A stretch of 64,000 nucleotides of DNA from Caldicellulosiruptor bescii DSM 6725 (GTDB taxonomy: Bacteria; Bacillota; Thermoanaerobacteria; Caldicellulosiruptorales; Caldicellulosiruptoraceae). Shown piece after piece: positions 1 through 64,000 of the stretch (positions within the stretch are counted from its first letter, which is position 1; the number at the start of each line of letters is the position of its first letter). Location of the stretch: NCBI RefSeq assembly GCF_000022325.1, contig NC_012034.1, forward strand, positions 1,692,501-1,756,500, read 5' to 3'. A model generated the notes under the pieces. The model worked only from the letters and a program-made list of their open reading frames with translations, searched no databases and was not told the origin of the DNA. A program made the translations under genes and the position numbers.

Positions 1-2483
1 CCAATCATATCATAGGTGAGTTTTATTCTGCCAGACAGAACTGCATGAATTCTATCTTCAATAGAATCTTTGTATCTTAAGTTATACACATAAACCTTGT
101 CAAATTGCTGACCTATTCTTCTTATTCTTCCCTGGCGCTGCTCAAGTCTTATTGGGTTCCATGGAAGGTCAACGTTTATAAGAGCACCAAGCGTTTGCAA
201 GTTCAAACCTTCTGCCGCAGCATCTGTTCCTATCATAAGTTTAATTTTACCGTCTAACACAAGCTCTTTTATCTCATCCCGTTCTACCTTTGAATAAACT
301 CCATTCTTGATTATGCCAGATTTATCACCACCCGCATAAATTGCTATGTTCTTGTCTGGCATAGCTGAAGACAACTTTTGTGCAATGGTCCATGCTGTGT
401 CAAAGTACTCAGAAAAGATTATGCAGCCTCTTTTAAGCCACCCCATGTCGTTTAAGATATGCAAAATTTTGTTTAGCTTTGGATCTTTGTCTTTGTTATA
501 TTCAAGAAGATCTATTATTTCTTCCAAACAGAAAAGTTCATCCCTGCCTGTGATACTAATTCTATCAGGCATTTCATCGTCTTCATCCTCTTCAGAAAAG
601 TCGTCTTTAACAATTGCTCTCTTTTCATAAATTGCTTTCGCAGTGTTCAAGCCTGCTTGCATAGAAGAGCCCATCCTTCGCAAAAGTAGTGTCTTGTAAA
701 ACCCTTTCGCGCCTGTTTTCTGCCTTAGTAAATTTGTAAATTCTTCAGCATATTCATAAGCTTTTTTGAGTGGTGCAGAAAGTACAAGACCTTCATCATC
801 ACCTTCACCAAAAAGGACAACATCAATCTTCTTAAGATACGGCTCACCTGTTTCTGGATCAACTGTATTTTCAAGTGTACTTCTTTTCCTCTTGACAATA
901 TGTCTGATAAAAGGATTATACTTTTCCATGAAGTTTTCTTCTATAAGCTCATCTACGATATCCTGCTGGGATGGCAAAAGTGCATCATAATCATCATATG
1001 AAACATACTCATTGTCACCCATACCAAGTGATCTTCTGAGTTTCCCAATTGTAAATGGATTTTCACTTGAGGGAGGCAGAGGATTTCTTATCCAGCTCCA
1101 GTAATAAGCCTTACTTGAAATTTCTTTTTCTCCCCTCACATAATCAATTCCTTCTAAAGGTCTCAGTTGCCACAGGCTAAATGCATCGCCTAAAACCTTT
1201 TGAGAGCCCTGTGCAAGTATATACAGAAGGTCCCAACCCTCAATGGGATGTAGCTGAATTGGAGTTGCAGTTGCTAAAATCATTGCCTTTGTCTTTTGTG
1301 ATAGCTCAAGTAAAAACTTCATAAGGTTGTTAGGCTCTGGCTTTTCAGCGGGCTTATTTAAATTTTGGCGCCTTGCCCTGTGCGCCTCATCAACAATTAC
1401 ACATTCATACTCAAGGTCCAAAAGAGGCTCTACAATATCCGAATTAGAGGTAATCAAGCCTTGTGAAATTATTCCTATTCGCCTTGGACACTGTAAGATT
1501 GGGGGTATGCCATTTGCCTGTGGCCTGTACTCTTGCCCTGTTTCAACTATCCATCTTTTCCCATCCCACACAGCAGAAGGTATATCAAGCATTGTTTTGA
1601 GCTCATCCTGCCACTGCCATAAAAGTGTCTTTGGAACAATTATTAAAACAGGTTTGTCTCCATAGAGCGCTGTTATCTGAGCAATCATACCAAGCTGGGC
1701 GGTTTTGCCAAGTCCAACCTCATCTGCAAGAATGTATCTTGCTCTATCTTTGCAGTGCTCTTCAAACACCATTTTTACAAAATACTTTTGGTGATTCCAA
1801 AGCCCAAAACCTTCCCGGTAAACAGGTGCTTCTATTACAGGGGATGCAGGATCAGGCTCTTTTTTCCATTCCTCAATGCTAACTATATTTCTTTCTGCCA
1901 ATCTTCCTATATTTTCAATTATCAAATCACAAAGCTCACAAGCATAAGGATTATTCCAGAAAAAGTCAAACTCATTTTGCACCCATTCCACGCTCTCAAT
2001 ACTGTCATCTGCCCAAAGTATCTCGTAGTTGCCTTTCCAGGCAGGTAGGGTTTCATTGACACTCCCAACAAATGCAATCTTTCTACCATCTGATAGAGTT
2101 ATGACACCGGCTTTGCCATGTACAAGTCCATATACATCATTTGGTACAACTCTTACCTGAAGTTTACCGCTTTTCAGAAGTTCATAGAGTTTTTTAAACC
2201 TCTCTGGAAACTGTTCAGCCTTAAGCTCAGGTTTTGATTTGAACCATTCCCTGACAAGCTTTTGTTTTGCAAGTTTTGCCACCAAAACGTCCTTGCTCTC
2301 AACCTCAGAGTTGCAAACAACCCTTGCAACTCCTTCTATACTCTCAATTGCTTCACCTGCTATCTCTAAGATAGATGAGCTAAAGTACCCAGCAAGTCTA
2401 TCATAGCTTTTAGCATTTTTCAGGTGTTTGTTTAAAAATCCCTCTGCAAGGTCAATAAGACGTGACGAATATCTTTCAAGCAT
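1..2483 (-). CDS. PLD/SNF2-type helicase of a DUF499-DUF1156 defence operon (3' part missing)
   Basis: Superfamily 2 DNA translocase/helicase, cut off by the left edge after about 827 codons. The first ~170 residues look like a phospholipase-D-like domain: HGK at 122-124 and a GSVNET motif at 140-145. The RapA/SNF2-like motor follows, with motif I (DEVGLGKT, 254-261), DEAH at 365-368 and ATATP at 404-408. Motif VI (QRQGRIRRIGQ) is encoded near positions 111-150. The ATG start lies 79 bp after the methylase stop, and no other start upstream fits. It is the last visible gene of the operon starting at 9335. The domain order resembles helicases of predicted phage-defence operons, including DISARM DrmD. 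The function (DNA translocation or cleavage of invading DNA) is inferred. HKD is not complete in the usual spacing, so PLD activity is uncertain. Confidence 0.85.
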   Translation of the reverse strand, partial: MLERYSSRLIDLAEGFLNKHLKNAKSYDRLAGYFSSSILEIAGEAIESIEGVARVVCNSEVESKDVLVAKLAKQKLVREWFKSKPELKAEQFPERFKKLYELLKSGKLQVRVVPNDVYGLVHGKAGVITLSDGRKIAFVGSVNETLPAWKGNYEILWADDSIESVEWVQNEFDFFWNNPYACELCDLIIENIGRLAERNIVSIEEWKKEPDPASPVIEAPVYREGFGLWNHQKYFVKMVFEEHCKDRARYILADEVGLGKTAQLGMIAQITALYGDKPVLIIVPKTLLWQWQDELKTMLDIPSAVWDGKRWIVETGQEYRPQANGIPPILQCPRRIGIISQGLITSNSDIVEPLLDLEYECVIVDEAHRARRQNLNKPAEKPEPNNLMKFLLELSQKTKAMILATATPIQLHPIEGWDLLYILAQGSQKVLGDAFSLWQLRPLEGIDYVRGEKEISSKAYYWSWIRNPLPPSSENPFTIGKLRRSLGMGDNEYVSYDDYDALLPSQQDIVDELIEENFMEKYNPFIRHIVKRKRSTLENTVDPETGEPYLKKIDVVLFGEGDDEGLVLSAPLKKAYEYAEEFTNLLRQKTGAKGFYKTLLLRRMGSSMQAGLNTAKAIYEKRAIVKDDFSEEDEDDEMPDRISITGRDELFCLEEIIDLLEYNKDKDPKLNKILHILNDMGWLKRGCIIFSEYFDTAWTIAQKLSSAMPDKNIAIYAGGDKSGIIKNGVYSKVERDEIKELVLDGKIKLMIGTDAAAEGLNLQTLGALINVDLPWNPIRLEQRQGRIRRIGQQFDKVYVYNLRYKDSIEDRIHAVLSGRIKLTYDMI

Positions 2484-2562
2484 ATTTTACAAAAAGGCAA
2501 TACCCCGCACCCTTTTTCTGCAGGATACTGCCTTTTTTGGCACCTCCTTCTTGCTTTAAATT

Positions 2563-5457
2563 TTACAGTCTATCGTTTGCCACACGCTCAGCAAGATATG
2601 AAGCTATTTTTGAGTCGTTTTGCCAGTGTTCCATGCCATCAATTTTCTCAAGCCTTGCAAGGTATCTGAATATTATCTCTATCTTGGTTTTGTTGTTCCA
2701 GTATTTTGTTCCAAGTTTGGTCTTTAACATCTCATGTGAAAGTGCAACCGCCTCGGCAGTGTCATTTATTTCCTGGTCTTTTTTTATTGCGCTATTTATC
2801 GCTAAAAGACACAAGCGCAAGATTGTTGTACTAAACGCATGTTTGGTATCAAGAAGTCCCTGCCCAAGCTCGCTTGCTGTCTTCAGTCTTGCCGAATTTG
2901 ATTTTTTAATTGCAAAAAGTTCATCATAATCAGCAACACCAAGACTCCTTGCAGCATCTTGATATGCACCTATTCTTTTTTCACCCCTTGTTTCAAATTC
3001 GATGCCTCTTATATAAAACTTCTCATAGCTTTCCATCTTGCGCCAAATTTCGTAAATGGTATCTTGGTCAAACCCAAGGTATTTCAAACCTTCTGGTACT
3101 ATGTAGCTGCTTGCATATTCGCGCATGGAATCCAAAAACTCTTTAATCTTCTGGTTTGTTGCTTTAAGATTGCAGGATGTCAAAACACGCAATGCTGCAT
3201 AGTAGCCTGACAGCTCCAAATCTGTTGGACTAAAATTAGGCTCTGCTTCATCTTTGTCAAGCTCATACATGAGCTTTATCTGTCTTTCTACCTCTTCTTT
3301 GCCAAAAGGATATAGCTCTTCAATAAATACAGGCTCAAGTTGAGTTCTATCAATCTTCTTTAAAACAACACACACAGTTGACTGGACAAAATTGCCCTCT
3401 GACATATTGTCCTCTGTCTCTGTTGCAATGCTCCATGCATTGACAGACAAAAGCCCTGAGTTAAGCAAAATTTCTGTTAGGTCTGCAAAAACCTGTGAGT
3501 CCTGGTGTGTAAACATGAGGACAAAATAGCCATTTTCAGGCATATTAGAAACTATGTTTTTAAGAATCTCCGTAAAAGCAGTTTTAAACAGTTCGCGGTC
3601 ACCCCGAACTGCCAATGCCCTTTTGCTGTCTGTATACCAATCTGGAAAAACTTCTTTCAAAAACTTCTTATCCCATGCTAAGAAGAACTCAGAGAGCTCA
3701 TGGTAATTTATTGCATCAGCATAAGGCGGGTCTGTTATCCAAATGTGGCAGGCTTGATTTACATCGCGGGCATCGGTAGGATAAACTATTTTGTGATTAT
3801 TTGACAACAAATAAGGCTTTAAACTGTCTAAAAACCATGGTAAAACAGTCAATCCTCTTACATTAAAATTGAACAACGTATTCAATGCCTGATTGTAAAA
3901 TGTGTTCTTCCCATTATCCTCACGCGTATTGTCCCATAGACATAACTTAGAATTCCACGTAACACACCTATTAACCCCCAGTAGCCCCACAATCTTCTCC
4001 TCTTTCGTCTTTGCCTTTTTGTCAATCAGTTCCATCAAAAGCCCATGTAAAAGTAACTGTCGTAGATTGAAAAGCTGATGCCAATATGCCCAACCTCTTT
4101 CTCTGTACAATCTGCTTGTTTCTTCACCCTCTTCAATCATATCACTTGGAATATATCCTTTTTGCTGCCACTCCTCAAATCTTTCTTTCAAAAGTTCTAT
4201 AACTTTCTTTTCCCTTTCAAAATCCTCATCATCCGGAGCTTTGTAGTATCTTTGCCCTTTTTCATCCTCATATCTTATGCAATACAATCTTTCTTGAAAA
4301 ACATCATCTTCTCTTGGCACAAATTCATGTTTTTCCCAGCGTCTTAGCCCCCAAATTGTTTTGCTACTCTCATCAACCTTATCTCCCCTAATTGACGAAA
4401 TACTTGTTTCCATTTTACAATGTGGACAAATTAAATAACCATCCTTTACAGTTCCGTTTTTAGCTGCTTGTTCGAGCTCTGATTGGCTGACTTTCGTTTT
4501 GATTTCTATATCAAACCCTTTTTTAGCTGGGTTTTCGTGCAACACAGCAATAGTTTTAGAATTTTTGCCAATTACCAAAGAAGGTAGTAGAGGAACTTTG
4601 AACCCACATTCAGGACAAATTGTCTCAACGCAGTATAAATATGCATTTGCTCTATGCCCTTTTGAGTTGTGCTCAATCTGCCACTGAGTTACAATCTTGT
4701 CTGCCTGCTCAAATATTCTTTTTTGAAAATCTTTTAGCTTTTCAATCGCATCTTCGGGCAGGCTCAAAAGATTCAAAGCTGCCCACGTAAGAAGCATTGC
4801 AATTGGATTTAGGTCTGACGCAAAAACACCAAACCCAAGCCTTGCTGCTTCAAATGGAATACTCCCTCCACCGCAAAAACAATCTCCAACTGTTGGAAGT
4901 TGTCCAAATCTTTTTTTGCCAAGCTCTTCAACAAGGGCTTGATATGAATATGCATTTGTTCCAAGATGCTCATTTATCTCATCCCAAGCGCTCTTAGGCA
5001 GATTTTCTATCTCTTCGGGACGCTTGCAATATCTTAGCTTCTGTTCATATGGCATCCTTTTAAATATTCTTTCTTGAAATCCTTCCCTCTCAGCTTTTTT
5101 TAAATCTTTTTTGTAGCTTATTTTCCCCTCATCTGCAACATCAAAATATTTTGCCTTTTCTTCTTCTGTTGCAAACTCATAAGCATCCTTTGCTGATATG
5201 CTACTTTTTCTTCTCAGCTTCAAGCCCTCTTCATCCATAGTCATAAGCTTAAGAAAAATTTTCATATCTTTTTTGGGGTCATCTGTTGCAGGCAAAAGAA
5301 CTCCCAAAAGTAGTGCACGCACAAGCACAAGAGGTTTTCTGCCCCACCATTTGCCAAGTCCTGTTAATGTCTGTCCTGCACCTGCTTTTCGCTCTTTAAA
5401 TGCCTCCTTTGAAAGTTTTGAAACTGGAAATTGAACCTCTATTAAAGATTTCTCCAT
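2563..5457 (-). CDS. DUF1156 adenine-specific DNA methylase, defence-associated
   Basis: Predicted DNA N6-adenine methyltransferase of the COG1743/DUF1156 family, 964 aa. The DUF1156 signature is at the N-terminus (GKWWGRKPLVLVRA, 35-48). A SAM-binding motif follows (DCFCGGGS, 192-199). CPEC at 281-284 and CPHC at 344-347 form a likely zinc ribbon. The catalytic TDPPY is at 575-579. Family members modify host DNA in several defence systems (type 3 BREX carries a COG1743 methylase). Here the likely job is to mark self DNA while the ATPase and helicase act on foreign DNA; that division of labour is inference. It starts 40 bp after the DUF3780 gene and precedes the helicase. No frameshift is seen. 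Confidence 0.9.
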   Translation of the reverse strand: MEKSLIEVQFPVSKLSKEAFKERKAGAGQTLTGLGKWWGRKPLVLVRALLLGVLLPATDDPKKDMKIFLKLMTMDEEGLKLRRKSSISAKDAYEFATEEEKAKYFDVADEGKISYKKDLKKAEREGFQERIFKRMPYEQKLRYCKRPEEIENLPKSAWDEINEHLGTNAYSYQALVEELGKKRFGQLPTVGDCFCGGGSIPFEAARLGFGVFASDLNPIAMLLTWAALNLLSLPEDAIEKLKDFQKRIFEQADKIVTQWQIEHNSKGHRANAYLYCVETICPECGFKVPLLPSLVIGKNSKTIAVLHENPAKKGFDIEIKTKVSQSELEQAAKNGTVKDGYLICPHCKMETSISSIRGDKVDESSKTIWGLRRWEKHEFVPREDDVFQERLYCIRYEDEKGQRYYKAPDDEDFEREKKVIELLKERFEEWQQKGYIPSDMIEEGEETSRLYRERGWAYWHQLFNLRQLLLHGLLMELIDKKAKTKEEKIVGLLGVNRCVTWNSKLCLWDNTREDNGKNTFYNQALNTLFNFNVRGLTVLPWFLDSLKPYLLSNNHKIVYPTDARDVNQACHIWITDPPYADAINYHELSEFFLAWDKKFLKEVFPDWYTDSKRALAVRGDRELFKTAFTEILKNIVSNMPENGYFVLMFTHQDSQVFADLTEILLNSGLLSVNAWSIATETEDNMSEGNFVQSTVCVVLKKIDRTQLEPVFIEELYPFGKEEVERQIKLMYELDKDEAEPNFSPTDLELSGYYAALRVLTSCNLKATNQKIKEFLDSMREYASSYIVPEGLKYLGFDQDTIYEIWRKMESYEKFYIRGIEFETRGEKRIGAYQDAARSLGVADYDELFAIKKSNSARLKTASELGQGLLDTKHAFSTTILRLCLLAINSAIKKDQEINDTAEAVALSHEMLKTKLGTKYWNNKTKIEIIFRYLARLEKIDGMEHWQNDSKIASYLAERVANDRL

Positions 5458-5497
5458 CTTCTTCCATCTCCTTTTAGGTCAAGAATTTCTGTCAGTA

Positions 5498-6100
5498 TTA
5501 CTCTTCATATATAACTTTTTGTTCTTTGATGCTTTCAAAGTCAAGCTGTTTAATTTGTTTTTGACTTACTGGATTATCAAGCAAAGCATATTTTAGTGCC
5601 ATTCTCCAACCTTTTCTGTCATTTACCCTGCCTGTTGCAGCATTTGTAACACCATACAACCACCATCTCTCTTCTGGTCGCAAACCTTGCCAGTTGACAA
5701 TTGCAACAGGCACCTGCGAATCATCAGTGCAATCTTCCAGTGCCCAGAGCAAAACCACAAGTTCTTTCCCCAAAAGTCTGTGAACGGGATTTTGCCCAAC
5801 TTTCCACTTAGATTTCTTAAAACCCTCCTTTTCAAGCCGAAAATTGAACTCCTGTGCAATATACGGTGCAACTCTTTGCCACAGCCATTTAGGAACAATT
5901 ACTTTGAGCTGGTTGTGAAGAGGACTGTTCTCATCAATATCTTGTGCTTCCTTCCCCTCTTGCCATATAAATCTTTCATACACCTTTACTGTCTCGTTCT
6001 TCCCTTGAGGAATTACCACCATAAAATGGTGCTGCGTCTCAGATGGTACATATCCAAAGCCAATTGAGGCTGCAGCGTCTTTCTTTTTAGATTTACTCAT
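5498..6100 (-). CDS. DUF3780 protein of the DUF499 defence operon
   Basis: A 200-aa protein matching DUF3780 by context and by its start (SIGFGYVPSETQHHFMVVIP region). The family has no known enzymatic activity. It occurs almost only between DUF499 and DUF1156 genes, so it is probably a subunit or adaptor of that complex. Its ATG overlaps the last 8 bases of the DUF499 gene, which indicates translational coupling. The protein is soluble, with no signal peptide or membrane segment. Many Trp and Arg residues in the C-terminal half (for example LRPEERWWLYGVTNAATG) suggest a compact folded domain. Confidence 0.82.
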   Translation of the reverse strand: MSKSKKKDAAASIGFGYVPSETQHHFMVVIPQGKNETVKVYERFIWQEGKEAQDIDENSPLHNQLKVIVPKWLWQRVAPYIAQEFNFRLEKEGFKKSKWKVGQNPVHRLLGKELVVLLWALEDCTDDSQVPVAIVNWQGLRPEERWWLYGVTNAATGRVNDRKGWRMALKYALLDNPVSQKQIKQLDFESIKEQKVIYEE

Positions 6101-9100
6101 TCTGTGTTATTGCCTCCTTGAAGTCATGAAGCGTCTTGCCTTTTTGCTTTATCCATTCTTCAAAGTCTTTTGCATCTTCAAATAACAGTTCTGTAATAAC
6201 AGCTCTCACGTTTTGAATCCCATCATTGTAGAAGTCGGTTTTGACCTTTTCAATATGTGTAAAAATCTCGCTTAGTTCTACCCCTTGTGGCTTTTTACAT
6301 GTCAGGACAATATAGTTATCATCATCTCTATAAATATCAAGAGAATAGGCAACAAACTTTCCTTTGTAATTTTTCAATAGTTCAATTTCTCTTTGAAGTT
6401 CTTCTATACTAAAAATCAGAATTTTCTTGCTACCTGAAAGTTTTAATTTAACCGGTTTTGTATAATCAAGTTCTATTTGCTTAATTACTATGTTTCCTGT
6501 AACATCTCTTCTCACAGGAATATTTTTTATCTCTGAAAAAACACCATCTTTTTCTGCAACCACATTAATTACCCTTGTATTATCTGGAATTGTAATATCA
6601 CCATTTTCGGCAACTTTGCCATTATAGCGCGGGTTTGAACCATCTGTTGTATACTTTACAGTTGCCTGCGGAGCTGTTCTTATTTTTATGTGAGCTCTGC
6701 CTTCTTGGTCGCAAAATCTTATATTGTCATCAAGTAAAATTTCACATTCATATTTTACAACATCACCTTTTGGATGATACCCTGTTGAATCAATGCAAAG
6801 GAAACTGAGCTTTACTGCTTTTGTCCTGAACTCATTAATATTTGGCACAACCGGTGAGTTCTCTGATACCTCCTTATCACCCTCTTCATAATGTACAACA
6901 TCACCAAACATTGGTATGAGCTTTAAAACTACCTCGCCTGTGTCAAAGTCAGGGGATACAAACTGAACTTTTACTGTTGTTTTGTCCTTTGCTGCCTCAC
7001 CTCTTAAAACAATCCCTCCACTTTCTTTCCACAAACCTTTTGAAAGCATCTCGCGCTTTAAATTCTCCAGGGCCTCTGGTGGATGCCAAAACCACCTTGC
7101 ATCTCGCGCTGCTCTTTCAACAATCTCGGACCAAGACATTGACTCTCTTGTGAAGAGCAAATTCTCTACCTTTTCGCGAAATTCATCAATGTCATTTACT
7201 TCTATATACTTTTTGTTAAGCAACACTTTTTGAATGACAATCTCTCCATCTCGGTTGTTGCCAAGAAGAGCTCTAACTCTGTCTATCCCTTTTGAACCTT
7301 GAGAATCACTATTTTCACTCGCTGGCAGATATTTTAAATCTTCAGAAATAAGTTCAGCGTTCTGTTTAGTATATGGCCTCTGTGGATAGTAAATCTTGTT
7401 AAAAGTCTCTCTCAAGACTTCTAAAACTGCAGTTTTCATCTTGCTCTGTTCATTTTCTGCTCGTTGATATTCTGTGTCAGTCTCTGGAACACCCTCTTTT
7501 CTGAGCTCATTTAGCACGTTTTCCCAACACATATACTCTCTTATTTTCTCTAAAAGCGTATTATACATGGTAGTAGAACCTGTTAAAAAGAGAAGTCTAT
7601 TTTTGTAAGTTTGATTTTGCCAAAAACCAATCAGTGCTGGGTTAAGAGACCCTTTTGAGTCATAAGGCTTTGAAATAATTAGCGTTACATTGTTCATATC
7701 CACATTGATTTTTGATATGTCATTTGGCAAAGCGACAATCTTTTGGTACACCTTCTGATAGCAGTTTAGATTCCTTGGTGAAAAATATTCATAAAGAAGC
7801 CTCTCTAACACTGCCTCCGCTTCATCTAATGTATACATACTTTTGAATTTTCTCATGCGCGCAACTACATTTTCCATTGGTGTAATATATATTCTGTCAT
7901 TTGCATCAATTCTTGTATGTAATGAATTTTGCTTAAATTCTTCAATTATGTTCGCAAGACTGCTTAAATCTTTGTTTGGAGAGCTCATATATGCAAAAAG
8001 CTCACTTGTTGTAAGACCTAATGGAGATTTTGTAATTTCAGACAGCGAAGACAGCAAAATCAATTTTGCAACTTCACTTGCTAAGTTAGTATTGTACTTT
8101 TGGTCAATAGCCTTTGCAGTTGTAATATGAGCTGTTGAATAAACATCGTGCATAATGGCATTTTCTAAACTCTGCTTTATATTTATAATCTCTTCGCGCG
8201 TGTTGTAATCGCTCAGGTCAAAGTCGTATGGTTCAATTAAATACTTCTGCTTTGCAAGTTTCCCTTCTTCACTGTAAAGATATCTTATGTAGTGCCTCAT
8301 AAGACGAATAAGTCCTCGTGTTTGCTGGAAATTGACATTTTCCCTGAATCTGCTAACAAGCTCCATTATTGCAGGATGAAACGGATATGTTCTCTTAATC
8401 TCAGTGTAAATTCGCTCTGGCTCAACTGTAGTCTGTCCTTTTCTATTACCTTCTTCAATAACCTCTTTGTAGGCTTTTGCAATCTCTTCTACATCTGGGT
8501 CATTTTCAGGGTTTTGAGGATACTCTTTGAAAAATCTTTTTCTCAAAATACAGTATACATCATTTGTGACCATATCAACCGGCTGGATAGAAGAGGCAAC
8601 ACGGGTTGCTTCTTTGTCAAGCTCTGTTGCTAAAGCACTTTGTAAAAGTTTCCCTCCTTGCTCATACGCTGCTTGAAGGTCTGCCACAACCACCATTACG
8701 TTTGAAAGCTCTTTTTTCTGGATTGCATTGAAAAGATTCGAAAGCCCAATTGAAACAACCTTTCCAAAGTTACTCTCACCAACTGGAATACTCTGGACAT
8801 ACTCAAGATATAGCGGAAGCTCATCAAGCAGTATCAAAAGCGGGTCCCCTGCTAATAGCTCTGTCCACTCTCTATCGCCAGGTGCAAACATATGATTTTG
8901 AAGGGACTTGTTCAAAACCTCTTGCTTGCCAAGCTGGTTCGCTATTTCTACCCATGGGATTGAATTTGTCCATCTTCCAGTAAATACTGCAAGTCTTATT
9001 CTACCTGTGTACATATATGGATAATCATCACCTAAAATCTTTTTTCTGATTTCCGGATACTTTGCCAAAAGCCCCAAAGCAATCATGTTATGGGTCTTGC

Positions 9101-9335
9101 CACCACCCATTGCCTGTCGCAGAACAATTACACCTTGTTCATCATCAATTCCACTAAATCTTTTGAATGCAACATCAAATAATCTTCTCATACCGTTTGT
9201 TATGTATGTTTGTTCAAAAAACTTTTCCGGCTTGATTTTGTCAGAAAGAAGGTCTGAGATTTCCTGAACATCTTCTGAGCTTCTTGTTGTGAACACATCA
9301 TCCCTGGGTTTACAAAGCTCGAAAAGAGTTTTCAT
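6093..9335 (-). CDS. DUF499 P-loop ATPase, first gene of defence operon
   Basis: Large ATPase, 1080 aa, of the DUF499 family. The P-loop (GGGKTH) is at 77-82 and Walker B (LILLDEL) at 167-173. The N-terminus, with EDVQEISDLLSDKIKP at 21-36, is typical of the family. The C-terminal part has a stretch like the ligand-type beta domain seen in chitobiase-like modules (TDGSNPRYNGK). The ATG has a GGAGG box 9 bases upstream. The gene opens a four-gene operon with DUF3780, DUF1156 methylase and PLD/SNF2 helicase. This set recurs in defence islands and has been predicted to act against phage. The role as the ATP-driven hub, analogous to BREX BrxC/PglY, is inference. A decayed second DUF499 5' end lies at 16757-16966. 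Confidence 0.88.
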   Translation of the reverse strand: MKTLFELCKPRDDVFTTRSSEDVQEISDLLSDKIKPEKFFEQTYITNGMRRLFDVAFKRFSGIDDEQGVIVLRQAMGGGKTHNMIALGLLAKYPEIRKKILGDDYPYMYTGRIRLAVFTGRWTNSIPWVEIANQLGKQEVLNKSLQNHMFAPGDREWTELLAGDPLLILLDELPLYLEYVQSIPVGESNFGKVVSIGLSNLFNAIQKKELSNVMVVVADLQAAYEQGGKLLQSALATELDKEATRVASSIQPVDMVTNDVYCILRKRFFKEYPQNPENDPDVEEIAKAYKEVIEEGNRKGQTTVEPERIYTEIKRTYPFHPAIMELVSRFRENVNFQQTRGLIRLMRHYIRYLYSEEGKLAKQKYLIEPYDFDLSDYNTREEIINIKQSLENAIMHDVYSTAHITTAKAIDQKYNTNLASEVAKLILLSSLSEITKSPLGLTTSELFAYMSSPNKDLSSLANIIEEFKQNSLHTRIDANDRIYITPMENVVARMRKFKSMYTLDEAEAVLERLLYEYFSPRNLNCYQKVYQKIVALPNDISKINVDMNNVTLIISKPYDSKGSLNPALIGFWQNQTYKNRLLFLTGSTTMYNTLLEKIREYMCWENVLNELRKEGVPETDTEYQRAENEQSKMKTAVLEVLRETFNKIYYPQRPYTKQNAELISEDLKYLPASENSDSQGSKGIDRVRALLGNNRDGEIVIQKVLLNKKYIEVNDIDEFREKVENLLFTRESMSWSEIVERAARDARWFWHPPEALENLKREMLSKGLWKESGGIVLRGEAAKDKTTVKVQFVSPDFDTGEVVLKLIPMFGDVVHYEEGDKEVSENSPVVPNINEFRTKAVKLSFLCIDSTGYHPKGDVVKYECEILLDDNIRFCDQEGRAHIKIRTAPQATVKYTTDGSNPRYNGKVAENGDITIPDNTRVINVVAEKDGVFSEIKNIPVRRDVTGNIVIKQIELDYTKPVKLKLSGSKKILIFSIEELQREIELLKNYKGKFVAYSLDIYRDDDNYIVLTCKKPQGVELSEIFTHIEKVKTDFYNDGIQNVRAVITELLFEDAKDFEEWIKQKGKTLHDFKEAITQNE

Positions 9336-9519
9336 GAGTGTTTACCTCCAGTGAATTTTATTTTTTTCAATGAGAATACGAATCATCCTTACGATACCTA
9401 AATTAGCCAATTAATTATTTTTTTATTTATAGACATTTAGTTGATGCACTAAACAAAATCTTTCTACTTTCTCACTCATGTATAATACAGGTTAAGTTTC
9501 GTATATTGCTATTGATTTT

Positions 9520-9548
9520 ATTATACCAATTCTCCATCGAAGATTAAA
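9520..9548 (-). promoter_or_regulatory. possible promoter for the DUF499 operon
   Basis: In the 238-bp gap upstream of the DUF499 gene, the minus strand has TTTAAT, 17 bases, then TATAAT. The -10 is perfect and the -35 is weak. It lies about 185 bp before the ATG, so a long leader would result. No terminator is visible after the UvrD-like gene, so read-through from the Gabija-like operon is also possible. Confidence 0.3.
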
Positions 9549-9573
9549 CCAACAATCACATTCAAGTATTCTC

Positions 9574-11499
9574 TTACATAAAATCTCTATATTCTACAAT
9601 ACCCGATTTGGCAAGTAATTCATAAAATTTTTTAACATTTTCTGCAGTTTGGCAAGGATTTGCTCCGACATCTCTATATTTACTAAAAGTTATTATTACA
9701 CGTCTTTTCGCTCTCGATAAAGCTACAAAAAAGGCGCAAGTATCTTGTTCAGGTTGATTTTTAATACTCCAAAATGCTGAATCTTCTAAACCAATGAATA
9801 CAACAGTATCATATTCGAGCCCTTTACTTTTATGAATAGTCATAATAGGAATACTGTTTATTCCTATAAAGTTAGTTATTGCTTTTGACCAATTATTTGT
9901 TATTTCAAATTCATTCCACAATAATTTAATAGACTTATTCATTAAATCATTAAACCATGCTGTATTTCTATACTGCGGAAAATAGGATATTAATCTATCC
10001 ATTTTTAAATATCTAATTATAATTTTATATAATTCTACAATTTGTTTCTGATTATCAATCTTAAGTAGTTTTTCGTTTGCAAACCTCAATAACTCTGTTA
10101 TTTCAGATTCAAGTTTAATTAAAAACCTCTCTGGAGTGTCATCATCATATCCATTTAATATTTTTATAAAATCGTATACAAATGTGTATGAATTATTTCC
10201 ATTAATATTTAATGCTAATGAAAATAAATTAATTATAAACTGAATTATTTCCTCATTTAATAAATCTGAAACTTCGCCTTCATCTCTTGCATTCATGCTA
10301 TTTTCAGCTAATGTTTTAATCAGCATATTTGTGTATTTAGAAGGACGTTGTTTTACCAAAACACAAATATCTCTATGACTTAAATCTTCTGAATTTAGCC
10401 ACTTCTTTATGTTTTCAGATAAAATTTGAGCTTCTTTAATATAATCATTAAAAATCCAAACTTCACATATTCCATCATCTTTACTCCATTTTTTGCTATT
10501 CTCTATTTTTAAATCGGACAAATCTATTTTTTCACCAAATGCTTCTTTTATAAAAACTTTTTGCAATTCAACTAAACGCGGCGCAGACCTATGATTCATC
10601 AGTAAATTTATTCTTTGGGCATTGAAATCTTTTTCAAACAATTCAAATGAATTTCTTAGTGCTCCTGCCCATTCCATAATTCGCTGTTTATTATCTCCTA
10701 CTGCAGTTATTACGGCATTAGACCCGAGAAAACAAGTTTTCAATAAATCATATTGTACTCCTGTTATATCCTGAAATTCATCTAAAAATACATGTGAATA
10801 TGTCGCTCGCAATGCTTTAAGAACAAAAGGATTTTCCCTCAAGATATATTCAGCAAGTCTTGAAATCATTGGAAAAGTCAGAGCAGGTTTAAAATCTTTA
10901 TCTCCTTTCAAAAATAATTTCCATAATTCGTTAATCATCCATTCTTCTAAATTGTTAGGTTCATTATTAAAGGGAAGCTTTTTATCTGTCATTTTTTTAT
11001 TAATAATATTTTCTATTGAAAGACTATGAATTCCATCAACATAATCACCTGTAAGTAAATGTTTCGGTTCTTTTCCCTCAAATCTTAACAAAATGCTTCG
11101 CTTCCCCTCTCTTAATACAGAAGGATTAATATCATAATTAACATCAGGTCTGTATACTTCAGGAAGTCCATACAGAAATCTATCCAAAAGGCTCTTAGCA
11201 AAAGCATCAAAAGTTAGTGATACAAATCTATTCGCCAATTTCTGACCACATCTTTTTTGAACCCTTTCTGCTAAATTTTTGGCAGCTTCTTTTTTATAGC
11301 TGATTGCAAGTATCCTTTTTGGTGAATAGCAAATACCCGTTTGAAGTAAAAAACAAGCCCTTTGAGCAAGCAACTCTGTTTTACCTGAGCCAGGTCCAGC
11401 TATTACTAAATAGTTGCAATTACTTTTAACTACTATCTCTGCATTTTTTTCAAGTTCAATTCCATCAGCAGGTTTCCATTGTTCCTTTGGTATCAGCAT
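9574..11499 (-). CDS. UvrD/Rep-like superfamily 1 helicase, Gabija GajB-like
   Basis: Superfamily 1A helicase, 641 aa from the chosen start. Walker A (AGPGSGKT) is at 34-41. A DE-box occurs in LDEFQD, and near the C-terminus are TIHKSKGLEYD and a final SRAKRR motif. It carries the helicase core only, shorter than UvrD (~720 aa) but longer than typical GajB (~500 aa). The ATG chosen has AGGAG 9 bases upstream. An ATG three codons earlier sits directly on the ribosome site and is unlikely. It overlaps the OLD nuclease gene by 35 bases, the arrangement expected for class 2 OLD/Gabija pairs, where GajB senses DNA ends and activates the nuclease. Assignment as Gabija is by domain order, not by tested similarity. 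Confidence 0.88.
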   Translation of the reverse strand: MLIPKEQWKPADGIELEKNAEIVVKSNCNYLVIAGPGSGKTELLAQRACFLLQTGICYSPKRILAISYKKEAAKNLAERVQKRCGQKLANRFVSLTFDAFAKSLLDRFLYGLPEVYRPDVNYDINPSVLREGKRSILLRFEGKEPKHLLTGDYVDGIHSLSIENIINKKMTDKKLPFNNEPNNLEEWMINELWKLFLKGDKDFKPALTFPMISRLAEYILRENPFVLKALRATYSHVFLDEFQDITGVQYDLLKTCFLGSNAVITAVGDNKQRIMEWAGALRNSFELFEKDFNAQRINLLMNHRSAPRLVELQKVFIKEAFGEKIDLSDLKIENSKKWSKDDGICEVWIFNDYIKEAQILSENIKKWLNSEDLSHRDICVLVKQRPSKYTNMLIKTLAENSMNARDEGEVSDLLNEEIIQFIINLFSLALNINGNNSYTFVYDFIKILNGYDDDTPERFLIKLESEITELLRFANEKLLKIDNQKQIVELYKIIIRYLKMDRLISYFPQYRNTAWFNDLMNKSIKLLWNEFEITNNWSKAITNFIGINSIPIMTIHKSKGLEYDTVVFIGLEDSAFWSIKNQPEQDTCAFFVALSRAKRRVIITFSKYRDVGANPCQTAENVKKFYELLAKSGIVEYRDFM

Positions 11500-13522
11500 A
11501 TTTTTCATCTCCTAAATTAGATATATCAGAGTAGGGGTCATTTTCTAATAATTCTTTAGCCCTGTTTATAAGGTTTTTAAAAACATCTGGCATGTTTGAT
11601 TTTATACTATCCCCAAGTTCTATCAAAGCTTGAAAATGAGTATTTGGCTTACCTCTACCCAAAAATAAATATTTATACCAGACCATCAACTCCTTTTCAT
11701 TATCTGAATAAGTTATACCAGTAGCATTATCTGATTTCAAAACACTTTTTACAACATTGTCAATATAACGTGCATAGTCTTCTTTTTTTGTAATTTTATC
11801 AGGAATTCTTGGACCACCTTTTTTAGGTATAAGTTTTTTATATGCTTCCTCATAAGTACTTAACATTGAAAAATCTATATCAAGTGGAAATGAAAAAAAT
11901 ATATCAAATTGTTGAAGATGTTTTGCAAACTTTTCTATTTTCTCTCTGCTATATTCGTCATATGACCAATTTGGCATATTGTCAAATTCTTCTTTAGATA
12001 AATCTGCTAAAACACTTTTTTCATCATAGCCACTTTGTATAAGCTGATTCATTATATAATGCAACTTTTCCCATCCCCCTGTATTTCTTTCGATATCCAT
12101 ATCAAGCAATGTTATATAATTAATACCAATATCTTGCAGAAGTCTCCAAAAATGATTTACAAATCTTCCTCCAAGTGGCACAATACTTATTGCACAGCTA
12201 TCAGCTGACAAACCGCTCTTTTCAATCATTTTCTTGATTATTAGTTCTTCACTATCACCTTCACCTAATATTACCAACCTGGAAAAGTATATCTCAGGAT
12301 AAGCTTTTACAGCCTCCTTTACATATTTAAATGCTTCATCAATTTGTTCTGGTAAAATAATCCTTGAAACTTTAGTACATAAATCCTCATTTTTTATTCT
12401 TAGGTGACGTATTTCTGTAGGCTCAATTCTACTTATAATACTTGCCGAATGTGAAGTAAGTATAACCTGTGCATTTTGCTTTGAGGAAATATCTTTTAGG
12501 TTATCCATAATACGTCCTAATAAATGAGGACAAACATGATTTTCTGGCTCTTCTATTGCAAGCAAAACAAGTGTCGAAGGTTCTTTGTTAAAAGGACTTT
12601 TAGAAGAATGTTTTGACTGTAGGATTCTATTCTCAAATTCAAGAAGGGAATTTACCAATGTTAAATAAAATAGCGAGCGCAATCCATCGCCCAATTCATT
12701 TACTGTATAAGACTTAGGTTCAGAAGTTGGATAAAATTCTATTTCAACTTTCTTTAAAACAGTATCCAAGTCTCCCCTACTAAAACGCATGTGTGCCTCT
12801 TTATACCTATAATCCCTATGATATTTCTTCCACGTATTACTAATAATTTCTTTTACTAAAGATACTCCTGGATTTTTTGCAAAAAGTTTGTCAATCTCTT
12901 CCGTCTTCTCCCTTATCTTACTTTTGAAATCTTCCTCCCATTCTATGCTATTGAGTATTTTCCAGAGTATAGAGTTCGAAACATTTCTTAATTGAGGAGA
13001 GACATCTCTTATAGCCGGAACATATACAAATAGAATTCTTGATAAATGCTCTCGTTTTGCTTTTTCGTAATCGCTGTCTTTTTCTCTACCTTCCGGGGCT
13101 TTAATAAATAATATTTCTGTTTCAATATCTCCATCAGGAGTATTACTTTTTTGCCATGAAGATTTCAAACATATCCTTACATATGGTAAAACGCCAGGTT
13201 CTCTAATAACCATATAATTCCAAAAAGATGGTATACTATTGAGTTCAGTATTCTCTTGCCGCAATTCTGGAAAACTTAATTTTACCTCTATGTATAAGTC
13301 GTTATTTTCAATTTCTTGCGGATCCATGCTTTTAGGTACATGGAAATCAGAACGTTTAATCTCTTTATTGTCACTCCCAAATATTTTCATTAATGCATGT
13401 AAAACTGCTGTTTTTCCACAGCTATTTGCACCTATTAAAGCAGTTAGCTTATCAAATTCAATTACTGTTTCCTCAGGACCAAAGCATCTAAAATTTCTGA
13501 TTTTTATTTTATCAATATACAC
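11465..13522 (-). CDS. OLD-family ATPase/TOPRIM endonuclease, Gabija GajA-like
   Basis: AAA ATPase plus TOPRIM nuclease, 685 aa (GajA is about 580). The ABC-type ATPase has Walker A GANSCGKT (31-38), the signature region NELGDGLRS (275-283) and Walker B LLAIEEPE (320-327). The TOPRIM part has EGDSEE (421-426) and the metal-binding DMD at 474-476. A C-terminal extension of about 150 aa follows. In Gabija, the GajA homologue is a sequence-guided DNA-nicking enzyme held off by nucleotides and assembled with GajB. Start is GTG with AGGAG 9 bases upstream. It lies 36 bp after the NACHT gene and overlaps the helicase gene, so all three should be co-transcribed. Alternative: a class 2 OLD outside the strict Gabija clade. 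Confidence 0.88.
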   Translation of the reverse strand: MYIDKIKIRNFRCFGPEETVIEFDKLTALIGANSCGKTAVLHALMKIFGSDNKEIKRSDFHVPKSMDPQEIENNDLYIEVKLSFPELRQENTELNSIPSFWNYMVIREPGVLPYVRICLKSSWQKSNTPDGDIETEILFIKAPEGREKDSDYEKAKREHLSRILFVYVPAIRDVSPQLRNVSNSILWKILNSIEWEEDFKSKIREKTEEIDKLFAKNPGVSLVKEIISNTWKKYHRDYRYKEAHMRFSRGDLDTVLKKVEIEFYPTSEPKSYTVNELGDGLRSLFYLTLVNSLLEFENRILQSKHSSKSPFNKEPSTLVLLAIEEPENHVCPHLLGRIMDNLKDISSKQNAQVILTSHSASIISRIEPTEIRHLRIKNEDLCTKVSRIILPEQIDEAFKYVKEAVKAYPEIYFSRLVILGEGDSEELIIKKMIEKSGLSADSCAISIVPLGGRFVNHFWRLLQDIGINYITLLDMDIERNTGGWEKLHYIMNQLIQSGYDEKSVLADLSKEEFDNMPNWSYDEYSREKIEKFAKHLQQFDIFFSFPLDIDFSMLSTYEEAYKKLIPKKGGPRIPDKITKKEDYARYIDNVVKSVLKSDNATGITYSDNEKELMVWYKYLFLGRGKPNTHFQALIELGDSIKSNMPDVFKNLINRAKELLENDPYSDISNLGDEKYADTKGTMETC

Positions 13523-13558
13523 TTTATTTCACTCCTGTGTAATTACTTATATCTTCTT

Positions 13559-16500
13559 TTATTTGCAACTGTTTTTTGTCCGCCATTGTCTTATAATATT
13601 AGCAACTTTATCTGCGTAATCAGGATTTTTTAAACCGAAGCAATTTAAATTTTTCAACCAATCTTCATTTCCAACATAGTCTATGATCGTTAAAACATAG
13701 TCCCAAAAGTCTTTTTTATTCTCTGAATTCAAAATCTCAAAGCATATTTCAAAAACATATTCTTGGAAAAGTGAAGATAATATTTCTTGAATAAAGTAAG
13801 TTAAATAATAGCTGCTACGAAATGGTACATAAAAATCAGATACTTGAATTATTGCCTCTCTTAGATTATTAGGATTTTCCAATTCATCCAATAAGCATTC
13901 TTTTGCCTTTTTATACTCAGCAGCTATCATAGGTAGCTTTTCGGATTCGTTAGATATAAACATCTTATAAATACCATACAAGAAAAATATCTTATAGGTA
14001 TATTCCTTGCTGTTCTTAAATTCAGAAAGCAAAATATTTAATTTTTGGGCATTAGGTTTCCTATATAGTCCTTCAAGCGCATATGTTCTAACCCCATCCC
14101 ATTTCCCATTATAAAAATAGTGTTCAGATGTATAATAACAGTATCTCCTCAATATTTTAAGGGTATTATCATCGTTAAATTCAGATATATAAAATAACAT
14201 ATCAGATAAAATTATTTCATTTTCATTCAATTTCGGATCGTTAAATGCGAATTGTAAAGCTTTCTTATATGCTTCATCCCCAATGATTTTTCGTACCTTG
14301 GCAGGAGCACTCCATAAATACTCAATTTCTTCAAAGTTTAATGTTGCCAATTGCTGACCAATGTAATAATCATTATTTTTTTCACAGTTTAAAGCTCTTT
14401 CAACAAGTTCTCTTATAAATTCATCATTATCACACGGCTTAAGTTCTCCCATTAACTCCATTACCTCTATAATAAGATTGTTTGCAAGACCCCAAAAATG
14501 TCCTTTATATGTTTTTTTAAACATCTCATAAACCTCTTCTACACCTTTAGGTTTGATTCTAAAATATGAATCTAGCTCTAAAAGTATATAATATAAAAAA
14601 TCCTTATCCTTATACTTAAAGCACTTCAAATAAAAATCCTTAACCTTATCCCATTGTTCATCACTTGCTTTATCAAGATGTTTAATAAATCTTGCGGCGA
14701 GTATTGTAGCGGCTTTACCATATTTAAAAGGATTGGTTAATAAGTCCAGGACTTCAGCAAGACGCATTCTTCTAAAAACCTCTATTCCAGGCATGCTGTT
14801 GAAAATGGCATTAATATCACTATTTTTAAACCTGAAACTACTAAAATCTTTATAACCCTTCTCCTCTTTACTTTTCAAATATTCAAACACAGCCATTAAT
14901 AACCTTTTATCATAATAAAAACGGCTGCAAATACATAATGCCTTGTCAAAGTTTTCATTATTTTCTTCATCATTTGAAAATACTTTTCTAACGAAATCTA
15001 CTACTCTCTCACTTACAAAATCATCAATTCTTTCGACTGCTTTTTGAAAAAGGCTGGATGGTATATTTTCAATATTTTTTTCAAAAAATGAATTTTCATT
15101 TTCAAATGCTATCAATAGAGGCTCCATTAATACTGGATTTTTGAAAACATCAGCAAGAAAATCAGAATCATCTTTTTTTTCTAAGATATACACACTAGCA
15201 AAAAAATCTACAAGATTATTATGTTCAAACTGATAATAATCGTTTAATTCTTGTATAAATTTGCAACTAACCAAACAATCTCTTACATCATCTATGTTAA
15301 TTTGGCCAAAAAGGGAAAATTCATTTAAAGCATCTGCAATGAGCCTGTTAATATAGCATAAATTTAAACGCACTTCCATATCATTTAATGTTTTGAAAGC
15401 AATATATGAAACAAGATAAGCTAAAAACTTTTCCTTTAATTTAAACTTATTTATTATGTCACGATTCCATTTAAGCATTTGATTAAATAATTCTTTATAA
15501 AAATAATGTGGTTTGCTACTAATTTCTTCTAAGAAAACAATAATACTTTTTTCTTGTTTTAATGTCTTAATTATAGACACAACTATAGTCAGATTAAATG
15601 GATTTGATAATAATTTTAAGATGTTTGTATTATTATTACAAAAATCTTTAATAATATTTAACTTTTCTGGCACAACTCTTGAAACAAAATTCAATATAGC
15701 ATTATATTCTAATGGTTTCATTATATACTTTTCAAAATTTACGTTTTCAATTTTACTAACTTGATTATTTCTACAAGTAATAACAAATGTGTTTTTATTA
15801 TACTTTAGGTTTTGAAGACATTTTATCTTAAATTCCTCAAAATATTTTTCAGATAATTCATCAAAACCATCAAGAAATATTTGAAAACGACCTTCTAATA
15901 AGAGCCTATTTATAAGCTCTATGTTAATCTGATTAAAACCCTTTTCGATATTAATTTTTATATATTCAGGCAAAGCTTCGCCACAATAACTCCTAAGTTC
16001 ACAAAATACTGGTATAGATTTTAAATTCTTTTCTTTTAAACATTCTAAAAACCATCTCTTAACGAACGTACTTTTGCCTGCTCCAGCTTCCCCTGTCAAT
16101 ATAATGTTCTGTTTTGTTTTAAAGTCAATCTCCGTCCCATTTGAAACAGAGACAGCCTTTAATTCAAGTGCATAAATATCAAATTCCAGAAGCTTTCGAT
16201 GATAGTTTTCCCTTATTTCCCTCGAAGCAAGCAGAGGATACTTATTTTCGATATAATATTTTAGTTCGCTTTCCAAGTTAATTGAGAAAACATCGACCTC
16301 AAAATATTTACTAGCTTTGACTCTTACATCATAATTGTTAAGAATAAGAGAAATTATTAAATCAATATCTACTATGTCTAAATCCCAACCATACTTTGAG
16401 CATTCTGCCCTACATTCTCTTCTAATATCATCTTTGACCTTTGAATTGCAGCATAAAACAACTCTTCGCACATCTTTAGCATATTCCCAATAACCCACTT

Positions 16501-16756
16501 CTTTTATATCTCTAAGAAGTTTATTTTTTAAACTTTTCTCATCAGAAGTTGTATATTGAAAAGCATATATGCTTCCGTCAGGAAAAAATTTTATTGAATC
16601 CGGAGTACCTGGCACGGGCTTATCTTTATATAAATGCATACCATGTGAGTCAAGGTTAGAATATTCAGGATTGTAATGTTCCAAAATTTCATCACATAAC
16701 CTATGAAACTTATCATCAGATATACTTACTAATCCATCATATAGTTGTTTTCTCAT
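13559..16756 (-). CDS. NACHT STAND NTPase with N-terminal nuclease-like domain
   Basis: A 1065-aa predicted immune sensor/effector. Residues 1-145 form a restriction-endonuclease-like (PD-(D/E)XK) domain: GTPD at 50-53, then FQYTT at 66-70, where relatives usually have EYTT. The NACHT module follows, with P-loop GEAGAGKST at 212-220 and Walker B FLDGFDEL at 284-291. The remaining ~700 aa are helical and poorly conserved, as in the sensor part of Avs-like and bNACHT proteins. I chose ATG at 16756 because AGGGGTG lies 7 bases upstream. The frame is open for 29 more codons, but these fall in a decayed DUF499 remnant. It leads an operon with GajA- and GajB-like genes 36 bp downstream. The ligand it senses is unknown. 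Confidence 0.85.
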   Translation of the reverse strand: MRKQLYDGLVSISDDKFHRLCDEILEHYNPEYSNLDSHGMHLYKDKPVPGTPDSIKFFPDGSIYAFQYTTSDEKSLKNKLLRDIKEVGYWEYAKDVRRVVLCCNSKVKDDIRRECRAECSKYGWDLDIVDIDLIISLILNNYDVRVKASKYFEVDVFSINLESELKYYIENKYPLLASREIRENYHRKLLEFDIYALELKAVSVSNGTEIDFKTKQNIILTGEAGAGKSTFVKRWFLECLKEKNLKSIPVFCELRSYCGEALPEYIKINIEKGFNQINIELINRLLLEGRFQIFLDGFDELSEKYFEEFKIKCLQNLKYNKNTFVITCRNNQVSKIENVNFEKYIMKPLEYNAILNFVSRVVPEKLNIIKDFCNNNTNILKLLSNPFNLTIVVSIIKTLKQEKSIIVFLEEISSKPHYFYKELFNQMLKWNRDIINKFKLKEKFLAYLVSYIAFKTLNDMEVRLNLCYINRLIADALNEFSLFGQINIDDVRDCLVSCKFIQELNDYYQFEHNNLVDFFASVYILEKKDDSDFLADVFKNPVLMEPLLIAFENENSFFEKNIENIPSSLFQKAVERIDDFVSERVVDFVRKVFSNDEENNENFDKALCICSRFYYDKRLLMAVFEYLKSKEEKGYKDFSSFRFKNSDINAIFNSMPGIEVFRRMRLAEVLDLLTNPFKYGKAATILAARFIKHLDKASDEQWDKVKDFYLKCFKYKDKDFLYYILLELDSYFRIKPKGVEEVYEMFKKTYKGHFWGLANNLIIEVMELMGELKPCDNDEFIRELVERALNCEKNNDYYIGQQLATLNFEEIEYLWSAPAKVRKIIGDEAYKKALQFAFNDPKLNENEIILSDMLFYISEFNDDNTLKILRRYCYYTSEHYFYNGKWDGVRTYALEGLYRKPNAQKLNILLSEFKNSKEYTYKIFFLYGIYKMFISNESEKLPMIAAEYKKAKECLLDELENPNNLREAIIQVSDFYVPFRSSYYLTYFIQEILSSLFQEYVFEICFEILNSENKKDFWDYVLTIIDYVGNEDWLKNLNCFGLKNPDYADKVANIIRQWRTKNSCK

Positions 16757-16966
16757 AAAAATTTCACCCCTCATTATTGATACCTTGTAAAATTTCCTAA
16801 AAACTTCATTAAAAAATATTTCAATTATTTGGAACTTGAGCACGGTCTAAAACATTTGTCGGGTTGATCTCATCAGAAAGTAAATTGGAAATTGCTTGGA
16901 CATCTTCTAAGCTACATGTTATAAAAAATTTTCATTGGAGTGCACATTTCTCCAAGAGTTTTCGCA
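16757..16966 (-). pseudogene. decayed 5' end of a second DUF499 gene
   Basis: Read leftwards in three frames, this stretch spells a DUF499 N-terminus. First comes KTLGEMCTP (compare KTLFELCKP in the intact gene). Then, one frame over, SLEDVQAISNLLSDEINP (compare SSEDVQEISDLLSDKIKP). After a second shift comes FFNEVFRKFYKVS (compare LFDVAFKRF). It has no start codon and ends where the NACHT gene begins. The match is to the family rather than an exact copy, so it derives from a diverged homologue, not a recent duplication of the gene at 6093-9335. It gives the NACHT gene a spurious 29-codon upstream extension. Confidence 0.8.
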
Positions 16967-16997
16967 GTACCTTCTTCTTCTGTACATTGTTTGATTT

Positions 16998-17753
16998 TTA
17001 TACACAGTACTTATTGATGAGTTTTATACAACATTTAATAACAAAAATAACTTTTCCTTTGTTTGCAGAACCACCTCTATGCTGAACTCTATTTCTAATA
17101 GTATGTAAATATTCCAATTCTAATTTTTCATTGTTTGAAATTAAACCTTTTTCAAATGCTTCCTTTACTACTTTCTTAAAACCATATGAAGCATTCTTAT
17201 GTAAACCCAATCTGTATTTTAACCACGTTTCAATACATTGATCAAGCAAAATTATTATCTCACTATTACTACTCTCACCTGAAAACCACTTACTAATTAA
17301 AAATAGAATTTTCTTTACTATTCTAACTTCTTTTGAAGCCTTTTTGTTTGATTCCATATTCGTCAATAAAGAAGGTTGCAGAGCTAATGGATGAGGTTGT
17401 GCATTCAAACTTGTCGCAATTTCAAATATTCCTTCTGTGATTTTCTTTACTCCTTCGTAGTTCGATTTGTAGAAAAGAGCAGTTAGATTTACTGCTACAC
17501 TTTTTAGCTTCTTCTTTTTCTCGTATCTTAATAGATAGAATTTTATAGCATTTTTTATACTCATGTTCATCAATTGCATAACTGCTAAATCTCCATCAAC
17601 AGTCACATAAATAACTAACCTTCTTTTTCGAGTTAAAATAAATTGTAACTCTAAGCCATATAATTCATAAAAAGCTTTCATATATCTGAGAAAATCAAAA
17701 GCTAAAGAAAAATGTCTATTGTTAATCTTAAACTCAAAATCGTATCCAGCCAT
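16998..17753 (-). CDS. uncharacterised protein with C-terminal HEPN-like motif
   Basis: A 251-aa protein I cannot assign to a named family. Near the C-terminus it carries RNRVQH (R220, N221, H225), the RNxxxH signature of HEPN ribonuclease/toxin domains, within a mostly helical 110-residue segment. The N-terminal 130 residues have beta-rich stretches and could be a sensor or dimerisation domain. The start chosen is the ATG at 17753, with AGGAG 11 bases upstream. A GTG four codons earlier sits almost on the ribosome site. It lies in the defence island between a NERD protein and a DUF499 remnant, all on the same strand. A role as an RNA-cleaving effector is only suggested by the motif. Confidence 0.65.
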   Translation of the reverse strand: MAGYDFEFKINNRHFSLAFDFLRYMKAFYELYGLELQFILTRKRRLVIYVTVDGDLAVMQLMNMSIKNAIKFYLLRYEKKKKLKSVAVNLTALFYKSNYEGVKKITEGIFEIATSLNAQPHPLALQPSLLTNMESNKKASKEVRIVKKILFLISKWFSGESSNSEIIILLDQCIETWLKYRLGLHKNASYGFKKVVKEAFEKGLISNNEKLELEYLHTIRNRVQHRGGSANKGKVIFVIKCCIKLINKYCV

Positions 17754-17814
17754 ATAAGACACCACTCCTGAAAATTATGGTATTTTTTCTGAAGTAATTT
17801 TTATTAATTGTACT

Positions 17815-18450
17815 CTATCTTACTTTATTTCTATTAACACTTCTCACATGCTCTCTCATATTTTTGTAACTATTAACATTCATTGAACAAAGCCTCTGAA
17901 AAATTCTCTCTTTTTGTTCATCAGTCAAACATTCTTGATTATACTTCTTTATCGTTTTTATAAGTTTAGTTGTCCAAACAACATCTGTTTTTGTCTCAAC
18001 TTTCAAATCAGCCTTTGTGGTAAAAACTATCACTGAGATAAATTTTATATCACCTAAATATGATAATATTTCTTTAAGCGCTTGGATGTGACCATAATTT
18101 TGCCTAATCGGATTGTAAAATTTTTCTTTTCTTTTGTATATAACTTGCGTCCAGTATTCATCATATTCTTTACCATAAATCCAACCCTGATAATTCTTTG
18201 TCTCAATAACAAATATTCCATAATTTGAAACAACAACATGATCTATTTGAACTGTTTTAGAACCAACTTTAATCAAAAGGTTATTCAAAACTTTATACTT
18301 TTTAGGGTCTAATCGAGCCAGAAAAAACGAAACTGATTTTTCACCTATTGCTCCTTTTATCTTCGGTCTCAACAATGATAATATTGCGCTTATAATTAGC
18401 AAAACCCATATGTACCATAAATCTAAAAGCAGATCAAAAGCTAACTTCAA
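17815..18450 (-). CDS. NERD-domain protein with N-terminal membrane anchor
   Basis: A 211-aa protein with one hydrophobic segment at about residues 8-28, then a NERD (nuclease-related) domain. The conserved core is visible: KGAIGEKSV, then VQIDHVVVSNYGIFVIETK and GWIYG. The D and ETK match the metal-binding positions of the PD-(D/E)XK-like fold. NERD proteins are predicted nucleases often near defence or DNA-processing genes; activity here is unproven. The start is a TTG at 18450 with an AAGGAGG box 7 bases upstream. An in-frame TTG eight codons earlier would place the ribosome site inside the coding region. It is 61 bp upstream of the HEPN-like gene and may share its transcript. Confidence 0.82.
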   Translation of the reverse strand: MKLAFDLLLDLWYIWVLLIISAILSLLRPKIKGAIGEKSVSFFLARLDPKKYKVLNNLLIKVGSKTVQIDHVVVSNYGIFVIETKNYQGWIYGKEYDEYWTQVIYKRKEKFYNPIRQNYGHIQALKEILSYLGDIKFISVIVFTTKADLKVETKTDVVWTTKLIKTIKKYNQECLTDEQKERIFQRLCSMNVNSYKNMREHVRSVNRNKVR

Positions 18451-18783
18451 TCTCTTACCTCCTTCGACAAACAAAATTCGGCTTTATTAGACAGTATACA
18501 TTATTTTCTCTAACAAACTAATATAAAAAGCATAAAATTACTATCTTATTTACATTATACCATAACTTAGTAAAATAGATATATTAAAATTAACTGTATC
18601 GATGAGCTTGAAATATTTGTGTTTATATCTCAATGAAGAAAGAATTATTATAATCTTTTAAACTAAATTTTTTTAAATTACTCAGAAAAACTTTGGTCTT
18701 TCTATCATTCAAATTTTAAACGTGTCGCATGGAAACAAAATGGGTACAAAAGCTAAATGTTCTTGGATATTCAGCTCATCTCT
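18451..18783. other. gene-free stretch, island boundary
   Basis: A 333-bp AT-rich gap between the NERD gene and the DUF4846 gene. On the minus strand a TATAAT lies at 18554-18559 with no good -35; a TTAGTT-17-TATACT candidate is closer to the NERD gene. I see no repeat, hairpin, tRNA or attachment-site-like sequence that would mark a defined island end. Confidence 0.5.
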
Positions 18784-19722
18784 CTACTCCCCAAATCTAT
18801 ATACCTGATCTTTTGTAAACTGCCACTCTGGTGTTATTAAGACATCACCAAAGTTTATTGAATACCATGGATTGTCATCATCATTTGCTGGGTTTTTTAA
18901 GATGTGGATGTCTTGGGCTGGCATATAGCTTTGTGCAAGCAAGAATATCTTCTCACCTGTCTTCGGATTCTGGGCCACATCAACCACAATAGCGCAATGA
19001 CCAGGGTCGCTACCTTTTAAAAATACATCTCCAATTTGCAAATCACTCAGAGGTATTTTTTGCATTTCCCGAGAAAGTGACAGTGTTCCAGCATATGCAA
19101 ATACCATGTCAAGATACTTTCTAAAACATTCATAACTATCATCATATCCAGTAGCTTTTATCCAATAAGCTCTATTACCTTCAACTTTTATTCTATACCC
19201 CTGCATCCACTTTTTAAAATCAGCTCTAAAACCATTTGTGAAGTTAAAGTGAATTCTATCATACTGCTTATTTTTATAAAGATACTCTGAATAGAGCCTT
19301 ATGACAGCATCAGCACACTGTTGCAAATCTCTTGGACCAACATCCATGTCAATTACTGCAGCATATACGTCGTTTGGTTTTTCTTCACCATTGTAGTACT
19401 TTACCTTTGCGCCATGGGGCTTGAGTGGTAGATTCCTCAAAAATTCAGCAAAAGAACCTCTCTGAACTTTAACTCTTTCATATCCTTCTGGTACTTTTAT
19501 TCTTTCACTTATTGTTTTACCATGGCTATTTATCAGACTTTCTTTGTAACTTTGCTCCGATTTATTGGTTGTAAAAGTAATATTTTCATTTTCTTCTAAG
19601 CTTGGCTTTTTTGCAATTTCAGTTTTTTTCAAGTGAGATCGTTCAGTTGTACAACCAACCATTAAAGAAAAAATAAAAACAGCTGCTGTTGAAAAATATA
19701 TCAGCCTTCTCAACATCGACAT
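18784..19722 (-). CDS. DUF4846 lipoprotein
   Basis: A 312-aa exported lipoprotein. The N-terminal hydrophobic segment ends in the lipobox LMVGC (Cys24), so it should be lipid-anchored on the outer face of the membrane. The rest matches DUF4846, with GDVFLKGSDPGHCAIVVDV around residue 235, a likely fold-defining loop. The function is unknown. ATG start with AAGGAG 10 bases upstream. A small basic protein lies just 14 bp upstream. A decayed copy of its 3' end occurs at 20903-20990, next to a second copy of the small gene, so this pair was duplicated. Confidence 0.85.
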   Translation of the reverse strand: MSMLRRLIYFSTAAVFIFSLMVGCTTERSHLKKTEIAKKPSLEENENITFTTNKSEQSYKESLINSHGKTISERIKVPEGYERVKVQRGSFAEFLRNLPLKPHGAKVKYYNGEEKPNDVYAAVIDMDVGPRDLQQCADAVIRLYSEYLYKNKQYDRIHFNFTNGFRADFKKWMQGYRIKVEGNRAYWIKATGYDDSYECFRKYLDMVFAYAGTLSLSREMQKIPLSDLQIGDVFLKGSDPGHCAIVVDVAQNPKTGEKIFLLAQSYMPAQDIHILKNPANDDDNPWYSINFGDVLITPEWQFTKDQVYRFGE

Positions 19723-19736
19723 TTTACTTAAGCTCC

Positions 19737-19940
19737 TTACTTAAACAACTTTTTCAAAAGTGAGAATATGCTAAAAGTTGTTCTGTTATAGATTTTGTTG
19801 TACATGTATTTTTTAGGATTTGTTATCCATCCATATCCTCTTGGTGCTTTCAAGCCCAAATTATGTCTTACAAACCTTTTGACGCTTGTCCTTGCAGCTA
19901 TGCTCTTTCTTATGCTTGGTTTTCTCATACCAAATTTCAT
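19737..19940 (-). CDS. small basic conserved protein, copy 1
   Basis: A 67-aa, Lys/Arg-rich protein (starts MKFGMRKPSIRKSIAAR) that I do not recognise. The ATG at 19940 has GGTGG 8 bases upstream. The open frame begins four codons earlier at a GTG that overlaps the ribosome site. It precedes the DUF4846 gene by 14 bp. A 63-residue near-identical copy lies at 21029-21220, differing at only two residues near the C-terminus. The strong conservation of the copies suggests a real coding gene or recent duplication. Its charge would suit nucleic-acid binding, but nothing else supports that. Confidence 0.65.
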   Translation of the reverse strand: MKFGMRKPSIRKSIAARTSVKRFVRHNLGLKAPRGYGWITNPKKYMYNKIYNRTTFSIFSLLKKLFK

Positions 19941-20023
19941 TTTATTGACCACCTTTCTAATTATTTTTCTACCATTTTCTTAATCATATCATTTGATTTA
20001 AAAAGTTTCTTGAAATATTTAAA

Positions 20024-20518
20024 TTAGAACATTTCGTTAGCACTTTTCAAAATTTCCTTATATAGCTCATGGCTTATCCTAATATTTGATTCAATTAACT
20101 TTTCTAATATGGGTTTTAACTCAATGATTATGCCTTCCTGTTTTGCCTTCAATAAAATACCTAATGTTCCTGTAAGTTCTATATCCAAAGAAGATGCTAC
20201 TTTCCTGCCTTTCTTTTCATCCATGATTAAAAGGTCTCCACCTAATTCCTTAAATAGTATTATTGATTCGCTTTCACCCATGTTTAAACCATGCATTTTT
20301 TGAATTAATTCCACTGCTAACCGATTTTTGGCTTCTTTTACAATTATAAAACTACTCTTGGTTATCTGTTCAATCTCGAAGATGAACTTTTTATTAGATA
20401 TAAGTTCTTTGTAGACTCCTTCTGAAATATAAATTCTTCCAAATAAATACTCTAAAATTTCCAATCTGTTTATTTTTGCAAAGGCAATAATTGGAGTTGT
20501 GTTAGAAACTACTATCAC
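20024..20518 (-). CDS. DUF3368 PIN-domain toxin
   Basis: A 164-aa PIN-fold protein of the DUF3368 family and probable toxin ribonuclease. The first acidic site is replaced by VSNTTPII, typical for DUF3368 (VVSNTTPLI-like). The other acidic residues are in GLNMGESESI (about 79-88) and LIMDEKKGRKVA (about 95-106). Its start overlaps the end of the UPF0175 gene by 17 bases. DUF3368-UPF0175 pairs are a known type II toxin-antitoxin arrangement. The module sits between two copies of a duplicated small-protein/DUF4846 segment. Confidence 0.85.
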   Translation of the reverse strand: MIVVSNTTPIIAFAKINRLEILEYLFGRIYISEGVYKELISNKKFIFEIEQITKSSFIIVKEAKNRLAVELIQKMHGLNMGESESIILFKELGGDLLIMDEKKGRKVASSLDIELTGTLGILLKAKQEGIIIELKPILEKLIESNIRISHELYKEILKSANEMF

Positions 20519-20798
20519 TTTTGTAATCCTCCAACAACTTGTCTAAATTCTCTTTATCTTTAATTACTTCTTCAATGGTTTGGTCAAAATAGTTTATGCC
20601 CAAGGCACCTAAATCAGCCAAATAATCTATTTTATTCATCCCAAGTATTTCAGCTGCCTTACCAAATGAAATCCTTTCTTCCTTTACTAATGTGTAAACT
20701 ATAAGTTCCTTAATTTTCTTTAAAAACTCTTCATCATTACTTGGCAAATAATTAATAATTTCCTTAGGAAGTTCAAACTCAAATTTGCTTGTTTCCAT
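20502..20798 (-). CDS. UPF0175 antitoxin
   Basis: A 98-aa UPF0175 protein, the usual DNA-binding antitoxin partner of DUF3368 PIN toxins. The helical core RISFGKAAEILGMNKIDYLADL (within residues 38-61) is the family signature and likely the DNA-contacting region. The C-terminal tail (residues ~75-98) is acidic, suited to binding and masking the toxin. ATG with AAAGGAG 10 bases upstream. As first gene of the pair it should autoregulate the operon, as in related modules; no operator is obvious in the 100 bases upstream. Confidence 0.82.
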   Translation of the reverse strand: METSKFEFELPKEIINYLPSNDEEFLKKIKELIVYTLVKEERISFGKAAEILGMNKIDYLADLGALGINYFDQTIEEVIKDKENLDKLLEDYKSDSSF

Positions 20799-20902
20799 CT
20801 AAAATCATCTCCTTTATAATCTTAATTAAATCATATTTTTCACTCAGAAACATCTTTTTCATCCAGCATCTTTATTTTACCAAAAAAGACTCTCTACTAA
20901 AA

Positions 20903-20990
20903 ATGTTTTTCCTGCTCCCCAAACCCATACACCTTAACTTTTATAAACTGCCACTTAAGGTGCTATTAAAAAGTTTATTGAATACTAAAT
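20903..20990 (-). pseudogene. remnant of a second DUF4846 gene (3' end only)
   Basis: This stretch aligns base by base with the 3' end of the intact DUF4846 gene at 18785-18872. Shared blocks include GCTCCCCAAA/ACTCCCCAAA, TAAACTGCCACT and AAAGTTTATTGAATAC, with an 8-base gap and substitutions. The next ~850 bases of the gene are missing and the alignment resumes in the neighbouring small gene. It is therefore a segmental duplicate with an internal deletion. Confidence 0.78.
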
Positions 20991-21028
20991 ATTGCTATTC
21001 TCAATCGTGTATGCATTGTATTGGAACT

Positions 21029-21220
21029 TCATTTAAACAACTTTTTCAAAAGTGGAAATATGTTAAAAGTTGTTCTGTTATAGATTTTGTTGTACATGTA
21101 TTTTTTAGGATTTGTTATCCATCCATATCCTCTTGGTGCTTTCAATCCCAAATTATGCCTGACAAACCTTTTGACGCTTGTCCTTGCAGCTATGCTCTTT
21201 CTTATGCTTGGTTTTCTCAT
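21029..21220 (-). CDS. small basic conserved protein, copy 2 (start eroded)
   Basis: A 63-residue frame almost identical to the gene at 19737-19940 over its full length. The ATG used by copy 1 has become ATA here. The next ATG (21220) is 17 bases from the GGGAGAG box, too far for efficient initiation, so the copy may be poorly expressed or silent. Flanked on its 3' side by the DUF4846 remnant. Same unknown function as copy 1. Confidence 0.5.
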   Translation of the reverse strand: MRKPSIRKSIAARTSVKRFVRHNLGLKAPRGYGWITNPKKYMYNKIYNRTTFNIFPLLKKLFK

Positions 21221-21447
21221 ACCAAATTTTATTTTATCTCTCCCTAATTGGAAATATAAAAACCAACCTCGAATATTTATAGTAATAACATTTTATAACA
21301 AAAAATCCTTCGAATCAACATCAATAGTTTTGCATTTCAGAAATTAAGAAAAAGAGCAAATAATAATTTTCAGAAGAAAAAACCCCAATAAAGAGCAAAT
21401 GTCCGAAAAAATCAAAAAAATTTTAAGAAATTTGACTTTTTCTGACC

Positions 21448-21475
21448 TTGACAAAGTATTAATTTGTAATAATAT
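21448..21475 (+). promoter_or_regulatory. promoter of the KaiC-like operon
   Basis: TTGACA at 21448-21453, a 16-base spacer, and TAATAT at 21470-21475. Transcription would start near 21482, giving a leader of about 50 bases that contains the RBS hairpin at 21499-21522. The rest of the 311-bp gap (21221-21531) shows nothing else. Confidence 0.65.
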
Positions 21476-21498
21476 TTAATATTGGAAGGTTGTATAAT

Positions 21499-21522
21499 CC
21501 TCCTTTAAAGAAAGAAAGGAGG
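21499..21522 (+). promoter_or_regulatory. hairpin hiding the ribosome-binding site
   Basis: CCTCCTTT at 21499-21506 is the perfect complement of AAAGGAGG at 21515-21522, with an 8-base loop. The right arm is the Shine-Dalgarno sequence for the ATG at 21532. Folding would block initiation. No U-run follows, so it is not a terminator. An RNA-thermometer or protein-controlled switch is possible but untested. Confidence 0.6.
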
Positions 21523-21531
21523 TGGCATCAA

Positions 21532-22470
21532 ATGGCAGCAAAGGAGACCACAGCTCAGAAAACTCATGAGTCAGCAACTCCAAAAACCCAAGAGATGGAT
21601 CACATACAAGATGCTGTGAAGCTCAAAGACCTATCTAAAGCTGCACCTGAACTTTTTGGCGTAAAGACAGGAGTTGAAGGGATAGACAAACTATTTTACA
21701 AGCTTGAGTTTTCGAAAGACCAGGGAAAACCTGTAATAAAACCACTTGGCGGAATTCCTGCGTACTCGGTGATAAACGTAAGTGGTGTTGCAGATACAGG
21801 TAAAAGCCTTTTTGCTGAACAGTTTGCTGTAGTGCAGGCAAATGAGGGAAATAGTGTTCTGTATGTTACTGTTGAGACACCTGCTGAGTTTTTGTACTCA
21901 TCATTGTTATTTCGCGCAAATGCAATGAACATTGACAAATCTAAAGTGGAAGAAAATATCTATATACTTGACGTGACAAGAGATTTTAACATCCGCGGAA
22001 ATATAAATAACTTTATAAAGACTATTGATAATGCCGCATCAAAGTTTAATGTAAAAAATGTTGTTATTGACTCTATTACTGGATTTTTTGAATCAAAGGA
22101 AATTTACGCCCGTGAGATTGTGAGGACAATTTATAATTTCTTAAAGTCTAAAAAACTCACCACTCTTATGATTTCACAAAAGAGAAGTGGACAAGAACAC
22201 CTATCAGCTGAAGCTGCAGGTGGATATGCTGTGAGCCACATTGTAGATGGTACAATTGTATTTTCAAAACAGATTATCATGAACAAGTTTGACAGTTCTA
22301 CTTTCAAAAAACCAATTGGTGAGGTTATACGTCTTTTGAGGGTTGATGGCTGCAGAATGTGCGGTCATGACTCAAAGACATATGTGTTTGAAATAGACCA
22401 AACTGGGCTTATCAAAGTGCTGTATCCTCTTTCTACTCTCACCAACCAAAACTCTGGTGAAAAGGAATGA
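21532..22470 (+). CDS. KaiC/RadA-like RecA-fold ATPase
   Basis: A 312-aa single-domain RecA-superfamily ATPase of the KaiC-like group (COG0467). The P-loop GVADTGKS is at 85-92, Walker B-like VVIDSIT around 180, and a C-terminal VDGCRMCGHDSKTYVF stretch has two Cys near the nucleotide-sensor region. KaiC-like singletons in Firmicutes and archaea are signalling ATPases of unknown role; circadian function is not implied. The ATG at 21532 has AAAGGAGG 9 bases upstream; an upstream in-frame TTG at 21490 lies before that ribosome site. It is followed after 35 bp by an HTH-like small protein, forming a two-gene operon. Confidence 0.78.
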   Translation: MAAKETTAQKTHESATPKTQEMDHIQDAVKLKDLSKAAPELFGVKTGVEGIDKLFYKLEFSKDQGKPVIKPLGGIPAYSVINVSGVADTGKSLFAEQFAVVQANEGNSVLYVTVETPAEFLYSSLLFRANAMNIDKSKVEENIYILDVTRDFNIRGNINNFIKTIDNAASKFNVKNVVIDSITGFFESKEIYAREIVRTIYNFLKSKKLTTLMISQKRSGQEHLSAEAAGGYAVSHIVDGTIVFSKQIIMNKFDSSTFKKPIGEVIRLLRVDGCRMCGHDSKTYVFEIDQTGLIKVLYPLSTLTNQNSGEKE

Positions 22471-22505
22471 GATAAAAAACTGGTAAAACAAAGGAGGTGC
22501 AAGCC

Positions 22506-22889
22506 ATGAAAAGGATTGAGCTTTTAAAACAAGACATGGACAAGGTGATAAAAGAAATATTTATGATTGCTATAGACATCTTAGGTGGTCCTAAAAAACT
22601 TGTTGAGTATAAAAGACTTACATGGCTTGCATCGTTGATGGAAGCAATATTTGTGATTTATCTTCATAACGAAGAGAATAAATCAGCAGATGAAATTGCT
22701 GAGTTTTTAGGAATCAGCAGTCAAACAGCAAAGGCAATTTTGCAAAGCAAACCTGAATATGCAAAAATCAAGTTAGAAAGTGGTGAAAGTAGCGAAAAGA
22801 CACATATTGCAGGCGGTATAGCAAAGATTGCATATAAAAAATGGAAAGAAGAAAATGAAAAAGGCTCTATGTCGCATCAAGAGGCATAG
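22506..22889 (+). CDS. small HTH-like partner of the KaiC-like ATPase
   Basis: A 127-aa protein. The middle section (ADEIAEFLGISSQTAKAIL, about residues 62-80) reads as a helix-turn-helix. The first 60 residues are helical. The start is the ATG at 22506 with AAAGGAGG 7 bases upstream. Being co-transcribed with the ATPase, it is a plausible output regulator or partner, but I do not recognise a named family. The coding end runs into the terminator hairpin. Confidence 0.65.
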   Translation: MKRIELLKQDMDKVIKEIFMIAIDILGGPKKLVEYKRLTWLASLMEAIFVIYLHNEENKSADEIAEFLGISSQTAKAILQSKPEYAKIKLESGESSEKTHIAGGIAKIAYKKWKEENEKGSMSHQEA

Positions 22890-22893
22890 AGCC
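22863..22893 (+). terminator. terminator between the HTH-like gene and cysK
   Basis: GGCTCTATG at 22863-22871 pairs perfectly with CATAGAGCC at 22885-22893 across a 13-base loop, followed by AAAATTTT. It overlaps the last codons of the HTH-like gene and can serve the convergent cysK as well. Confidence 0.7.
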
Positions 22894-22899
22894 AAAATT

Positions 22900-23826
22900 T
22901 TACATCCCGACATCAAACAAATCAGTAGACAAATACCTTTCTCCTGTGTCTGGAAGAAGAACAACAATCATCTTCTTTTTATTTTCTTGCTTTTTTGCAA
23001 CCTCTAAAGCACCATAGAGTGCTGCACCAGATGATATCCCCACCAAGATGCCTTCTTCTCTTGCTAAATATCTTGACATCTCATATGCATCTTCGGCTTT
23101 TACCTTGACTATTTGGTCATATATTTTTGTATTTAATACCTTCGGCACAAACCCTGCACCAATCCCCTGTATTTTGTGAGGACGAGGCTTTTCTCCTGAC
23201 AAAACTGCAGAGTCATAAGGTTCAACTGCCACAACCTTAACAGACGGCTTTTTCTCCTTCAAAACTTCACCAACTCCTGTGATTGTTCCACCTGTGCCAA
23301 CTCCAGCAACAAATATATCAATTTTACCATTTGTATCATTCCAAATCTCAAGTGCAGTTGTTTTTCTGTGAATTTCAGGATTTGAAAGGTTTTCAAACTG
23401 TTGTGGCATAAATGCATTAGGGGTTGAATTATAAATTTCAAAAGCTTTTTCAATTGCACCTTTCATACCCTTCTCACCAGGTGTCAAAACAATTTGAGCC
23501 CCATATGCCCGAAGCAGTTTTCTTCTTTCGATACTCATTGTCTCTGGCATTGTCAAAATAAGCTTATAACCTTTAACAGCGCAAACCATTGCAAGAGCAA
23601 TTCCTGTATTACCGCTTGTTGGTTCAACAATTACAGTTTCTTTGTTTATGAGGCCTCTTTTTTCAGCATCTTCAATCATAGCAAGACCAATTCTATCCTT
23701 TACACTTCCACCGGGATTAAAATATTCTATTTTTGCTACTATTTCTGCATCAAGATCTTTTGAAAGCTTATTTAGCCTCACAAGAGGCGTTTTCCCAATT
23801 AGCTCCACGATACTGTTATATATCAC
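22900..23826 (-). CDS. cysK: cysteine synthase A (O-acetylserine sulfhydrylase)
   Basis: PLP enzyme making L-cysteine from O-acetylserine and sulfide, in the cytosol. 308 aa, the usual length. The PLP lysine is K43 in NPGGSVKDR. The substrate loop TSGNTG and the phosphate-binding GTGGTITG are present, with the C-terminal SSGAA motif. A GTG start at 23826 is preferred because a GGGGG box lies 7-8 bases upstream; the open frame starts seven codons earlier at a TTG that overlaps that box. It stands alone between a phasin-like gene and a convergent terminator. No cymR-type operator or T-box is evident in the short upstream gap. Confidence 0.95.
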
Positions 23827-23923
23827 CTGTATACCCCCTAATTCCAATCGAAATAGTATGTTTTAATTTAATTATATTACTTTTTTTTCAAAATGTCAAA
23901 AAAAATTAAAAAGAAAAGTTTTT

Positions 23924-24232
23924 CTATTCATTCTTTTGTTTTGACAGCTCTTCTCTTATTATCTCTCTTATTCTCTCCTCTGAAATAACTTCTGACTTTG
24001 TTGCAAGGTTCATCTTGTTTAAAATGTTCTCAACTTGTTTTGCAATATAGTCGTTGAGGTCCTTTCTCTGCTCTTCGCCCTTCTCCATAATCTTATTTAC
24101 CATTTCTTGTACTTCATTTTTGCTAATCTCACCTTTTTCAGCAAGCTCATTCACAAATTTTTCTACTTTCTCTTTTGAGATGGCAAAAACTCCAAGTCCG
24201 ATGTTGATAACCTTTTCTAATAAATCCTTCAC
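23924..24232 (-). CDS. phasin-like coiled-coil protein
   Basis: A 102-aa, all-helical, highly charged protein with heptad-like spacing throughout, ending in a basic/acidic tail. It resembles the short phasin-family/PHA-associated-like proteins that accompany AarF/UbiB kinases in clostridia. GTG start with GGAGG 8 bases upstream. It lies 20 bp downstream of the ubiB-type gene, so co-expression is expected. It has no membrane segment. A function in membrane-lipid or quinone-like isoprenoid handling would be guesswork. Confidence 0.65.
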   Translation of the reverse strand: MKDLLEKVINIGLGVFAISKEKVEKFVNELAEKGEISKNEVQEMVNKIMEKGEEQRKDLNDYIAKQVENILNKMNLATKSEVISEERIREIIREELSKQKNE

Positions 24233-24252
24233 TTCTCACACCTCCACAAATA

Positions 24253-25896
24253 TTATTTTTCTTTTCTGATAATCATAACAAGCATGATGATAATAAGAAC
24301 AATCAATATTAATATACCCAATCTCAAAGCCCATAAATACCATGCTGATAAGATTGTTTTGTACAAGGCGGGAGAAAGCAAACCTCCAACTGTCATGCCT
24401 GCAATTATTATACTAACTGAAAGAAAAATAACCGAAAGCGAAACTTTGTTTGCAAGTCTTTCCATCTGGTGCAGAATCTTGTCTATGTTTTTAATCTCGA
24501 TGTTAACTGTAAGTTCGTCCTCTTCAAGCTTTTCTAATATTGTCTCTGTCTTTTTAGGCAAAAATTCAAACAAACTAAGGTAAGATACCAGAATCTCAAA
24601 CAAATTTGAAATGCTAAGTTTAGACAGCCTATTTTTTAACACAAGCCTGCTTACATACGGCAAAATCGCCTCTAAAATATTTAAATCAACTTTCAAAAGA
24701 GCAATGTCATTTTCAAGAAGGCTGAGCGTCCTGCCAAAAAAAACAAACTGGTGGGGAATTTTTAGCTTGTACTTAAACGTAAGCTTAAAGACATCATTGA
24801 ACACATCTGTTACCTTTATAGAACTGATGGGCTGGTTTATATAATGATTCACTATACTTTCAATATCATTGTAAAATTTGTTGGCATCAATGCCTTTTTG
24901 AATTATTCCAAGCTCTTTGAAAGCCTTTATTGCTCTTTTCTTATCATTCAGAACTATTCCCAAAAGCAAGTTAGAAAGACCTTCTCTATCTTGTTTGCTA
25001 AGGTAACCTACCATTCCAAAGTCTACAAAGGCAATATCGTGATTATCTGTAATTAAAATATTACCTGGATGAGGGTCAGCATGAAATACTCCCAGCTCAA
25101 ATATCTGTGAAAGATACAGATTTACAAGCTTTTTGCCAAGCTTCAGCCTCTTATCAAGTGGAATTTTTTCTGCATCTATGCTTCCCAGAGTATTTGCCTC
25201 AACAAAACTTGTAACAAGAACCTCTTCGGAGCAAAGATCATCATACACATCAGGAATAATAACCACCTTGGTTGAAAAAGCTTTCCTTAACTTTTTTATG
25301 TTGTTTTGTTCAAACCTGAAATCTATCTCTTTTAAAAGCACATTTGCAACTTCGTTTACTATATCCGAAAAACTGACAATATTTTTTACTGGTGAGTACT
25401 TGTCCAAAATTGCACTTATTCTTTTTAATATCTCTATATCAGTTTTAACCTCATTATCAACATTAGGTCTTCTTATTTTCACAGCAACCTTTTTGCCATC
25501 TATATAACCTATATGGACCTGACCAATTGAAGCTGTTGCAATTGGTTCTCTTTCTATATATTCAAACTTATCAAAGATACCATTTCGGACCAAAATAGTT
25601 TTTGCCTCAGCAAAGGAAAATGATTTTACGTTTTCCTGAAGATTTTTAAGCTCTGCTATAATGTCTTCTGGCACAAGGTCAGGTCTGTTAGCAAGAAGCT
25701 GACCCATTTTGATAAATGTTGTTCCAAGCTCTTCTAAAGCATTTTTAAGCCTCTGTCCTCTATTTACTTTGTTTTCAGAAAACCTTTTAAATTTTACAAG
25801 CGGAGTGCTACTAAAGACATAGCCAAACCCGTGTTTTACAAAGACATTTATTATATGTCTCAACCTGTTAATTGTTTTTCTTCTATTGTTTTGCAA
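24253..25896 (-). CDS. UbiB/AarF (ABC1) family atypical kinase
   Basis: A 547-aa ABC1/UbiB protein. The hallmark KxGQ motif (KMGQLLANRPDLVP, from residue 63) and the alanine-rich ATP loop (ATASIGQVHIG) are present, then the catalytic HADPHPGN and VDFGMVG. The C-terminus has two membrane segments. UbiB-type proteins are ATPases tied to isoprenoid lipid metabolism; the organism is a strict anaerobe by inference, so the substrate need not be ubiquinone. A TTG start is likely: its GGAG box is formed by the ligA stop region 6 bp away, so translation is probably coupled. Confidence 0.9.
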   Translation of the reverse strand: MQNNRRKTINRLRHIINVFVKHGFGYVFSSTPLVKFKRFSENKVNRGQRLKNALEELGTTFIKMGQLLANRPDLVPEDIIAELKNLQENVKSFSFAEAKTILVRNGIFDKFEYIEREPIATASIGQVHIGYIDGKKVAVKIRRPNVDNEVKTDIEILKRISAILDKYSPVKNIVSFSDIVNEVANVLLKEIDFRFEQNNIKKLRKAFSTKVVIIPDVYDDLCSEEVLVTSFVEANTLGSIDAEKIPLDKRLKLGKKLVNLYLSQIFELGVFHADPHPGNILITDNHDIAFVDFGMVGYLSKQDREGLSNLLLGIVLNDKKRAIKAFKELGIIQKGIDANKFYNDIESIVNHYINQPISSIKVTDVFNDVFKLTFKYKLKIPHQFVFFGRTLSLLENDIALLKVDLNILEAILPYVSRLVLKNRLSKLSISNLFEILVSYLSLFEFLPKKTETILEKLEEDELTVNIEIKNIDKILHQMERLANKVSLSVIFLSVSIIIAGMTVGGLLSPALYKTILSAWYLWALRLGILILIVLIIIMLVMIIRKEK

Positions 25897-25902
25897 ACAA
25901 AC

Positions 25903-27933
<2,031 letters not shown>

Positions 27934-27967
27934 TCACCCTCTTTGTTTACAATTTTAAAATTTAGGT

Positions 27968-29068
27968 TTAGTAAATGTTTGTAAAGCTGGTATTGATTTT
28001 GGATTTATATATTTTCAGATCATCTTTTTTCTTAAAGTCTTCAAAAAGGCTGTAAACGATATCCACAAACACCTTCTCGCTCTCATAATGTCCAAGCTCT
28101 ATTATACTCATCGATAGCGACTTTGCCAGCAAAATCCCGTGGTGACCAACTTCGCCTGTGATAAGACAGTCTGCACCTTTGAAATATGCATCTTTTATAA
28201 GGTCTTTACCAGAACCACTGACAATGGCTATCTTCTTAAAAGCATCTTTTTGAATGCTTGCTTTTACAAAATCAAGGTTTAGTTTTTGTTTTAGCTCTAA
28301 GATAAGTTCTTTTGCCAAAACCTCTCTCTCTCCAACAACTCCTAAACTTTCATATGATATATCATTTTCAAGCCGGTATATGTCATATGCAACTTCTTCA
28401 TAAGGATGAGCTTTTAACATCGATTTTATTACATTTTTGAGCTTATCTTCAGGCACTATGCTCTCAAGTCTTACCTCTTTAACCTTTTCAAGCCTCCCCA
28501 CCTGTCCTAAAAAAGGTTTTGCACCTTCTTGAGGTTTAAAACTTCCTTCACCTTCGACTGCAAAAAAGCAATGGCTGTATTTCCCAACAAAGCCCGCACC
28601 TTCATTTGCCATTGCCTCTAACACATTTTGTACATAGTCTACTGGTACATACACAACAACTTTAAAATACCCACTTTTTTGTTTGATGTTCAAACCCTCA
28701 ATGTTTTCAAGACCTATGAGATTGGCAAGCCAGTAGTTTATACCATGTTTCGAGACATCTGCACTGGTGTGAGCAGAATATATATTTATGCCGTTTTTGA
28801 TAGCATCTATGATAATCCTTCCTTCTGGTGTGTCATCTTTTATACTTTTGATTCCCTGAAAAATAAGTGGATGATGGGAAATTATAAGCTTTGCTCCAAG
28901 CAAGATAGCTTCTTTTAAGACCTCCTCTGTCACATCCACACATATCAAAACTGAATCTACTTTGTCTGAATAACTTCCAACCTGAAGACCGCAGTTGTCC
29001 CATTCATATGAGAGTTTTTTGGGAAAATAGGTTTCTATAAACGAAATTATCTCCTGAGCACTTACCAC
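27968..29068 (-). CDS. Nif3-like dinuclear metal centre protein
   Basis: A 366-aa member of the Nif3/DUF34 family (YqfO type), including the inserted PII-like middle domain (about residues 130-230). Metal ligands are visible in ISHHPLIFQG and in the late HYESE stretch. The family is predicted to form hexamers with a two-metal site; some members are GTP cyclohydrolase I type 2-like, but the biochemical role is unsettled. GTG start. It overlaps the end of trmK by 7 bases, a very common gene pair in Firmicutes. Confidence 0.9.
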   Translation of the reverse strand: MVSAQEIISFIETYFPKKLSYEWDNCGLQVGSYSDKVDSVLICVDVTEEVLKEAILLGAKLIISHHPLIFQGIKSIKDDTPEGRIIIDAIKNGINIYSAHTSADVSKHGINYWLANLIGLENIEGLNIKQKSGYFKVVVYVPVDYVQNVLEAMANEGAGFVGKYSHCFFAVEGEGSFKPQEGAKPFLGQVGRLEKVKEVRLESIVPEDKLKNVIKSMLKAHPYEEVAYDIYRLENDISYESLGVVGEREVLAKELILELKQKLNLDFVKASIQKDAFKKIAIVSGSGKDLIKDAYFKGADCLITGEVGHHGILLAKSLSMSIIELGHYESEKVFVDIVYSLFEDFKKKDDLKIYKSKINTSFTNIY

Positions 29069-29727
29069 TTTTTCAATTCCTCCTCAATCATAATTAAAAC
29101 CTTTTCTTCATATGAGGTATCTAAAAAACTTTCCTTTTTCATCCCCATGATTTTCTGCATCTTTTCTTTCATTTTCAAAAGAAATTCGTAAGCTTCTTCT
29201 GTTCTGTTAAGAATATGCTTTCCAATGTAAATATCTTTGTCTGAAAAAGATATTTTTTCTTCCGAGTAGCTGGATTTTATAATGACATAAAACCTGTTTT
29301 GGTCCTTTATAACCTTTTCATTTAATATATCAAACCCATTTTCAAAAAGCCATTTTCTTAAAAGCTCAATGTCTTTCATTGGCTGCAATATCAAAGTGGT
29401 ATTAGATATTCTGTCCTTTGCCCTGGATAAGATACTACAGATGTTTTCTGCTCCCATCCCTGCTATAACAGCTTCATCAACATCCTCTTCAATTGGATCA
29501 AATCCGTTGCCAAGCAAAAACTCTATTTTATCATCTACATTTTCTTTTTTAGAAAGCTCTATTGCTTTCAAAAGAGGCTGAAAATTGATGTCAACTGCAA
29601 AGACTTTATCTGCAATTTTTCTTTTGATAGCTTCTACCGCAACATACCCGTGGTCACATCCTATATCAGCAAGAGTATTGCACCTATCCAAAAGATTTAT
29701 GATTTCTTCAATTCGCTTTGAAATCAC
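29062..29727 (-). CDS. trmK: tRNA (adenine(22)-N1)-methyltransferase
   Basis: Methylates N1 of A22 in tRNA using SAM. 221 aa. SAM-binding motif I is in LADIGCDHGYVAVEA, followed by FAVDIN. AGMGAENI forms the active-site region. The C-terminus is a coiled coil typical of the family. The GTG at 29727 is preferred, because AAAGG lies 5 bases upstream; the open frame reaches a TTG six codons earlier. Coupled to the Nif3-like gene by a 7-base overlap. Confidence 0.93.
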   Translation of the reverse strand: MISKRIEEIINLLDRCNTLADIGCDHGYVAVEAIKRKIADKVFAVDINFQPLLKAIELSKKENVDDKIEFLLGNGFDPIEEDVDEAVIAGMGAENICSILSRAKDRISNTTLILQPMKDIELLRKWLFENGFDILNEKVIKDQNRFYVIIKSSYSEEKISFSDKDIYIGKHILNRTEEAYEFLLKMKEKMQKIMGMKKESFLDTSYEEKVLIMIEEELKKW

Positions 29728-29827
29728 TAAAACCTTTCTCCCCAAAATCTATCTTTTTCTTTCTAATAACAATTATAATTTTTGTCAATAATAATATCAA
29801 ACACTTTACTCAGCAGGAAGAAAAGAA

Positions 29828-29980
29828 TTGAAAAAGCCAAGTGATATTGAAAGAATAACTGAAATGCTACAAAATTTTTTAAATCTTAGTAAGGAAGATA
29901 CTCAAAGTAATTTCAAAACAACCATAGAAAATCAAAATATGCCAATTTTTAAAAAATTAGAAGAAAAAAAGAGGTTGTGA
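29828..29980 (+). CDS. possible 50-aa peptide gene
   Basis: A TTG-started frame of 50 codons with AGGAAG 8-9 bases upstream. It encodes a charged, helical peptide (MKKPSDIERITEMLQNFLNL at its start). It ends inside the terminator stem at 29968-30000, as real genes nearby do. There is no recognised family and it could be chance. It is the only content of the ~240-bp gap between trmK and the glycosidase-like gene. Confidence 0.4.
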   Translation: MKKPSDIERITEMLQNFLNLSKEDTQSNFKTTIENQNMPIFKKLEEKKRL

Positions 29981-30000
29981 AAAACTTACACAACCTCTTT
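29968..30000. terminator. bidirectional terminator
   Basis: Perfect 12-bp stem AAAGAGGTTGTG / CACAACCTCTTT with a 9-base loop; T-rich on the exit side of both strands. It overlaps the stop of the glycosidase-like gene. Confidence 0.75.
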
Positions 30001-31068
30001 ATTCTTTTCTTCACTTTTAACAAGATCTTCGATGAAGAGCCTTGCTAAGAGGTAACAAATGGTAGATTCTGCACCCTGGTTCTGGTTAATGCCATCCTCT
30101 TCTATACCGTCTCTACATCCACCTGTTTTTTCATCATACAGAGGTTTTTTGTGAATATTTTCACCTAAAAACCACTTGAAAGCTTTGAGAGCTTTTTCTT
30201 TGTATTCTTTTTCTTCAGTGATTTTATAAGCCTCAGTATAGGCAATCACACAGACACATGCATCAATTGGTTGCTCATCAAAATAAGGACGTTCTTTTCC
30301 TTTTTCATACCATCCTCTGTTCCCTATAACTCTTAGAATTCCATTTTCAAATAAAATACCAGACAAGAAATCAAGAGCTTCTTTTGCAACCTTTAAATAC
30401 TTTTCTTTTTCTGTAACAGCAAAAGCTCTAAACAAAGCATAGGGAATTATTGCATTGGCATATGTGAGCTTGTCAGAAAACCATTTCCAGTTCTCATCTG
30501 AGTGTTTGTGGTAAAAGTTTAAAAGTTTTTCAGAAAGAGCTTCTAAGTACATTTTTGCTTCGCTTGAAAACTCTTTTATGTCGTGCAACATTGAAAGTGC
30601 AACTACTGAATAAGCAATGCTAATCGGGTAGCTGAGGTGCAAAACATTTCTGAGCGAGCGTTTTAACATCACATACGCAAGCTCTTTAATAGAACTATCA
30701 AGTATCTCAGAGCTGTAAACATACGAAAGAGCAATCAAAGACCTTGCAAAACAGTCTTCCGTGCCTTTTTCGTCCAGAAATACCCTTGAATAATTCATAA
30801 AGTTTCTGAAAAAGCCATCCTCAGTGTAAGCATTGTATAAAAATGCCATGTATCTATAAACAAGGTCAAGGTATAATTTGTCTCCCGTCTTTTCATAAAG
30901 CCTCAAGGCAACAATCAGTGCTCTTGCATTGTCATCTGTTGTATATCCTTCTTTATAGTTTGGGACTGAGAATTTAGCGTGCTGCAAAATTCCTGTTGAG
31001 TCTGTCATTCTAAAAAGATGTTTTGTGTTTAAAGAAGGAAGGGCAAGCCTCTTTGTTCCTCTTTTCAT
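29986..31068 (-). CDS. glycosidase-like (alpha/alpha) barrel protein next to a GT4
   Basis: A 360-aa protein with an (alpha/alpha)6-barrel glycoside-hydrolase-like pattern: repeated YTTDDNARALIVAL, then ARSLIALSY, YANAIIPYALFRA and NQNQGAESTICYLLA. Such proteins are co-encoded with GT4 glycosyltransferases in many thermophiles and are annotated as hexosyltransferase-associated or mannan-handling proteins; the substrate is unknown. There is no signal peptide, so it is cytosolic. Its ATG overlaps the GT4 stop by 4 bases, so the two are coupled. The stop lies in a bidirectional terminator. Confidence 0.75.
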   Translation of the reverse strand: MKRGTKRLALPSLNTKHLFRMTDSTGILQHAKFSVPNYKEGYTTDDNARALIVALRLYEKTGDKLYLDLVYRYMAFLYNAYTEDGFFRNFMNYSRVFLDEKGTEDCFARSLIALSYVYSSEILDSSIKELAYVMLKRSLRNVLHLSYPISIAYSVVALSMLHDIKEFSSEAKMYLEALSEKLLNFYHKHSDENWKWFSDKLTYANAIIPYALFRAFAVTEKEKYLKVAKEALDFLSGILFENGILRVIGNRGWYEKGKERPYFDEQPIDACVCVIAYTEAYKITEEKEYKEKALKAFKWFLGENIHKKPLYDEKTGGCRDGIEEDGINQNQGAESTICYLLARLFIEDLVKSEEKNKEVV

Positions 31069-32225
31069 GCTATCACCCCTACCTTCTTGTTTATTTCAAC
31101 AACATCATAGAATATATCTATCATTCTCTTTGCGACATTGTGCCAGTACATTTCTTTGCCAATCTCCAATGTCTTTCTTTCAATCTCTTTCCTGAGATTT
31201 TCATCTCTTAGAAGCATCAATATTCCATCTGCAATCGACTGTGCATCTTCAAACTCTACAAGAACACCTCTGCCATCCGAGAGCATTTCCTGAGCGTAAG
31301 TATAAGGCGTCGAAACTATAGCTTTGCCAGAACCGATAGCATATGCGAGTGTCCCTGATACAGCCTGCTCCCTCCCTATGTAAGGAGTCAGGTAAATGTC
31401 GCTCAGGCGCAAATATTCCATTATTTCTACTTTTGTTAGATATTTATCAACAAACTGGACATTGTTTTCTAACTTTAATTCTTTTACCATATTCATAAGT
31501 TTTTCTCTATACTCTTCGCCTTTTATTCTTTTGATATTTGGATGTGTTTGACCCAAAATCAGATACACAGCCTCTGGAAATTCTTTTCTTACCTTGTTCA
31601 TTGCTTCAATCGCATACTCTAAACCCTTGCCAGGACTAATAAGTCCAAACGTGGATATCACTTTTCTACCTTTTAATCCATACTTTTCTTTCAAAGTCTC
31701 TCTATCATCAAGCTCCATATATGGTACACCATGGTGAACAATTTCGATCTTTTCTTCTTCTATGTCATACACTTCCATGAGAATATCCTTGGTGGTTTTA
31801 GCCATTGTTATGACCTTGAAACTTGCATCTGCCAACTTTTTCAGTATCTCAAATTGTTTTGCAGTTGGGTTTTTCAAAACTGTGTGGAATGTTGTAATGA
31901 TTGGTTTTTTGATAAGCTTCACAAATGGGATTATATAATCTCCATCCTCTCCGCCAAATATTCCATATTCATGCTCAATTACCACAACATCAATGTCCGA
32001 CATATTAATAAGATTAGCTGCTTTTACATAATTTGAAAATTTGTCTTGATTAATATCATATAGCACTCTATTGTCATAAATATGCTTGTCTTTGCTTAGA
32101 GCAATTATATAACAACGTCTTACATCATTATATTTTTCAATTGCATTTACCAAATCCTGCGTAAAAGTGGCAATACCACATTCTCTCGGAGGATATGTGC
32201 TTACAAACACTGGCTTTATAGCCAT
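31065..32225 (-). CDS. GT4-family glycosyltransferase
   Basis: A 386-aa GT-B glycosyltransferase. The N-terminal domain begins TYPPRECGIATFTQDL. The C-terminal donor-binding part has FGLISPGKGLEYAIEAM and GTLAYAIGSGKAIVSTPY, the GT4 pattern, with the acidic pair around VSGTLAYAIG and LVEFED. It probably transfers a hexose from a nucleotide sugar, but donor and acceptor are unknown. ATG with a GGAGGG box. It leads a two-gene operon from a consensus promoter about 170 bp upstream, leaving a long leader. Confidence 0.85.
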   Translation of the reverse strand: MAIKPVFVSTYPPRECGIATFTQDLVNAIEKYNDVRRCYIIALSKDKHIYDNRVLYDINQDKFSNYVKAANLINMSDIDVVVIEHEYGIFGGEDGDYIIPFVKLIKKPIITTFHTVLKNPTAKQFEILKKLADASFKVITMAKTTKDILMEVYDIEEEKIEIVHHGVPYMELDDRETLKEKYGLKGRKVISTFGLISPGKGLEYAIEAMNKVRKEFPEAVYLILGQTHPNIKRIKGEEYREKLMNMVKELKLENNVQFVDKYLTKVEIMEYLRLSDIYLTPYIGREQAVSGTLAYAIGSGKAIVSTPYTYAQEMLSDGRGVLVEFEDAQSIADGILMLLRDENLRKEIERKTLEIGKEMYWHNVAKRMIDIFYDVVEINKKVGVIA

Positions 32226-32391
32226 TTAAATCCCTCCTTTTCAAAAAATATTTAGTTTTATAGCTAAAATTATTTTTCCCACTGCCACTTTTACTTATAC
32301 CTTGCCCTCAAAACCGCTGGAAACCCATAGACGACATGAGACTTTGACTTTATACCCTGATTTGTTTTACTTTGACCTTCCTTGATTTTTA
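32226..32391 (-). other. long 5' leader of the GT4 operon
   Basis: About 160 bases of untranslated RNA follow the promoter at 32392-32419. Three related direct repeats occur in the minus-strand reading: AAGGTCAAAGTAAAAC, GGTATAAAGTCAAAG and GGTATAAGTAAAAG. There is also a GC-rich core with CCAGCGG. I could not match it to a riboswitch class. It could be a structured RNA or an operator region. Confidence 0.4.
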
Positions 32392-32419
32392 ATTATACCC
32401 ATCTGTGAATACTTGTCAA
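32392..32419 (-). promoter_or_regulatory. consensus promoter of the GT4 operon
   Basis: Minus strand: TTGACA (32414-32419), 16 bases, TATAAT (32392-32397). Both hexamers are perfect. The rest of the 413-bp divergent gap holds the GT4 leader on one side and the CsoR promoter on the other. Confidence 0.75.
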
Positions 32420-32569
32420 TTATTAAAAAAGTCTATTTTGGGCAATTTAAGACCAAAATTCTTTATTATTTTTAAATTTTTTGAGATAAATCAATTCTAT
32501 CTTTAATTATCTCTTAAAATCTAATGTTTATTTTAGAAACCTTTTGCAAAAAATTATTTTTAAAAAATG

Positions 32570-32597
32570 TTGACAAAATGAAAAAAGAGAGTATAAT
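32570..32597 (+). promoter_or_regulatory. promoter of csoR-like and trxA genes
   Basis: TTGACA at 32570-32575, 16 bases, TATAAT at 32592-32597. Just downstream (32607-32627) is ATAGGGG...ATAGGGAGG. These G-rich direct repeats could be the regulator's operator; CsoR-type operators are G/C-tracts, but the classic inverted repeat is not complete. Confidence 0.7.
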
Positions 32598-32638
32598 AAT
32601 TAAGTGATAGGGGTATATGGTATAGGGAGGGTTAGAAA

Positions 32639-32908
32639 GTGGATGAATTGAGCAAAGAAAAAGAAAATCTACTGCTGAGACTCAGAAAAATTGAAGGACA
32701 GATTAAGGGTATCCAGAAAATGATTGAGAATGACAAGTCTTGCAATGATGTTTTGACACAGATTGCAGCTGTAAAAGCTGCACTCAACAAGGTGGGAGCA
32801 ATTATACTTGAAAAGTATTCAAAGTCATGCATTGCTGAGTACAAAAATACTGAAAATGAAAAAAGCATTGATGAGCTGATTGAAACCTTATTAAGGTTTA
32901 TCAAATAA
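32639..32908 (+). CDS. CsoR/RcnR-family repressor lacking the metal-binding His
   Basis: An 89-aa all-helical DUF156 (CsoR/RcnR) DNA-binding regulator. Cys35 and Cys64 match the two cysteine ligands of copper-sensing CsoR, but the His four residues before the second Cys is Tyr60. CstR-type members keep only the two cysteines and sense persulfide/sulfide. GTG start with GGGAGGG 8 bases upstream. The thioredoxin gene follows 44 bp downstream under the same promoter, and there is no copper ATPase nearby. A thiol/persulfide-responsive role is therefore more likely than copper sensing, by inference. Confidence 0.82.
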   Translation: MDELSKEKENLLLRLRKIEGQIKGIQKMIENDKSCNDVLTQIAAVKAALNKVGAIILEKYSKSCIAEYKNTENEKSIDELIETLLRFIK

Positions 32909-32952
32909 ATAAAAGTGGGTATATATAAAAATTGAAAGGAGATGTGATAAAG

Positions 32953-33279
32953 ATGGCAGATAACATTGTAACTTTAACAAGTGAAAACTTTGAAAGAGAG
33001 GTCTTGCAATCAGATATTCCTGTTGTTGTGGATTTCTGGGCAGCGTGGTGTGGACCTTGCAGAATGGTTGCACCTGTTATAGAAGAGCTTGCTCAGGAAT
33101 ATGCAGGGAAAGTAAAATTCGCAAAACTCAATGTTGACGATTATGGCGACATAGCATATGCATTCAGGATCATGAGCATTCCGACAATAATGCTCTTCAA
33201 AAATGGCAGGGCAGTTGACAAGATTATTGGTGCAAGACCTAAGAGTGACTTTGTAAACTTTATAAACAGAAATCTGTAA
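32953..33279 (+). CDS. trxA: thioredoxin
   Basis: Cytosolic disulfide reductase, 108 aa. The WCGPC active site is at 32-36, and the cis-proline segment is SIPTIMLF. The ATG at 32953 follows an AAAGGAG box with a spacer of about 10; the open frame starts seven codons earlier, before that box. It is downstream of a CsoR-family regulator with only two Cys, which may control it. A strong terminator follows. Confidence 0.95.
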
Positions 33280-33311
33280 TATCTTGATGCTACTTGAAAA
33301 AACTACCTGAA

Positions 33312-33338
33312 AAGGCGGCAGGAATAAACTGCCGCCTT
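33312..33338 (+). terminator. rho-independent terminator after trxA
   Basis: AAGGCGGCAG / CTGCCGCCTT, 10-bp stem, 7-base loop, followed by TTT. Two copies of a TTTTTGCATATATTTT-like repeat follow at 33336-33367. It can also end the convergent SIMPL gene. Confidence 0.85.
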
Positions 33339-33374
33339 TTTGCATATATTTTTTTGCATATATTTTAGAAAATC

Positions 33375-34100
33375 TTAATATACCAATGTTACCTCTGCCT
33401 TTATCTCAATTGTTCCAGGCTGAATTTGGGTTGATGTTGAAGAAGCCATAGCTTCTGCTTTGTAGTAGACTATTGGAGGATTGTTCACATAGCTATTTTC
33501 CGTAACAGATTTTGGCTTGCCAAGACTTATGCCAAGTCCTTTTGCAATTGTTGCTGCCTTTTGCTTTGCATTTTCAAGTGCTTTTGAGAGTGCCTGGTTA
33601 TAATAAGGTGATGAATTAGAAATATCAAATGTCAAGCCGCTGAACGTATTCACGCCGTTTTTGAATGCAGTGTCAATAACCTTTCCAACAAGAGAAAGAT
33701 TTCTTACAGTTACGGTCAAATCAGTTGATGCATAAAAGCCCACTATCTTTGAAGCACCATCATCTTTGTTGTAAGAATATTTAGGATAAACATTAATTCT
33801 AAGAGTTTTTATATCTTTTGAGTCAATGCCAAGCTTTTTTATCCCCTCAATTGTCTTGTTGATCTTGGTTGATGTCAAAGAGTAAGCAGTATCTGCACTG
33901 ATATCTTCGCTCAAAACTCCAAATGTCAAAATTGCTATGTCAGGCTCTACATACAAAGATGCCTGTCCTTTTACAGTAATCTCTGTTTTGGCTTGAGAAG
34001 ATGCAGATGATGCATCCGCCTTTCGCGCAAAAAATACCAAAAAAGTTGCCAGCAGCAGCAAGATTGCCAAACTTACAGCTCCAATCTTTCTGTTTTTCAT
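33375..34100 (-). CDS. exported SIMPL-domain (DUF541) protein
   Basis: A 241-aa protein with a signal peptide or membrane anchor at residues 8-28, followed by an Ala/Ser-rich cleavage-like region. The SIMPL/DUF541 fold follows: ITVKGQASLYVEPDIAILTFGV and the later KALENAKQKAATIAKGLG. These exported proteins are of unclear role, sometimes linked to stress tolerance. The ATG has an AGGAGGG box about 13 bases upstream. It is a monocistronic gene, convergent with trxA. Confidence 0.9.
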   Translation of the reverse strand: MKNRKIGAVSLAILLLLATFLVFFARKADASSASSQAKTEITVKGQASLYVEPDIAILTFGVLSEDISADTAYSLTSTKINKTIEGIKKLGIDSKDIKTLRINVYPKYSYNKDDGASKIVGFYASTDLTVTVRNLSLVGKVIDTAFKNGVNTFSGLTFDISNSSPYYNQALSKALENAKQKAATIAKGLGISLGKPKSVTENSYVNNPPIVYYKAEAMASSTSTQIQPGTIEIKAEVTLVY

Positions 34101-34201
34101 CTTTAACTAAATTCCCTCCTAAAAAATAGCTTCTTCTTGTTTTTTATTCTACCTTATATAACGCTAAGCTTCCATAAATGTTACGACATTTAAAAAATTT
34201 T

Positions 34202-35023
34202 TTAACCAAAAAGCCTTTTGAACTGCATTGGTGTTATTCCTTCCAGCTTTTTGAACATATAGCAAAAATAGCTTGGATTTTTGAATCCAACCTCATAACA
34301 TACTTCTTTTATTTGAATCATCGAGTTTTTTATCAAAAGTTCTTTTGCTTTTTGAATCCTAATTCTTATCAAGTATTCGTAGGGTGTTGTTTGAAAAGTC
34401 TTCTTAAAAACTGAGCAAAGATGCTGCGGTGAAAGACCAATCTGCTTAGAAAGTTCATCTAAGGTAATGTTTTTAGAATAATTATCTTCAATATATTTCA
34501 AGATTGGAAGTAACTTCAAATAGTTGCTCTCAAAATTTCTCTCAATTTTATTTTGCAGATTTAATGCCATGTGAAGGATGAAGCTATAAATGAGCTGCGA
34601 ACACTCAATCGACACTATATAATTGTAAAATGATGCTTTGTTTGAAATAGCTTCTAAAATACCTTCCAAATATTTTTTGCTTGAGAGCTTGAATATTTCA
34701 AAAGGCCTTACTCCCATGGTTTTTAATATCATCTCACAAGCAGGACCGTTGAAAGTAAGCCACAATGTTGACCACTCAGAAGATATCGCATAATATTCAT
34801 GAGGAACACCTGGCCACAAGAAAAAAGCAGTAGACTCATCCACAATGTATTCCTTTCCATCCACAATCAAAACTCCTCTACCTTGCGCGGTGTGAAGATA
34901 ATGATAATCCGGATGCCCATTCTTTCGAACAATATGTTCTTGATACCGATTAAAGCCCACGCTTTTGAGATAAATAGGAAGTCCTTTTTCCAAAGAAGTG
35001 TTGACTATAAAGCAGGTTTTCAT
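34202..35023 (-). CDS. AraC-family transcriptional regulator
   Basis: A 273-aa regulator with an N-terminal cupin-type sensor domain (HYLHTAQGRGVLIVDG) and two C-terminal HTH motifs (ITLDELSKQIGLSPQHLCSVFKK, then IKEVCYEVGFKNPSYFCYMFKK). The ligand is probably a sugar, as for many Firmicute AraC proteins of this layout, but there is no sugar operon next to it. It lies 65 bp after an EamA-type transporter gene. Confidence 0.9.
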   Translation of the reverse strand: MKTCFIVNTSLEKGLPIYLKSVGFNRYQEHIVRKNGHPDYHYLHTAQGRGVLIVDGKEYIVDESTAFFLWPGVPHEYYAISSEWSTLWLTFNGPACEMILKTMGVRPFEIFKLSSKKYLEGILEAISNKASFYNYIVSIECSQLIYSFILHMALNLQNKIERNFESNYLKLLPILKYIEDNYSKNITLDELSKQIGLSPQHLCSVFKKTFQTTPYEYLIRIRIQKAKELLIKNSMIQIKEVCYEVGFKNPSYFCYMFKKLEGITPMQFKRLFG

Positions 35024-35088
35024 AATGCTGTCTTTCCCCTCTTAAAAGTTTCAAAGTTTGTTTTCTAAAATCTGAAAAAAATATTCTT

Positions 35089-35520
35089 TTAGCCCAGTGC
35101 AACAAATATAGAACCTGCGGCAATTAGCAGCACTCCAATTGCTGTGTAAAATGAAACTTTCTCGCCAAGAAAAATGGCAGCAAGTACTATTGCAAACACA
35201 ACCGAAAGCCTGTCGATTGGCGCAACCTGCTGAACCTTCCCATTCTTGAGAGCCAAAAAATAGAAAAGCCATGATAGAGCTCCTGCAACGCCACTTAAAA
35301 CAATAAACAAAATAGCTTTTTTATCAGCTAATATTTCCCCAACCTTGCTCAGTTTCCCCTGAAATGCAACTACAATGATTAAAAAAGCAGCCATAATCAC
35401 GGCTCTTATAGATGTTGCAACGTTTGTATCAATGCCTTTTAGACCAATCTTCCCAAATATTGCAACAAGAGATGCAAACAGAGCTGATAAAAGTCCGAAT
35501 ATTAGCCACAAATAGTTCAT
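35089..35520 (-). CDS. EamA-family (DMT) half-size transporter
   Basis: A 143-aa membrane protein with about five hydrophobic segments, one EamA repeat, with the family end IDRLSVVFAIVLAAIFLGEKVS. Half-size members act as homo- or heterodimers to export metabolites. The substrate is unknown. It is upstream of the AraC-type gene on the same strand, so that regulator could control it. Confidence 0.85.
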   Translation of the reverse strand: MNYLWLIFGLLSALFASLVAIFGKIGLKGIDTNVATSIRAVIMAAFLIIVVAFQGKLSKVGEILADKKAILFIVLSGVAGALSWLFYFLALKNGKVQQVAPIDRLSVVFAIVLAAIFLGEKVSFYTAIGVLLIAAGSIFVALG

Positions 35521-35628
35521 TATATTAATCCCTCCGTTTTCATCAGATGTATAGTCAATTACATTTTAGCCAATAATCAAAATGATAGCAATTAAAATTT
35601 TTGATGGAAAGAGAGGTATTGAGGTCAA

Positions 35629-35829
35629 ATGAAAGGATCAATTGATATTTTGTCTCAGATTTCACAGCTCAAAGAGGTTGATTATAAAAACACCTTGATG
35701 ATAACCTCGCTAATTGAAGTTTTGGTTGACAAAGGCATTATCGCACGAAAAGAAGTGTTTGAAAAATCTATATTTTTGGACAGACTTATAGAAAGCGAAG
35801 CACAAAGAAGAATTGAAAAGAGCACATAA
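35629..35829 (+). CDS. small unrecognised protein
   Basis: A 66-aa acidic, helical protein (starts [20 protein letters not shown]). ATG with a GAGAGG box upstream and a clean terminator right after. I do not recognise a family. Genes on both sides differ in function, so context says little. Confidence 0.6.
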
Positions 35830-35845
35830 AAGTTGTGCTCTTTTT
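35817..35845 (+). terminator. terminator of the small gene
   Basis: AAAGAGCACA / TGTGCTCTTT, 10-bp stem, followed by TTTTT-rich sequence; it overlaps the end of the 66-aa gene. Confidence 0.8.
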
Positions 35846-35903
35846 CATTTTTTGTGGTATTATTTTAATATATCGCACTTTATTAGAAGGGGGAAATATA
35901 GGC

Positions 35904-37721
35904 TTGAAAGGAACTGTTGTTTTAACCTGGCTTGAAACAATTGGAAATATATGGGGAGATGATGTTAAAAAGTATGCAAAGCAAGGTATGGGGCTCGATG
36001 AGTCGGTAATAATTTCACCCACAGATGATATTGACGATGAACTTGTTCACAGGATGATTGAAAAGGCGTGCGAAAAGGCAAATATTCTTCCATCGCAGAT
36101 GTGGAGAGAGATTGGAAAAAACAACATAAGAACCTTTAGTAAATGGTTCCCCTCATATTTCCAAAGACTGTCTCTCAAAGGCTTTTTGGAATATATGGAC
36201 GATGTTCACAGTCAGCTTACCCGAATGATAAAAGGTGCAAAACCACCCAGAATAATCTTTGAAGAGATATCGCCAAACGAGGCCTACATAACATATGTGT
36301 CCAAAAGAGGATTTTATGATTATTTCCTTGGTCTTCTTGAAGGAAGTGCTGAATTTTTCAATGAGAAACTTGACTTTGAAGAGCTTGAAAGGTTCAAAGA
36401 TGGTGAAGGATTTTATCATCTAAAGATTAGAATTAAATTTGAAAAGACAAACCGAAAGGTTAAAAAAGCTTATTTTAATATAATAGCAGGTTTAGGCTTT
36501 ATAAGATCCTTAGAGTTTAAGATTTCTATATTCTCAAGCATCGCTGTTATAGTTTTAAGCTTCATACTTGACTCAAACAAAACTGAATATGTCAACCATC
36601 TTCTTATGGCAGGTCTAACTTTCATAACCACATTCATTGCGGCTTTTTTCATCTTAAGACCATTAAAGCCTATTTATGACGAATTGAATTCACTTAAGAA
36701 TTTAGACTTTAGCGGCTCACTGATAATAAAGACAAATGACAAATTAGAAAACTTTGCAAAAATGTTAGCAACTACAAAATCTTCTGTAAAAAAAGATTTG
36801 CTTTTACTCAAAGGCGGAAGTGACGAGATATATAACTTCTCTAAAAACATAAAAGAGATTGCTGACAAGATGAAAAATCTTTCTGATTCTGTTGCTGGAA
36901 TTGTAAATGATGTTGCTCAAGGTGCTGTTCATCAAGCAGAAGAAATTGAAAAAGCTGTAACAACTTTGAATGAAAATATTGAAAATCTTAAACAAATTGT
37001 TTCTCAACAAACTCAAACAAAAGATATTTTGACTGATGTTAATCAAATCCTTAATAATTCTGGAAAAGACATAAGTGAAGCTGCAAAGGATATAAACAGA
37101 ATAAGCACCGAGTTTTCTGAGATAGTTCAAAAAGGTAGTAAACTTTCTGAAGAGGCAAACGAGGTTATGAAGATAACATCAACAGTTGCAGAGATTTCAA
37201 ACCAGATAAATATGCTTGCTCTCAATGCTTCAATTGAAGCTGCAAGAGCTGGAAATGTCGGTGTTGGATTTGCAGTTGTCGCAGATGAGATAAGAAAACT
37301 TGCAGATAGCACCATGTCGTTTGCAAAGACAATTAACAAAAACCTCAAAACATTTGTGGAGGAGATTGAAAATCTGTCGACTATTTTGACCCAGCAGTTT
37401 GAAAAACTCACAAAGAGTGAATCTACTTTAAATGACGTGGTGAATAATAACAATCAAAACATTGAAAGAATATCAAATGTGGTTGAGACTTTAATTTTGC
37501 AAATTGAATCTCTTTCGCAGGAAGCCGAGAGGATTTCAAGTGTATTCGAAACAATTACATCTCTTTCGGCAATATCTCAAGAAAACTCTGCATCTGCACA
37601 GGAGATGGCGGCTTCAATTTCCATGTATGCAGAAAGCATAAAAGAGCTTTTGAACAAGGTTGCTGATCTGGAAAATCTTTCAAATGTATTTAAAGAAGAG
37701 CTTTCAAAATACCGATTATAA
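35904..37721 (+). CDS. H-NOX methyl-accepting chemotaxis protein
   Basis: A 605-aa transducer: heme H-NOX domain (1-~185), two membrane segments (~220-275), then a cytosolic MCP signalling domain with the tip [17 protein letters not shown]. The TTG at 35904 is chosen because AAGGGGG lies 10 bases upstream. From it, H-NOX residues take the same numbers as in the Caldanaerobacter protein: proximal His102, YVSKR with Y131/S133/R135 for the heme propionates, and the O2-stabilising W9, N74 and Y140. All three are kept, which predicts a ligand pocket able to bind O2 as well as NO. It probably steers aerotaxis away from oxygen. There is no HAMP domain. Confidence 0.92.
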
Positions 37722-37744
37722 AAATAAAGAGGAGGGTTTTGAAA

Positions 37745-37999
37745 ATGTGCAAAACTTTTATAGCTGCAATTTTAGTTGACAACAGGTTGCATGATGCACC
37801 AAAACTTCAGGAAATTTTGACGAAACATGGCTGTCTAATCAAAACAAGACTTGGAATTCATGAGGCAGGTGAGAGCTGTTCAAACCAGGGACTTATCATC
37901 TTGCACATGCAGGCAACAGAGGATGAGATAAAAGCATTTGAAAACGATGTGAAACAGCTTGAGCATGTAAAACTTCAGTATATGAATCTTGAATGCTAA
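37745..37999 (+). CDS. TM1266-like small ACT-fold protein
   Basis: An 84-aa protein resembling the TM1266 family (putative iron-only hydrogenase system regulator), with KTRLGIHEAGESCSNQGLIIL as the signature. The ATG at 37745 has GGAGG 9 bases upstream; the TTG two codons earlier is too close to it. It lies 23 bp after the H-NOX receptor. No hydrogenase maturation genes occur in this window, so the link is family-based only. Confidence 0.6.
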   Translation: MCKTFIAAILVDNRLHDAPKLQEILTKHGCLIKTRLGIHEAGESCSNQGLIILHMQATEDEIKAFENDVKQLEHVKLQYMNLEC

Positions 38000-38037
38000 A
38001 GGCATTTAAAAATAAAGTAGCTTGAGGGGATTTTGTT

Positions 38038-38706
38038 ATGTTAATTTATAATGTTCAGGATTTTATTGCGCAGAAATTTTCCCAGATAGCGCAAAGAATA
38101 TCAAGCAAAACTAACCTGCCCCAAAATTTTAAAGATATATTTGTGAAGAGTTTTGAAAATGCCGTTCAAACAACCAATGTAGAAACTGATACACCAATTT
38201 TGAGCATACAGACAAAAGCTGCAGATATTATTTTGAACAAAAGACTTGGCAGCTACAACCTGCAAAGCTCAAGCTATTCTTTTGAGCCTTCGACCGACAA
38301 ATTTAATCTTAGCAAAGACGATATAATATCAATCGCAACACAAAAGGCAAAACAATATGGAGTTTTGCCAAGCCTTGTCTTGAGCGTAATTGAAGCAGAA
38401 TCAGGTTTTCGTCAAGATGCAGTCTCAAAGGCTGGCGCAATTGGTCTTATGCAGCTTATGCCTCAAACTGCAAAATCTCTTGGTGTAAACCCATATGACC
38501 CTATAGAAAACTTAGACGGTGGGATAAGATATTTGAAGGAAAAGATTGAAGAGTTTGGTGGAAACATTGAACTTGCGCTGGCAGCTTACAATGCAGGTCC
38601 AGCAAATGTTTTAAAGTTTGGTGGAATTCCACCGTTTGATGAGACTATAAACTACGTTCAAAGGGTGCTTTTGCTTTCTCGAAAATACAGAGAATATGAT
38701 GTATAA
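38038..38706 (+). CDS. lytic transglycosylase (SLT domain)
   Basis: A 222-aa peptidoglycan lyase cutting the MurNAc-GlcNAc bond. The SLT domain fills residues ~100-215: the catalytic Glu in VIEAESGFRQDAV, then GLMQLMP and AAYNAGPANV. No obvious signal peptide; the first 100 residues are a polar linker. Similar proteins serve flagellar or secretion assembly, and a chemoreceptor is just upstream. ATG start, GAGGGG upstream. The small gene at 38755 follows. Confidence 0.88.
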   Translation: MLIYNVQDFIAQKFSQIAQRISSKTNLPQNFKDIFVKSFENAVQTTNVETDTPILSIQTKAADIILNKRLGSYNLQSSSYSFEPSTDKFNLSKDDIISIATQKAKQYGVLPSLVLSVIEAESGFRQDAVSKAGAIGLMQLMPQTAKSLGVNPYDPIENLDGGIRYLKEKIEEFGGNIELALAAYNAGPANVLKFGGIPPFDETINYVQRVLLLSRKYREYDV

Positions 38707-38707
38707 T

Positions 38708-38745
38708 CCCCCTCTTCAGTTGCACACATTAATAGAAAGAGGGGG
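38708..38745 (+). promoter_or_regulatory. hairpin covering the RBS of the 52-aa gene
   Basis: CCCCCTCTT (38708-38716) pairs perfectly with AAGAGGGGG (38737-38745). The right arm is the Shine-Dalgarno box of the ATG at 38755. No U-run follows, so it is not a plain terminator. It is the second such hairpin in the window. Confidence 0.55.
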
Positions 38746-38754
38746 AGATTAAAA

Positions 38755-38913
38755 ATGGTCAGAACAAGAAAGCTGTATAATCGCCAAAGAAGTAGATACA
38801 GCATACTCAAGGCAAAAAAGAATATGCTATGTATGCTCGGCTCTTATCTTACAGGGCTTTTTAAGGGTATGATGATTGGAATGATAATCGGGAAAAAACT
38901 TAGAAAAGATTAA
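38755..38913 (+). CDS. 52-aa small membrane-active-like protein
   Basis: Too short for routine gene calling. It has a strongly basic N-terminus (MVRTRKLYNRQRSRYSILKA) and a Gly/Met-rich hydrophobic stretch (GLFKGMMIGMIIG), so one short membrane helix is likely. It has a perfect GAGGGGGAG box. No family known to me. The following hairpin terminator supports it as a transcript end. Confidence 0.6.
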   Translation: MVRTRKLYNRQRSRYSILKAKKNMLCMLGSYLTGLFKGMMIGMIIGKKLRKD

Positions 38914-38934
38914 AGGGCTCTAAAAATTTTTTAG

Positions 38935-38979
38935 CGCCACCTCGTAAAATGGCTCAAAAGAAAGCGGGGTGGCGTTTTT
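38935..38979 (+). terminator. terminator after the 52-aa gene
   Basis: CGCCACC / GGTGGCG (38935-38941 with 38968-38974), followed by TTTTTA. The 26-base loop is long but the stem is GC-rich. Confidence 0.7.
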
Positions 38980-38997
38980 ATTTTGTGCAATTCTAAA

Positions 38998-39026
38998 TTG
39001 ATTTTTGACACAAAGTATTCTATACT
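38998..39026 (+). promoter_or_regulatory. promoter of ychF
   Basis: TTGATT at 38998-39003, 17 bases, TATACT at 39021-39026. It is 49 bases before the ATG. Confidence 0.6.
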
Positions 39027-39074
39027 GTTTATTTGTAAAAAACAAAAGATTTTCATAGGGGGCAAAAAAGAAAA

Positions 39075-40163
39075 ATGCGACTTGGTATTGTTGGACTTCC
39101 AAATGTAGGCAAGAGTACTCTCTTTAATGCTATAACAAAAGCGGGTGCAGAAGCTGCCAACTACCCTTTTTGTACAATTGAACCCAACGTGGGAGTTGTC
39201 GCAGTGCCTGATGAAAGACTCGATGTACTTGCCAGAATATACAATCCTGAAAAGGTGACACCTGCTTTTATTGAATTTGTTGACATTGCAGGGCTTGTAA
39301 AAGGTGCAAGCAAAGGTGAAGGCCTTGGCAATAAGTTTTTGTCTCATATAAGAGAGGTTGACGCAATTGTTCATGTTGTTCGCTGTTTTGACGACACTGA
39401 TATAGTCCATGTGGAAGGAAGTGTAAACCCAAGAAGAGACATTGAAATAATCAATTTAGAACTGATCTTTGCTGATATGGAAATGCTGGAAAGAAGGCTT
39501 GACAAGACAAGAAAACTTGCAAAAAATAGCAAAGAAGCAGTACACGAGCTTGAAATCATGGAAAAGATCTATTCTACATTGGAAAGTGGCAAAATGGCAA
39601 GAACGCTCAAATTCGATGATGAAGACGATTTAAAATTTGTAAATTCGCTCAATCTTCTTACATTCAAGCCTACAATTTATGCAGCTAATATCTCTGAAAA
39701 GGATATTGGAAAAGAAAATGAATATGTAAAAGTAGTAAAGGAAATCGCAGCAGAAGAAGGGTCAGAAGTAATTGTCATCTGCGCTAAAATCGAAGAGGAA
39801 ATTGCTGCTCTGCCAGAAGAAGAAAAAAAAGAATTCTTAAAAGAACTTGGCATTGAAAAATCGGGACTTGACAATTTAATCCAGGCAGGATACAGGCTTT
39901 TGGGACTGATTTCGTTTTTGACAGCAGGAGAAAAAGAAGTAAGAGCATGGACAATCAAAAAAGGAACAAAAGCACCACAGGCTGCTGGCAAAATCCATAG
40001 CGATTTTGAAAAAGGATTTATAAGAGCTGAAGTTGTACCGTTTGAAGTGCTGGTAGAATGTGGCGGGTTTGCCCAGGCAAAAGAAAAAGGGCTTGTCAGG
40101 TCAGAAGGGAAAGATTACGTCATGCAAGATGGTGATGTGGTCATTTTCAGGTTCAATGTGTAG
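39075..40163 (+). CDS. ychF: redox-linked ATPase YchF (Obg family)
   Basis: A 362-aa OBG-family P-loop NTPase with ATP preference. P-loop GLPNVGKST at 7-15; DIAGLVKGASKGEGLGNKF is the switch II region; the C-terminus is a TGS domain beginning near GEKEVRAWTI. Acts on ribosomes in translation and stress control. Single gene with its own promoter and a terminator shared with larC. Confidence 0.95.
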   Translation: MRLGIVGLPNVGKSTLFNAITKAGAEAANYPFCTIEPNVGVVAVPDERLDVLARIYNPEKVTPAFIEFVDIAGLVKGASKGEGLGNKFLSHIREVDAIVHVVRCFDDTDIVHVEGSVNPRRDIEIINLELIFADMEMLERRLDKTRKLAKNSKEAVHELEIMEKIYSTLESGKMARTLKFDDEDDLKFVNSLNLLTFKPTIYAANISEKDIGKENEYVKVVKEIAAEEGSEVIVICAKIEEEIAALPEEEKKEFLKELGIEKSGLDNLIQAGYRLLGLISFLTAGEKEVRAWTIKKGTKAPQAAGKIHSDFEKGFIRAEVVPFEVLVECGGFAQAKEKGLVRSEGKDYVMQDGDVVIFRFNV

Positions 40164-40186
40164 ATAATATTGTATATTGCAAGAAA

Positions 40187-40224
40187 GGGGCTATCCAATG
40201 TATTTTTCGGATTGCCCCTTTTTT
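40187..40224. terminator. terminator between ychF and larC
   Basis: GGGGCTATCC / GGATTGCCCC with one mismatch, 12-base loop, then TTTTTT on the plus strand. Confidence 0.75.
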
Positions 40225-40225
40225 A

Positions 40226-41347
40226 TTATTCAGTTAACTTTTTAATATCTTCAAATTCAAGTTTGATTCTTTTAATATCCTCATAAGAACTTATCTTTAA
40301 TCTCAGCTCGGGATTATCCTGAATTCTTTTCTCCTGTCTTTCCATCTCTATTCTCTGCATTTTTACAAATCTTATACCAATTGTAGATGTCCAGCGAAAT
40401 ATTGCAGAGGCTACATCCTCAAAGTTTTGAGCTTTTGTTATGACCCCAATCTTGTAAGCTGGCCTACCTTTTTTCATGAAAATTGGAGTAAAATAGACAT
40501 CCAAAGCACCGCTTTGCATTATTTTTTCAAACGCAAGCGAAAGCTCTTCGCCTGTCATATCATCAACGTTTGCAAATATCTCAAAATAATCACCATCAAA
40601 ATTCAGTTTTTTTTTTCCAACTATAGCTCTCACAACATTGGGAATAGGAAGTTCTTTTGTCCCTGCACCATACCCAATCTTTTCGATGGTCATATTTGGC
40701 ATTTGGGAAAACGAGCTTGCAACTGCCGCTGCAATACCAATGCCTGTTGGGGTTATAAGTTCAGATTCAATATCCTTTGTGGAAAGTGGAATACCATTTT
40801 GCCTTGCTATTTCCAAAACAGCTGGCGCTGGCACGGGAATAATCCCGTGCATCGATTTTGTAAAACCTCTGCCGTCACAAAGAGGCGAAAATACTATTTT
40901 TTCAGGCTTTAAATTGTCTATACAAAGAGAAAATGCAACAATATCCACTATTGAATCATCTGCTCCAACCTCGTGGAAAGAAATTTCTTCTGGGTTTTTG
41001 CCGTGCACCTTAGCCTCTGCCAAAGCTATCTTTTCAAATATTTTTATCGACATCTCTTTTACAGCCTCTGGCAAAGAGCTTTCTATCAGCATCTTTTTTA
41101 TGTCTTTAAAAGTTCTGTGATGATGGGTGCTATCGCTGTGATGGTCATGTTCATGTGATTGAGTATTTACTATAAACCTTTTTGCCTTAATACCATTTAC
41201 AAACTTCTCCTCAACCGAAAGTTCTACATCAAGCTTTAAAAGGGAAATAGCTGATTTTATATACTCAAAATCAACTCCACAGTCAATCAGTGATGCAACA
41301 AGCATATCACCTGCAAGACCTGAGATTGCATCAAAATAGAGAATCAT
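40226..41347 (-). CDS. larC: nickel insertion protein LarC
   Basis: A 373-aa CTP-dependent nickel insertase that puts Ni into the pyridinium pincer cofactor. An N-terminal domain begins ILYFDAISGLAGDMLVASL. A His-rich Ni-binding loop is at residues ~64-77 (HEHDHHSDSTHHH). The C-terminal domain covers ~270-373. Unlike the split larC1/larC2 of lactobacilli it is one uninterrupted frame. Third gene after larE and larB. No larA is in the window, so the apo-enzyme partner must be elsewhere. Confidence 0.92.
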   Translation of the reverse strand: MILYFDAISGLAGDMLVASLIDCGVDFEYIKSAISLLKLDVELSVEEKFVNGIKAKRFIVNTQSHEHDHHSDSTHHHRTFKDIKKMLIESSLPEAVKEMSIKIFEKIALAEAKVHGKNPEEISFHEVGADDSIVDIVAFSLCIDNLKPEKIVFSPLCDGRGFTKSMHGIIPVPAPAVLEIARQNGIPLSTKDIESELITPTGIGIAAAVASSFSQMPNMTIEKIGYGAGTKELPIPNVVRAIVGKKKLNFDGDYFEIFANVDDMTGEELSLAFEKIMQSGALDVYFTPIFMKKGRPAYKIGVITKAQNFEDVASAIFRWTSTIGIRFVKMQRIEMERQEKRIQDNPELRLKISSYEDIKRIKLEFEDIKKLTE

Positions 41348-41376
41348 AAAAATTTTCCTCCTCTTTTCTTCCTTCT

Positions 41377-42138
41377 TTACAAGTTCTGATTTGCAAGCGA
41401 ATTTATCATATGTGCAACAATAGCTGCACCAAATCCATTGTCAATGTTGACCACACAAACACCGTTTGCACACGAGTTTAGCATGGTAAGAAGAGCTGAA
41501 AGCCCCTTAAAATTTGCGCCATAACCAACAGATGTTGGAACAGCAATAACAGGTTTTGAAACAAGCCCAGCAACAACTGATGCAAGTGCACCTTCCATAC
41601 CAGCAACTGCAACAACTGCATTTGCTGATTGAATATCATCAAGGTGTGCAAACAGCCTGTGGATTCCTGCAACACCAACATCGTACATCCTCTTTACATT
41701 GTTCCCCAAAATCTCCAAAACTATAGCTGCTTCCTCTGCTACTTTTAAATCAGCAGTTCCAGCAGACACAACAGCAACGTGTCCTTTTGGATTTTTGATA
41801 ATTTCAACCCTCTTTGCACAGATAATTCTACCTGTTTCATAATATATCACATCATCTTTTAGATGTTCTCTCAAGTATTCATACTGCTCTCTGCTTGCCC
41901 TTGTACCAATAATGTTTACTTCTCCTCTTTCAATCATCCTCTCAAAAATCTTTAAAACCTGCTCTTTTGTCTTCCCTTCACAAAAGATGACCTCAGACAT
42001 GCCCTGTCTGAGCTTGCGGTGATGGTCAATCTTTGCAAAGTCAATGTCTTCAAACGGCATCTTGGCAAAAACCTTCAGTGCCTCGTCAACCGAAATTTTG
42101 CCGTCTCTGACATCTTCAAGTATTTTTCTTACATCCAT
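41377..42138 (-). CDS. larB: pyridinium-3,5-biscarboxylate synthase LarB
   Basis: A 253-aa PurE-like carboxylase/hydrolase that converts nicotinate adenine dinucleotide into pyridinium-3,5-biscarboxylate mononucleotide, the first step of the nickel pincer cofactor. The C-terminal half has AVVSAGTADLKVAEEAAI and AGMEGALASVVAGL, the PurE-like core. ATG; 27 bp after the larE stop, and 29 bp before larC. Part of the larE-larB-larC operon. Confidence 0.93.
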   Translation of the reverse strand: MDVRKILEDVRDGKISVDEALKVFAKMPFEDIDFAKIDHHRKLRQGMSEVIFCEGKTKEQVLKIFERMIERGEVNIIGTRASREQYEYLREHLKDDVIYYETGRIICAKRVEIIKNPKGHVAVVSAGTADLKVAEEAAIVLEILGNNVKRMYDVGVAGIHRLFAHLDDIQSANAVVAVAGMEGALASVVAGLVSKPVIAVPTSVGYGANFKGLSALLTMLNSCANGVCVVNIDNGFGAAIVAHMINSLANQNL

Positions 42139-42165
42139 ATCATACCTTCTTCCTTTCGTGTTAAA

Positions 42166-42972
42166 TCAGTTCATGCTTCCTATTCTGTAGCCGGAAAGGT
42201 CAAGCGTTACATACTTAAATCCCAAGGCTTTCAAAACGTTTGAAACTTCATCAATCAGTTTAAGGTTGAAAAATTTTGAAAGCTCCTCTTTTGCAACCTC
42301 AATTCGCGCAATAGCTCCGTGATGTCTTACTCTCACCTGTGAAAATCCTTTTTGAACCAAAAAATCCTCTGCCTTTTCTATCATTTGAAGTTTTTCCAAT
42401 GTAATTTCATCACCATATGGAATTCTTGTAACCAAACATGCAGAAGAATGTTTTTGATATGTGGAAATCCCAAATTCTTTCGACAAATACCTTATCTCCT
42501 CTTTTGTAAGTCCTGTTTCAACCAGTGGGCTTTTGATACCTTCTTCCTCAAGAGCTTTTCTGCCGGGTCTAAAATCCTGAAGGTCATCTATGTTTGAACC
42601 TTCAACTATCTCGTTTAGATTTAACTCCTCTTTTAATACTTTTAATCTCTTTATCAAATCTTTCTTGCAATAATAGCATCTAAGTCTATCATTTTTCATA
42701 AAATCCTCATTTGAAAAAACGTCTCTCTCTATAACAATCAGCCTTGCCCCAATGTCTTTTGCAAGCTTTGCTGCATCTTCCTTTTCCCTTTGCGGGCTCA
42801 AAACTGAACTTGAAAACACGGCGATGGCTTTTTCCCCCAGCACATCAAACGAAACCTTTAACAAAAATGTAGAGTCAACTCCCCCCGAAAACGCAACAAG
42901 CACGCTTTCATAGTCTTTTATAATTTCTTTTAGTCTTTCAAGTTTTTCATATGCAATTTTTTTATCCACCAA
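42166..42972 (-). CDS. larE: sulfur-inserting LarE, three-cysteine type
   Basis: A 268-aa PP-loop enzyme that adds two thiocarboxylates in nickel pincer cofactor synthesis. SGGVDST is the PP-loop (29-35). Cys179 in SSACLVTR matches the sacrificial Cys of Lactiplantibacillus LarE. In addition, C99 and C102 (RCYYCK) are present. Three-Cys LarE proteins, such as Thermotoga's, hold a 4Fe-4S cluster and act catalytically, so this one likely does too (inference). It is 20 bp after the epimerase gene; four genes with guaB are on the same strand. Confidence 0.92.
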   Translation of the reverse strand: MVDKKIAYEKLERLKEIIKDYESVLVAFSGGVDSTFLLKVSFDVLGEKAIAVFSSSVLSPQREKEDAAKLAKDIGARLIVIERDVFSNEDFMKNDRLRCYYCKKDLIKRLKVLKEELNLNEIVEGSNIDDLQDFRPGRKALEEEGIKSPLVETGLTKEEIRYLSKEFGISTYQKHSSACLVTRIPYGDEITLEKLQMIEKAEDFLVQKGFSQVRVRHHGAIARIEVAKEELSKFFNLKLIDEVSNVLKALGFKYVTLDLSGYRIGSMN

Positions 42973-42992
42973 TGTTTTAATCCCTGCCTCTT

Positions 42993-43871
42993 TTATTTTA
43001 CTTTGCTTGCAAGTTTAATTGCAAACCATCCTTCAAAGATTGCCCCTGGCTCTAAGTAATAAAACTTATTGTTGATATATCCTTCATGTTCACCCATCCA
43101 GGGCTCCACACATACAAAATCAAAATCTTTTAAAGACCAAACTACTATGTTTTTGAAATTTTCATCTTTCAAAAGCACTATTTTTTTATCCCTGTCAAGA
43201 GTAATTTCAACTTCGCTACTTCCTACATCTAAAAAGTCAAGGTTGACCTCAGGTTTTGAAAAATCAATCTCTTTGAAATCCTGAAGATCAATAAACCTTT
43301 TTTCAACATCGTCAAAGCACTTTTCACATTCAAGCTTGAGAGTAAACTCCTCTTTATTGCATAAAAAATAAGGGTGAAATCCTGCATAAAAAGGCATTAT
43401 ATCGCTGTCCTCATTTTTCACAATCATCTTCACTTCAAACATTTCATCATTTAGCGTATATTGCATCAGAAGCTCAAAGTCATATGGATAAAACCTTTTT
43501 GTAAATTCGTTACTTGAAAGCCTCAAAATTATACCATTTTTGTCTGGCATATCAACGTACCCTGCTATATTAAAATTGCTGTCTCTTGCAAATCCATGAT
43601 TTTTCATTTCAAACTCTTGACCTTTGAAAAAAATCTTGCCGTCCACAACTCTTCCACATATCGGGAACAAAACTGGTATTCCGCCTCTTATGTTTTTTGT
43701 TCTGTCAAAAAGTGTCGCCTCATTCAAATAAAGAATCTCTTTGCCTGAAAGATTGAGTAAAATAACAATTGCACCCCGCTCGGGTGCAACTGTAAAATAT
43801 GAATTTTTTGTCTTTGAATATATCTTAACAAGCTCCAAACCATTTTCAAATGACTTTTCAACAAATTCCAA
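42993..43871 (-). CDS. aldose 1-epimerase-like protein
   Basis: A 292-aa galactose-mutarotase-superfamily protein. Matches include GGIPVLFPICGR, NHGFARDSNF and FYAGFHPYF, including conserved His and Glu candidates (FVCVEPWMGEHEG). It is closer to the YeaD/glucose-6-phosphate 1-epimerase-like group than to classical GalM. Its sugar is not predictable. ATG, 32 bp after guaB; precedes larE by 20 bp. Confidence 0.88.
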   Translation of the reverse strand: MEFVEKSFENGLELVKIYSKTKNSYFTVAPERGAIVILLNLSGKEILYLNEATLFDRTKNIRGGIPVLFPICGRVVDGKIFFKGQEFEMKNHGFARDSNFNIAGYVDMPDKNGIILRLSSNEFTKRFYPYDFELLMQYTLNDEMFEVKMIVKNEDSDIMPFYAGFHPYFLCNKEEFTLKLECEKCFDDVEKRFIDLQDFKEIDFSKPEVNLDFLDVGSSEVEITLDRDKKIVLLKDENFKNIVVWSLKDFDFVCVEPWMGEHEGYINNKFYYLEPGAIFEGWFAIKLASKVK

Positions 43872-43903
43872 AACAGCTTTCCTCCCCTATTCAAAACTTC
43901 TGA

Positions 43904-45924
<2,021 letters not shown>

Positions 45925-46022
45925 AACTTACAATCAACCCTCCGAATCACTCAAATTTTTTTAAAACAACGAATCTATCATAAAGATAAACTTTTATTAC
46001 TATCAGCAGTTTTTGCCTTCAT

Positions 46023-46580
46023 CTATTTCACTATTCCTGCGCGGCTGAGCGGCCATACCCTGAAGACTACCTTGCCTAAAATATCGTCTCTTGGAACATA
46101 CTTGTGTTCCCAGAACCGGCTGTCGTGAGAGTCGTTCCTGTTATCACCCATCATGAAATAGTGTCCGGGCGGAACTTTGTAAGGTCCAAAGCTTCCTACC
46201 ATGGGTTCTTTCAGATAATTTTCTTCATAGACTCTACCGTTGATGTACAAAACACCATCTTTTATCTCGATTGTGTCGCCAGGAAGACCTATAACTCTTT
46301 TGACATATAAAGTTTTTCTATCATCTGGATACTTGAAAACTACAATGTCCCCTCTTTTTACATCTTCTATATGAAGAACATAACCAAGCTTATATACAAA
46401 GAGCCTATCGTTTAGCTGAATTGTATTGAGCATTGAGCCGGTCGGGACAATCACAAGTGAAAAGACATAAGTGCGTAGGATAAGAGCAATAAGCACTGCA
46501 CCGCCAATCCATAAAATCCATTCAACTGCTTCTTTTACCACTTTGTTTTGAAGTTTCAGCGTTTGATGCTGTTCCATCAC
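46023..46580 (-). CDS. lepB: signal peptidase I
   Basis: A 185-aa membrane protease that removes signal peptides on the outer face. One N-terminal membrane helix (~21-45), nucleophile Ser49 in VPTGSM, general base Lys94 in LYVKRVIGLPGD, and GDNRNDSHDSR near the C-terminus. Length and single anchor are typical of Gram-positive SipS-like enzymes. It sits between mutS2 and the DUF6106-like gene. Confidence 0.95.
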   Translation of the reverse strand: MMEQHQTLKLQNKVVKEAVEWILWIGGAVLIALILRTYVFSLVIVPTGSMLNTIQLNDRLFVYKLGYVLHIEDVKRGDIVVFKYPDDRKTLYVKRVIGLPGDTIEIKDGVLYINGRVYEENYLKEPMVGSFGPYKVPPGHYFMMGDNRNDSHDSRFWEHKYVPRDDILGKVVFRVWPLSRAGIVK

Positions 46581-46672
46581 AATTTCGTCCCCTTCTTTTT
46601 TAAGTTAAAAAAATAGAAGCTTAAATATAAGTTTAATTGAATTTATCTGCCAAGTCAATATCAAGAAAATCA

Positions 46673-49036
46673 TTAGTCTTTCAGCTCAACCACCGTAACA
46701 CCCTGTTCACCTTCACCATATGTTCCATCTCTGAATGATTTTACATGCGGATGCCGTCTCAAAAAATTCCTTATCGCCTGGCGCAAAACCCCCGTGCCTT
46801 TCCCATGGATTATTGTAACCTGTTTTAGTCCCGCTGTGTATGCGTCATCTAAGTACTTGTCAACCTCTAAAATAGCATCATCGCTTGTTTTGCCCCTTAC
46901 ATCAATGGACATGTCAATGTTCTTTTCTTTGATTATTACATTTCTAGATGCTATTTGATATATTTTGCTATCTTGTCCTTCCACCTCTTCAATATCAGAA
47001 AGATTGACATTTATCTTCATAATACCTATCTGGACAGTAAGATTTCCCTTTGAGTCTGGCAGGCTTTCGACAAACCCCTCAGCATCAAAGCTTCTGACAT
47101 ATACCTTTTGACCTAAGCGAAGATTCTGTATTGTTTTTTTGGTTTTGGACTCAGCTTCTTGTTTTACCTGCTGTGAAATACTTTGAATCAGCCTTTCATA
47201 TTCTCTTTTTTTCTCTTCTAACTCCTTTAAAACTTCTTTTTCCTTTAAGTTTTCAGCAAGTTTTCGAAGGTCTTTAAAAAGATTTTCTATTTCATACTGT
47301 GAGCTTTCAACAATCTCTTTTGCCTCATTTATGGCCTTTTTGCGAATTCTCTCTCTTTCAGTCTCAAACCTTTTCTTCTCCTCTTCATACGCCGCTTTTA
47401 AAGCTTGTGCTTCATGCTTCAATTTTTGAGCAAGTTCAAGGTTTTCTTCAGCTTCTTTTCTCTTTTGTTCCATTTCGTTTATTATTCTGTCAAGATCAAT
47501 TGTCTTTTGAGACAGATACCCTCTTGCCATCTCAACAATACCTTTGTCAAGCCCAAGATTGGATGAAATTACAAGTGCATTGCTCCTTCCTGGAATTCCT
47601 ATCAAAAGCCTGTACGTAGGCTTTAGGGTTTTTACATCAAACTCACAAGAAGCGTTTTCAAACCGATCTTCTTGCTGAGCAAATATTTTTAGCTCACCAT
47701 AGTGTGTTGTAGCTATCACCTTGCTGCCCTTCTCAGAAAGATATTTCAAGATTGCCTTCGCCAAAGCTGCACCTTCTTCAGGGTCTGTACCTGCTCCAAT
47801 CTCATCTAATAGCACAAGAGTTTTATCATCTGCATTTTTTGTTATTTCAATGATGTTTTTCATATGTGCTGAAAATGTGGAAAGACTCTGGACTATACTT
47901 TGATCATCTCCAATATCAGCAAAAATCTTTTGAAATATGCAAAGCTCAGAACCCTCATCTGCTGGAATGAATATTCCGCTCTGGCAAAGAAGACAAAAAA
48001 GTCCAACCGTCTTTAGTGTTACAGTCTTTCCACCTGTGTTTGGACCTGTTATTATAAGAACGTCGAAGTCTTTGCCTAAATGAATATCAATAGGAACAAC
48101 CTTGTCTTTTTGTATTAATGGATGCCGAGCTTTTTTGAGATTTATAATGCCACTTGCGTTAATAATTGGTTTGCTTGCGTTCATTTCTTTTGCCCAAATA
48201 GCTTTCGTAAATACTATGTCAAGCTCAACAAGTGCATAAAAAGATGTTTCAATTACCTCACAATAGCTTGCTATCAAAGAGGATATCTCTTGCAAAATTC
48301 TCTCTATTTCCTCTTTTTCTTGATTTTTTAAAATTTTGATTTGATTTGATATCTCAACACAAACAAAAGGCTCAACAAATAAAGTTGCACCTGTTGCTGA
48401 CTGGTCATGGACAATTCCTTTTACTTCATTTCTAAACTCTGCCTTGACAGGAAGTAAGAGCTTTTCACCTCTGATTGTTATAATTGGTTCTTGTAAAAAC
48501 CTTTGGATTTTTGGGTCGCGAATCATGCTATTTAACTCGTCTCTTATTTTATTTTCAAGCTTTCTGATTTTATCTCTTATCTCCTTGAGCTTTGACGATG
48601 CTGTATCTAAGATTTCATCTGGTGTTAAAAATGTCTGGTCAATTCTTGAGATTACTTCTTTTAAATTTACAAGTCTTTTTTTCATACTTTCAAGAAAACT
48701 AAAGTCTTGTGTGAAAGAAAGATAAGTTCGCATCTCATAAGAAAGTTTCAACACTTTTCCAATTTGCAAAATCTCATGTGGATTTAAAGTTGCCCCAAGC
48801 TTTGATTTCTTAAGGCTTGGCAGTATATTTTCAAACTCCAAAGTTGGTAGATTTCCATACTTTAGAACGTACCTGTAGCTTTCATCGACCTTATTAAGTT
48901 CATTTTCTATATCTGCAACATTGGTTGATGGAATAAGGTTTTCAAAATATTCCTTTGCTGGAGTTGACTTTGCCATGTTTTTTAAAATCTCAACTATCTT
49001 GTCATACTCCAACGCTTTGAGTGTCTTTTGGTTCAA
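46673..49036 (-). CDS. mutS2: MutS2 recombination/ribosome-rescue ATPase
   Basis: A 787-aa MutS2 protein, full length. The ATPase domain holds ITGPNTGGKTVTLKT (around residue 330) and LLDEIGAGTDPEEG. A long coiled coil covers ~510-630. The C-terminal Smr endonuclease domain starts at SIDVRGKTSDDAI, with IIHGKGTGVLR. Suppresses recombination and rescues collided ribosomes in relatives. No MutL is nearby. Single gene upstream of lepB. Confidence 0.95.
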   Translation of the reverse strand: MNQKTLKALEYDKIVEILKNMAKSTPAKEYFENLIPSTNVADIENELNKVDESYRYVLKYGNLPTLEFENILPSLKKSKLGATLNPHEILQIGKVLKLSYEMRTYLSFTQDFSFLESMKKRLVNLKEVISRIDQTFLTPDEILDTASSKLKEIRDKIRKLENKIRDELNSMIRDPKIQRFLQEPIITIRGEKLLLPVKAEFRNEVKGIVHDQSATGATLFVEPFVCVEISNQIKILKNQEKEEIERILQEISSLIASYCEVIETSFYALVELDIVFTKAIWAKEMNASKPIINASGIINLKKARHPLIQKDKVVPIDIHLGKDFDVLIITGPNTGGKTVTLKTVGLFCLLCQSGIFIPADEGSELCIFQKIFADIGDDQSIVQSLSTFSAHMKNIIEITKNADDKTLVLLDEIGAGTDPEEGAALAKAILKYLSEKGSKVIATTHYGELKIFAQQEDRFENASCEFDVKTLKPTYRLLIGIPGRSNALVISSNLGLDKGIVEMARGYLSQKTIDLDRIINEMEQKRKEAEENLELAQKLKHEAQALKAAYEEEKKRFETERERIRKKAINEAKEIVESSQYEIENLFKDLRKLAENLKEKEVLKELEEKKREYERLIQSISQQVKQEAESKTKKTIQNLRLGQKVYVRSFDAEGFVESLPDSKGNLTVQIGIMKINVNLSDIEEVEGQDSKIYQIASRNVIIKEKNIDMSIDVRGKTSDDAILEVDKYLDDAYTAGLKQVTIIHGKGTGVLRQAIRNFLRRHPHVKSFRDGTYGEGEQGVTVVELKD

Positions 49037-49102
49037 CTTTCAAAACCCCTTCTTATATGAAATTTAAGTTCTCAAGTTTTAATTATACCACAAAACAAAA
49101 GC

Positions 49103-49133
49103 GGGCTGTCTTCATATTTCATGAAAACAGCCC
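49103..49133 (-). terminator. strong terminator of the proBA-nucleotidyltransferase unit
   Basis: GGGCTGTCTTCAT / ATGAAAACAGCCC pair over 13 positions with one mismatch, 5-base loop, then GCTTTTGTTTTG on the minus strand. Confidence 0.8.
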
Positions 49134-49147
49134 CTTATTGAATATGC

Positions 49148-49495
49148 TCATTCATACAATACAATCCCTTCGTTCTCTATATTTTTATAGTAAGGTAAGA
49201 TTTCTTTATATTGCATATATCTCTGATAACTGATGTCTACTATAGAAATTAATTTAAAGCTTCTATATCCAATTTCACTTATTATTTCATCCAACTTATT
49301 TTCATAGTCTTTTAACACTTGCTCGTCCTCATCAACTAATACCGCTATATCAATATCAGATTCTTCATTTTGAGTTCCTTTAGCATATGAACCATAGAGG
49401 ACTATTTTCCTTAGTTTATCACCATATAATCCTTTTAACTCTTCAACCACTTTATTAATAATATCTTGGTAATTTTCCAGTTTGATATCACTCAC
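49148..49495 (-). CDS. MNT-type nucleotidyltransferase
   Basis: A 115-aa pol-beta-fold nucleotidyltransferase with GSYAKGTQNEESDIDIAV, the GSxAxG...DxD catalytic motif. In many genomes such a protein is an antitoxin that modifies a HEPN toxin, but no HEPN gene is adjacent. GTG start with GGAG 10 bases upstream. It directly follows proA. Confidence 0.82.
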   Translation of the reverse strand: MSDIKLENYQDIINKVVEELKGLYGDKLRKIVLYGSYAKGTQNEESDIDIAVLVDEDEQVLKDYENKLDEIISEIGYRSFKLISIVDISYQRYMQYKEILPYYKNIENEGIVLYE

Positions 49496-49517
49496 AACAA
49501 ATCAACTCCAATTTCTT

Positions 49518-50777
49518 CTATTCTCTTACCTGCCCGCTTCCATAGATAATGTATTTTATAGTTGTGAGCTCTTTTAAGCCCATAGGGCCTCTTGCATGAA
49601 GTTTTTGAGTTGAGATCCCAATCTCTGCACCAAAACCAAATTCGAAGCCATCTGTGAACCTTGTTGATGCGTTCACATACACGGCCGCAGCATCTACATA
49701 GTCCAAAAACTTTTGTGCATTGAAATAATCTCTTGTAACAATTGCCTCTGAGTGTTTTGAACCGTACTTATTTATGTGTTCTATTGCCGCATCAATGCTA
49801 TCAACAACCTTCACACCTATTATCAAATCCAAATACTCTGTGTACCAGTCATCTTCAGTTGCCTCTTTTACCTCAATACCATTTTTCTTGCAAATCTCAA
49901 CTGTCTTACTGCAACCTCTTATTTCAACACCCTTTGCCATCAGTTCTTTTACAATCATTGGCAAAAAGCTCTCTGCTATATTTTTGTGAACTAAAAGCTT
50001 TTCAGCTGCATTGCAAACACCGGGCCGCTGTGTTTTCGCGTTTATAACAATCGCTTTTGCCATCTCAAAATCAGCGCTTTCATCAACAAAAACGTGACAG
50101 TTTCCAACACCAGTTTCTATCACAGGAACTGTTGCATTCTGTACAACAGTTTTTATAAGGTTTGCACCACCGCGGGGAATTAAAAGGTCCAAATACTCAT
50201 TTAATTTCATCATGGCAATCGCAGTCTCTCGCGATGTGTCCTCCACAATCTCTATGCTACCTTCCTCAATTCCAGCCTCAAGCAAACCCTCTTTCATTAC
50301 CTTTACAAGTGCAACATTTGAGTTTATGGCTTCAGATCCTCCTCGCAAAAGAACACTGTTCCCTGCTTTTAAACACAAAACGGCTGCATCCACAGTAACA
50401 TTTGGTCTTGCCTCATAGATTATTCCAATTGCACCAATCGGTACTCTCTTTTGACCAATTACAAGCCCGTTGGGACGCTTCCACATAGAAATAACTTCGC
50501 CAACTGGGTCAGGAAGTTTTATAACATCCTCAATCCCCTTGCAGATTTGCTTTATTCTGTCCTCTGTTAGCTTTAACCTGTCTAAAAGTGCTCCTTTGAT
50601 ACCTTTAGAGACAGCATTTTCCATGTCTTTTTGGTTTTCCTGCAAAATAAAGTCCATCTTTTCTAATATCTTTTGAGATATGCATGAAAGTGCCCTGTTC
50701 TTTTCATTTTCAGAAAGGTTCATGAGCTTTTTTGACGCTTCTTTCACTTTTTTTGCTTTTTCAATCAAATCATTCAT
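49518..50777 (-). CDS. proA: gamma-glutamyl phosphate reductase
   Basis: Second step of proline synthesis: NADPH reduction of gamma-glutamyl phosphate. 419 aa from the ATG at 50777, whose AGGGGG box is 11 bases upstream. The open frame extends 17 codons upstream, overlapping proB, and is unlikely to be used. Catalytic Cys in RPGVCNAAEKLLVH, the GSEAINSNVAL phosphate loop and C-terminal FGAEIGISTQKLHARGPMGL are all present. Follows proB by 22 bp. Confidence 0.95.
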   Translation of the reverse strand: MNDLIEKAKKVKEASKKLMNLSENEKNRALSCISQKILEKMDFILQENQKDMENAVSKGIKGALLDRLKLTEDRIKQICKGIEDVIKLPDPVGEVISMWKRPNGLVIGQKRVPIGAIGIIYEARPNVTVDAAVLCLKAGNSVLLRGGSEAINSNVALVKVMKEGLLEAGIEEGSIEIVEDTSRETAIAMMKLNEYLDLLIPRGGANLIKTVVQNATVPVIETGVGNCHVFVDESADFEMAKAIVINAKTQRPGVCNAAEKLLVHKNIAESFLPMIVKELMAKGVEIRGCSKTVEICKKNGIEVKEATEDDWYTEYLDLIIGVKVVDSIDAAIEHINKYGSKHSEAIVTRDYFNAQKFLDYVDAAAVYVNASTRFTDGFEFGFGAEIGISTQKLHARGPMGLKELTTIKYIIYGSGQVRE

Positions 50778-50799
50778 CTTTATTCTGCCCCCTTTGCAC

Positions 50800-51600
50800 T
50801 TATCTTGAAACGGTGTTTTTATTAACAAATAACGTCCCTATCTCTTTGCCCTCTAATATCTCTTTTACAATTGATGGATTTTCGCCATTTGCAATAACCA
50901 TAGGAATCCCATGTTGCATTGCAATCTTAGCAGCTTCAATTTTGGTCTGCATACCGCCTGTTGAGTTGAGAGTGCCTGCACCGCCCGCAATGCTTTCTAT
51001 ATATGAGTCAATCTCAAAAACCTCTTTTATAAGCTCTGCTCTCTTGTCAATTCTCGGGTCACAGGAATAAAGCCCATCTATGTCAGAAAGGATAATCAAA
51101 AGGTCAGCACCAATTATTGTGGCAACATAAGCAGACAAAGTATCGTTGTCGCCAAACTCAAGCTCTTCAATTGCAACAACGTCGTTTTCGTTCACAATTG
51201 GAATTGCACCATATTTGAACAGGTACTCAAATGTGTTCTTAACATTTAGCATCTTTTTCTCTTCATCAACAACATCCTTTGTAAGAAGCACCTGGGCAAC
51301 CACAACTCCGTATTCACCAAAAAGCTTTTCATAAATCTGCATTAAAATTCCCTGGCCAATTGCCGCAAGTGCTTGTTTTTCTTGAGTGGTTTTGTGATTT
51401 TTGGTAAGCCCAAGCCTGCCCAAACCTGATGCAACAGCACCAGATGTTACAAGCACAACGTCTCTTCCTTCATTTTTTATGTCAGAAAGAACTCTTGCAA
51501 GTTTTTCTAAACGCGAAAGATTTAGTTTGCCGGTTGGATATGTTACAGTACTTGTCCCAACCTTTACAACAATCTTTTTTACATTTCCAAAGTCTCGCAT
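50800..51600 (-). CDS. proB: glutamate 5-kinase, short form
   Basis: First step of proline synthesis: ATP-dependent glutamate phosphorylation. 266 aa: amino-acid kinase domain only, lacking the C-terminal PUA domain found in the ~367-aa enterobacterial enzyme. VVKVGTSTVT starts the nucleotide loop; VNENDVVAIEELEFGDNDTL and GAGTLNSTGGMQTKIEAAK are conserved. Such PUA-less forms are known in Firmicutes. An unknown 100-aa gene lies 10 bp upstream and proA follows. Confidence 0.94.
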   Translation of the reverse strand: MRDFGNVKKIVVKVGTSTVTYPTGKLNLSRLEKLARVLSDIKNEGRDVVLVTSGAVASGLGRLGLTKNHKTTQEKQALAAIGQGILMQIYEKLFGEYGVVVAQVLLTKDVVDEEKKMLNVKNTFEYLFKYGAIPIVNENDVVAIEELEFGDNDTLSAYVATIIGADLLIILSDIDGLYSCDPRIDKRAELIKEVFEIDSYIESIAGGAGTLNSTGGMQTKIEAAKIAMQHGIPMVIANGENPSIVKEILEGKEIGTLFVNKNTVSR

Positions 51601-51610
51601 TTTCCATTTT

Positions 51611-51913
51611 CTACTCCTTTTCTATGGTAAAGTCTTTCAAGCTATTGTTAAAAATGATTTTATACTTTGAATTCTCGTCAATCACATAAAGCTGGGTTTG
51701 GGTAACAATATCAATATTTATTCTGTTTAAAAGCTCTTCTTGTATGATTGAAGCAATATTTTGTATAAATCTTTTGGGGTCGTTTTCATCAAGACTTTTA
51801 ATATATATTGGAAGTTTGCCTTGTTGGGGTTTGTAAATTTCAACGTTTATTACACCTGGTGACACAGGGATGTCTGTTGGATATAAAAGTTTTACGTTAT
51901 AAAGTACTTCCAT
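51611..51913 (-). CDS. unrecognised protein ahead of proB
   Basis: A 100-aa protein of alternating beta/helix pattern (starts MEVLYNVKLLYPTD), with no signal peptide. It has ATG with GGGGGA upstream and lies 10 bp before proB, so it is operonic with proBA. I do not recognise a family. Conserved neighbourhood would show whether it affects proline synthesis. Confidence 0.6.
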   Translation of the reverse strand: MEVLYNVKLLYPTDIPVSPGVINVEIYKPQQGKLPIYIKSLDENDPKRFIQNIASIIQEELLNRINIDIVTQTQLYVIDENSKYKIIFNNSLKDFTIEKE

Positions 51914-52031
51914 AATGCACTTCCCCCTGATAAAATTTAAGATATGAGCTGTTTATATTTATTCTATCAAATTAATGTGTACCATTCAAAGATTTTTCTA
52001 AAAATTCTGTATTGAAAGGAATGAAGATAGA

Positions 52032-52583
52032 ATGCGAACATTCATTGGTATTGACTTCCCAAAAAGCTTAAAAGAGCAGATTGTTGAAGTACAAAGTTTT
52101 TTAAAGTCAATCAGCAAAAAAGGCAGATGGAAGTACATTGATAACTTTCATTTAACCCTCAAGTTCTTAGGTGATATTGAATATGAAAAGGTAGAAAAAA
52201 TCAGACAGGCGCTTGAAAAAAATCTAAAAGATTTTTCCCGTTTTTCATTGAAAATCTCATCCTGTGGATATTTTAAAGGGCATGGAAATTTGAGAGTTGT
52301 GTATCTAAAACCAGATGGCAATCTTGAAAAACTCAATAACCTTTTTTCGCTTGTTGAGGATGCAATGGCATATGTTGGATTTGAAAGAGAAAAAAGAGCG
52401 TACACACCCCATATAACAATTGCTCAGGATGTTGTGTTAAATGAACCTTTTGAGAATTTTCAAAATTATGTTGAAAACTTTTCTTTTGATGAAATTCCTG
52501 TGGAAAAGGTCATTCTTTTTTTGAGTGAGGAGATAGATAGAAAAAGAGTCTATACACCTATATTTCATATTGAGCTTGTATAA
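52032..52583 (+). CDS. thpR: RNA 2',3'-cyclic phosphodiesterase
   Basis: A 183-aa 2H-phosphoesterase of the LigT/ThpR family. The two catalytic motifs are HLT (H40-T42 in FHLTLKFLGD) and HIT in YTPHITIAQD. It opens or joins 2',3'-cyclic phosphate RNA ends. ATG with AAAGGA upstream. It is 40 bp before the MFS gene. Confidence 0.93.
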   Translation: MRTFIGIDFPKSLKEQIVEVQSFLKSISKKGRWKYIDNFHLTLKFLGDIEYEKVEKIRQALEKNLKDFSRFSLKISSCGYFKGHGNLRVVYLKPDGNLEKLNNLFSLVEDAMAYVGFEREKRAYTPHITIAQDVVLNEPFENFQNYVENFSFDEIPVEKVILFLSEEIDRKRVYTPIFHIELV

Positions 52584-52623
52584 ATAAGCGTTTCTTAAAT
52601 TTTACAGAAAGGAATGAAAAATT

Positions 52624-53811
52624 GTGCTGAACAATAACTCAAAGCAGAACATTAAAGTTATTTTTTCAAGTATTTTTTTATTTATTTTTGCCAACGCTTT
52701 TATGGGAATTGGCGGTGGAATAAACGATACAATATTTAACAACTACATCGCTGCAACATACAAGATATCTCCCATGGCAAGAGGAATTTTGGAGTTTCCC
52801 CGTGAAACTCCTGGTTTTTTGATTATATTCTTAATAGGCTTTTTATATTTCCTCGGTGATTTGAGGGTAAGTATAATTGCGACATCTTTGTGTTCATTTG
52901 CCTTGCTTGGTCTTGGATTTTTTGCCCCAACTTTTCTGCTATTGATTGTATGGACTGCTATTTACAATACCGGAACACACCTGAACATGGTCTTGAGCTC
53001 AAGTATTGGAATGGAGCTTTCTAAAGAAGAGGAATACGGAAAAACTTTGGGTCTTATCAGTTCTGTAGCAACAGCTGCATCTATAATAGGTTATTTTATA
53101 GTTATGGTAGGATTTAAATTTCTGAATTTTTCTTTCAAGACAGCATATGTTATTGCTGCTCTGATGTATCTATTTGCAGCATTATTTTTACTGCCTGTTA
53201 AACTCCCAAGAAAACCTCAGCACAAAGGATTCAAGTTTGTCATCAAAAAAGATTACTGGCTTTATTATGTACTTTCAATCTTCTTTGGAGCAAGAAAGCA
53301 AATATTTATCACCTTTGCACCCTGGGTCTTGATTAAGATTTTCAAACAGCCTGTTGAAAATTTTGCACTTGTAGGAATCATTTGTTCGTTTTTAGGAATT
53401 GGTTTTAGAAACATAATCGGAAGGCTCATTGACAGACTTGGCGAAAAGACCATACTTACATTTGATGCGTTAGTAATCTTTTTTATATGCCTTGGATATG
53501 CAGCAACTGAGAACATAAAAATAAAATGGGTTGCACTTTCGGTTGCATATGGTTGTTACATCATTGACAACTTGATGTTTGCAACATCAATGGCAAGGTC
53601 AACATACATAAAGAAGATTATAAAACATCCTGATGACCTAACTCCTACTCTTTCAACAGGTACAAGTATGGATCACGCTGTTTCTATGAGCCTCCCCATG
53701 CTTTCTGGTTTTTTGTGGAATAAGTTTGGGTATGAATATGTGTTCTTACTTGCAGCTTTCTTTGCGCTGGGGAATTTGTATTTTGTGAGGAAGATTGAAA
53801 TTGAAAGTTAA
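52624..53811 (+). CDS. MFS-type transporter
   Basis: A 395-aa protein with about 12 hydrophobic segments arranged as two six-helix halves, with a short loop of RLIDRLGEKTI (the conserved MFS loop between TM8 and TM9). GTG start at 52624 with AAAGGA 10 bases upstream. The substrate is unknown. There is no regulator adjacent. It shares the strand with thpR. Confidence 0.85.
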   Translation: MLNNNSKQNIKVIFSSIFLFIFANAFMGIGGGINDTIFNNYIAATYKISPMARGILEFPRETPGFLIIFLIGFLYFLGDLRVSIIATSLCSFALLGLGFFAPTFLLLIVWTAIYNTGTHLNMVLSSSIGMELSKEEEYGKTLGLISSVATAASIIGYFIVMVGFKFLNFSFKTAYVIAALMYLFAALFLLPVKLPRKPQHKGFKFVIKKDYWLYYVLSIFFGARKQIFITFAPWVLIKIFKQPVENFALVGIICSFLGIGFRNIIGRLIDRLGEKTILTFDALVIFFICLGYAATENIKIKWVALSVAYGCYIIDNLMFATSMARSTYIKKIIKHPDDLTPTLSTGTSMDHAVSMSLPMLSGFLWNKFGYEYVFLLAAFFALGNLYFVRKIEIES

Positions 53812-53904
53812 TTTCTGTCAAGATTTTTAAATGTGATTTTAATGAAATTTAGAGTATAATTTTTAAGAAATAAACCTTCGTTTGCACTGAGGTGAAAGAT
53901 AAAT

Positions 53905-54165
53905 ATGCTAGAAATTTGCCTCTTCTACGGCATAAGGATTACAATGTATTATGACGACCATAATCCTCCTCACTTTCATGCAACCTTCGCCGGATTTGAA
54001 GCAGAAATTGATATATTAAATACAAGGGTTATAAAAGGTTTTTTGCCTAAAAGACAATTAAAACTTGTGTTGGCTTGGGCAGAAATTCATAAAGATGAAC
54101 TTATGCAAAACTGGGAACTTGCAAAAGATCACAAATCACTGATGAGAATTAATCCTTTAGTTTAA
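53905..54165 (+). CDS. DUF4160 protein
   Basis: An 86-aa DUF4160 protein: GIRITMYYDDHNPPHFHATF is the family signature, with two His in a row of potential metal ligands. DUF4160 and DUF2442 genes commonly occur in tandem and have been suggested to be a toxin-antitoxin-like pair; experimental proof is lacking as far as I know. Its stop is 21 bp before the DUF2442 start. Confidence 0.85.
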   Translation: MLEICLFYGIRITMYYDDHNPPHFHATFAGFEAEIDILNTRVIKGFLPKRQLKLVLAWAEIHKDELMQNWELAKDHKSLMRINPLV

Positions 54166-54186
54166 AATTTTTGAGGTGATTAATAT

Positions 54187-54531
54187 ATGATGGAATACTA
54201 TCCTGAGGTTGTACAGGTTATACCTACAGAAGACTATAAAGTTTATATTTACTTTGATGACGGCAGCATAAAACTCTTTGATGCATCAAGTCTTCTTGAA
54301 AAGGGTGAGTTTCAAAGACTTAAAGATAAAATATTCTTTATGGAAAGATGCACTGTTTTAAATGGAACACTTGCATGGGATGTAAGTGGAAATTACGATG
54401 AGACAACCTGCCTTGACTTAGACCCACTTGTTCTGTATGAAACTTGCCCTGAGGTACAAGAGCCTACTTGGCTTTTTGAAAAGATAGAAAATGAGTTTAG
54501 GCAAAAGACCAACAAAGAAGGGGCTTTTTAA
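54187..54531 (+). CDS. DUF2442 protein
   Basis: A 114-aa protein. Residues ~10-90 match DUF2442: VIPTEDYKVYIYFDDGSIKLFDASSLLEKG and LAWDVSGNYDETTCLDLDP. It is partner of the DUF4160 gene. The stop codon lies in the terminator hairpin, convergent with the flagellar operon. Confidence 0.84.
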   Translation: MMEYYPEVVQVIPTEDYKVYIYFDDGSIKLFDASSLLEKGEFQRLKDKIFFMERCTVLNGTLAWDVSGNYDETTCLDLDPLVLYETCPEVQEPTWLFEKIENEFRQKTNKEGAF

Positions 54532-54536
54532 GCCCC
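54520..54536. terminator. short bidirectional terminator
   Basis: GGGGCTT / AAGCCCC, 7-bp stem, tri-T loop; it carries the DUF2442 stop and the flgN-like 3' end. Confidence 0.65.
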
Positions 54537-55000
54537 TATTCTTTCCTGTCAAAGCCGGATGGAAACTGGGTTTGTTTGTACTGGGAATAGTCTTTCAAAG
54601 CCTCTTTTTTGTACCTCATGCTTTTTAAAGTCTTTTTTATCTCATCAAATTTTGCTCGAATCAAAATATTATTCTTTTCGTCTATGTCTTTTATCACTTG
54701 AAGTTTTTGCAAAATAGATGATGTAAGGTTTTTGAGCAAAATGCCTGTCTCTTTATCAATATCTGTTATCTCATCAAAACTTTTTATTCCTTTTTGTCTT
54801 TTGATGCTTTCAAACTCCTCTAAAAACTCACTGTCTATTCTATTTATTCTCTCAATCAAATCCCCTTTTTCATCAACAACCTTAGAAATCTCATCAAAGT
54901 TGTCATTTAAAATATACTCCTGCTGCAAACTTGTGAGCGTCAAAAACCTATCCAAAAGCTTTTCCTTTTCCTCAAGAAGACTTACAAGCTTATTATACAT
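54536..55000 (-). CDS. FlgN/FliT-like flagellar chaperone
   Basis: A 154-aa, all-helical protein in the position of FlgN/FliT. A coiled coil covers most of it (LLEEKEKLLDRFLTLTSLQQ at its start). Such chaperones hold hook-associated proteins or FliD before export. ATG at 55000 is preferred: 16 bp after fliS. An in-frame start 14 codons upstream would overlap fliS. Confidence 0.72.
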   Translation of the reverse strand: MYNKLVSLLEEKEKLLDRFLTLTSLQQEYILNDNFDEISKVVDEKGDLIERINRIDSEFLEEFESIKRQKGIKSFDEITDIDKETGILLKNLTSSILQKLQVIKDIDEKNNILIRAKFDEIKKTLKSMRYKKEALKDYSQYKQTQFPSGFDRKE

Positions 55001-55016
55001 AAACCCCAGTCCTTTT

Positions 55017-55394
55017 TTATTTATTCTTCTGCTGTCTTGCAATCTTTATTGCCTCTGCCCATGTGTTTCGTAAATCTTGCACAATTTCAAGTACCTCTTC
55101 AAGATACTTTTTTTCCTTTTTCAAATTTGCCTGAATGAGCCATCTGTAAATAAAATCATATAGGCTCATCAAATTTTTTGATATCTCATATTGCATATCA
55201 AGGGTTGACATGAGTTCTGTGATGATATTCTCTGCCTTGATAATATTCTCATTTGCTTTGTCAAACTTTTTCTCATCAATTGCCTGCATTGCAAGTTTTA
55301 TAAATCTTATGCATCCATCATAAAGCATCAAAGTAAGTTCTTCAGGCGGCTTTGTCATTATAACTTCTTCTTGATATCTTGCTGCTGCGTCCAT
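55017..55394 (-). CDS. fliS: flagellin-specific chaperone FliS
   Basis: A 125-aa FliS: YQEEVIMTKPPEELTLMLYDGCIRFI at the start and SLYDFIYRWLIQAN in the middle. It binds flagellin to prevent early polymerisation. Follows fliD by 94 bp and precedes the flgN-like gene. Confidence 0.93.
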   Translation of the reverse strand: MDAAARYQEEVIMTKPPEELTLMLYDGCIRFIKLAMQAIDEKKFDKANENIIKAENIITELMSTLDMQYEISKNLMSLYDFIYRWLIQANLKKEKKYLEEVLEIVQDLRNTWAEAIKIARQQKNK

Positions 55395-55450
55395 AAATTT
55401 TGCCTCCTCATGTTTTTGTTATTCTTTAAATTTTAATTTGTTATTCTGAA

Positions 55451-55482
55451 CTACTAAATTTCTATACTACTAAATTTCTATA
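55451..55482. repeat. 16-bp tandem repeat, two copies
   Basis: CTACTAAATTTCTATA is repeated exactly twice in the 94-bp gap between fliD and fliS. No known role. Confidence 0.7.
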
Positions 55483-55488
55483 AGTATG

Positions 55489-57063
55489 CTATCTACCACT
55501 AAACTGTTGAGATAACCACGAGCTTTGAGTATTCATTTGGGCAATTAACTGCTCAAGCTGAGTAAACTGCCTGTAATATCTATCTTCCACCTTTTGCAGT
55601 CTCTCTTGCTCAGCATTCATTTGGTCAATAATGCTTCTTAGCTGCTTTCCTATAAAGCTGTTCGGGTCATATGTGCTTGTAAAATATGGTTTGCCAGATT
55701 TGTCATATATCTTCTTTAGGGTATCATTTGCAAGGCTGTAAAATCGCTGGAGAATCCCATCATCATCAATAGATTTTGTGTCGTCACCACTGCTTGTAAA
55801 CAGCTTCACAAATGCATCAAAATTATTTGCTATCGCATCTCTGAGCTTAGCTTCATCTTTGATATAAATTTTTCCTTCTTTGCTTTCAAAATAGCTGTAT
55901 GTTTCTATTCCTGCTTCAGATATCGTATCTAAGTTAGAAGGAAGGCCTGAAACTTGTTTGTATAAGTAGTTTCGCATATTGTCCAAAAAACTTGAAAGTA
56001 TAGAATCACCATATAAAAGCCCTTTTTTAGCTGCATCCTCCCACTTTTGAATGTCTGTGTCCTTCATCTGGGCTTTCTGTTCTTCTGTCAGTGGCAAATA
56101 GTCTCTGTTTCGCTTCTCTGTAATTTTGTTGTATATCTTGCTAACAAGTTCATTATATTTGTTAATAAAGTCCTTGATATTGTTTACAATCGCATCGATA
56201 TCTTTTGAAATTGAAAAAGATTTATACTGTGCGCTGCCTTGGGCATCCAATGTTGTTTTATTCAATGTGATACTCATACCATATACATTCACTGTATTTG
56301 TTGATGATTGAACAAATGATTCATTATTGAAACTATCTTTGATATAAACTCTTGCATCTGTGCCTGTTCCACTTGTTATTTGAGCATAATTGTTGTTTAC
56401 ATCTTTCACAGTAAAACTCACATTGCTCCCTGTTTTTTGAGAAGCTATTATTAGTTTATTTAAGGTTGAGTCGTAATAGGCTTTCAAGCCACCATCACTG
56501 CTGAATACTGAATTTATTGTTTTTGCCAAATTAGCACCAAAAGTTGAAGTAGAATCTCCTGGATTCCATGCAAGCTCTATTGTTTTTGTGACAGTCGAAC
56601 TGCCAACTGTCAATTCAACTTGAAGTTTCACATTATTCTGAGCATCTTTAGTAATTACCGTAAGATCATTCACTACAGCATTCGCCTGGGTTGCAAGCTG
56701 TTCTACTTTTATTTGATAATTTCCTTCAAGAGCATTAGCTGTACCTGTAACAGAAACATAACCAGCGTCAACAGCTTCTCCACTTGTTTTAAACTTTACG
56801 AAATTACTTGAAAGCTTGAGATTAAATAGATAGTCTTTAAAACTTGATATAGCACTTGCCATATCCATATAATCCTGTCTTTGCCACTCTAAAAGCTGTT
56901 TTTGCTGATAGAGTTTATTATACTTTGTCTTCTCAACACTCATCAAACCCTGGATGATAGAGTCTGTGTCAAGCCCGCTTGCAAGCCCACCTACTCTTGT
57001 GTAGTATTTATACATGTCATAAGGATTTGTATAGCTTGTCGAATTAGTTGAGTTAACATTCAT
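55489..57063 (-). CDS. fliD: flagellar cap protein FliD
   Basis: A 524-aa filament cap. The N-terminal D0 region contains RVGGLASGLDTDSIIQGLM, the family signature. The C-terminal helix region is also typical, ending WLSQQFSGR. Length is at the usual range. It is 13 bp after flaG, transcribed with fliS and flgN. Assembles flagellin at the filament tip. Confidence 0.94.
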   Translation of the reverse strand: MNVNSTNSTSYTNPYDMYKYYTRVGGLASGLDTDSIIQGLMSVEKTKYNKLYQQKQLLEWQRQDYMDMASAISSFKDYLFNLKLSSNFVKFKTSGEAVDAGYVSVTGTANALEGNYQIKVEQLATQANAVVNDLTVITKDAQNNVKLQVELTVGSSTVTKTIELAWNPGDSTSTFGANLAKTINSVFSSDGGLKAYYDSTLNKLIIASQKTGSNVSFTVKDVNNNYAQITSGTGTDARVYIKDSFNNESFVQSSTNTVNVYGMSITLNKTTLDAQGSAQYKSFSISKDIDAIVNNIKDFINKYNELVSKIYNKITEKRNRDYLPLTEEQKAQMKDTDIQKWEDAAKKGLLYGDSILSSFLDNMRNYLYKQVSGLPSNLDTISEAGIETYSYFESKEGKIYIKDEAKLRDAIANNFDAFVKLFTSSGDDTKSIDDDGILQRFYSLANDTLKKIYDKSGKPYFTSTYDPNSFIGKQLRSIIDQMNAEQERLQKVEDRYYRQFTQLEQLIAQMNTQSSWLSQQFSGR

Positions 57064-57076
57064 TTTTTATCACCAC

Positions 57077-57475
57077 CTATCTTCTCTCATCAACAAAAAT
57101 GCCCGCAAGCTCCCAAAGTTTTGCAATTATATCTAAAATCTTCTCTGGGGGTATTTCTCTAATTAGTTCATTTGTCTCTTTGTCATATACTTTTACAACA
57201 ATTTCATGTGTCTCCTTGTGTATTGAAAATTCAAGCCTTGTGTACTTCGCCTCAAACGCTTTATTTGCCTGGTTTATCATTTTAATAAGTGTATCTTCAT
57301 CAAGCTCTTTTCTGCTGTTCTTGTCTGCAAGCTTATCATTAACTTCTTCTTTATTTATACCCTTTTCTTCCTGCAAGCTAACATCAATATTTTCGGGTCT
57401 TGTTCGGTTGTCTTGAACTCTTAGCACTACATTTGATATATCAATGGTTTTGACTCCAATGCCATCAACAACCAT
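57077..57475 (-). CDS. flaG: FlaG family flagellar protein
   Basis: A 132-aa FlaG protein: a disordered charged N-terminal region (~20-70) and a C-terminal FlaG fold with LEFSIHKETHEIVVKVYD and IREIPPEKILDI. Role: filament length or export control in relatives. First gene of the operon, with a sigma-D-type promoter upstream. Confidence 0.9.
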   Translation of the reverse strand: MVVDGIGVKTIDISNVVLRVQDNRTRPENIDVSLQEEKGINKEEVNDKLADKNSRKELDEDTLIKMINQANKAFEAKYTRLEFSIHKETHEIVVKVYDKETNELIREIPPEKILDIIAKLWELAGIFVDERR

Positions 57476-57510
57476 TATCTTTCCCTCTCTTTTTAGTCTT
57501 TCTTTTTATA

Positions 57511-57538
57511 TTATCGGTTGTGGGAAGGGAAAAGTTTA
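57511..57538 (-). promoter_or_regulatory. sigma-D (sigma-28) promoter of flaG operon
   Basis: Minus strand: TAAA (57535-57538), 16 bases, ACCGATAA (57511-57518). This matches the sigma-D consensus (TAAA, 15 bases, GCCGATAA) with one extra spacer base and one substitution. Confidence 0.7.
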
Positions 57539-57608
57539 ATGAGTGCTTTTTTTGCACTTTAGATTTGTGATAAAATATATTTTTAAAAACACTGGTAAAC
57601 ATCTTGGT

Positions 57609-57929
57609 ATGACTAAAAAGTTTGAGCCAAGAGTAGAAAATGCAATTAAAAATTATATCGCTAAGTTCAAAAAAGAAATAAATGTTATTGATGTATATCT
57701 ATTTGGTTCATATGCAAAAGGAAATTATCATAATGATAGCGACATTGATATTGCAGTAATTTCTGACCAGTTCAAAGGTAACTGCATTGAAGATAGATTA
57801 TTATTAATGCGACTTAGAAGAGACATCGACCTTAGGATTGAACCCCATCCTTTTAGACCTGAAGATTTTACCGATGAAAATCCTTTTGTAAAAGAGATTA
57901 AGGAGTATGGGATTAGGATACAATGTTAG
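57609..57929 (+). CDS. MNT-type nucleotidyltransferase
   Basis: A 106-aa pol-beta-fold protein with GSYAKGNYHNDSDIDIAV and later DLRIEPHP as the third acidic site. It resembles the antitoxin half of HEPN/MNT pairs, but no HEPN gene is next to it. ATG at 57609 is chosen because the frame upstream is AT-rich and unlike a coding start; the ribosome site is weak. A different strand from neighbours suggests it is an isolated insert. Confidence 0.7.
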   Translation: MTKKFEPRVENAIKNYIAKFKKEINVIDVYLFGSYAKGNYHNDSDIDIAVISDQFKGNCIEDRLLLMRLRRDIDLRIEPHPFRPEDFTDENPFVKEIKEYGIRIQC

Positions 57930-57963
57930 GTAGTATTTGCCTGATTTTACCATTCGCTGTTTT

Positions 57964-58209
57964 CTATGCAATATTATTCCAAAAATTAGCATCTCTTATT
58001 TCTCTTAATTCTTCTCTCCCAAAACAATAATAAAATTTCTCTCCATTAGTAATTAATTCTAATTGTTTTTCTAACCTCTCTTTAGTTTCCATTGTAACAC
58101 AGCCTATTACAGATTTTACTTCTACCTTATGTAACTCAGAATACAATAAAGCTAAATAATTCATCACGGCTTCGTCAAATTTATCTGGTCTTATTATTTT
58201 TTGAAAACT
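57964..58209 (-). pseudogene. in-frame fragment behind the stop of the next gene
   Basis: An 81-codon open stretch (contains DEAVMNYLALLYSELHKVEV) in the same frame as the gene at 58210-58719 and separated from it only by a TAA. It has no ribosome site at its first ATG (58167). It may be the severed 3' half of a longer gene, or a gene fragment. I do not recognise it. Confidence 0.35.
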
Positions 58210-58719
58210 TTAATATAAATAAAAACCTGCGTTTATTTCGCAGGTTTCAAATACATTTTCATTTATATTATCCAACTTTTCTTGAAAAGTAAATTCAAAC
58301 TTTGTAACCTCATTCAAATCTAAGCCTTTACCCACATTAATTCTTTCCAATAGCCTATTTTTCACACTCTTAAAAATTTCATATAACCAATCAATTATTT
58401 CATATGAATCGTTATTTTCCATCGCATCTTCTAAATAGAACATGTAATAATCAATAACAGCATCAAAATTTTCTACATGCTTTCCATATCTCTGAACAAC
58501 TTCAATTAAATCATTTAAATATTGCTTCCCTTTTTCTTCAAACCATTCATCAAAAATCTCTTTTTCTTTAATGTCAATTTCCGGATTTTCAAAAATAAAT
58601 AAAAGTGACTTGAGATATAAAGCCAAAAAAGAAACCAATTTTAAATATTTTTTATCTGGACTTTCAAATAAAATTTCCATTTTATTTTTGATATATTCAA
58701 TGCTAACATAATTTTTCAT
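58210..58719 (-). CDS. unrecognised helical protein
   Basis: A 169-aa, acidic, all-helical protein (starts MKNYVSIEYIKNKM). ATG at 58719 has AGGTGA 6 bases upstream; the GTG/ATG eight codons earlier overlaps this ribosome site. Its last codons form a perfect terminator hairpin, then TAA. The frame is open beyond the stop for 81 codons. No recognised domain. It is in the right-hand accessory block. Confidence 0.6.
   Translation of the reverse strand: MKNYVSIEYIKNKMEILFESPDKKYLKLVSFLALYLKSLLFIFENPEIDIKEKEIFDEWFEEKGKQYLNDLIEVVQRYGKHVENFDAVIDYYMFYLEDAMENNDSYEIIDWLYEIFKSVKNRLLERINVGKGLDLNEVTKFEFTFQEKLDNINENVFETCEINAGFYLY
58223..58247 (-). terminator. terminator inside the end of a coding region
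   Basis: AAACCTGCG / CGCAGGTTT, 9-bp perfect stem, 7-base loop, followed on the minus strand by TTTATTTATA. It lies before the TAA at 58210. Confidence 0.75.
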
Positions 58720-59126
58720 TATAATCACCTGCTTTGCTTCCACGCCAGTTTGAAAAACTTATTGCTATTTAATTATATGCATAACGGAAAGCATTAGTCA
58801 ATAGTCGCCTACTAATATAATCGAAAATTTATTGTTAAATATTTTCAGGCTTGCTAATAATTTTAAAAACTATGCTTAGTACAATATAAAAATTCTATAC
58901 ATATCTATTATACCCTTGAAAATAACATCTAAACTATTCCATTTTTTATATTTAATCAATTTGATAGTTTTTCTATCCGTTGCTTTAATAAAATTATATT
59001 AATCTTGTTGATGAACAGCCAATGGAATATATTAGTTTCAATAAAATACCTCCTGGTCTAATTTGGATATTCTTTAAATATCTTTAAATATAATTTATAT
59101 GTACATTTTGTAACCCCAATAATAAG
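58720..59126. other. gene-free stretch
   Basis: 407 bp, very AT-rich. On the minus strand an isolated CCAGGAGGT near 59050 precedes only a 15-codon TTG frame or a 28-codon ATT frame; neither is convincing. There is no clear terminator after the methylase gene, repeat, or hairpin otherwise. Confidence 0.45.
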
Positions 59127-60377
59127 CTATATTTTTCTAAGTATAACTACTTTTTCTTTTAGCATAGTATTGTCTTTTTGCCCTTGAATATTAGATGGAC
59201 TATTTTTTAAGGGCATTCGTTTGTTAATAATATTACGTTCTAATGTATCAACCCAAACAAATCCAAAAAATTCAAACATTTCTTTAGTAATTTCATCTGT
59301 AGGAATTTCTATACCTCGAACTTTTCTATTCGCAACTACATAAACTGCATATCCTTTTTTTCTAACTAACTTAGTTAACTTCTTGATTGAATAAAAATAA
59401 TCATGAAAAAATCTTAGAACTTCTTCGGCTCTTTTACTATCCAATTGTAAAATTTTATTGAAAACAGAATTTAAAACAGGTAATTGGAATAAAATCGGAT
59501 CAAATTCTCCAATTTTTTTCTTTCCACCTAAACTTTCTTTATCAACATCATACTCCCATAAATTAAGCCACTGCAAAGAGAGTCTTGAAAATTGACCATA
59601 AGCAACTGTTGTCCTAGCATCTCCATAAGGCGGAGAGGTCAATATTAAGTCGACTGTTTCATTTTCTACTTCATCCAAATCTAAAATATTTTTGTGAAAT
59701 ATTTTTACATAATTAGAATTATTAGTAATTTCTCTGTACAAAAGTTTTTCCTCTGTTACTTTAAAGTCTCGTTCAAAAGTTTTCCAAACATCAGGATTAT
59801 GTTGTTTCAATTTTTCTTCTTCGAGTCTGTATAATTTAAATTCTGAATTACGAGTATTACTTACATTTCTTACTGTTTTAGCGAATACAAGTTTAAAGAA
59901 AAGTTTATATATATCTTGATCTACTACTTCAATAGCTGTTTTTAATCTTTGTAAGTTTATTTGAACTTCTTTTTTAAACCAAAAATCAATATTTTTAAAT
60001 TTAGGTAGCTCAAACTCTTTACCTTCAAGTTGCTGGTAAGCTTTAAAGATTTCTATAAAGAATTTTTCTAATTTAGATAATTCAATTTTCCCTATGTTAA
60101 TCTTAACATTGCTAATTAATATCGCCAAAGGATTTATATCAACGCCAATAGCATTTCGCCCATTTTTTAAAGCTTCATAAAGTACAGTTCCAGACCCACA
60201 AAAAGGATCAAGAACTATATCATTTTTCTTTGTAAAGCTTTGAATCAAAAATTCTGCTAATGGAGCTGGCATCATTGCTGGATAAGAATGAATACCATGA
60301 ACGGACTCTTTTATCTTGTAATCTTTAAAATCGATATCTACATTACTTAAAAATAAATCAAATTTCAAATTTTCCAT
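59127..60377 (-). CDS. DNA methyltransferase of a restriction-modification pair
   Basis: A 416-aa site-specific DNA methylase. SAM motif LDPFCGSGT at 56-64; catalytic TSPPY at 247-251. The TSPPY form is usual for N4-cytosine methylases but also found in some N6-adenine ones. About 180 residues between the motifs could hold the target-recognition part. ATG with AAGGTG 8 bases upstream. It follows the endonuclease gene by 15 bp, under the same promoter, so it should guard host DNA from that enzyme. Confidence 0.9.
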   Translation of the reverse strand: MENLKFDLFLSNVDIDFKDYKIKESVHGIHSYPAMMPAPLAEFLIQSFTKKNDIVLDPFCGSGTVLYEALKNGRNAIGVDINPLAILISNVKINIGKIELSKLEKFFIEIFKAYQQLEGKEFELPKFKNIDFWFKKEVQINLQRLKTAIEVVDQDIYKLFFKLVFAKTVRNVSNTRNSEFKLYRLEEEKLKQHNPDVWKTFERDFKVTEEKLLYREITNNSNYVKIFHKNILDLDEVENETVDLILTSPPYGDARTTVAYGQFSRLSLQWLNLWEYDVDKESLGGKKKIGEFDPILFQLPVLNSVFNKILQLDSKRAEEVLRFFHDYFYSIKKLTKLVRKKGYAVYVVANRKVRGIEIPTDEITKEMFEFFGFVWVDTLERNIINKRMPLKNSPSNIQGQKDNTMLKEKVVILRKI

Positions 60378-60392
60378 TTTATTTCACCTTGC

Positions 60393-61196
60393 TTAATTTT
60401 TTAAATCAGTTACTAATTCACCTAAGGGTCTTATATAACTCACATTGATAGGTTTTTTACTATCTTTGCTTTCCTCAACTATTTTATTATAACTTTCTGT
60501 TGGAAGATAAATAATTAATTTCTTTTCTTGAAATTCACATATTTTATTAAGTGGAACGTCTAAATCCAATGTAACAAAATAAAATCTTTGATTAACTGTT
60601 GCTTGTGGTACTTCTTGACGCCAACGTTCTCGTAAAGTTCTTTTACAAGTTATAAAAAAACATTTGTCAGGTTTTGTAAAAGCTTCAGCCACAGAAGGAA
60701 CAACAATATCAATATAACCAAGTCTTTGTTTATCTTCATTATTTGTTGGAATTTCCGATTTGATCCCATACAAACTAAGCAAAAATTTAATACTTTCCTG
60801 AAACTGCACACCAGCTCTTGCTTTTCTCATCTGTCCAATACTTTTTTCTAATAATCTTATAATTTCAATTGCTTCATTAAGTTCTTTAGACAGTAATCTA
60901 ATAAATTCGGTTGTTCCTTTTGTTTGAATAATATTTTTCCACTTTTCCAATACTTTTTCTGTTTTTTGTTTATTTTTAAACTTATTTTCAAAGAACAATT
61001 GCAAAGCTAATAAAAAAGCCTTCTGTTCATACTTCCTAAACATTTCAAGTCCGCGTTCATCAATAAAGCGCAATAAATACTCAAAATCTTTTTTCTCTTC
61101 AAACTTTTTTCTACAGTCCTCAAATAGTTGGGCTCTTAAACTCTTTGGTTCGGGAATTACACTTTTTGCTTTATCAATTATTTCTTCAAGTTTCAT
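60393..61196 (-). CDS. PD-(D/E)XK restriction endonuclease, EcoRII-like motif
   Basis: A 267-aa predicted type II endonuclease. GYIDIVVP supplies the metal-binding Asp. The TCKRTLRERWRQ segment resembles KTTCKDRWRQ of EcoRII/Ecl18kI-type enzymes, which recognise CC(N/W)GG sites. In those enzymes a Glu lies 13 residues after the Lys; here that position is Gln (VPQA). ATG at 61196 has GAGGG about 10 bases upstream; the GTG four codons earlier abuts the ribosome site. Family and target are inference from the motif; the MTase neighbour supports a restriction function. Confidence 0.75.
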   Translation of the reverse strand: MKLEEIIDKAKSVIPEPKSLRAQLFEDCRKKFEEKKDFEYLLRFIDERGLEMFRKYEQKAFLLALQLFFENKFKNKQKTEKVLEKWKNIIQTKGTTEFIRLLSKELNEAIEIIRLLEKSIGQMRKARAGVQFQESIKFLLSLYGIKSEIPTNNEDKQRLGYIDIVVPSVAEAFTKPDKCFFITCKRTLRERWRQEVPQATVNQRFYFVTLDLDVPLNKICEFQEKKLIIYLPTESYNKIVEESKDSKKPINVSYIRPLGELVTDLKN

Positions 61197-61226
61197 TTTT
61201 TTTAACACCCTCTATCTTCAGCATAT

Positions 61227-61256
61227 ATTATATCAGAACTTATATTCGAATATCAA
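61227..61256 (-). promoter_or_regulatory. R-M promoter with a 12-bp palindrome in its core
   Basis: Minus strand: TTGATA (61251-61256), 18 bases, TATAAT (61227-61232). ATATTCGAATAT, a perfect palindrome, occupies 61242-61253 between the boxes and overlaps the -35. It is placed like a repressor operator. The remainder of the 219-bp gap to darG shows nothing. Confidence 0.65.
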
Positions 61257-61415
61257 GAAAAAAGATTTAATTTTTTATTTTTGTTGATAAGTGCTGAAAT
61301 CTCCCTATTTTTTATATAAAAAAGCAACAAATCTTGATAACAAAGAGCAAATAAAATTAATTGTCTTTATAAAAGTGTCTTCTAACTTACAACTAAGTAT
61401 TTTACGCCTATCTAC

Positions 61416-62144
61416 CTATCTATCAAAAAATGATAAATTCTCATAGTGATTAGACTGTGATTTTTTTACTCTGTTATAGAGCTCAATAAATAATTTTTCA
61501 TACGTTTTATTACTTATTTTCTTTTCACTTTGCAAAAACTTTAACCTTTTTATTGGCATCTGTTTTAAAATAGCATCTCGAAGGTCGCGCCTCAATTTTA
61601 TTTCAGCTAAAAACCTATCGCCTTCTTCATTTAATATTCTTAACATCTCTCTCTCAATACCTTCAGCTTCTTCCAATTCGTCAAGACAAATATAAACAGG
61701 AATATCCACCTTTTTGAGGTATTCAACCATAACTGCTTTGACTTGCGACCAAGGCAACCTCCCTGCATTTGTTCCCAGTTTGGGAAATGCTATAGATTTT
61801 ATCTTCCACTCTTCGTAATGCTGAACAAAATACTCAAGTCCCATCTTAATCCACTCAATTTTTGAAGGATATCTCCAATGATATTTTGTCGGAAAATTAA
61901 CAATTTTAGTTCCATCTTTTGCAATATACAAATATGGTTCGCCAATTTTGACCCTATTATTTTTGCACCTAACAACGTAATCTTCGTACATCTCTGGATA
62001 TCTTAATTTGAATTCTAAGGCTATACCTGCTCCCATAACACCCATGCAATTGACTGTATTTACTATTGCATCAGCATTTGCGTTGAAAACAGTACCAGGA
62101 AATAATATAATATTTTCAATTCTCTCTATTGATTTCAAACTCAT
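61416..62144 (-). CDS. darG: DarG-type macrodomain antitoxin
   Basis: A 242-aa macrodomain protein that should remove ADP-ribose from DNA. Hallmarks: VNCMGVMGAGIALEFK (31-46) and NFPTKYHWR, in which K87 matches the catalytic Lys of characterised DarG. The C-terminal ~90 aa is a helical region that in DarG proteins can bind the toxin. ATG at 62144 has AGGGGA 9 bases upstream; the start at 62168 overlaps darT. It is 4 bp after the darT stop, so translationally coupled. Confidence 0.88.
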   Translation of the reverse strand: MSLKSIERIENIILFPGTVFNANADAIVNTVNCMGVMGAGIALEFKLRYPEMYEDYVVRCKNNRVKIGEPYLYIAKDGTKIVNFPTKYHWRYPSKIEWIKMGLEYFVQHYEEWKIKSIAFPKLGTNAGRLPWSQVKAVMVEYLKKVDIPVYICLDELEEAEGIEREMLRILNEEGDRFLAEIKLRRDLRDAILKQMPIKRLKFLQSEKKISNKTYEKLFIELYNRVKKSQSNHYENLSFFDR

Positions 62145-62148
62145 TGTA

Positions 62149-63798
62149 TTATTCCCCTTTGCTAACAATTATACTTTTCACAATTTTATTATCTACCATA
62201 TAGATTATTACTTCAACATCTTCTTTTTGAATATTATAATATTCTTGCTTCAATAATATTTTTTCAAAAGAAATAATTTTTCGTTCCTCTAAATCAGGAT
62301 ATTTTCTTTCATCATTTGACGTGTACAGCCAAGCACTGTGTTTACTAAACAAAAGACTTATATCTACAATCATTACCTCGAACAGAATCTGAATACCATT
62401 CACGCATGAATTAAAATTAATTTTTATATCTTTTACTTTAAATCTATCTAAAAATTCTTCCACACAAACGACGTTGTTCATCAATACCTCTAATTTTTCT
62501 GCACAAGAAAAATCTCCTTTTACGTTGTAAAGATCCACATATAAAAACATTCCATCGGTAGTTGAAATATTTAATGATTTTTCAATTCTAAAATTGCCAA
62601 AAGGGAGAATATTTCCCCTCTTATCGAGAAACCTTACCTCAATTTTATAATCTTCATGACGCCTCCAGGAATATAGTTCCAATTTTATTGAACTAATTCT
62701 CCTTTGTTTATTAAAATAAACATCAACTTCGTAATCCACAATAAAATTCACCATCTTTTCTTCTGAGTAATAATTCCTGCTTTTGTCTGAAAAATAATTT
62801 ATGTCTACACAAAACTTTTTATTCATACCAAACAAATTACTTGCTCTTTTAAAATCTGCTTTAGTTCGAAAAATCACTTTCTTCAAATATTTCAAAGATA
62901 CAGGTGTAGTACTTAACAATTCAGAATTTCTTCTGTTGACTATTTTATTCCTCTCAAAAGGTTCAATATATCCTTCATGAAATATTAAATCCCATTCCAT
63001 TGATTTAAAAAAAGCATATGTACAACCAATTTGGGTATACTTAACACTTGTTGCATTACCATTTGAAAATTCTGTGGTGTCAAGTAAAATCAATTCATCA
63101 TCAAATAACAAACACACAGGAATAGGCATATGAGCTTTCCCAATGTAAGCTGGAAGTTTTATTCCCTCATTTTCAAAAAGAGTCGGTGTATTGGGTCTAA
63201 AATAAAATCTGACCTTGTTTTTTACATCATAAGGTGCAATACTTAATACATTATGATCTGCTCCATCTGTAAATTGTAATCCTTTTTTTATACAATCCAC
63301 TCTGCTATACAAGAAACCCTCTTTAAAAATAGATTCTAAGTTAGTAAAATCTGTATAATGGTAAATTCCGAAACTTTTGTATTTCTGTCTAAGCTGCTCA
63401 ATAAAAGTTTTAAACATAAAATATGCTGGTTTGTATCCTTTTTTCTTCTGATAAAAATATCTTCTCTTAAATCTTTTCGAAATAAATAACTTCTTTGAAA
63501 AAACGATTGAAACCTTTTTCTGCATCCACTTATTTATTACATTTAATTTCTTAGTGGGAAACCTAACCGATTGAAAATATATCTCAAAACTTTTCATGCT
63601 GAAATTGAAAAACTCACCGTTCAAAAACTTTACAGTTACTAAGAAATCGCCCGCATTTTTTTTAAATGATTGTATTTTCCCCAATCCAAAGTTTTTATTC
63701 TTAACTTCTAAGCCTATAAAAATATTATTGAAATACTTAAACCTTTTAAAAATCTCATAAAATTCTTTGGCAGATATTTCTTTAACAATCTCATCCAC
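62149..63798 (-). CDS. darT: DarT-like DNA ADP-ribosyltransferase with long extensions
   Basis: A 549-aa toxin (DarT is usually ~210-240 aa). The DUF4433/DarT core is residues ~135-320: IYHYTDFTNLESIF (145-158, NAD pocket), RFYFRPNTPTLF (197-208), FSNGNAT (244-250) and RRNSELLS with catalytic E293. The N-terminal ~130 aa include a Tudor/SH3-like NFGLGKI stretch; the C-terminal ~230 aa is a beta-rich domain of unknown role. It is expected to ADP-ribosylate thymidine in ssDNA and halt replication unless DarG removes it. GTG start with GGGAGG 8 bases upstream. The upstream gene's end overlaps it by 8 bases. Confidence 0.85.
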   Translation of the reverse strand: MDEIVKEISAKEFYEIFKRFKYFNNIFIGLEVKNKNFGLGKIQSFKKNAGDFLVTVKFLNGEFFNFSMKSFEIYFQSVRFPTKKLNVINKWMQKKVSIVFSKKLFISKRFKRRYFYQKKKGYKPAYFMFKTFIEQLRQKYKSFGIYHYTDFTNLESIFKEGFLYSRVDCIKKGLQFTDGADHNVLSIAPYDVKNKVRFYFRPNTPTLFENEGIKLPAYIGKAHMPIPVCLLFDDELILLDTTEFSNGNATSVKYTQIGCTYAFFKSMEWDLIFHEGYIEPFERNKIVNRRNSELLSTTPVSLKYLKKVIFRTKADFKRASNLFGMNKKFCVDINYFSDKSRNYYSEEKMVNFIVDYEVDVYFNKQRRISSIKLELYSWRRHEDYKIEVRFLDKRGNILPFGNFRIEKSLNISTTDGMFLYVDLYNVKGDFSCAEKLEVLMNNVVCVEEFLDRFKVKDIKINFNSCVNGIQILFEVMIVDISLLFSKHSAWLYTSNDERKYPDLEERKIISFEKILLKQEYYNIQKEDVEVIIYMVDNKIVKSIIVSKGE

Positions 63799-64000
63799 TT
63801 TTATTTTCCTCCCAAGTGCTCTTTATCTCCTCATCATCAAAATCGACATATACGCCAAGGAGTTGATGTGGTTTTTCTCAAGGATTTGAAGTAAACTTGC
63901 AAGGTATGTGGTGTTGTGTTCAATGGTTTTTGAAGTAGAAATAACTCTTACTCCAGTAATACTTCCTTTTACCCACCTTATTACTTGTCATGCTGAAGCT
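63791..64000 (-). pseudogene. 3' end of an unknown gene with a -1 frameshift
   Basis: Cut by the right edge. One frame reads GSITGVRVISTSKTIEHNTT and LASLLQILEK; then after a run of five A the sensible frame moves by one base, continuing LLGVYVDFDDEEIKSTWEEN to TGA, which overlaps the darT start. The unshifted frame ends at TAA at 63823. This suggests a 1-base deletion or an assembly error. I do not recognise the protein. Confidence 0.5.

What the first reader, a model, noticed from the sequence alone, without database searches (positions are those of the whole stretch)
1..9335. DUF499-DUF3780-DUF1156 methylase-PLD/SNF2 helicase operon
Seen: the complete order with 8-base overlap of DUF499 and DUF3780. 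Known: this group recurs in defence islands and has been predicted as an anti-phage system; its parts echo BREX (ATPase, methylase) and DISARM (SNF2/PLD helicase), but PglZ, BrxL, DrmA and DrmB are absent here. Mechanism, modified base and target are, to my knowledge, not established.
Basis: partly seen in the sequence, partly recalled or inferred. Interest (0 to 1): 0.72.

Follow-up and report, generated by a model that had tools for sequence, protein, structure and literature searches.

The report
Type-2 BREX-related defence operon
This is a complete copy of a recently described bacterial anti-virus system (a 'Type-2 BREX-related' restriction-like operon) whose DNA-marking enzyme, but not its cutting machinery, swaps its target-reading part between related strains, which suggests that the marker enzyme tells the cutter where to act.

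Summary
Four genes lie on the minus strand: DUF499 ATPase (6093-9335), DUF3780 (5498-6100, 8-base overlap), DUF1156 methyltransferase (2563-5457) and a PLD-SNF2 helicase (1-2483; its last 187 bases lie left of the window, 889 aa in all). A GmrSD-type endonuclease gene follows with a 4-base overlap. The set is not unnamed: it is the Type-2 BREX-Related (BR) system of Rakesh & Krishnan (NAR, January 2026), and PADLOC-DB and NCBIfam hold models for all four proteins. Modified base, target and mechanism remain unmeasured.

New here: (i) methyltransferase residues ~505-570, just before DPPY, are a swappable hypervariable patch, while helicase, DUF3780 and DUF499 of the same pairs can be 98-99.7% identical; (ii) a congener has a clean IS insertion in the methyltransferase with the other genes intact; (iii) nine virus contigs carry a solitary DUF3780 without its partners. 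(i) and (ii) favour methyltransferase-guided restriction (Type I/BREX-like) over an independent Type II-like nuclease; (iii) is a lead for anti-defence. No function was shown.

The parts
6093..9335 (-). DUF499 AAA+ ATPase (BrxC-like), 1080 aa; Walker A GGGKT at residues 77-81, Walker B D171-E172, FnIII-like stretch at residues 883-934
   Evidence: K80 in 79 of 80 relatives (one gap), D171/E172 in 80 of 80
5498..6100 (-). DUF3780 small subunit, 200 aa; invariant GxE...W...EERWWL...WR signature; overlaps DUF499 by 8 bases
   Evidence: AlphaFold2 pLDDT 89, pTM 0.84; no PDB or BFVD fold match with E<=0.001
2563..5457 (-). DUF1156 amino-methyltransferase (COG1743-like), 964 aa
   Evidence: NF042963, 1241 bits, cut-off 1000
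4858..4881 (-). methyltransferase motif I (CFCGGGSI, residues 193-200)
   Evidence: F194, G196-S199 invariant in 71 of 71
3748..3945 (-). hypervariable, swapped patch of the methyltransferase (residues 505-570): candidate core of the target-recognition domain
   Evidence: 37-46 of 66 residues differ from five congeners against 43-122 of 898 elsewhere, Fisher p 3e-15 to 7e-38; a sixth congener shares the allele
3721..3732 (-). methyltransferase motif IV DPPY (residues 576-579)
   Evidence: 70 of 71 intact; one row reads DPSY
1..2483 (-). HKD (PLD)-SNF2 helicase-nuclease, first 827 of 889 aa; the rest lies at G000:C1:1692314-1692500, left of the window
   Evidence: NF042964, 1247 bits, cut-off 1100
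2055..2120 (-). HKD nuclease signature (H122-x-K124 ... G140-S141-x-N143)
   Evidence: each residue 66 of 66 in relatives
1701..1715 (-). helicase Walker A (GLGKT, residues 257-261)
   Evidence: K260 and T261 66 of 66; DEAH E366 66 of 66; motif VI R786 and R789 66 of 66

Best explanation
A Type-2 BREX-Related (BR) anti-phage system that works as a methyltransferase-guided restriction complex. The DUF1156 enzyme recognises a short DNA motif through a swappable target-recognition patch and marks the host's own copies (m6A more likely than m4C; m5C unlikely because the motif is DPPY). The DUF499 AAA+ ATPase (BrxC-like) is the ATP-driven scaffold; DUF3780 is a small obligate adaptor or methyl-state reader. 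On unmarked invading DNA, the complex licenses the HKD-SNF2 protein to translocate and cut. The 3'-overlapping GmrSD-type gene adds a second, probably modification-dependent, nuclease. Shown: anatomy, operon conservation, intact catalytic residues, purifying selection, specificity patch confined to the methyltransferase, natural methyltransferase knock-out with the other genes intact. Inferred: methylation, the complex, cutting, phage defence.
For: Membership: all four proteins match dedicated PADLOC and NCBIfam models, in the published gene set. Order 84/85 and translational coupling. Catalytic residues essentially invariant. dN/dS 0.05-0.22 for the core genes against congeners. Guided-restriction part: G302 has DUF499 99.7%, helicase 98.4% and DUF3780 98.5% identical to the window but the methyltransferase patch only ~43% identical; the same local drop recurs in pairs from other hosts and in virus-borne copies (e.g. 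L135/L136: helicase 98%, DUF3780 99%, methyltransferase 37-40% over residues 481-570). The cutter therefore need not change when the target reader does. Congener G278 has the methyltransferase split by an IS256/Mutator element (9-bp duplication CAAGAAAGG; removing it restores one 966-codon frame) while DUF499, DUF3780, helicase and GmrSD are full length: the cutter without its methyltransferase is not lethal, as expected if the methyltransferase is needed to target it.
Against: No methylation, cleavage or phage data for this operon in the papers held. A C. bescii strain lacking only the CbeI enzyme takes unmethylated E. coli plasmid DNA readily (~1000 transformants per ug; PMC3679861), so this operon is no strong barrier to that plasmid: it may be silent, phage-triggered, or the plasmid may lack the site. 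The G278 knock-out could equally mean that the effector is silent there or acts only during infection. Hypervariability could in principle reflect escape from a phage inhibitor rather than DNA target choice. The 'N6' assignment is by motif only; M.CbeI of C. bescii has DPPY yet makes m4C (PMC3425538). The window's DUF3780 and DUF499 score below the NCBIfam cut-offs (164 v 200; 681 v 1200), i.e. divergent members.
Confidence: 0.68

Rival explanations
1. Type II-like restriction-modification: the PLD-helicase (or GmrSD) recognises and cuts unmethylated sites on its own and the methyltransferase independently protects the host.
For: Nuclease and methyltransferase are in one operon; both active sites are intact.
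Against: The target-reading patch changes in the methyltransferase while the helicase stays 98% identical; a congener lacks a functional methyltransferase yet keeps an intact nuclease.
Confidence: 0.1
2. The methylation arm is incidental and defence is infection-triggered or abortive: DUF499 and DUF3780 sense a phage product and release the HKD-helicase, as with other nuclease-helicase defence pairs.
For: Unmethylated plasmid DNA is not excluded when CbeI is gone; methyltransferase-less G278 tolerates the rest; DUF499 C-terminus varies between congeners.
Against: The methyltransferase is kept in nearly all loci, with essentially invariant catalytic motifs and an actively diversifying target patch, hard to explain if methylation were incidental.
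Confidence: 0.2
3. An epigenetic methylation module or a silent relic without restriction in this host.
For: No restriction phenotype is known; plasmid transformation is unaffected once CbeI is removed; absent from 4 of 12 genomes of the genus.
Against: All reading frames intact, dN/dS 0.05-0.22, nuclease and ATPase residues conserved, defence-island setting.
Confidence: 0.12

Closest known systems
Type-2 BREX-Related (BR) systems (Rakesh & Krishnan 2026, PMC12839542)
   Same: DUF499 ATPase, stand-alone DUF3780, DUF1156 N6-type methyltransferase, N-terminal HKD fused to a Swi2/Snf2 helicase; FnIII-like stretch before the C-terminus of DUF499; GmrSD and OLD-TOPRIM nucleases as neighbours
   Different: Nothing essential. 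This copy has a GmrSD-type gene overlapping the helicase stop; the paper does not report target-patch swapping with constant partners or solitary phage DUF3780 (text searches)
NCBIfam NF042961-NF042964 'anti-phage-associated' set and the PADLOC-DB DUF499/DUF3780/DUF1156_MTase/PLD_Helicase models
   Same: Same four proteins, full length; E. coli UMNK88 and an A. baumannii plasmid carry operons so annotated
   Different: Two of four score below the NCBIfam curated cut-offs. From memory, not verified: this is the 'RL' (restriction-like) system of Gao et al. 2020; Gao_RL is listed as an SNF2-helicase system in PMC10925250
Hma / Type-1 BR (PADLOC 2021, PMC8565338)
   Same: Helicase, methylase and DUF499-type ATPase core; HmaC, HmaB and HmaA models hit more weakly
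   Different: Type-1 has a C-terminal PD-(D/E)XK nuclease and N-terminal TUDOR on the helicase and no DUF3780
BREX (Types 1-6)
   Same: BrxC-like ATPase plus methyltransferase logic; Type-3 BREX has a related MTase and BrxHII helicase
   Different: No PglZ anywhere in the genome
DISARM
   Same: SNF2 helicase, PLD domain and methylase in one locus; DrmD models hit the helicase domain
   Different: No MZB/DUF1998 (DrmB) match in the genome; PLD is fused to the helicase

Membership tests
Type-2 BR system | DUF499 AAA+ ATPase with intact Walker motifs | tested here: met
Type-2 BR system | Stand-alone DUF3780 gene in the core locus | tested here: met
   (3.1e-49)
Type-2 BR system | DUF1156-type amino-methyltransferase with motif I and DPPY | tested here: met
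Type-2 BR system | HKD nuclease at the N-terminus of a Swi2/Snf2 helicase, in place of TUDOR | tested here: met
   PLDc_2 at 54-176, H122/K124/N143, SNF2 at 231-444
Type-2 BR system | FnIII-like domains before the DUF499 C-terminal RRM (about half of members) | tested here: inconclusive
   CHB_HEX_C_1/Fn3_assoc at 883-934; RRM not tested
Type-2 BR system | Methylates host DNA and restricts phage | not testable with these tools
   no methylome or infection data for this locus
BREX | PglZ | tested here: not met
   no match in the whole genome
BREX | BrxL / BrxA / BrxB | not tested
   only flank annotation read; none seen
DISARM | DrmB (MZB/DUF1998) | tested here: not met
DISARM | DrmA helicase | not tested
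   no separate DrmA-like gene in the flanks; only helicase-domain cross-hits
Hma / Type-1 BR | C-terminal PD-(D/E)XK nuclease on the helicase, no DUF3780 | tested here: not met
   HKD at the N-terminus, DUF3780 present, no REase domain in Pfam scan

The most novel reading that the evidence does not exclude
Phages use solitary DUF3780 proteins as decoys or dominant-negative subunits against Type-2 BR systems. Nine IMG/VR virus contigs (13-71 kb) carry DUF3780 with no DUF499 or DUF1156 anywhere in the contig and no PLD-helicase within 10 kb; in L150 it lies just before terminase-portal-protease-capsid genes, in L151 near tail genes, in L152/L153 with a conserved small upstream gene (and next to a Sak4-like gene in L152). 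The copies keep the invariant EERWWL...WR signature, sit on long branches, and the one pair that could be measured is under purifying selection (dN/dS 0.15).
Probability: 0.2. Interest if true: 0.75.

Novelty: new member of a known kind. Interest (0 to 1): 0.45.

Why it matters
Type-2 BR is reported from over a thousand taxa (PMC12839542) but its target, mark and division of labour are unmeasured. The comparison here turns that into a direct test: congeners share nearly identical nuclease, ATPase and DUF3780 but carry different methyltransferase target patches, so methylomes of a few cultured strains should give different motifs, and swapping a ~65-residue patch should redirect both marking and restriction if the methyltransferase guides the cutter. 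The natural methyltransferase knock-out predicts which gene deletions are safe. The solitary phage DUF3780 genes give a first concrete set of candidate inhibitors.

Tried and rejected
Fold search of DUF3780: two models (pLDDT 76 and 89) against PDB, the better one also against BFVD; no match with E<=0.001, so its 'reader' role could be neither supported nor refuted. Known BamHI/BspEI resistance of C. bescii DNA as the mark of this methyltransferase: rejected, because G304 (2,970,275 bp, by size C. saccharolyticus, from memory) has neither DUF3780 nor DUF1156 while that species is equally resistant (PMC3679861). Proteus phage Pm34 gp4 as an anti-defence gene: rejected; it and the neighbouring DUF499 C-terminal fragment are 92% identical in DNA to an E. 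coli operon, i.e. a recent piece. Promoter/terminator scan: not above shuffles. Rfam: no match. Plasmid look-up of the second contig to name the organism: no match. Gao et al. 2020 and Liu et al. 2024 are not held.
Full report
WHAT IS THERE. The window lies at C1:1692501-1756500 of a 2,931,662-base genome in three contigs; the contig sizes 2,919,718, 8,291 and 3,653 match my memory of Caldicellulosiruptor (Anaerocellum) bescii DSM 6725 with its two plasmids, an inference from size only. On the minus strand, in order of transcription, lie DUF499 (6093-9335), DUF3780 (5498-6100), a DUF1156 methyltransferase (2563-5457) and a PLD-SNF2 helicase (2483 to the window edge). The 8-base DUF499/DUF3780 overlap is real. 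The helicase ends 187 bases left of the window (889 aa), and a 583-aa GmrSD_N/DUF262 protein starts 4 bases before the helicase gene ends; then follows an OLD-TOPRIM gene. Upstream of DUF499 is a Gabija pair (GajB 9574-11508, GajA 11465-13522) and a NACHT protein (13559-16843).

IS IT MORE THAN CHANCE. With nine further loci taken from relatives, the order DUF499 > DUF3780 > methyltransferase > helicase holds in 84 of 85 loci where it could be judged; DUF499 and DUF3780 overlap in 64 of 87, median gap -1; the methyltransferase starts within 60 bases of DUF3780 in 76 of 87. Extra genes sit between methyltransferase and helicase in about a fifth of loci. Among the inserted or trailing genes scanned were Mrr, OLD-TOPRIM, OLD-type AAA, Schlafen AlbA_2, HIRAN, GmrSD and PIN proteins, the auxiliary-nuclease pattern described in PMC12839542.

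CATALYTIC RESIDUES. HKD residues H122, K124, S141, N143 are 66 of 66; helicase Walker A K260, DEAH E366 and motif VI R786/R789 66 of 66; methyltransferase motif I glycines 71 of 71 and DPPY 70 of 71 (one DPSY); DUF499 K80 79 of 80 (one gap), D171 and E172 80 of 80. Core genes are under purifying selection against congeners (dN/dS 0.05-0.22).

NAMING. PMC12839542 (NAR, January 2026) defines DUF499-centred BREX-Related systems in three types; Type-2 is the one with stand-alone DUF3780 and an N-terminal HKD nuclease on the helicase, in 1120 taxa. Earlier partial notices are PMC3710099 (2013) and PMC7641849 (2020); Hma (PMC8565338) is the Type-1 relative. PADLOC-DB and NCBIfam already hold models of all four proteins. 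All defining features of Type-2 BR that could be tested are met; the FnIII-RRM tail was only partly testable. BREX fails on PglZ, DISARM on DrmB/MZB.

WHO CARRIES SPECIFICITY. Seven congeneric operons were compared by 30-residue windows. In the methyltransferase, residues 505-570, directly before DPPY, differ in 37-46 of 66 positions from five congeners, against 43-122 of 898 elsewhere (Fisher p 3e-15 to 7e-38), while a sixth (G306) shares the allele (2 of 66). G302 is the cleanest pair: DUF499 99.7%, helicase 98.4%, DUF3780 98.5% identical, patch ~43%. G302 and G300 carry similar patches on different backbones. The same local drop recurs in Thermoanaerobacter/Tepidanaerobacter/Caldicoprobacter pairs and in virus-borne operons (e.g. 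L135/L136: helicase 98%, DUF3780 99%, patch 37-40%), absent only in the most similar pairs; more distant pairs also vary over residues ~240-450. PMC12839542 places the target-recognition insert between core strands 2 and 3, with a 4-cysteine finger, which fits residues ~245-570; C281, C284, C344 and C347 are at least 97% conserved. I conclude that target choice sits in the methyltransferase and that the cutter and DUF3780 do not co-vary with it. This favours a methyltransferase-guided complex over a Type II-like nuclease with its own target.

A NATURAL KNOCK-OUT. In congener G278 the methyltransferase is split by a Mutator/IS256 transposase gene (L107:7818-9047; Transposase_mut 3.8e-67) with a 9-base duplication CAAGAAAGG at 7802 and 9117; removing the element in silico restores one 966-codon frame. 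DUF499 (1072 aa), DUF3780, the HKD-helicase (887 aa) and GmrSD (583 aa) are intact. An intact cutter without its methyltransferase is tolerated, as expected if the methyltransferase is part of the targeting complex, or if the cutter needs an infection signal, or is silent there.

WHAT PUBLISHED GENETICS SAYS. C. bescii lacking only CbeI accepts unmethylated E. coli plasmid DNA at about 1000 transformants per ug, at least as well as protected DNA in the parent (PMC3679861). Under those conditions the operon was no strong barrier to that plasmid. This is the main evidence against a constitutive, short-motif restriction system. The base modified is also open: M.CbeI has DPPY but makes m4C (PMC3425538).

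DUF3780. The 77-sequence model (pLDDT 89, pTM 0.84) is a sheet of four main strands with helices packed against it, as PMC12839542 describes, and has no PDB or BFVD match. E. coli UMNK88 has DUF3780 fused to DUF4357. Invariant residues W74, G111, E113, W137, EERWWL (143-148) and W165-R166 are the ones to mutate.

SOLITARY DUF3780 IN VIRUSES. Of 28 IMG/VR contigs with DUF3780, 19 carry partner genes, mostly the whole operon, and nine carry only DUF3780. Family searches over the whole contigs found no DUF499 or DUF1156 in the nine and both in all three positive controls; the helicase was checked only within 10 kb. L150 lies directly upstream of terminase, portal, protease and capsid genes; L151 near tape-measure, tail and DnaB genes; L152 beside a Sak4-like protein; the L153 contig has terminase. 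For L138/L145/L155, L149 and L154 viral origin rests mostly on IMG/VR's own call. The tree puts the solitary copies in several separate long-branch groups (at least three label changes forced by well-supported branches), with long-branch warnings. L152/L153 is under purifying selection (0.15). Anti-defence is the most interesting reading but untested; a phage-borne regulator or reader is equally open. I found no mention of it in PMC12839542.

VERDICT. A real, intact, well-conserved Type-2 BR operon; ordinary as a discovery. Its comparative genetics gives a sharper and testable model (methyltransferase-guided restriction with exchangeable target patches) and a lead on phage counter-measures.

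Noticed in passing
G000:C1:1690566-1692317 (L002:15566-17317, minus), left of the window: GmrSD_N/DUF262 protein with DGQQR and an HNH-like C-terminus, overlapping the helicase gene by 4 bases; the same overlap in congeners G278 (L107) and G302 (L109), and a GmrSD gene about 5 kb downstream in G300.
   Followed up: partly
L150, L151, L152, L153, L154, L149, L138, L145, L155 (IMG/VR contigs): Solitary DUF3780 genes on virus contigs without partner genes; in L151-L153 they overlap by 4 bases a conserved small upstream gene (102-147 aa) of unknown family.
   Followed up: partly
L107:7802-9125: IS256/Mutator insertion with 9-bp target duplication in the methyltransferase gene of a congener; all other operon genes intact.
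   Followed up: yes
window 9574-13522: Gabija pair (GajB, GajA; genes overlap by 44 bases) directly upstream of DUF499; the same pair at the same 238-base distance in G302, GajB protein 100% identical.
   Followed up: partly
window 13559-16843: NACHT-domain protein of 1094 aa upstream of Gabija; no defence model fits beyond a marginal mad8 hit.
   Followed up: no
window 17815-18474: Short protein resembling the N-terminal part of MADS MAD6 and PglW (weak hits).
   Followed up: no
L002:6253-7398: D12-class (Dam-like) methyltransferase next to a 97-aa ORF, possibly a fragment of a restriction endonuclease, in the left flank.
   Followed up: no
L127 (A. baumannii plasmid NZ_CP142894.1): Complete four-gene operon directly beside tnsA-tnsE of a Tn7-like element on a conjugative plasmid.
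   Followed up: no
L126:11377-12465 (Proteus phage Pm34): A DUF499 C-terminal fragment plus DUF3780, 92% identical in DNA to an E. coli operon, in a phage genome record: recent capture or assembly join.
   Followed up: partly
L032 (Thermobrachium celere) 10574-13745 and 16624-19664: Two methyltransferase genes flank the helicase, each split into two ORFs (326+736 and 350+639 aa): possibly a genuine two-subunit methyltransferase.
   Followed up: no

What the first reader, a model, noticed from the sequence alone, without database searches (positions are those of the whole stretch)
1..9335. DUF499-DUF3780-DUF1156 methylase-PLD/SNF2 helicase operon
Seen: the complete order with 8-base overlap of DUF499 and DUF3780. 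Known: this group recurs in defence islands and has been predicted as an anti-phage system; its parts echo BREX (ATPase, methylase) and DISARM (SNF2/PLD helicase), but PglZ, BrxL, DrmA and DrmB are absent here. Mechanism, modified base and target are, to my knowledge, not established.
Basis: partly seen in the sequence, partly recalled or inferred. Interest (0 to 1): 0.72.

Follow-up and report, generated by a model that had tools for sequence, protein, structure and literature searches.

The report
BREX-related (Type-2 BR) defence operon
This is a complete four-gene bacterial anti-virus operon of a kind described only by computation, and its least understood protein carries, in many relatives, a tail that looks like a handle for the DNA-replication clamp, while several viruses carry a version of that protein without the tail.

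Summary
The order DUF499, DUF3780, DUF1156 adenine methylase, PLD/SNF2 helicase lies at 9335-1 on the - strand, with the stated 8-base overlap; only the helicase is cut by the window edge (full length 889 aa, read from the genome). It matches full-length PADLOC and NCBIfam 'anti-phage' models and the 'Type-2 BR (BREX-related)' system of Rakesh & Krishnan 2026 (PMC12839542), so the locus is a new member of a known, experimentally untested kind. The genome holds no PglZ or BrxL, so it is not BREX. Left of the window the operon goes on into a DUF262/HNH GmrSD-like nuclease whose start overlaps the helicase stop (TGATG), a swappable cargo slot. Two leads go beyond the paper's text. (1) DUF3780's disordered C-terminal tail often carries a beta-sliding-clamp-binding motif (QLNLF, QLSLF, QLSLSL): 25 of 98 tails against 0.7 expected from shuffling; the window's own copy is degenerate (QLDFE). 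(2) Several phages encode tail-less lone DUF3780s, one family under purifying selection. A clamp-tethered restriction complex, with phage decoys, is the most novel reading still open.

The parts
6093..9335 (-). DUF499 STAND/ORC-like AAA+ ATPase, 1080 aa, with FnIII-like (CHB_HEX_C/Fn3_assoc) stretch at residues 883-934
   Evidence: Pfam PF04465 7.1e-28, PF13290 4e-5; PADLOC DUF499 6e-166, HmaC 1.9e-47; NCBIfam NF042962 681 bits, below its 1200-bit cut-off
9093..9110 (-). Walker A MGGGKT of DUF499 (residues 76-81); Walker B LLDE at residues 169-172
   Evidence: K80 in 101 of 102, T81 in 102 of 102, D171 and E172 in 101 of 102 homologues
5498..6100 (-). DUF3780, 200 aa; no known fold relative; 8-base overlap with the DUF499 gene
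   Evidence: Pfam 3.1e-49; AlphaFold2 model pLDDT 91, pTM 0.86; no BFVD match at E<=0.001, best PDB Z 4.0 over 62 residues
5501..5575 (-). C-terminal tail of DUF3780 (residues 176-200), low model confidence; QLDFE (5534-5548) sits where relatives carry a beta-clamp motif QLxLF; degenerate here
   Evidence: pLDDT falls to 72 and 50 in the last blocks; tails and statistics
2563..5457 (-). DUF1156-headed N6-adenine DNA methyltransferase, 964 aa; motif I DCFCGGG (4864-4884), motif IV DPPY (3721-3732), Cys pairs CPECG/CPHC in the TRD insert
   Evidence: Pfam DUF1156 2.6e-21; NCBIfam NF042963 1241 bits; D192, F194, G196, D576, P577 and Y579 in 94 of 94 homologues
1..2483 (-). PLD(HKD)-SNF2 helicase; last 62 residues and the stop lie left of the window (889 aa in all)
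   Evidence: L002:12314-14983; PLDc_2 1e-9, SNF2 1.6e-16; NCBIfam NF042964 1185 bits; H122, K124, G140, S141, N143, K260 and E366 in 88 of 88 homologues
2112..2120 (-). HGK of the single HKD motif (HxK-x7-D-x7-GSxNE, residues 122-144)
1701..1718 (-). SNF2 Walker A VGLGKT (residues 256-261)

Best explanation
A Type-2 BREX-related (BR) system: a restriction-modification-like defence complex. Steps shown by sequence: DUF499 is an intact P-loop AAA+ ATPase; the DUF1156 protein is an intact N6-adenine methyltransferase with a zinc-ribbon-like target-recognition insert; the helicase has an intact SF2/SNF2 motor behind one intact HKD nuclease motif, so two chains are probably needed for one nuclease active site; DUF3780 is a folded adaptor with a flexible tail. 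Inferred: the methylase marks self DNA with m6A at one motif; DUF499 assembles the scanning complex; on unmethylated incoming DNA the SNF2 motor translocates and the HKD nuclease cuts. DUF3780 is a core adaptor rather than an enzyme, and in many relatives its tail probably hooks the complex to the replication sliding clamp, so that methylation or attack follows the fork. The DUF262/HNH gene whose start overlaps the helicase stop is an accessory modified-DNA restriction enzyme that covers phages escaping by base modification.
For: Full-length family matches; the published Type-2 BR definition is met feature by feature; near-invariant catalytic residues in 88-102 homologues; invariant gene order across phyla, plasmids and viral contigs; presence in 4 of 7 genomes of the genus, as expected of a mobile defence unit; location beside Gabija, NACHT, NERD and OLD genes; restriction nucleases (GmrSD, Mrr, OLD, Schlafen) recur in the variable slots of the operon; clamp-motif statistics.
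Against: No phage assay or methylome was available for any Type-2 BR system. A same-genus genome has its only DUF1156 MTase split by an insertion sequence with a 9-base target duplication, while the DUF499, DUF3780, helicase and DUF262 ORFs remain open. A simple R-M system should not survive this unless the insertion is polar or, as in BREX, restriction needs the methylase. The window's own clamp motif is degenerate.
Confidence: 0.78

Rival explanations
1. BREX-like replication block without DNA cutting: the methylase is part of the restriction complex, the HKD domain is structural or regulatory, and the system stops phage replication rather than degrading DNA.
For: DUF499 and MTase resemble Type-3 BREX BrxC and BrxXI; an MTase-disrupted operon with an open helicase ORF exists in the genus; a clamp-binding tail fits fork targeting.
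Against: HKD residues H, K, S and N are kept in 88 of 88 helicases, which argues for catalysis; the published survey reports the HKD fusion retained in 83% of taxa.
Confidence: 0.3
2. DUF3780 is a modified-base reader that replaces the TUDOR domain (the published proposal), and its tail is only a docking peptide for another subunit of the complex.
For: Some DUF3780 proteins are fused to RAMA or ASCH/PUA readers; the E. coli EC14 copy is fused to DUF4357; 27 of 130 tails show no clamp-like peptide at all.
Against: The tail motif is the known clamp consensus in both its pentamer and hexamer forms, far above chance and background; no reader fold was found for DUF3780 itself.
Confidence: 0.35
3. 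Decayed or non-defence locus: the operon is a remnant or a housekeeping epigenetic methylase without antiviral role.
For: No direct phenotype known; a relative carries an insertion in its MTase gene.
Against: All four ORFs are intact with intact motifs; defence-island setting; patchy presence in the genus.
Confidence: 0.07

Closest known systems
Type-2 BR (BREX-related) system, Rakesh & Krishnan, Nucleic Acids Res 2026, PMC12839542
   Same: DUF499 ATPase with FnIII-like stretch, stand-alone DUF3780, DUF1156 N6-MTase, N-terminal HKD on a SNF2 helicase, GmrSD/OLD nucleases alongside
   Different: Nothing in the core; the TGATG stop-start overlap with DUF262 and the flanking duplicate of the helicase 3' end are local details. 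The clamp-like tail and the phage orphans are not mentioned in that paper's main text
Hma system (HmaABC; Type-1 BR)
   Same: Helicase, methylase and ATPase homologues (HmaA 1.6e-33, HmaB 1.5e-29, HmaC 1.9e-47)
   Different: Hma has no DUF3780; its helicase carries a C-terminal PD-(D/E)XK nuclease and an N-terminal TUDOR instead of HKD
Type-3 BREX
   Same: BrxC-, BrxXI- and BrxHII-like parts
   Different: No PglZ and no BrxL anywhere in the genome
DISARM
   Same: SNF2 (DrmD-like) and PLD-like parts
   Different: PLD and SNF2 are fused here; no MZB/DUF1998 domain (expected in DrmB) in the genome; different methylase and ATPase

Membership tests
Type-2 BR system | DUF499 AAA+ ATPase with intact P-loop | tested here: met
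Type-2 BR system | Stand-alone DUF3780 inside the core locus | tested here: met
   PF12635 3.1e-49; gene order
Type-2 BR system | DUF1156-headed N6-adenine MTase with DPPY | tested here: met
Type-2 BR system | HKD nuclease at the N-terminus of the SNF2 helicase, in place of TUDOR | tested here: met
   PLDc_2 at residues 54-176, SNF2 from 231; HKD residues conserved
Type-2 BR system | FnIII-like domains before the C-terminal RRM of DUF499 (about half of taxa) | tested here: met
   CHB_HEX_C_1/Fn3_assoc match at 883-934; the RRM itself was not modelled
Type-2 BR system | Anti-phage activity | not testable with these tools
   needs phage challenge
BREX | PglZ | tested here: not met
   no match in the whole genome
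BREX | BrxL (most types) | tested here: not met
   no match in the whole genome
DISARM | DrmB with MZB/DUF1998 (domain assignment from own knowledge) | tested here: not met
   no PF09369 match in the whole genome
beta-clamp-binding protein (DUF3780 tails) | QL[S/D]LF or QLxLxL peptide in a flexible terminus | tested here: inconclusive
   strongly enriched in relatives; degenerate QLDFE in the window's own copy
beta-clamp-binding protein (DUF3780 tails) | Physical binding to DnaN | not testable with these tools
   needs a binding assay

The most novel reading that the evidence does not exclude
DUF3780 is the replication tether of Type-2 BR systems: its tail binds the bacterial sliding clamp so that the methylase/nuclease complex rides forks (much as DNMT1 does with PCNA). 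Phages that depend on the host clamp counter it with tail-less DUF3780 decoys that fill the subunit's slot and uncouple the complex from the fork.
Probability: 0.3. Interest if true: 0.82.

Novelty: new member of a known kind. Interest (0 to 1): 0.52.

Why it matters
The published survey counts Type-2 BR systems in over a thousand taxa, but no experiment on one was found here. If the tail binds the sliding clamp, DUF3780 gets a function, fork targeting of BREX-like systems gains a molecular handle, and single-residue mutants can test it. If phage orphans are decoys, they would be the first anti-BR proteins. The DUF3780 gene of this operon sits in 17 of 5426 E. coli genomes (complete operon with a Mrr nuclease in the one inspected), so laboratory E. 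coli K-12 tests are within reach.

Tried and rejected
BREX and DISARM membership: rejected on missing PglZ, BrxL and MZB/DUF1998. DUF262 as a conserved fifth core gene: rejected; the slot behind the helicase holds many different genes (GmrSD in 6 of 54, OLD in 4-5, Mrr in 3), in line with the auxiliary nucleases already reported. Fold relatives of DUF3780: BFVD had no match at E<=0.001, and PDB via VIA-align gave best Z 4.0 over a 62-residue helical part, within the noise the tool describes. PHROGs has no family for the phage DUF3780 orphans. Pm34 gp4 as clean proof of a decoy: weakened, because gp5-gp4 is a 1126-base fragment 92% identical to an enterobacterial operon and also holds the DUF499 C-terminus, so it may be debris. 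Regex specificity: the same pentamer also occurs at one folded MTase site in most sequences, so only tail matches were counted. Promoter scan upstream of DUF499 was not above shuffles. No Rfam family in the window.

Full report
Observation. Pfam, PADLOC and NCBIfam agree on all four, though two of the four NCBIfam matches fall below that library's strict cut-offs. Only the helicase is incomplete in the window; the genome (window = G000:C1:1692501-1756500) gives its full 889 aa.

What follows the helicase. Left of the window a 583-aa protein with a GmrSD_N/DUF262 domain and an HNH-like DHHIFP segment (read by eye) begins on the helicase stop (TGATG). Behind it lie an OLD-family ABC ATPase/TOPRIM gene and an IetA-like AAA gene. 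A diverged copy of about 95-97 bases of the helicase 3' end lies between DUF262 and the OLD gene. In two relatives the helicase is followed directly by an OLD gene. I infer that a helicase-end/DUF262 cassette was recombined into the locus. One relative, G277, has the same helicase-DUF262 junction.

Conservation. Gene order DUF499-DUF3780-MTase-helicase is kept in nearly all loci long enough to tell, in Firmicutes, Proteobacteria, Bacteroidota, Chloroflexota, Planctomycetota and others, on plasmids and on viral contigs. Extra genes sit in variable slots: GmrSD, OLD, Mrr, Schlafen, Macro, Fic and others. Catalytic positions are near-invariant: helicase H122, K124, G140, S141 and N143 of the HKD motif in 88 of 88, Walker A and DEAH-box positions mostly in 87-88 of 88; MTase motif I and DPPY positions mostly in 92-94 of 94; DUF499 Walker A and B in 101-102 of 102. 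The HKD spacing is HxK-x7-D rather than the usual HxK-x4-D, and there is one motif per chain, so a dimer is likely (inference).

Known kind. PMC12839542 defines Type-2 BR systems by exactly these parts and already reports GmrSD- and OLD-type auxiliary nucleases. The whole genome has no PglZ, BrxL or MZB/DUF1998 match. The locus is therefore a new member of a known kind. No wet-lab test of a Type-2 BR system was found in the library searched; only one related Type-1 (Hma) helicase test is cited there.

A natural experiment. In same-genus genome G277 the MTase gene is split by an insertion sequence of about 1.3 kb flanked by CAAGAAAGG, with DUF499, DUF3780, helicase and DUF262 ORFs open; it is that genome's only DUF1156 gene. 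Either the insertion is polar, or, as in BREX, restriction depends on the methylase. It argues mildly against a plain R-M toxin-like nuclease.

DUF3780. The model is confident (pLDDT 91) except for the last 20 residues, and no fold relative was found. The tails of operonic DUF3780 proteins are variable in length but often end in QLNLF, QLELF, QLSLF, QIDLF, QMTLF, QISLF or, in one clade, QLALEI/QLSLSL. These are the clamp-binding consensus QL[S/D]LF / QxxLF and the QLSLPL-type hexamer (PMC12309361; PMC3716654). At 90% clustering, 25 of 98 tails match the strict patterns, against a shuffle mean of 0.7 and a maximum of 4 in 2000; QxxLF is in 35 of 98 against 1.1; at 60% clustering 5 of 22 against 0.1. 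In other ORFs of the same loci the last 35 residues match in 10 of 1385. About a fifth of tails have nothing similar, and the window's own tail is QLDFE, so the claim is for the family, not proven for this protein.

Phage orphans. DUF3780 without the other three core genes occurs on viral contigs L131, L140, L141, L145-L150 and in Proteus phage Pm34. L141 and L146 carry it near a terminase gene, L147 on a contig with a tape-measure gene. L141, L146, L147-L149 and Pm34 stop at or just after the last helix of the fold and lack the tail; a model of L146 has the same order of strands and helices as the operonic protein and ends there. L147-L149 show dN/dS of 0.155 and 0.065 (the latter with saturated dS), so they are kept as functional phage genes. 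In the tree the orphans fall beside different operonic clades, which suggests several captures; support is moderate. Pm34 is special: its gp5-gp4 is a 1126-base piece, 92% identical to the E. coli EC14 operon, holding the DUF499 C-terminus and the first 169 codons of DUF3780. It may be recent debris or a fragment in use.

Mechanism and confidence. The best account is an R-M-like, clamp-guided BREX-related complex (0.78 for a functional Type-2 BR defence acting on DNA; about 0.5 that DUF3780 tails with a strict motif bind DnaN; about 0.35 that some phage orphans are decoys). Complex assembly, cutting and clamp binding are inference.

Noticed in passing
window 9574-13522: Complete Gabija pair directly upstream: GajA (11465-13522) and GajB (9574-11508), full-length PADLOC matches.
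   Followed up: no
window 13559-18474: NACHT ATPase of 1094 aa, a 255-aa protein with only a weak CARF-HEPN match, and a NERD-domain protein resembling MAD6/PglW N-termini: further defence-like genes.
   Followed up: no
L002:10426-10522 and L002:12314-12420: About 97-base diverged duplicate of the helicase 3' end flanking the DUF262 gene, a possible cargo-exchange scar.
   Followed up: partly
L036:7304-8622: Insertion sequence inside the DUF1156 MTase gene of a same-genus genome, with 9-base target duplication CAAGAAAGG; a related copy (89%) lies in the window's own genome at L002:6404-7735.
   Followed up: yes
L152:19331-20456 (KY420199.1): Proteus phage Pm34 carries a 1126-base fragment of an enterobacterial Type-2 BR operon (DUF499 C-terminus plus truncated DUF3780), 92% identical to E. 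coli EC14.
   Followed up: yes
L147:9633-10411, L148:8115-9031, L149:509-1407: Phage two-gene cassette: a ~100-147 aa protein that looks ribbon-helix-helix-like by eye, overlapping by 4 bases a tail-less DUF3780 under purifying selection.
   Followed up: partly
L188:14038-25322: 17 of 5426 complete E. coli genomes carry the DUF3780 gene of this operon on the chromosome; in strain EC14 the full operon has a CopG-like gene in front, DUF4357 fused to DUF3780 and a Mrr nuclease overlapping the helicase stop.
   Followed up: partly
L121-L130, L132-L134, L136-L139, L143, L144: Whole or nearly whole Type-2 BR operons on IMG/VR viral contigs, so the system may travel on (pro)phages; host contamination of the contigs was not excluded.
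   Followed up: no
L048:10574-19664: Thermobrachium celere locus with a split MTase before the helicase and a second, also split, MTase behind it.
   Followed up: no
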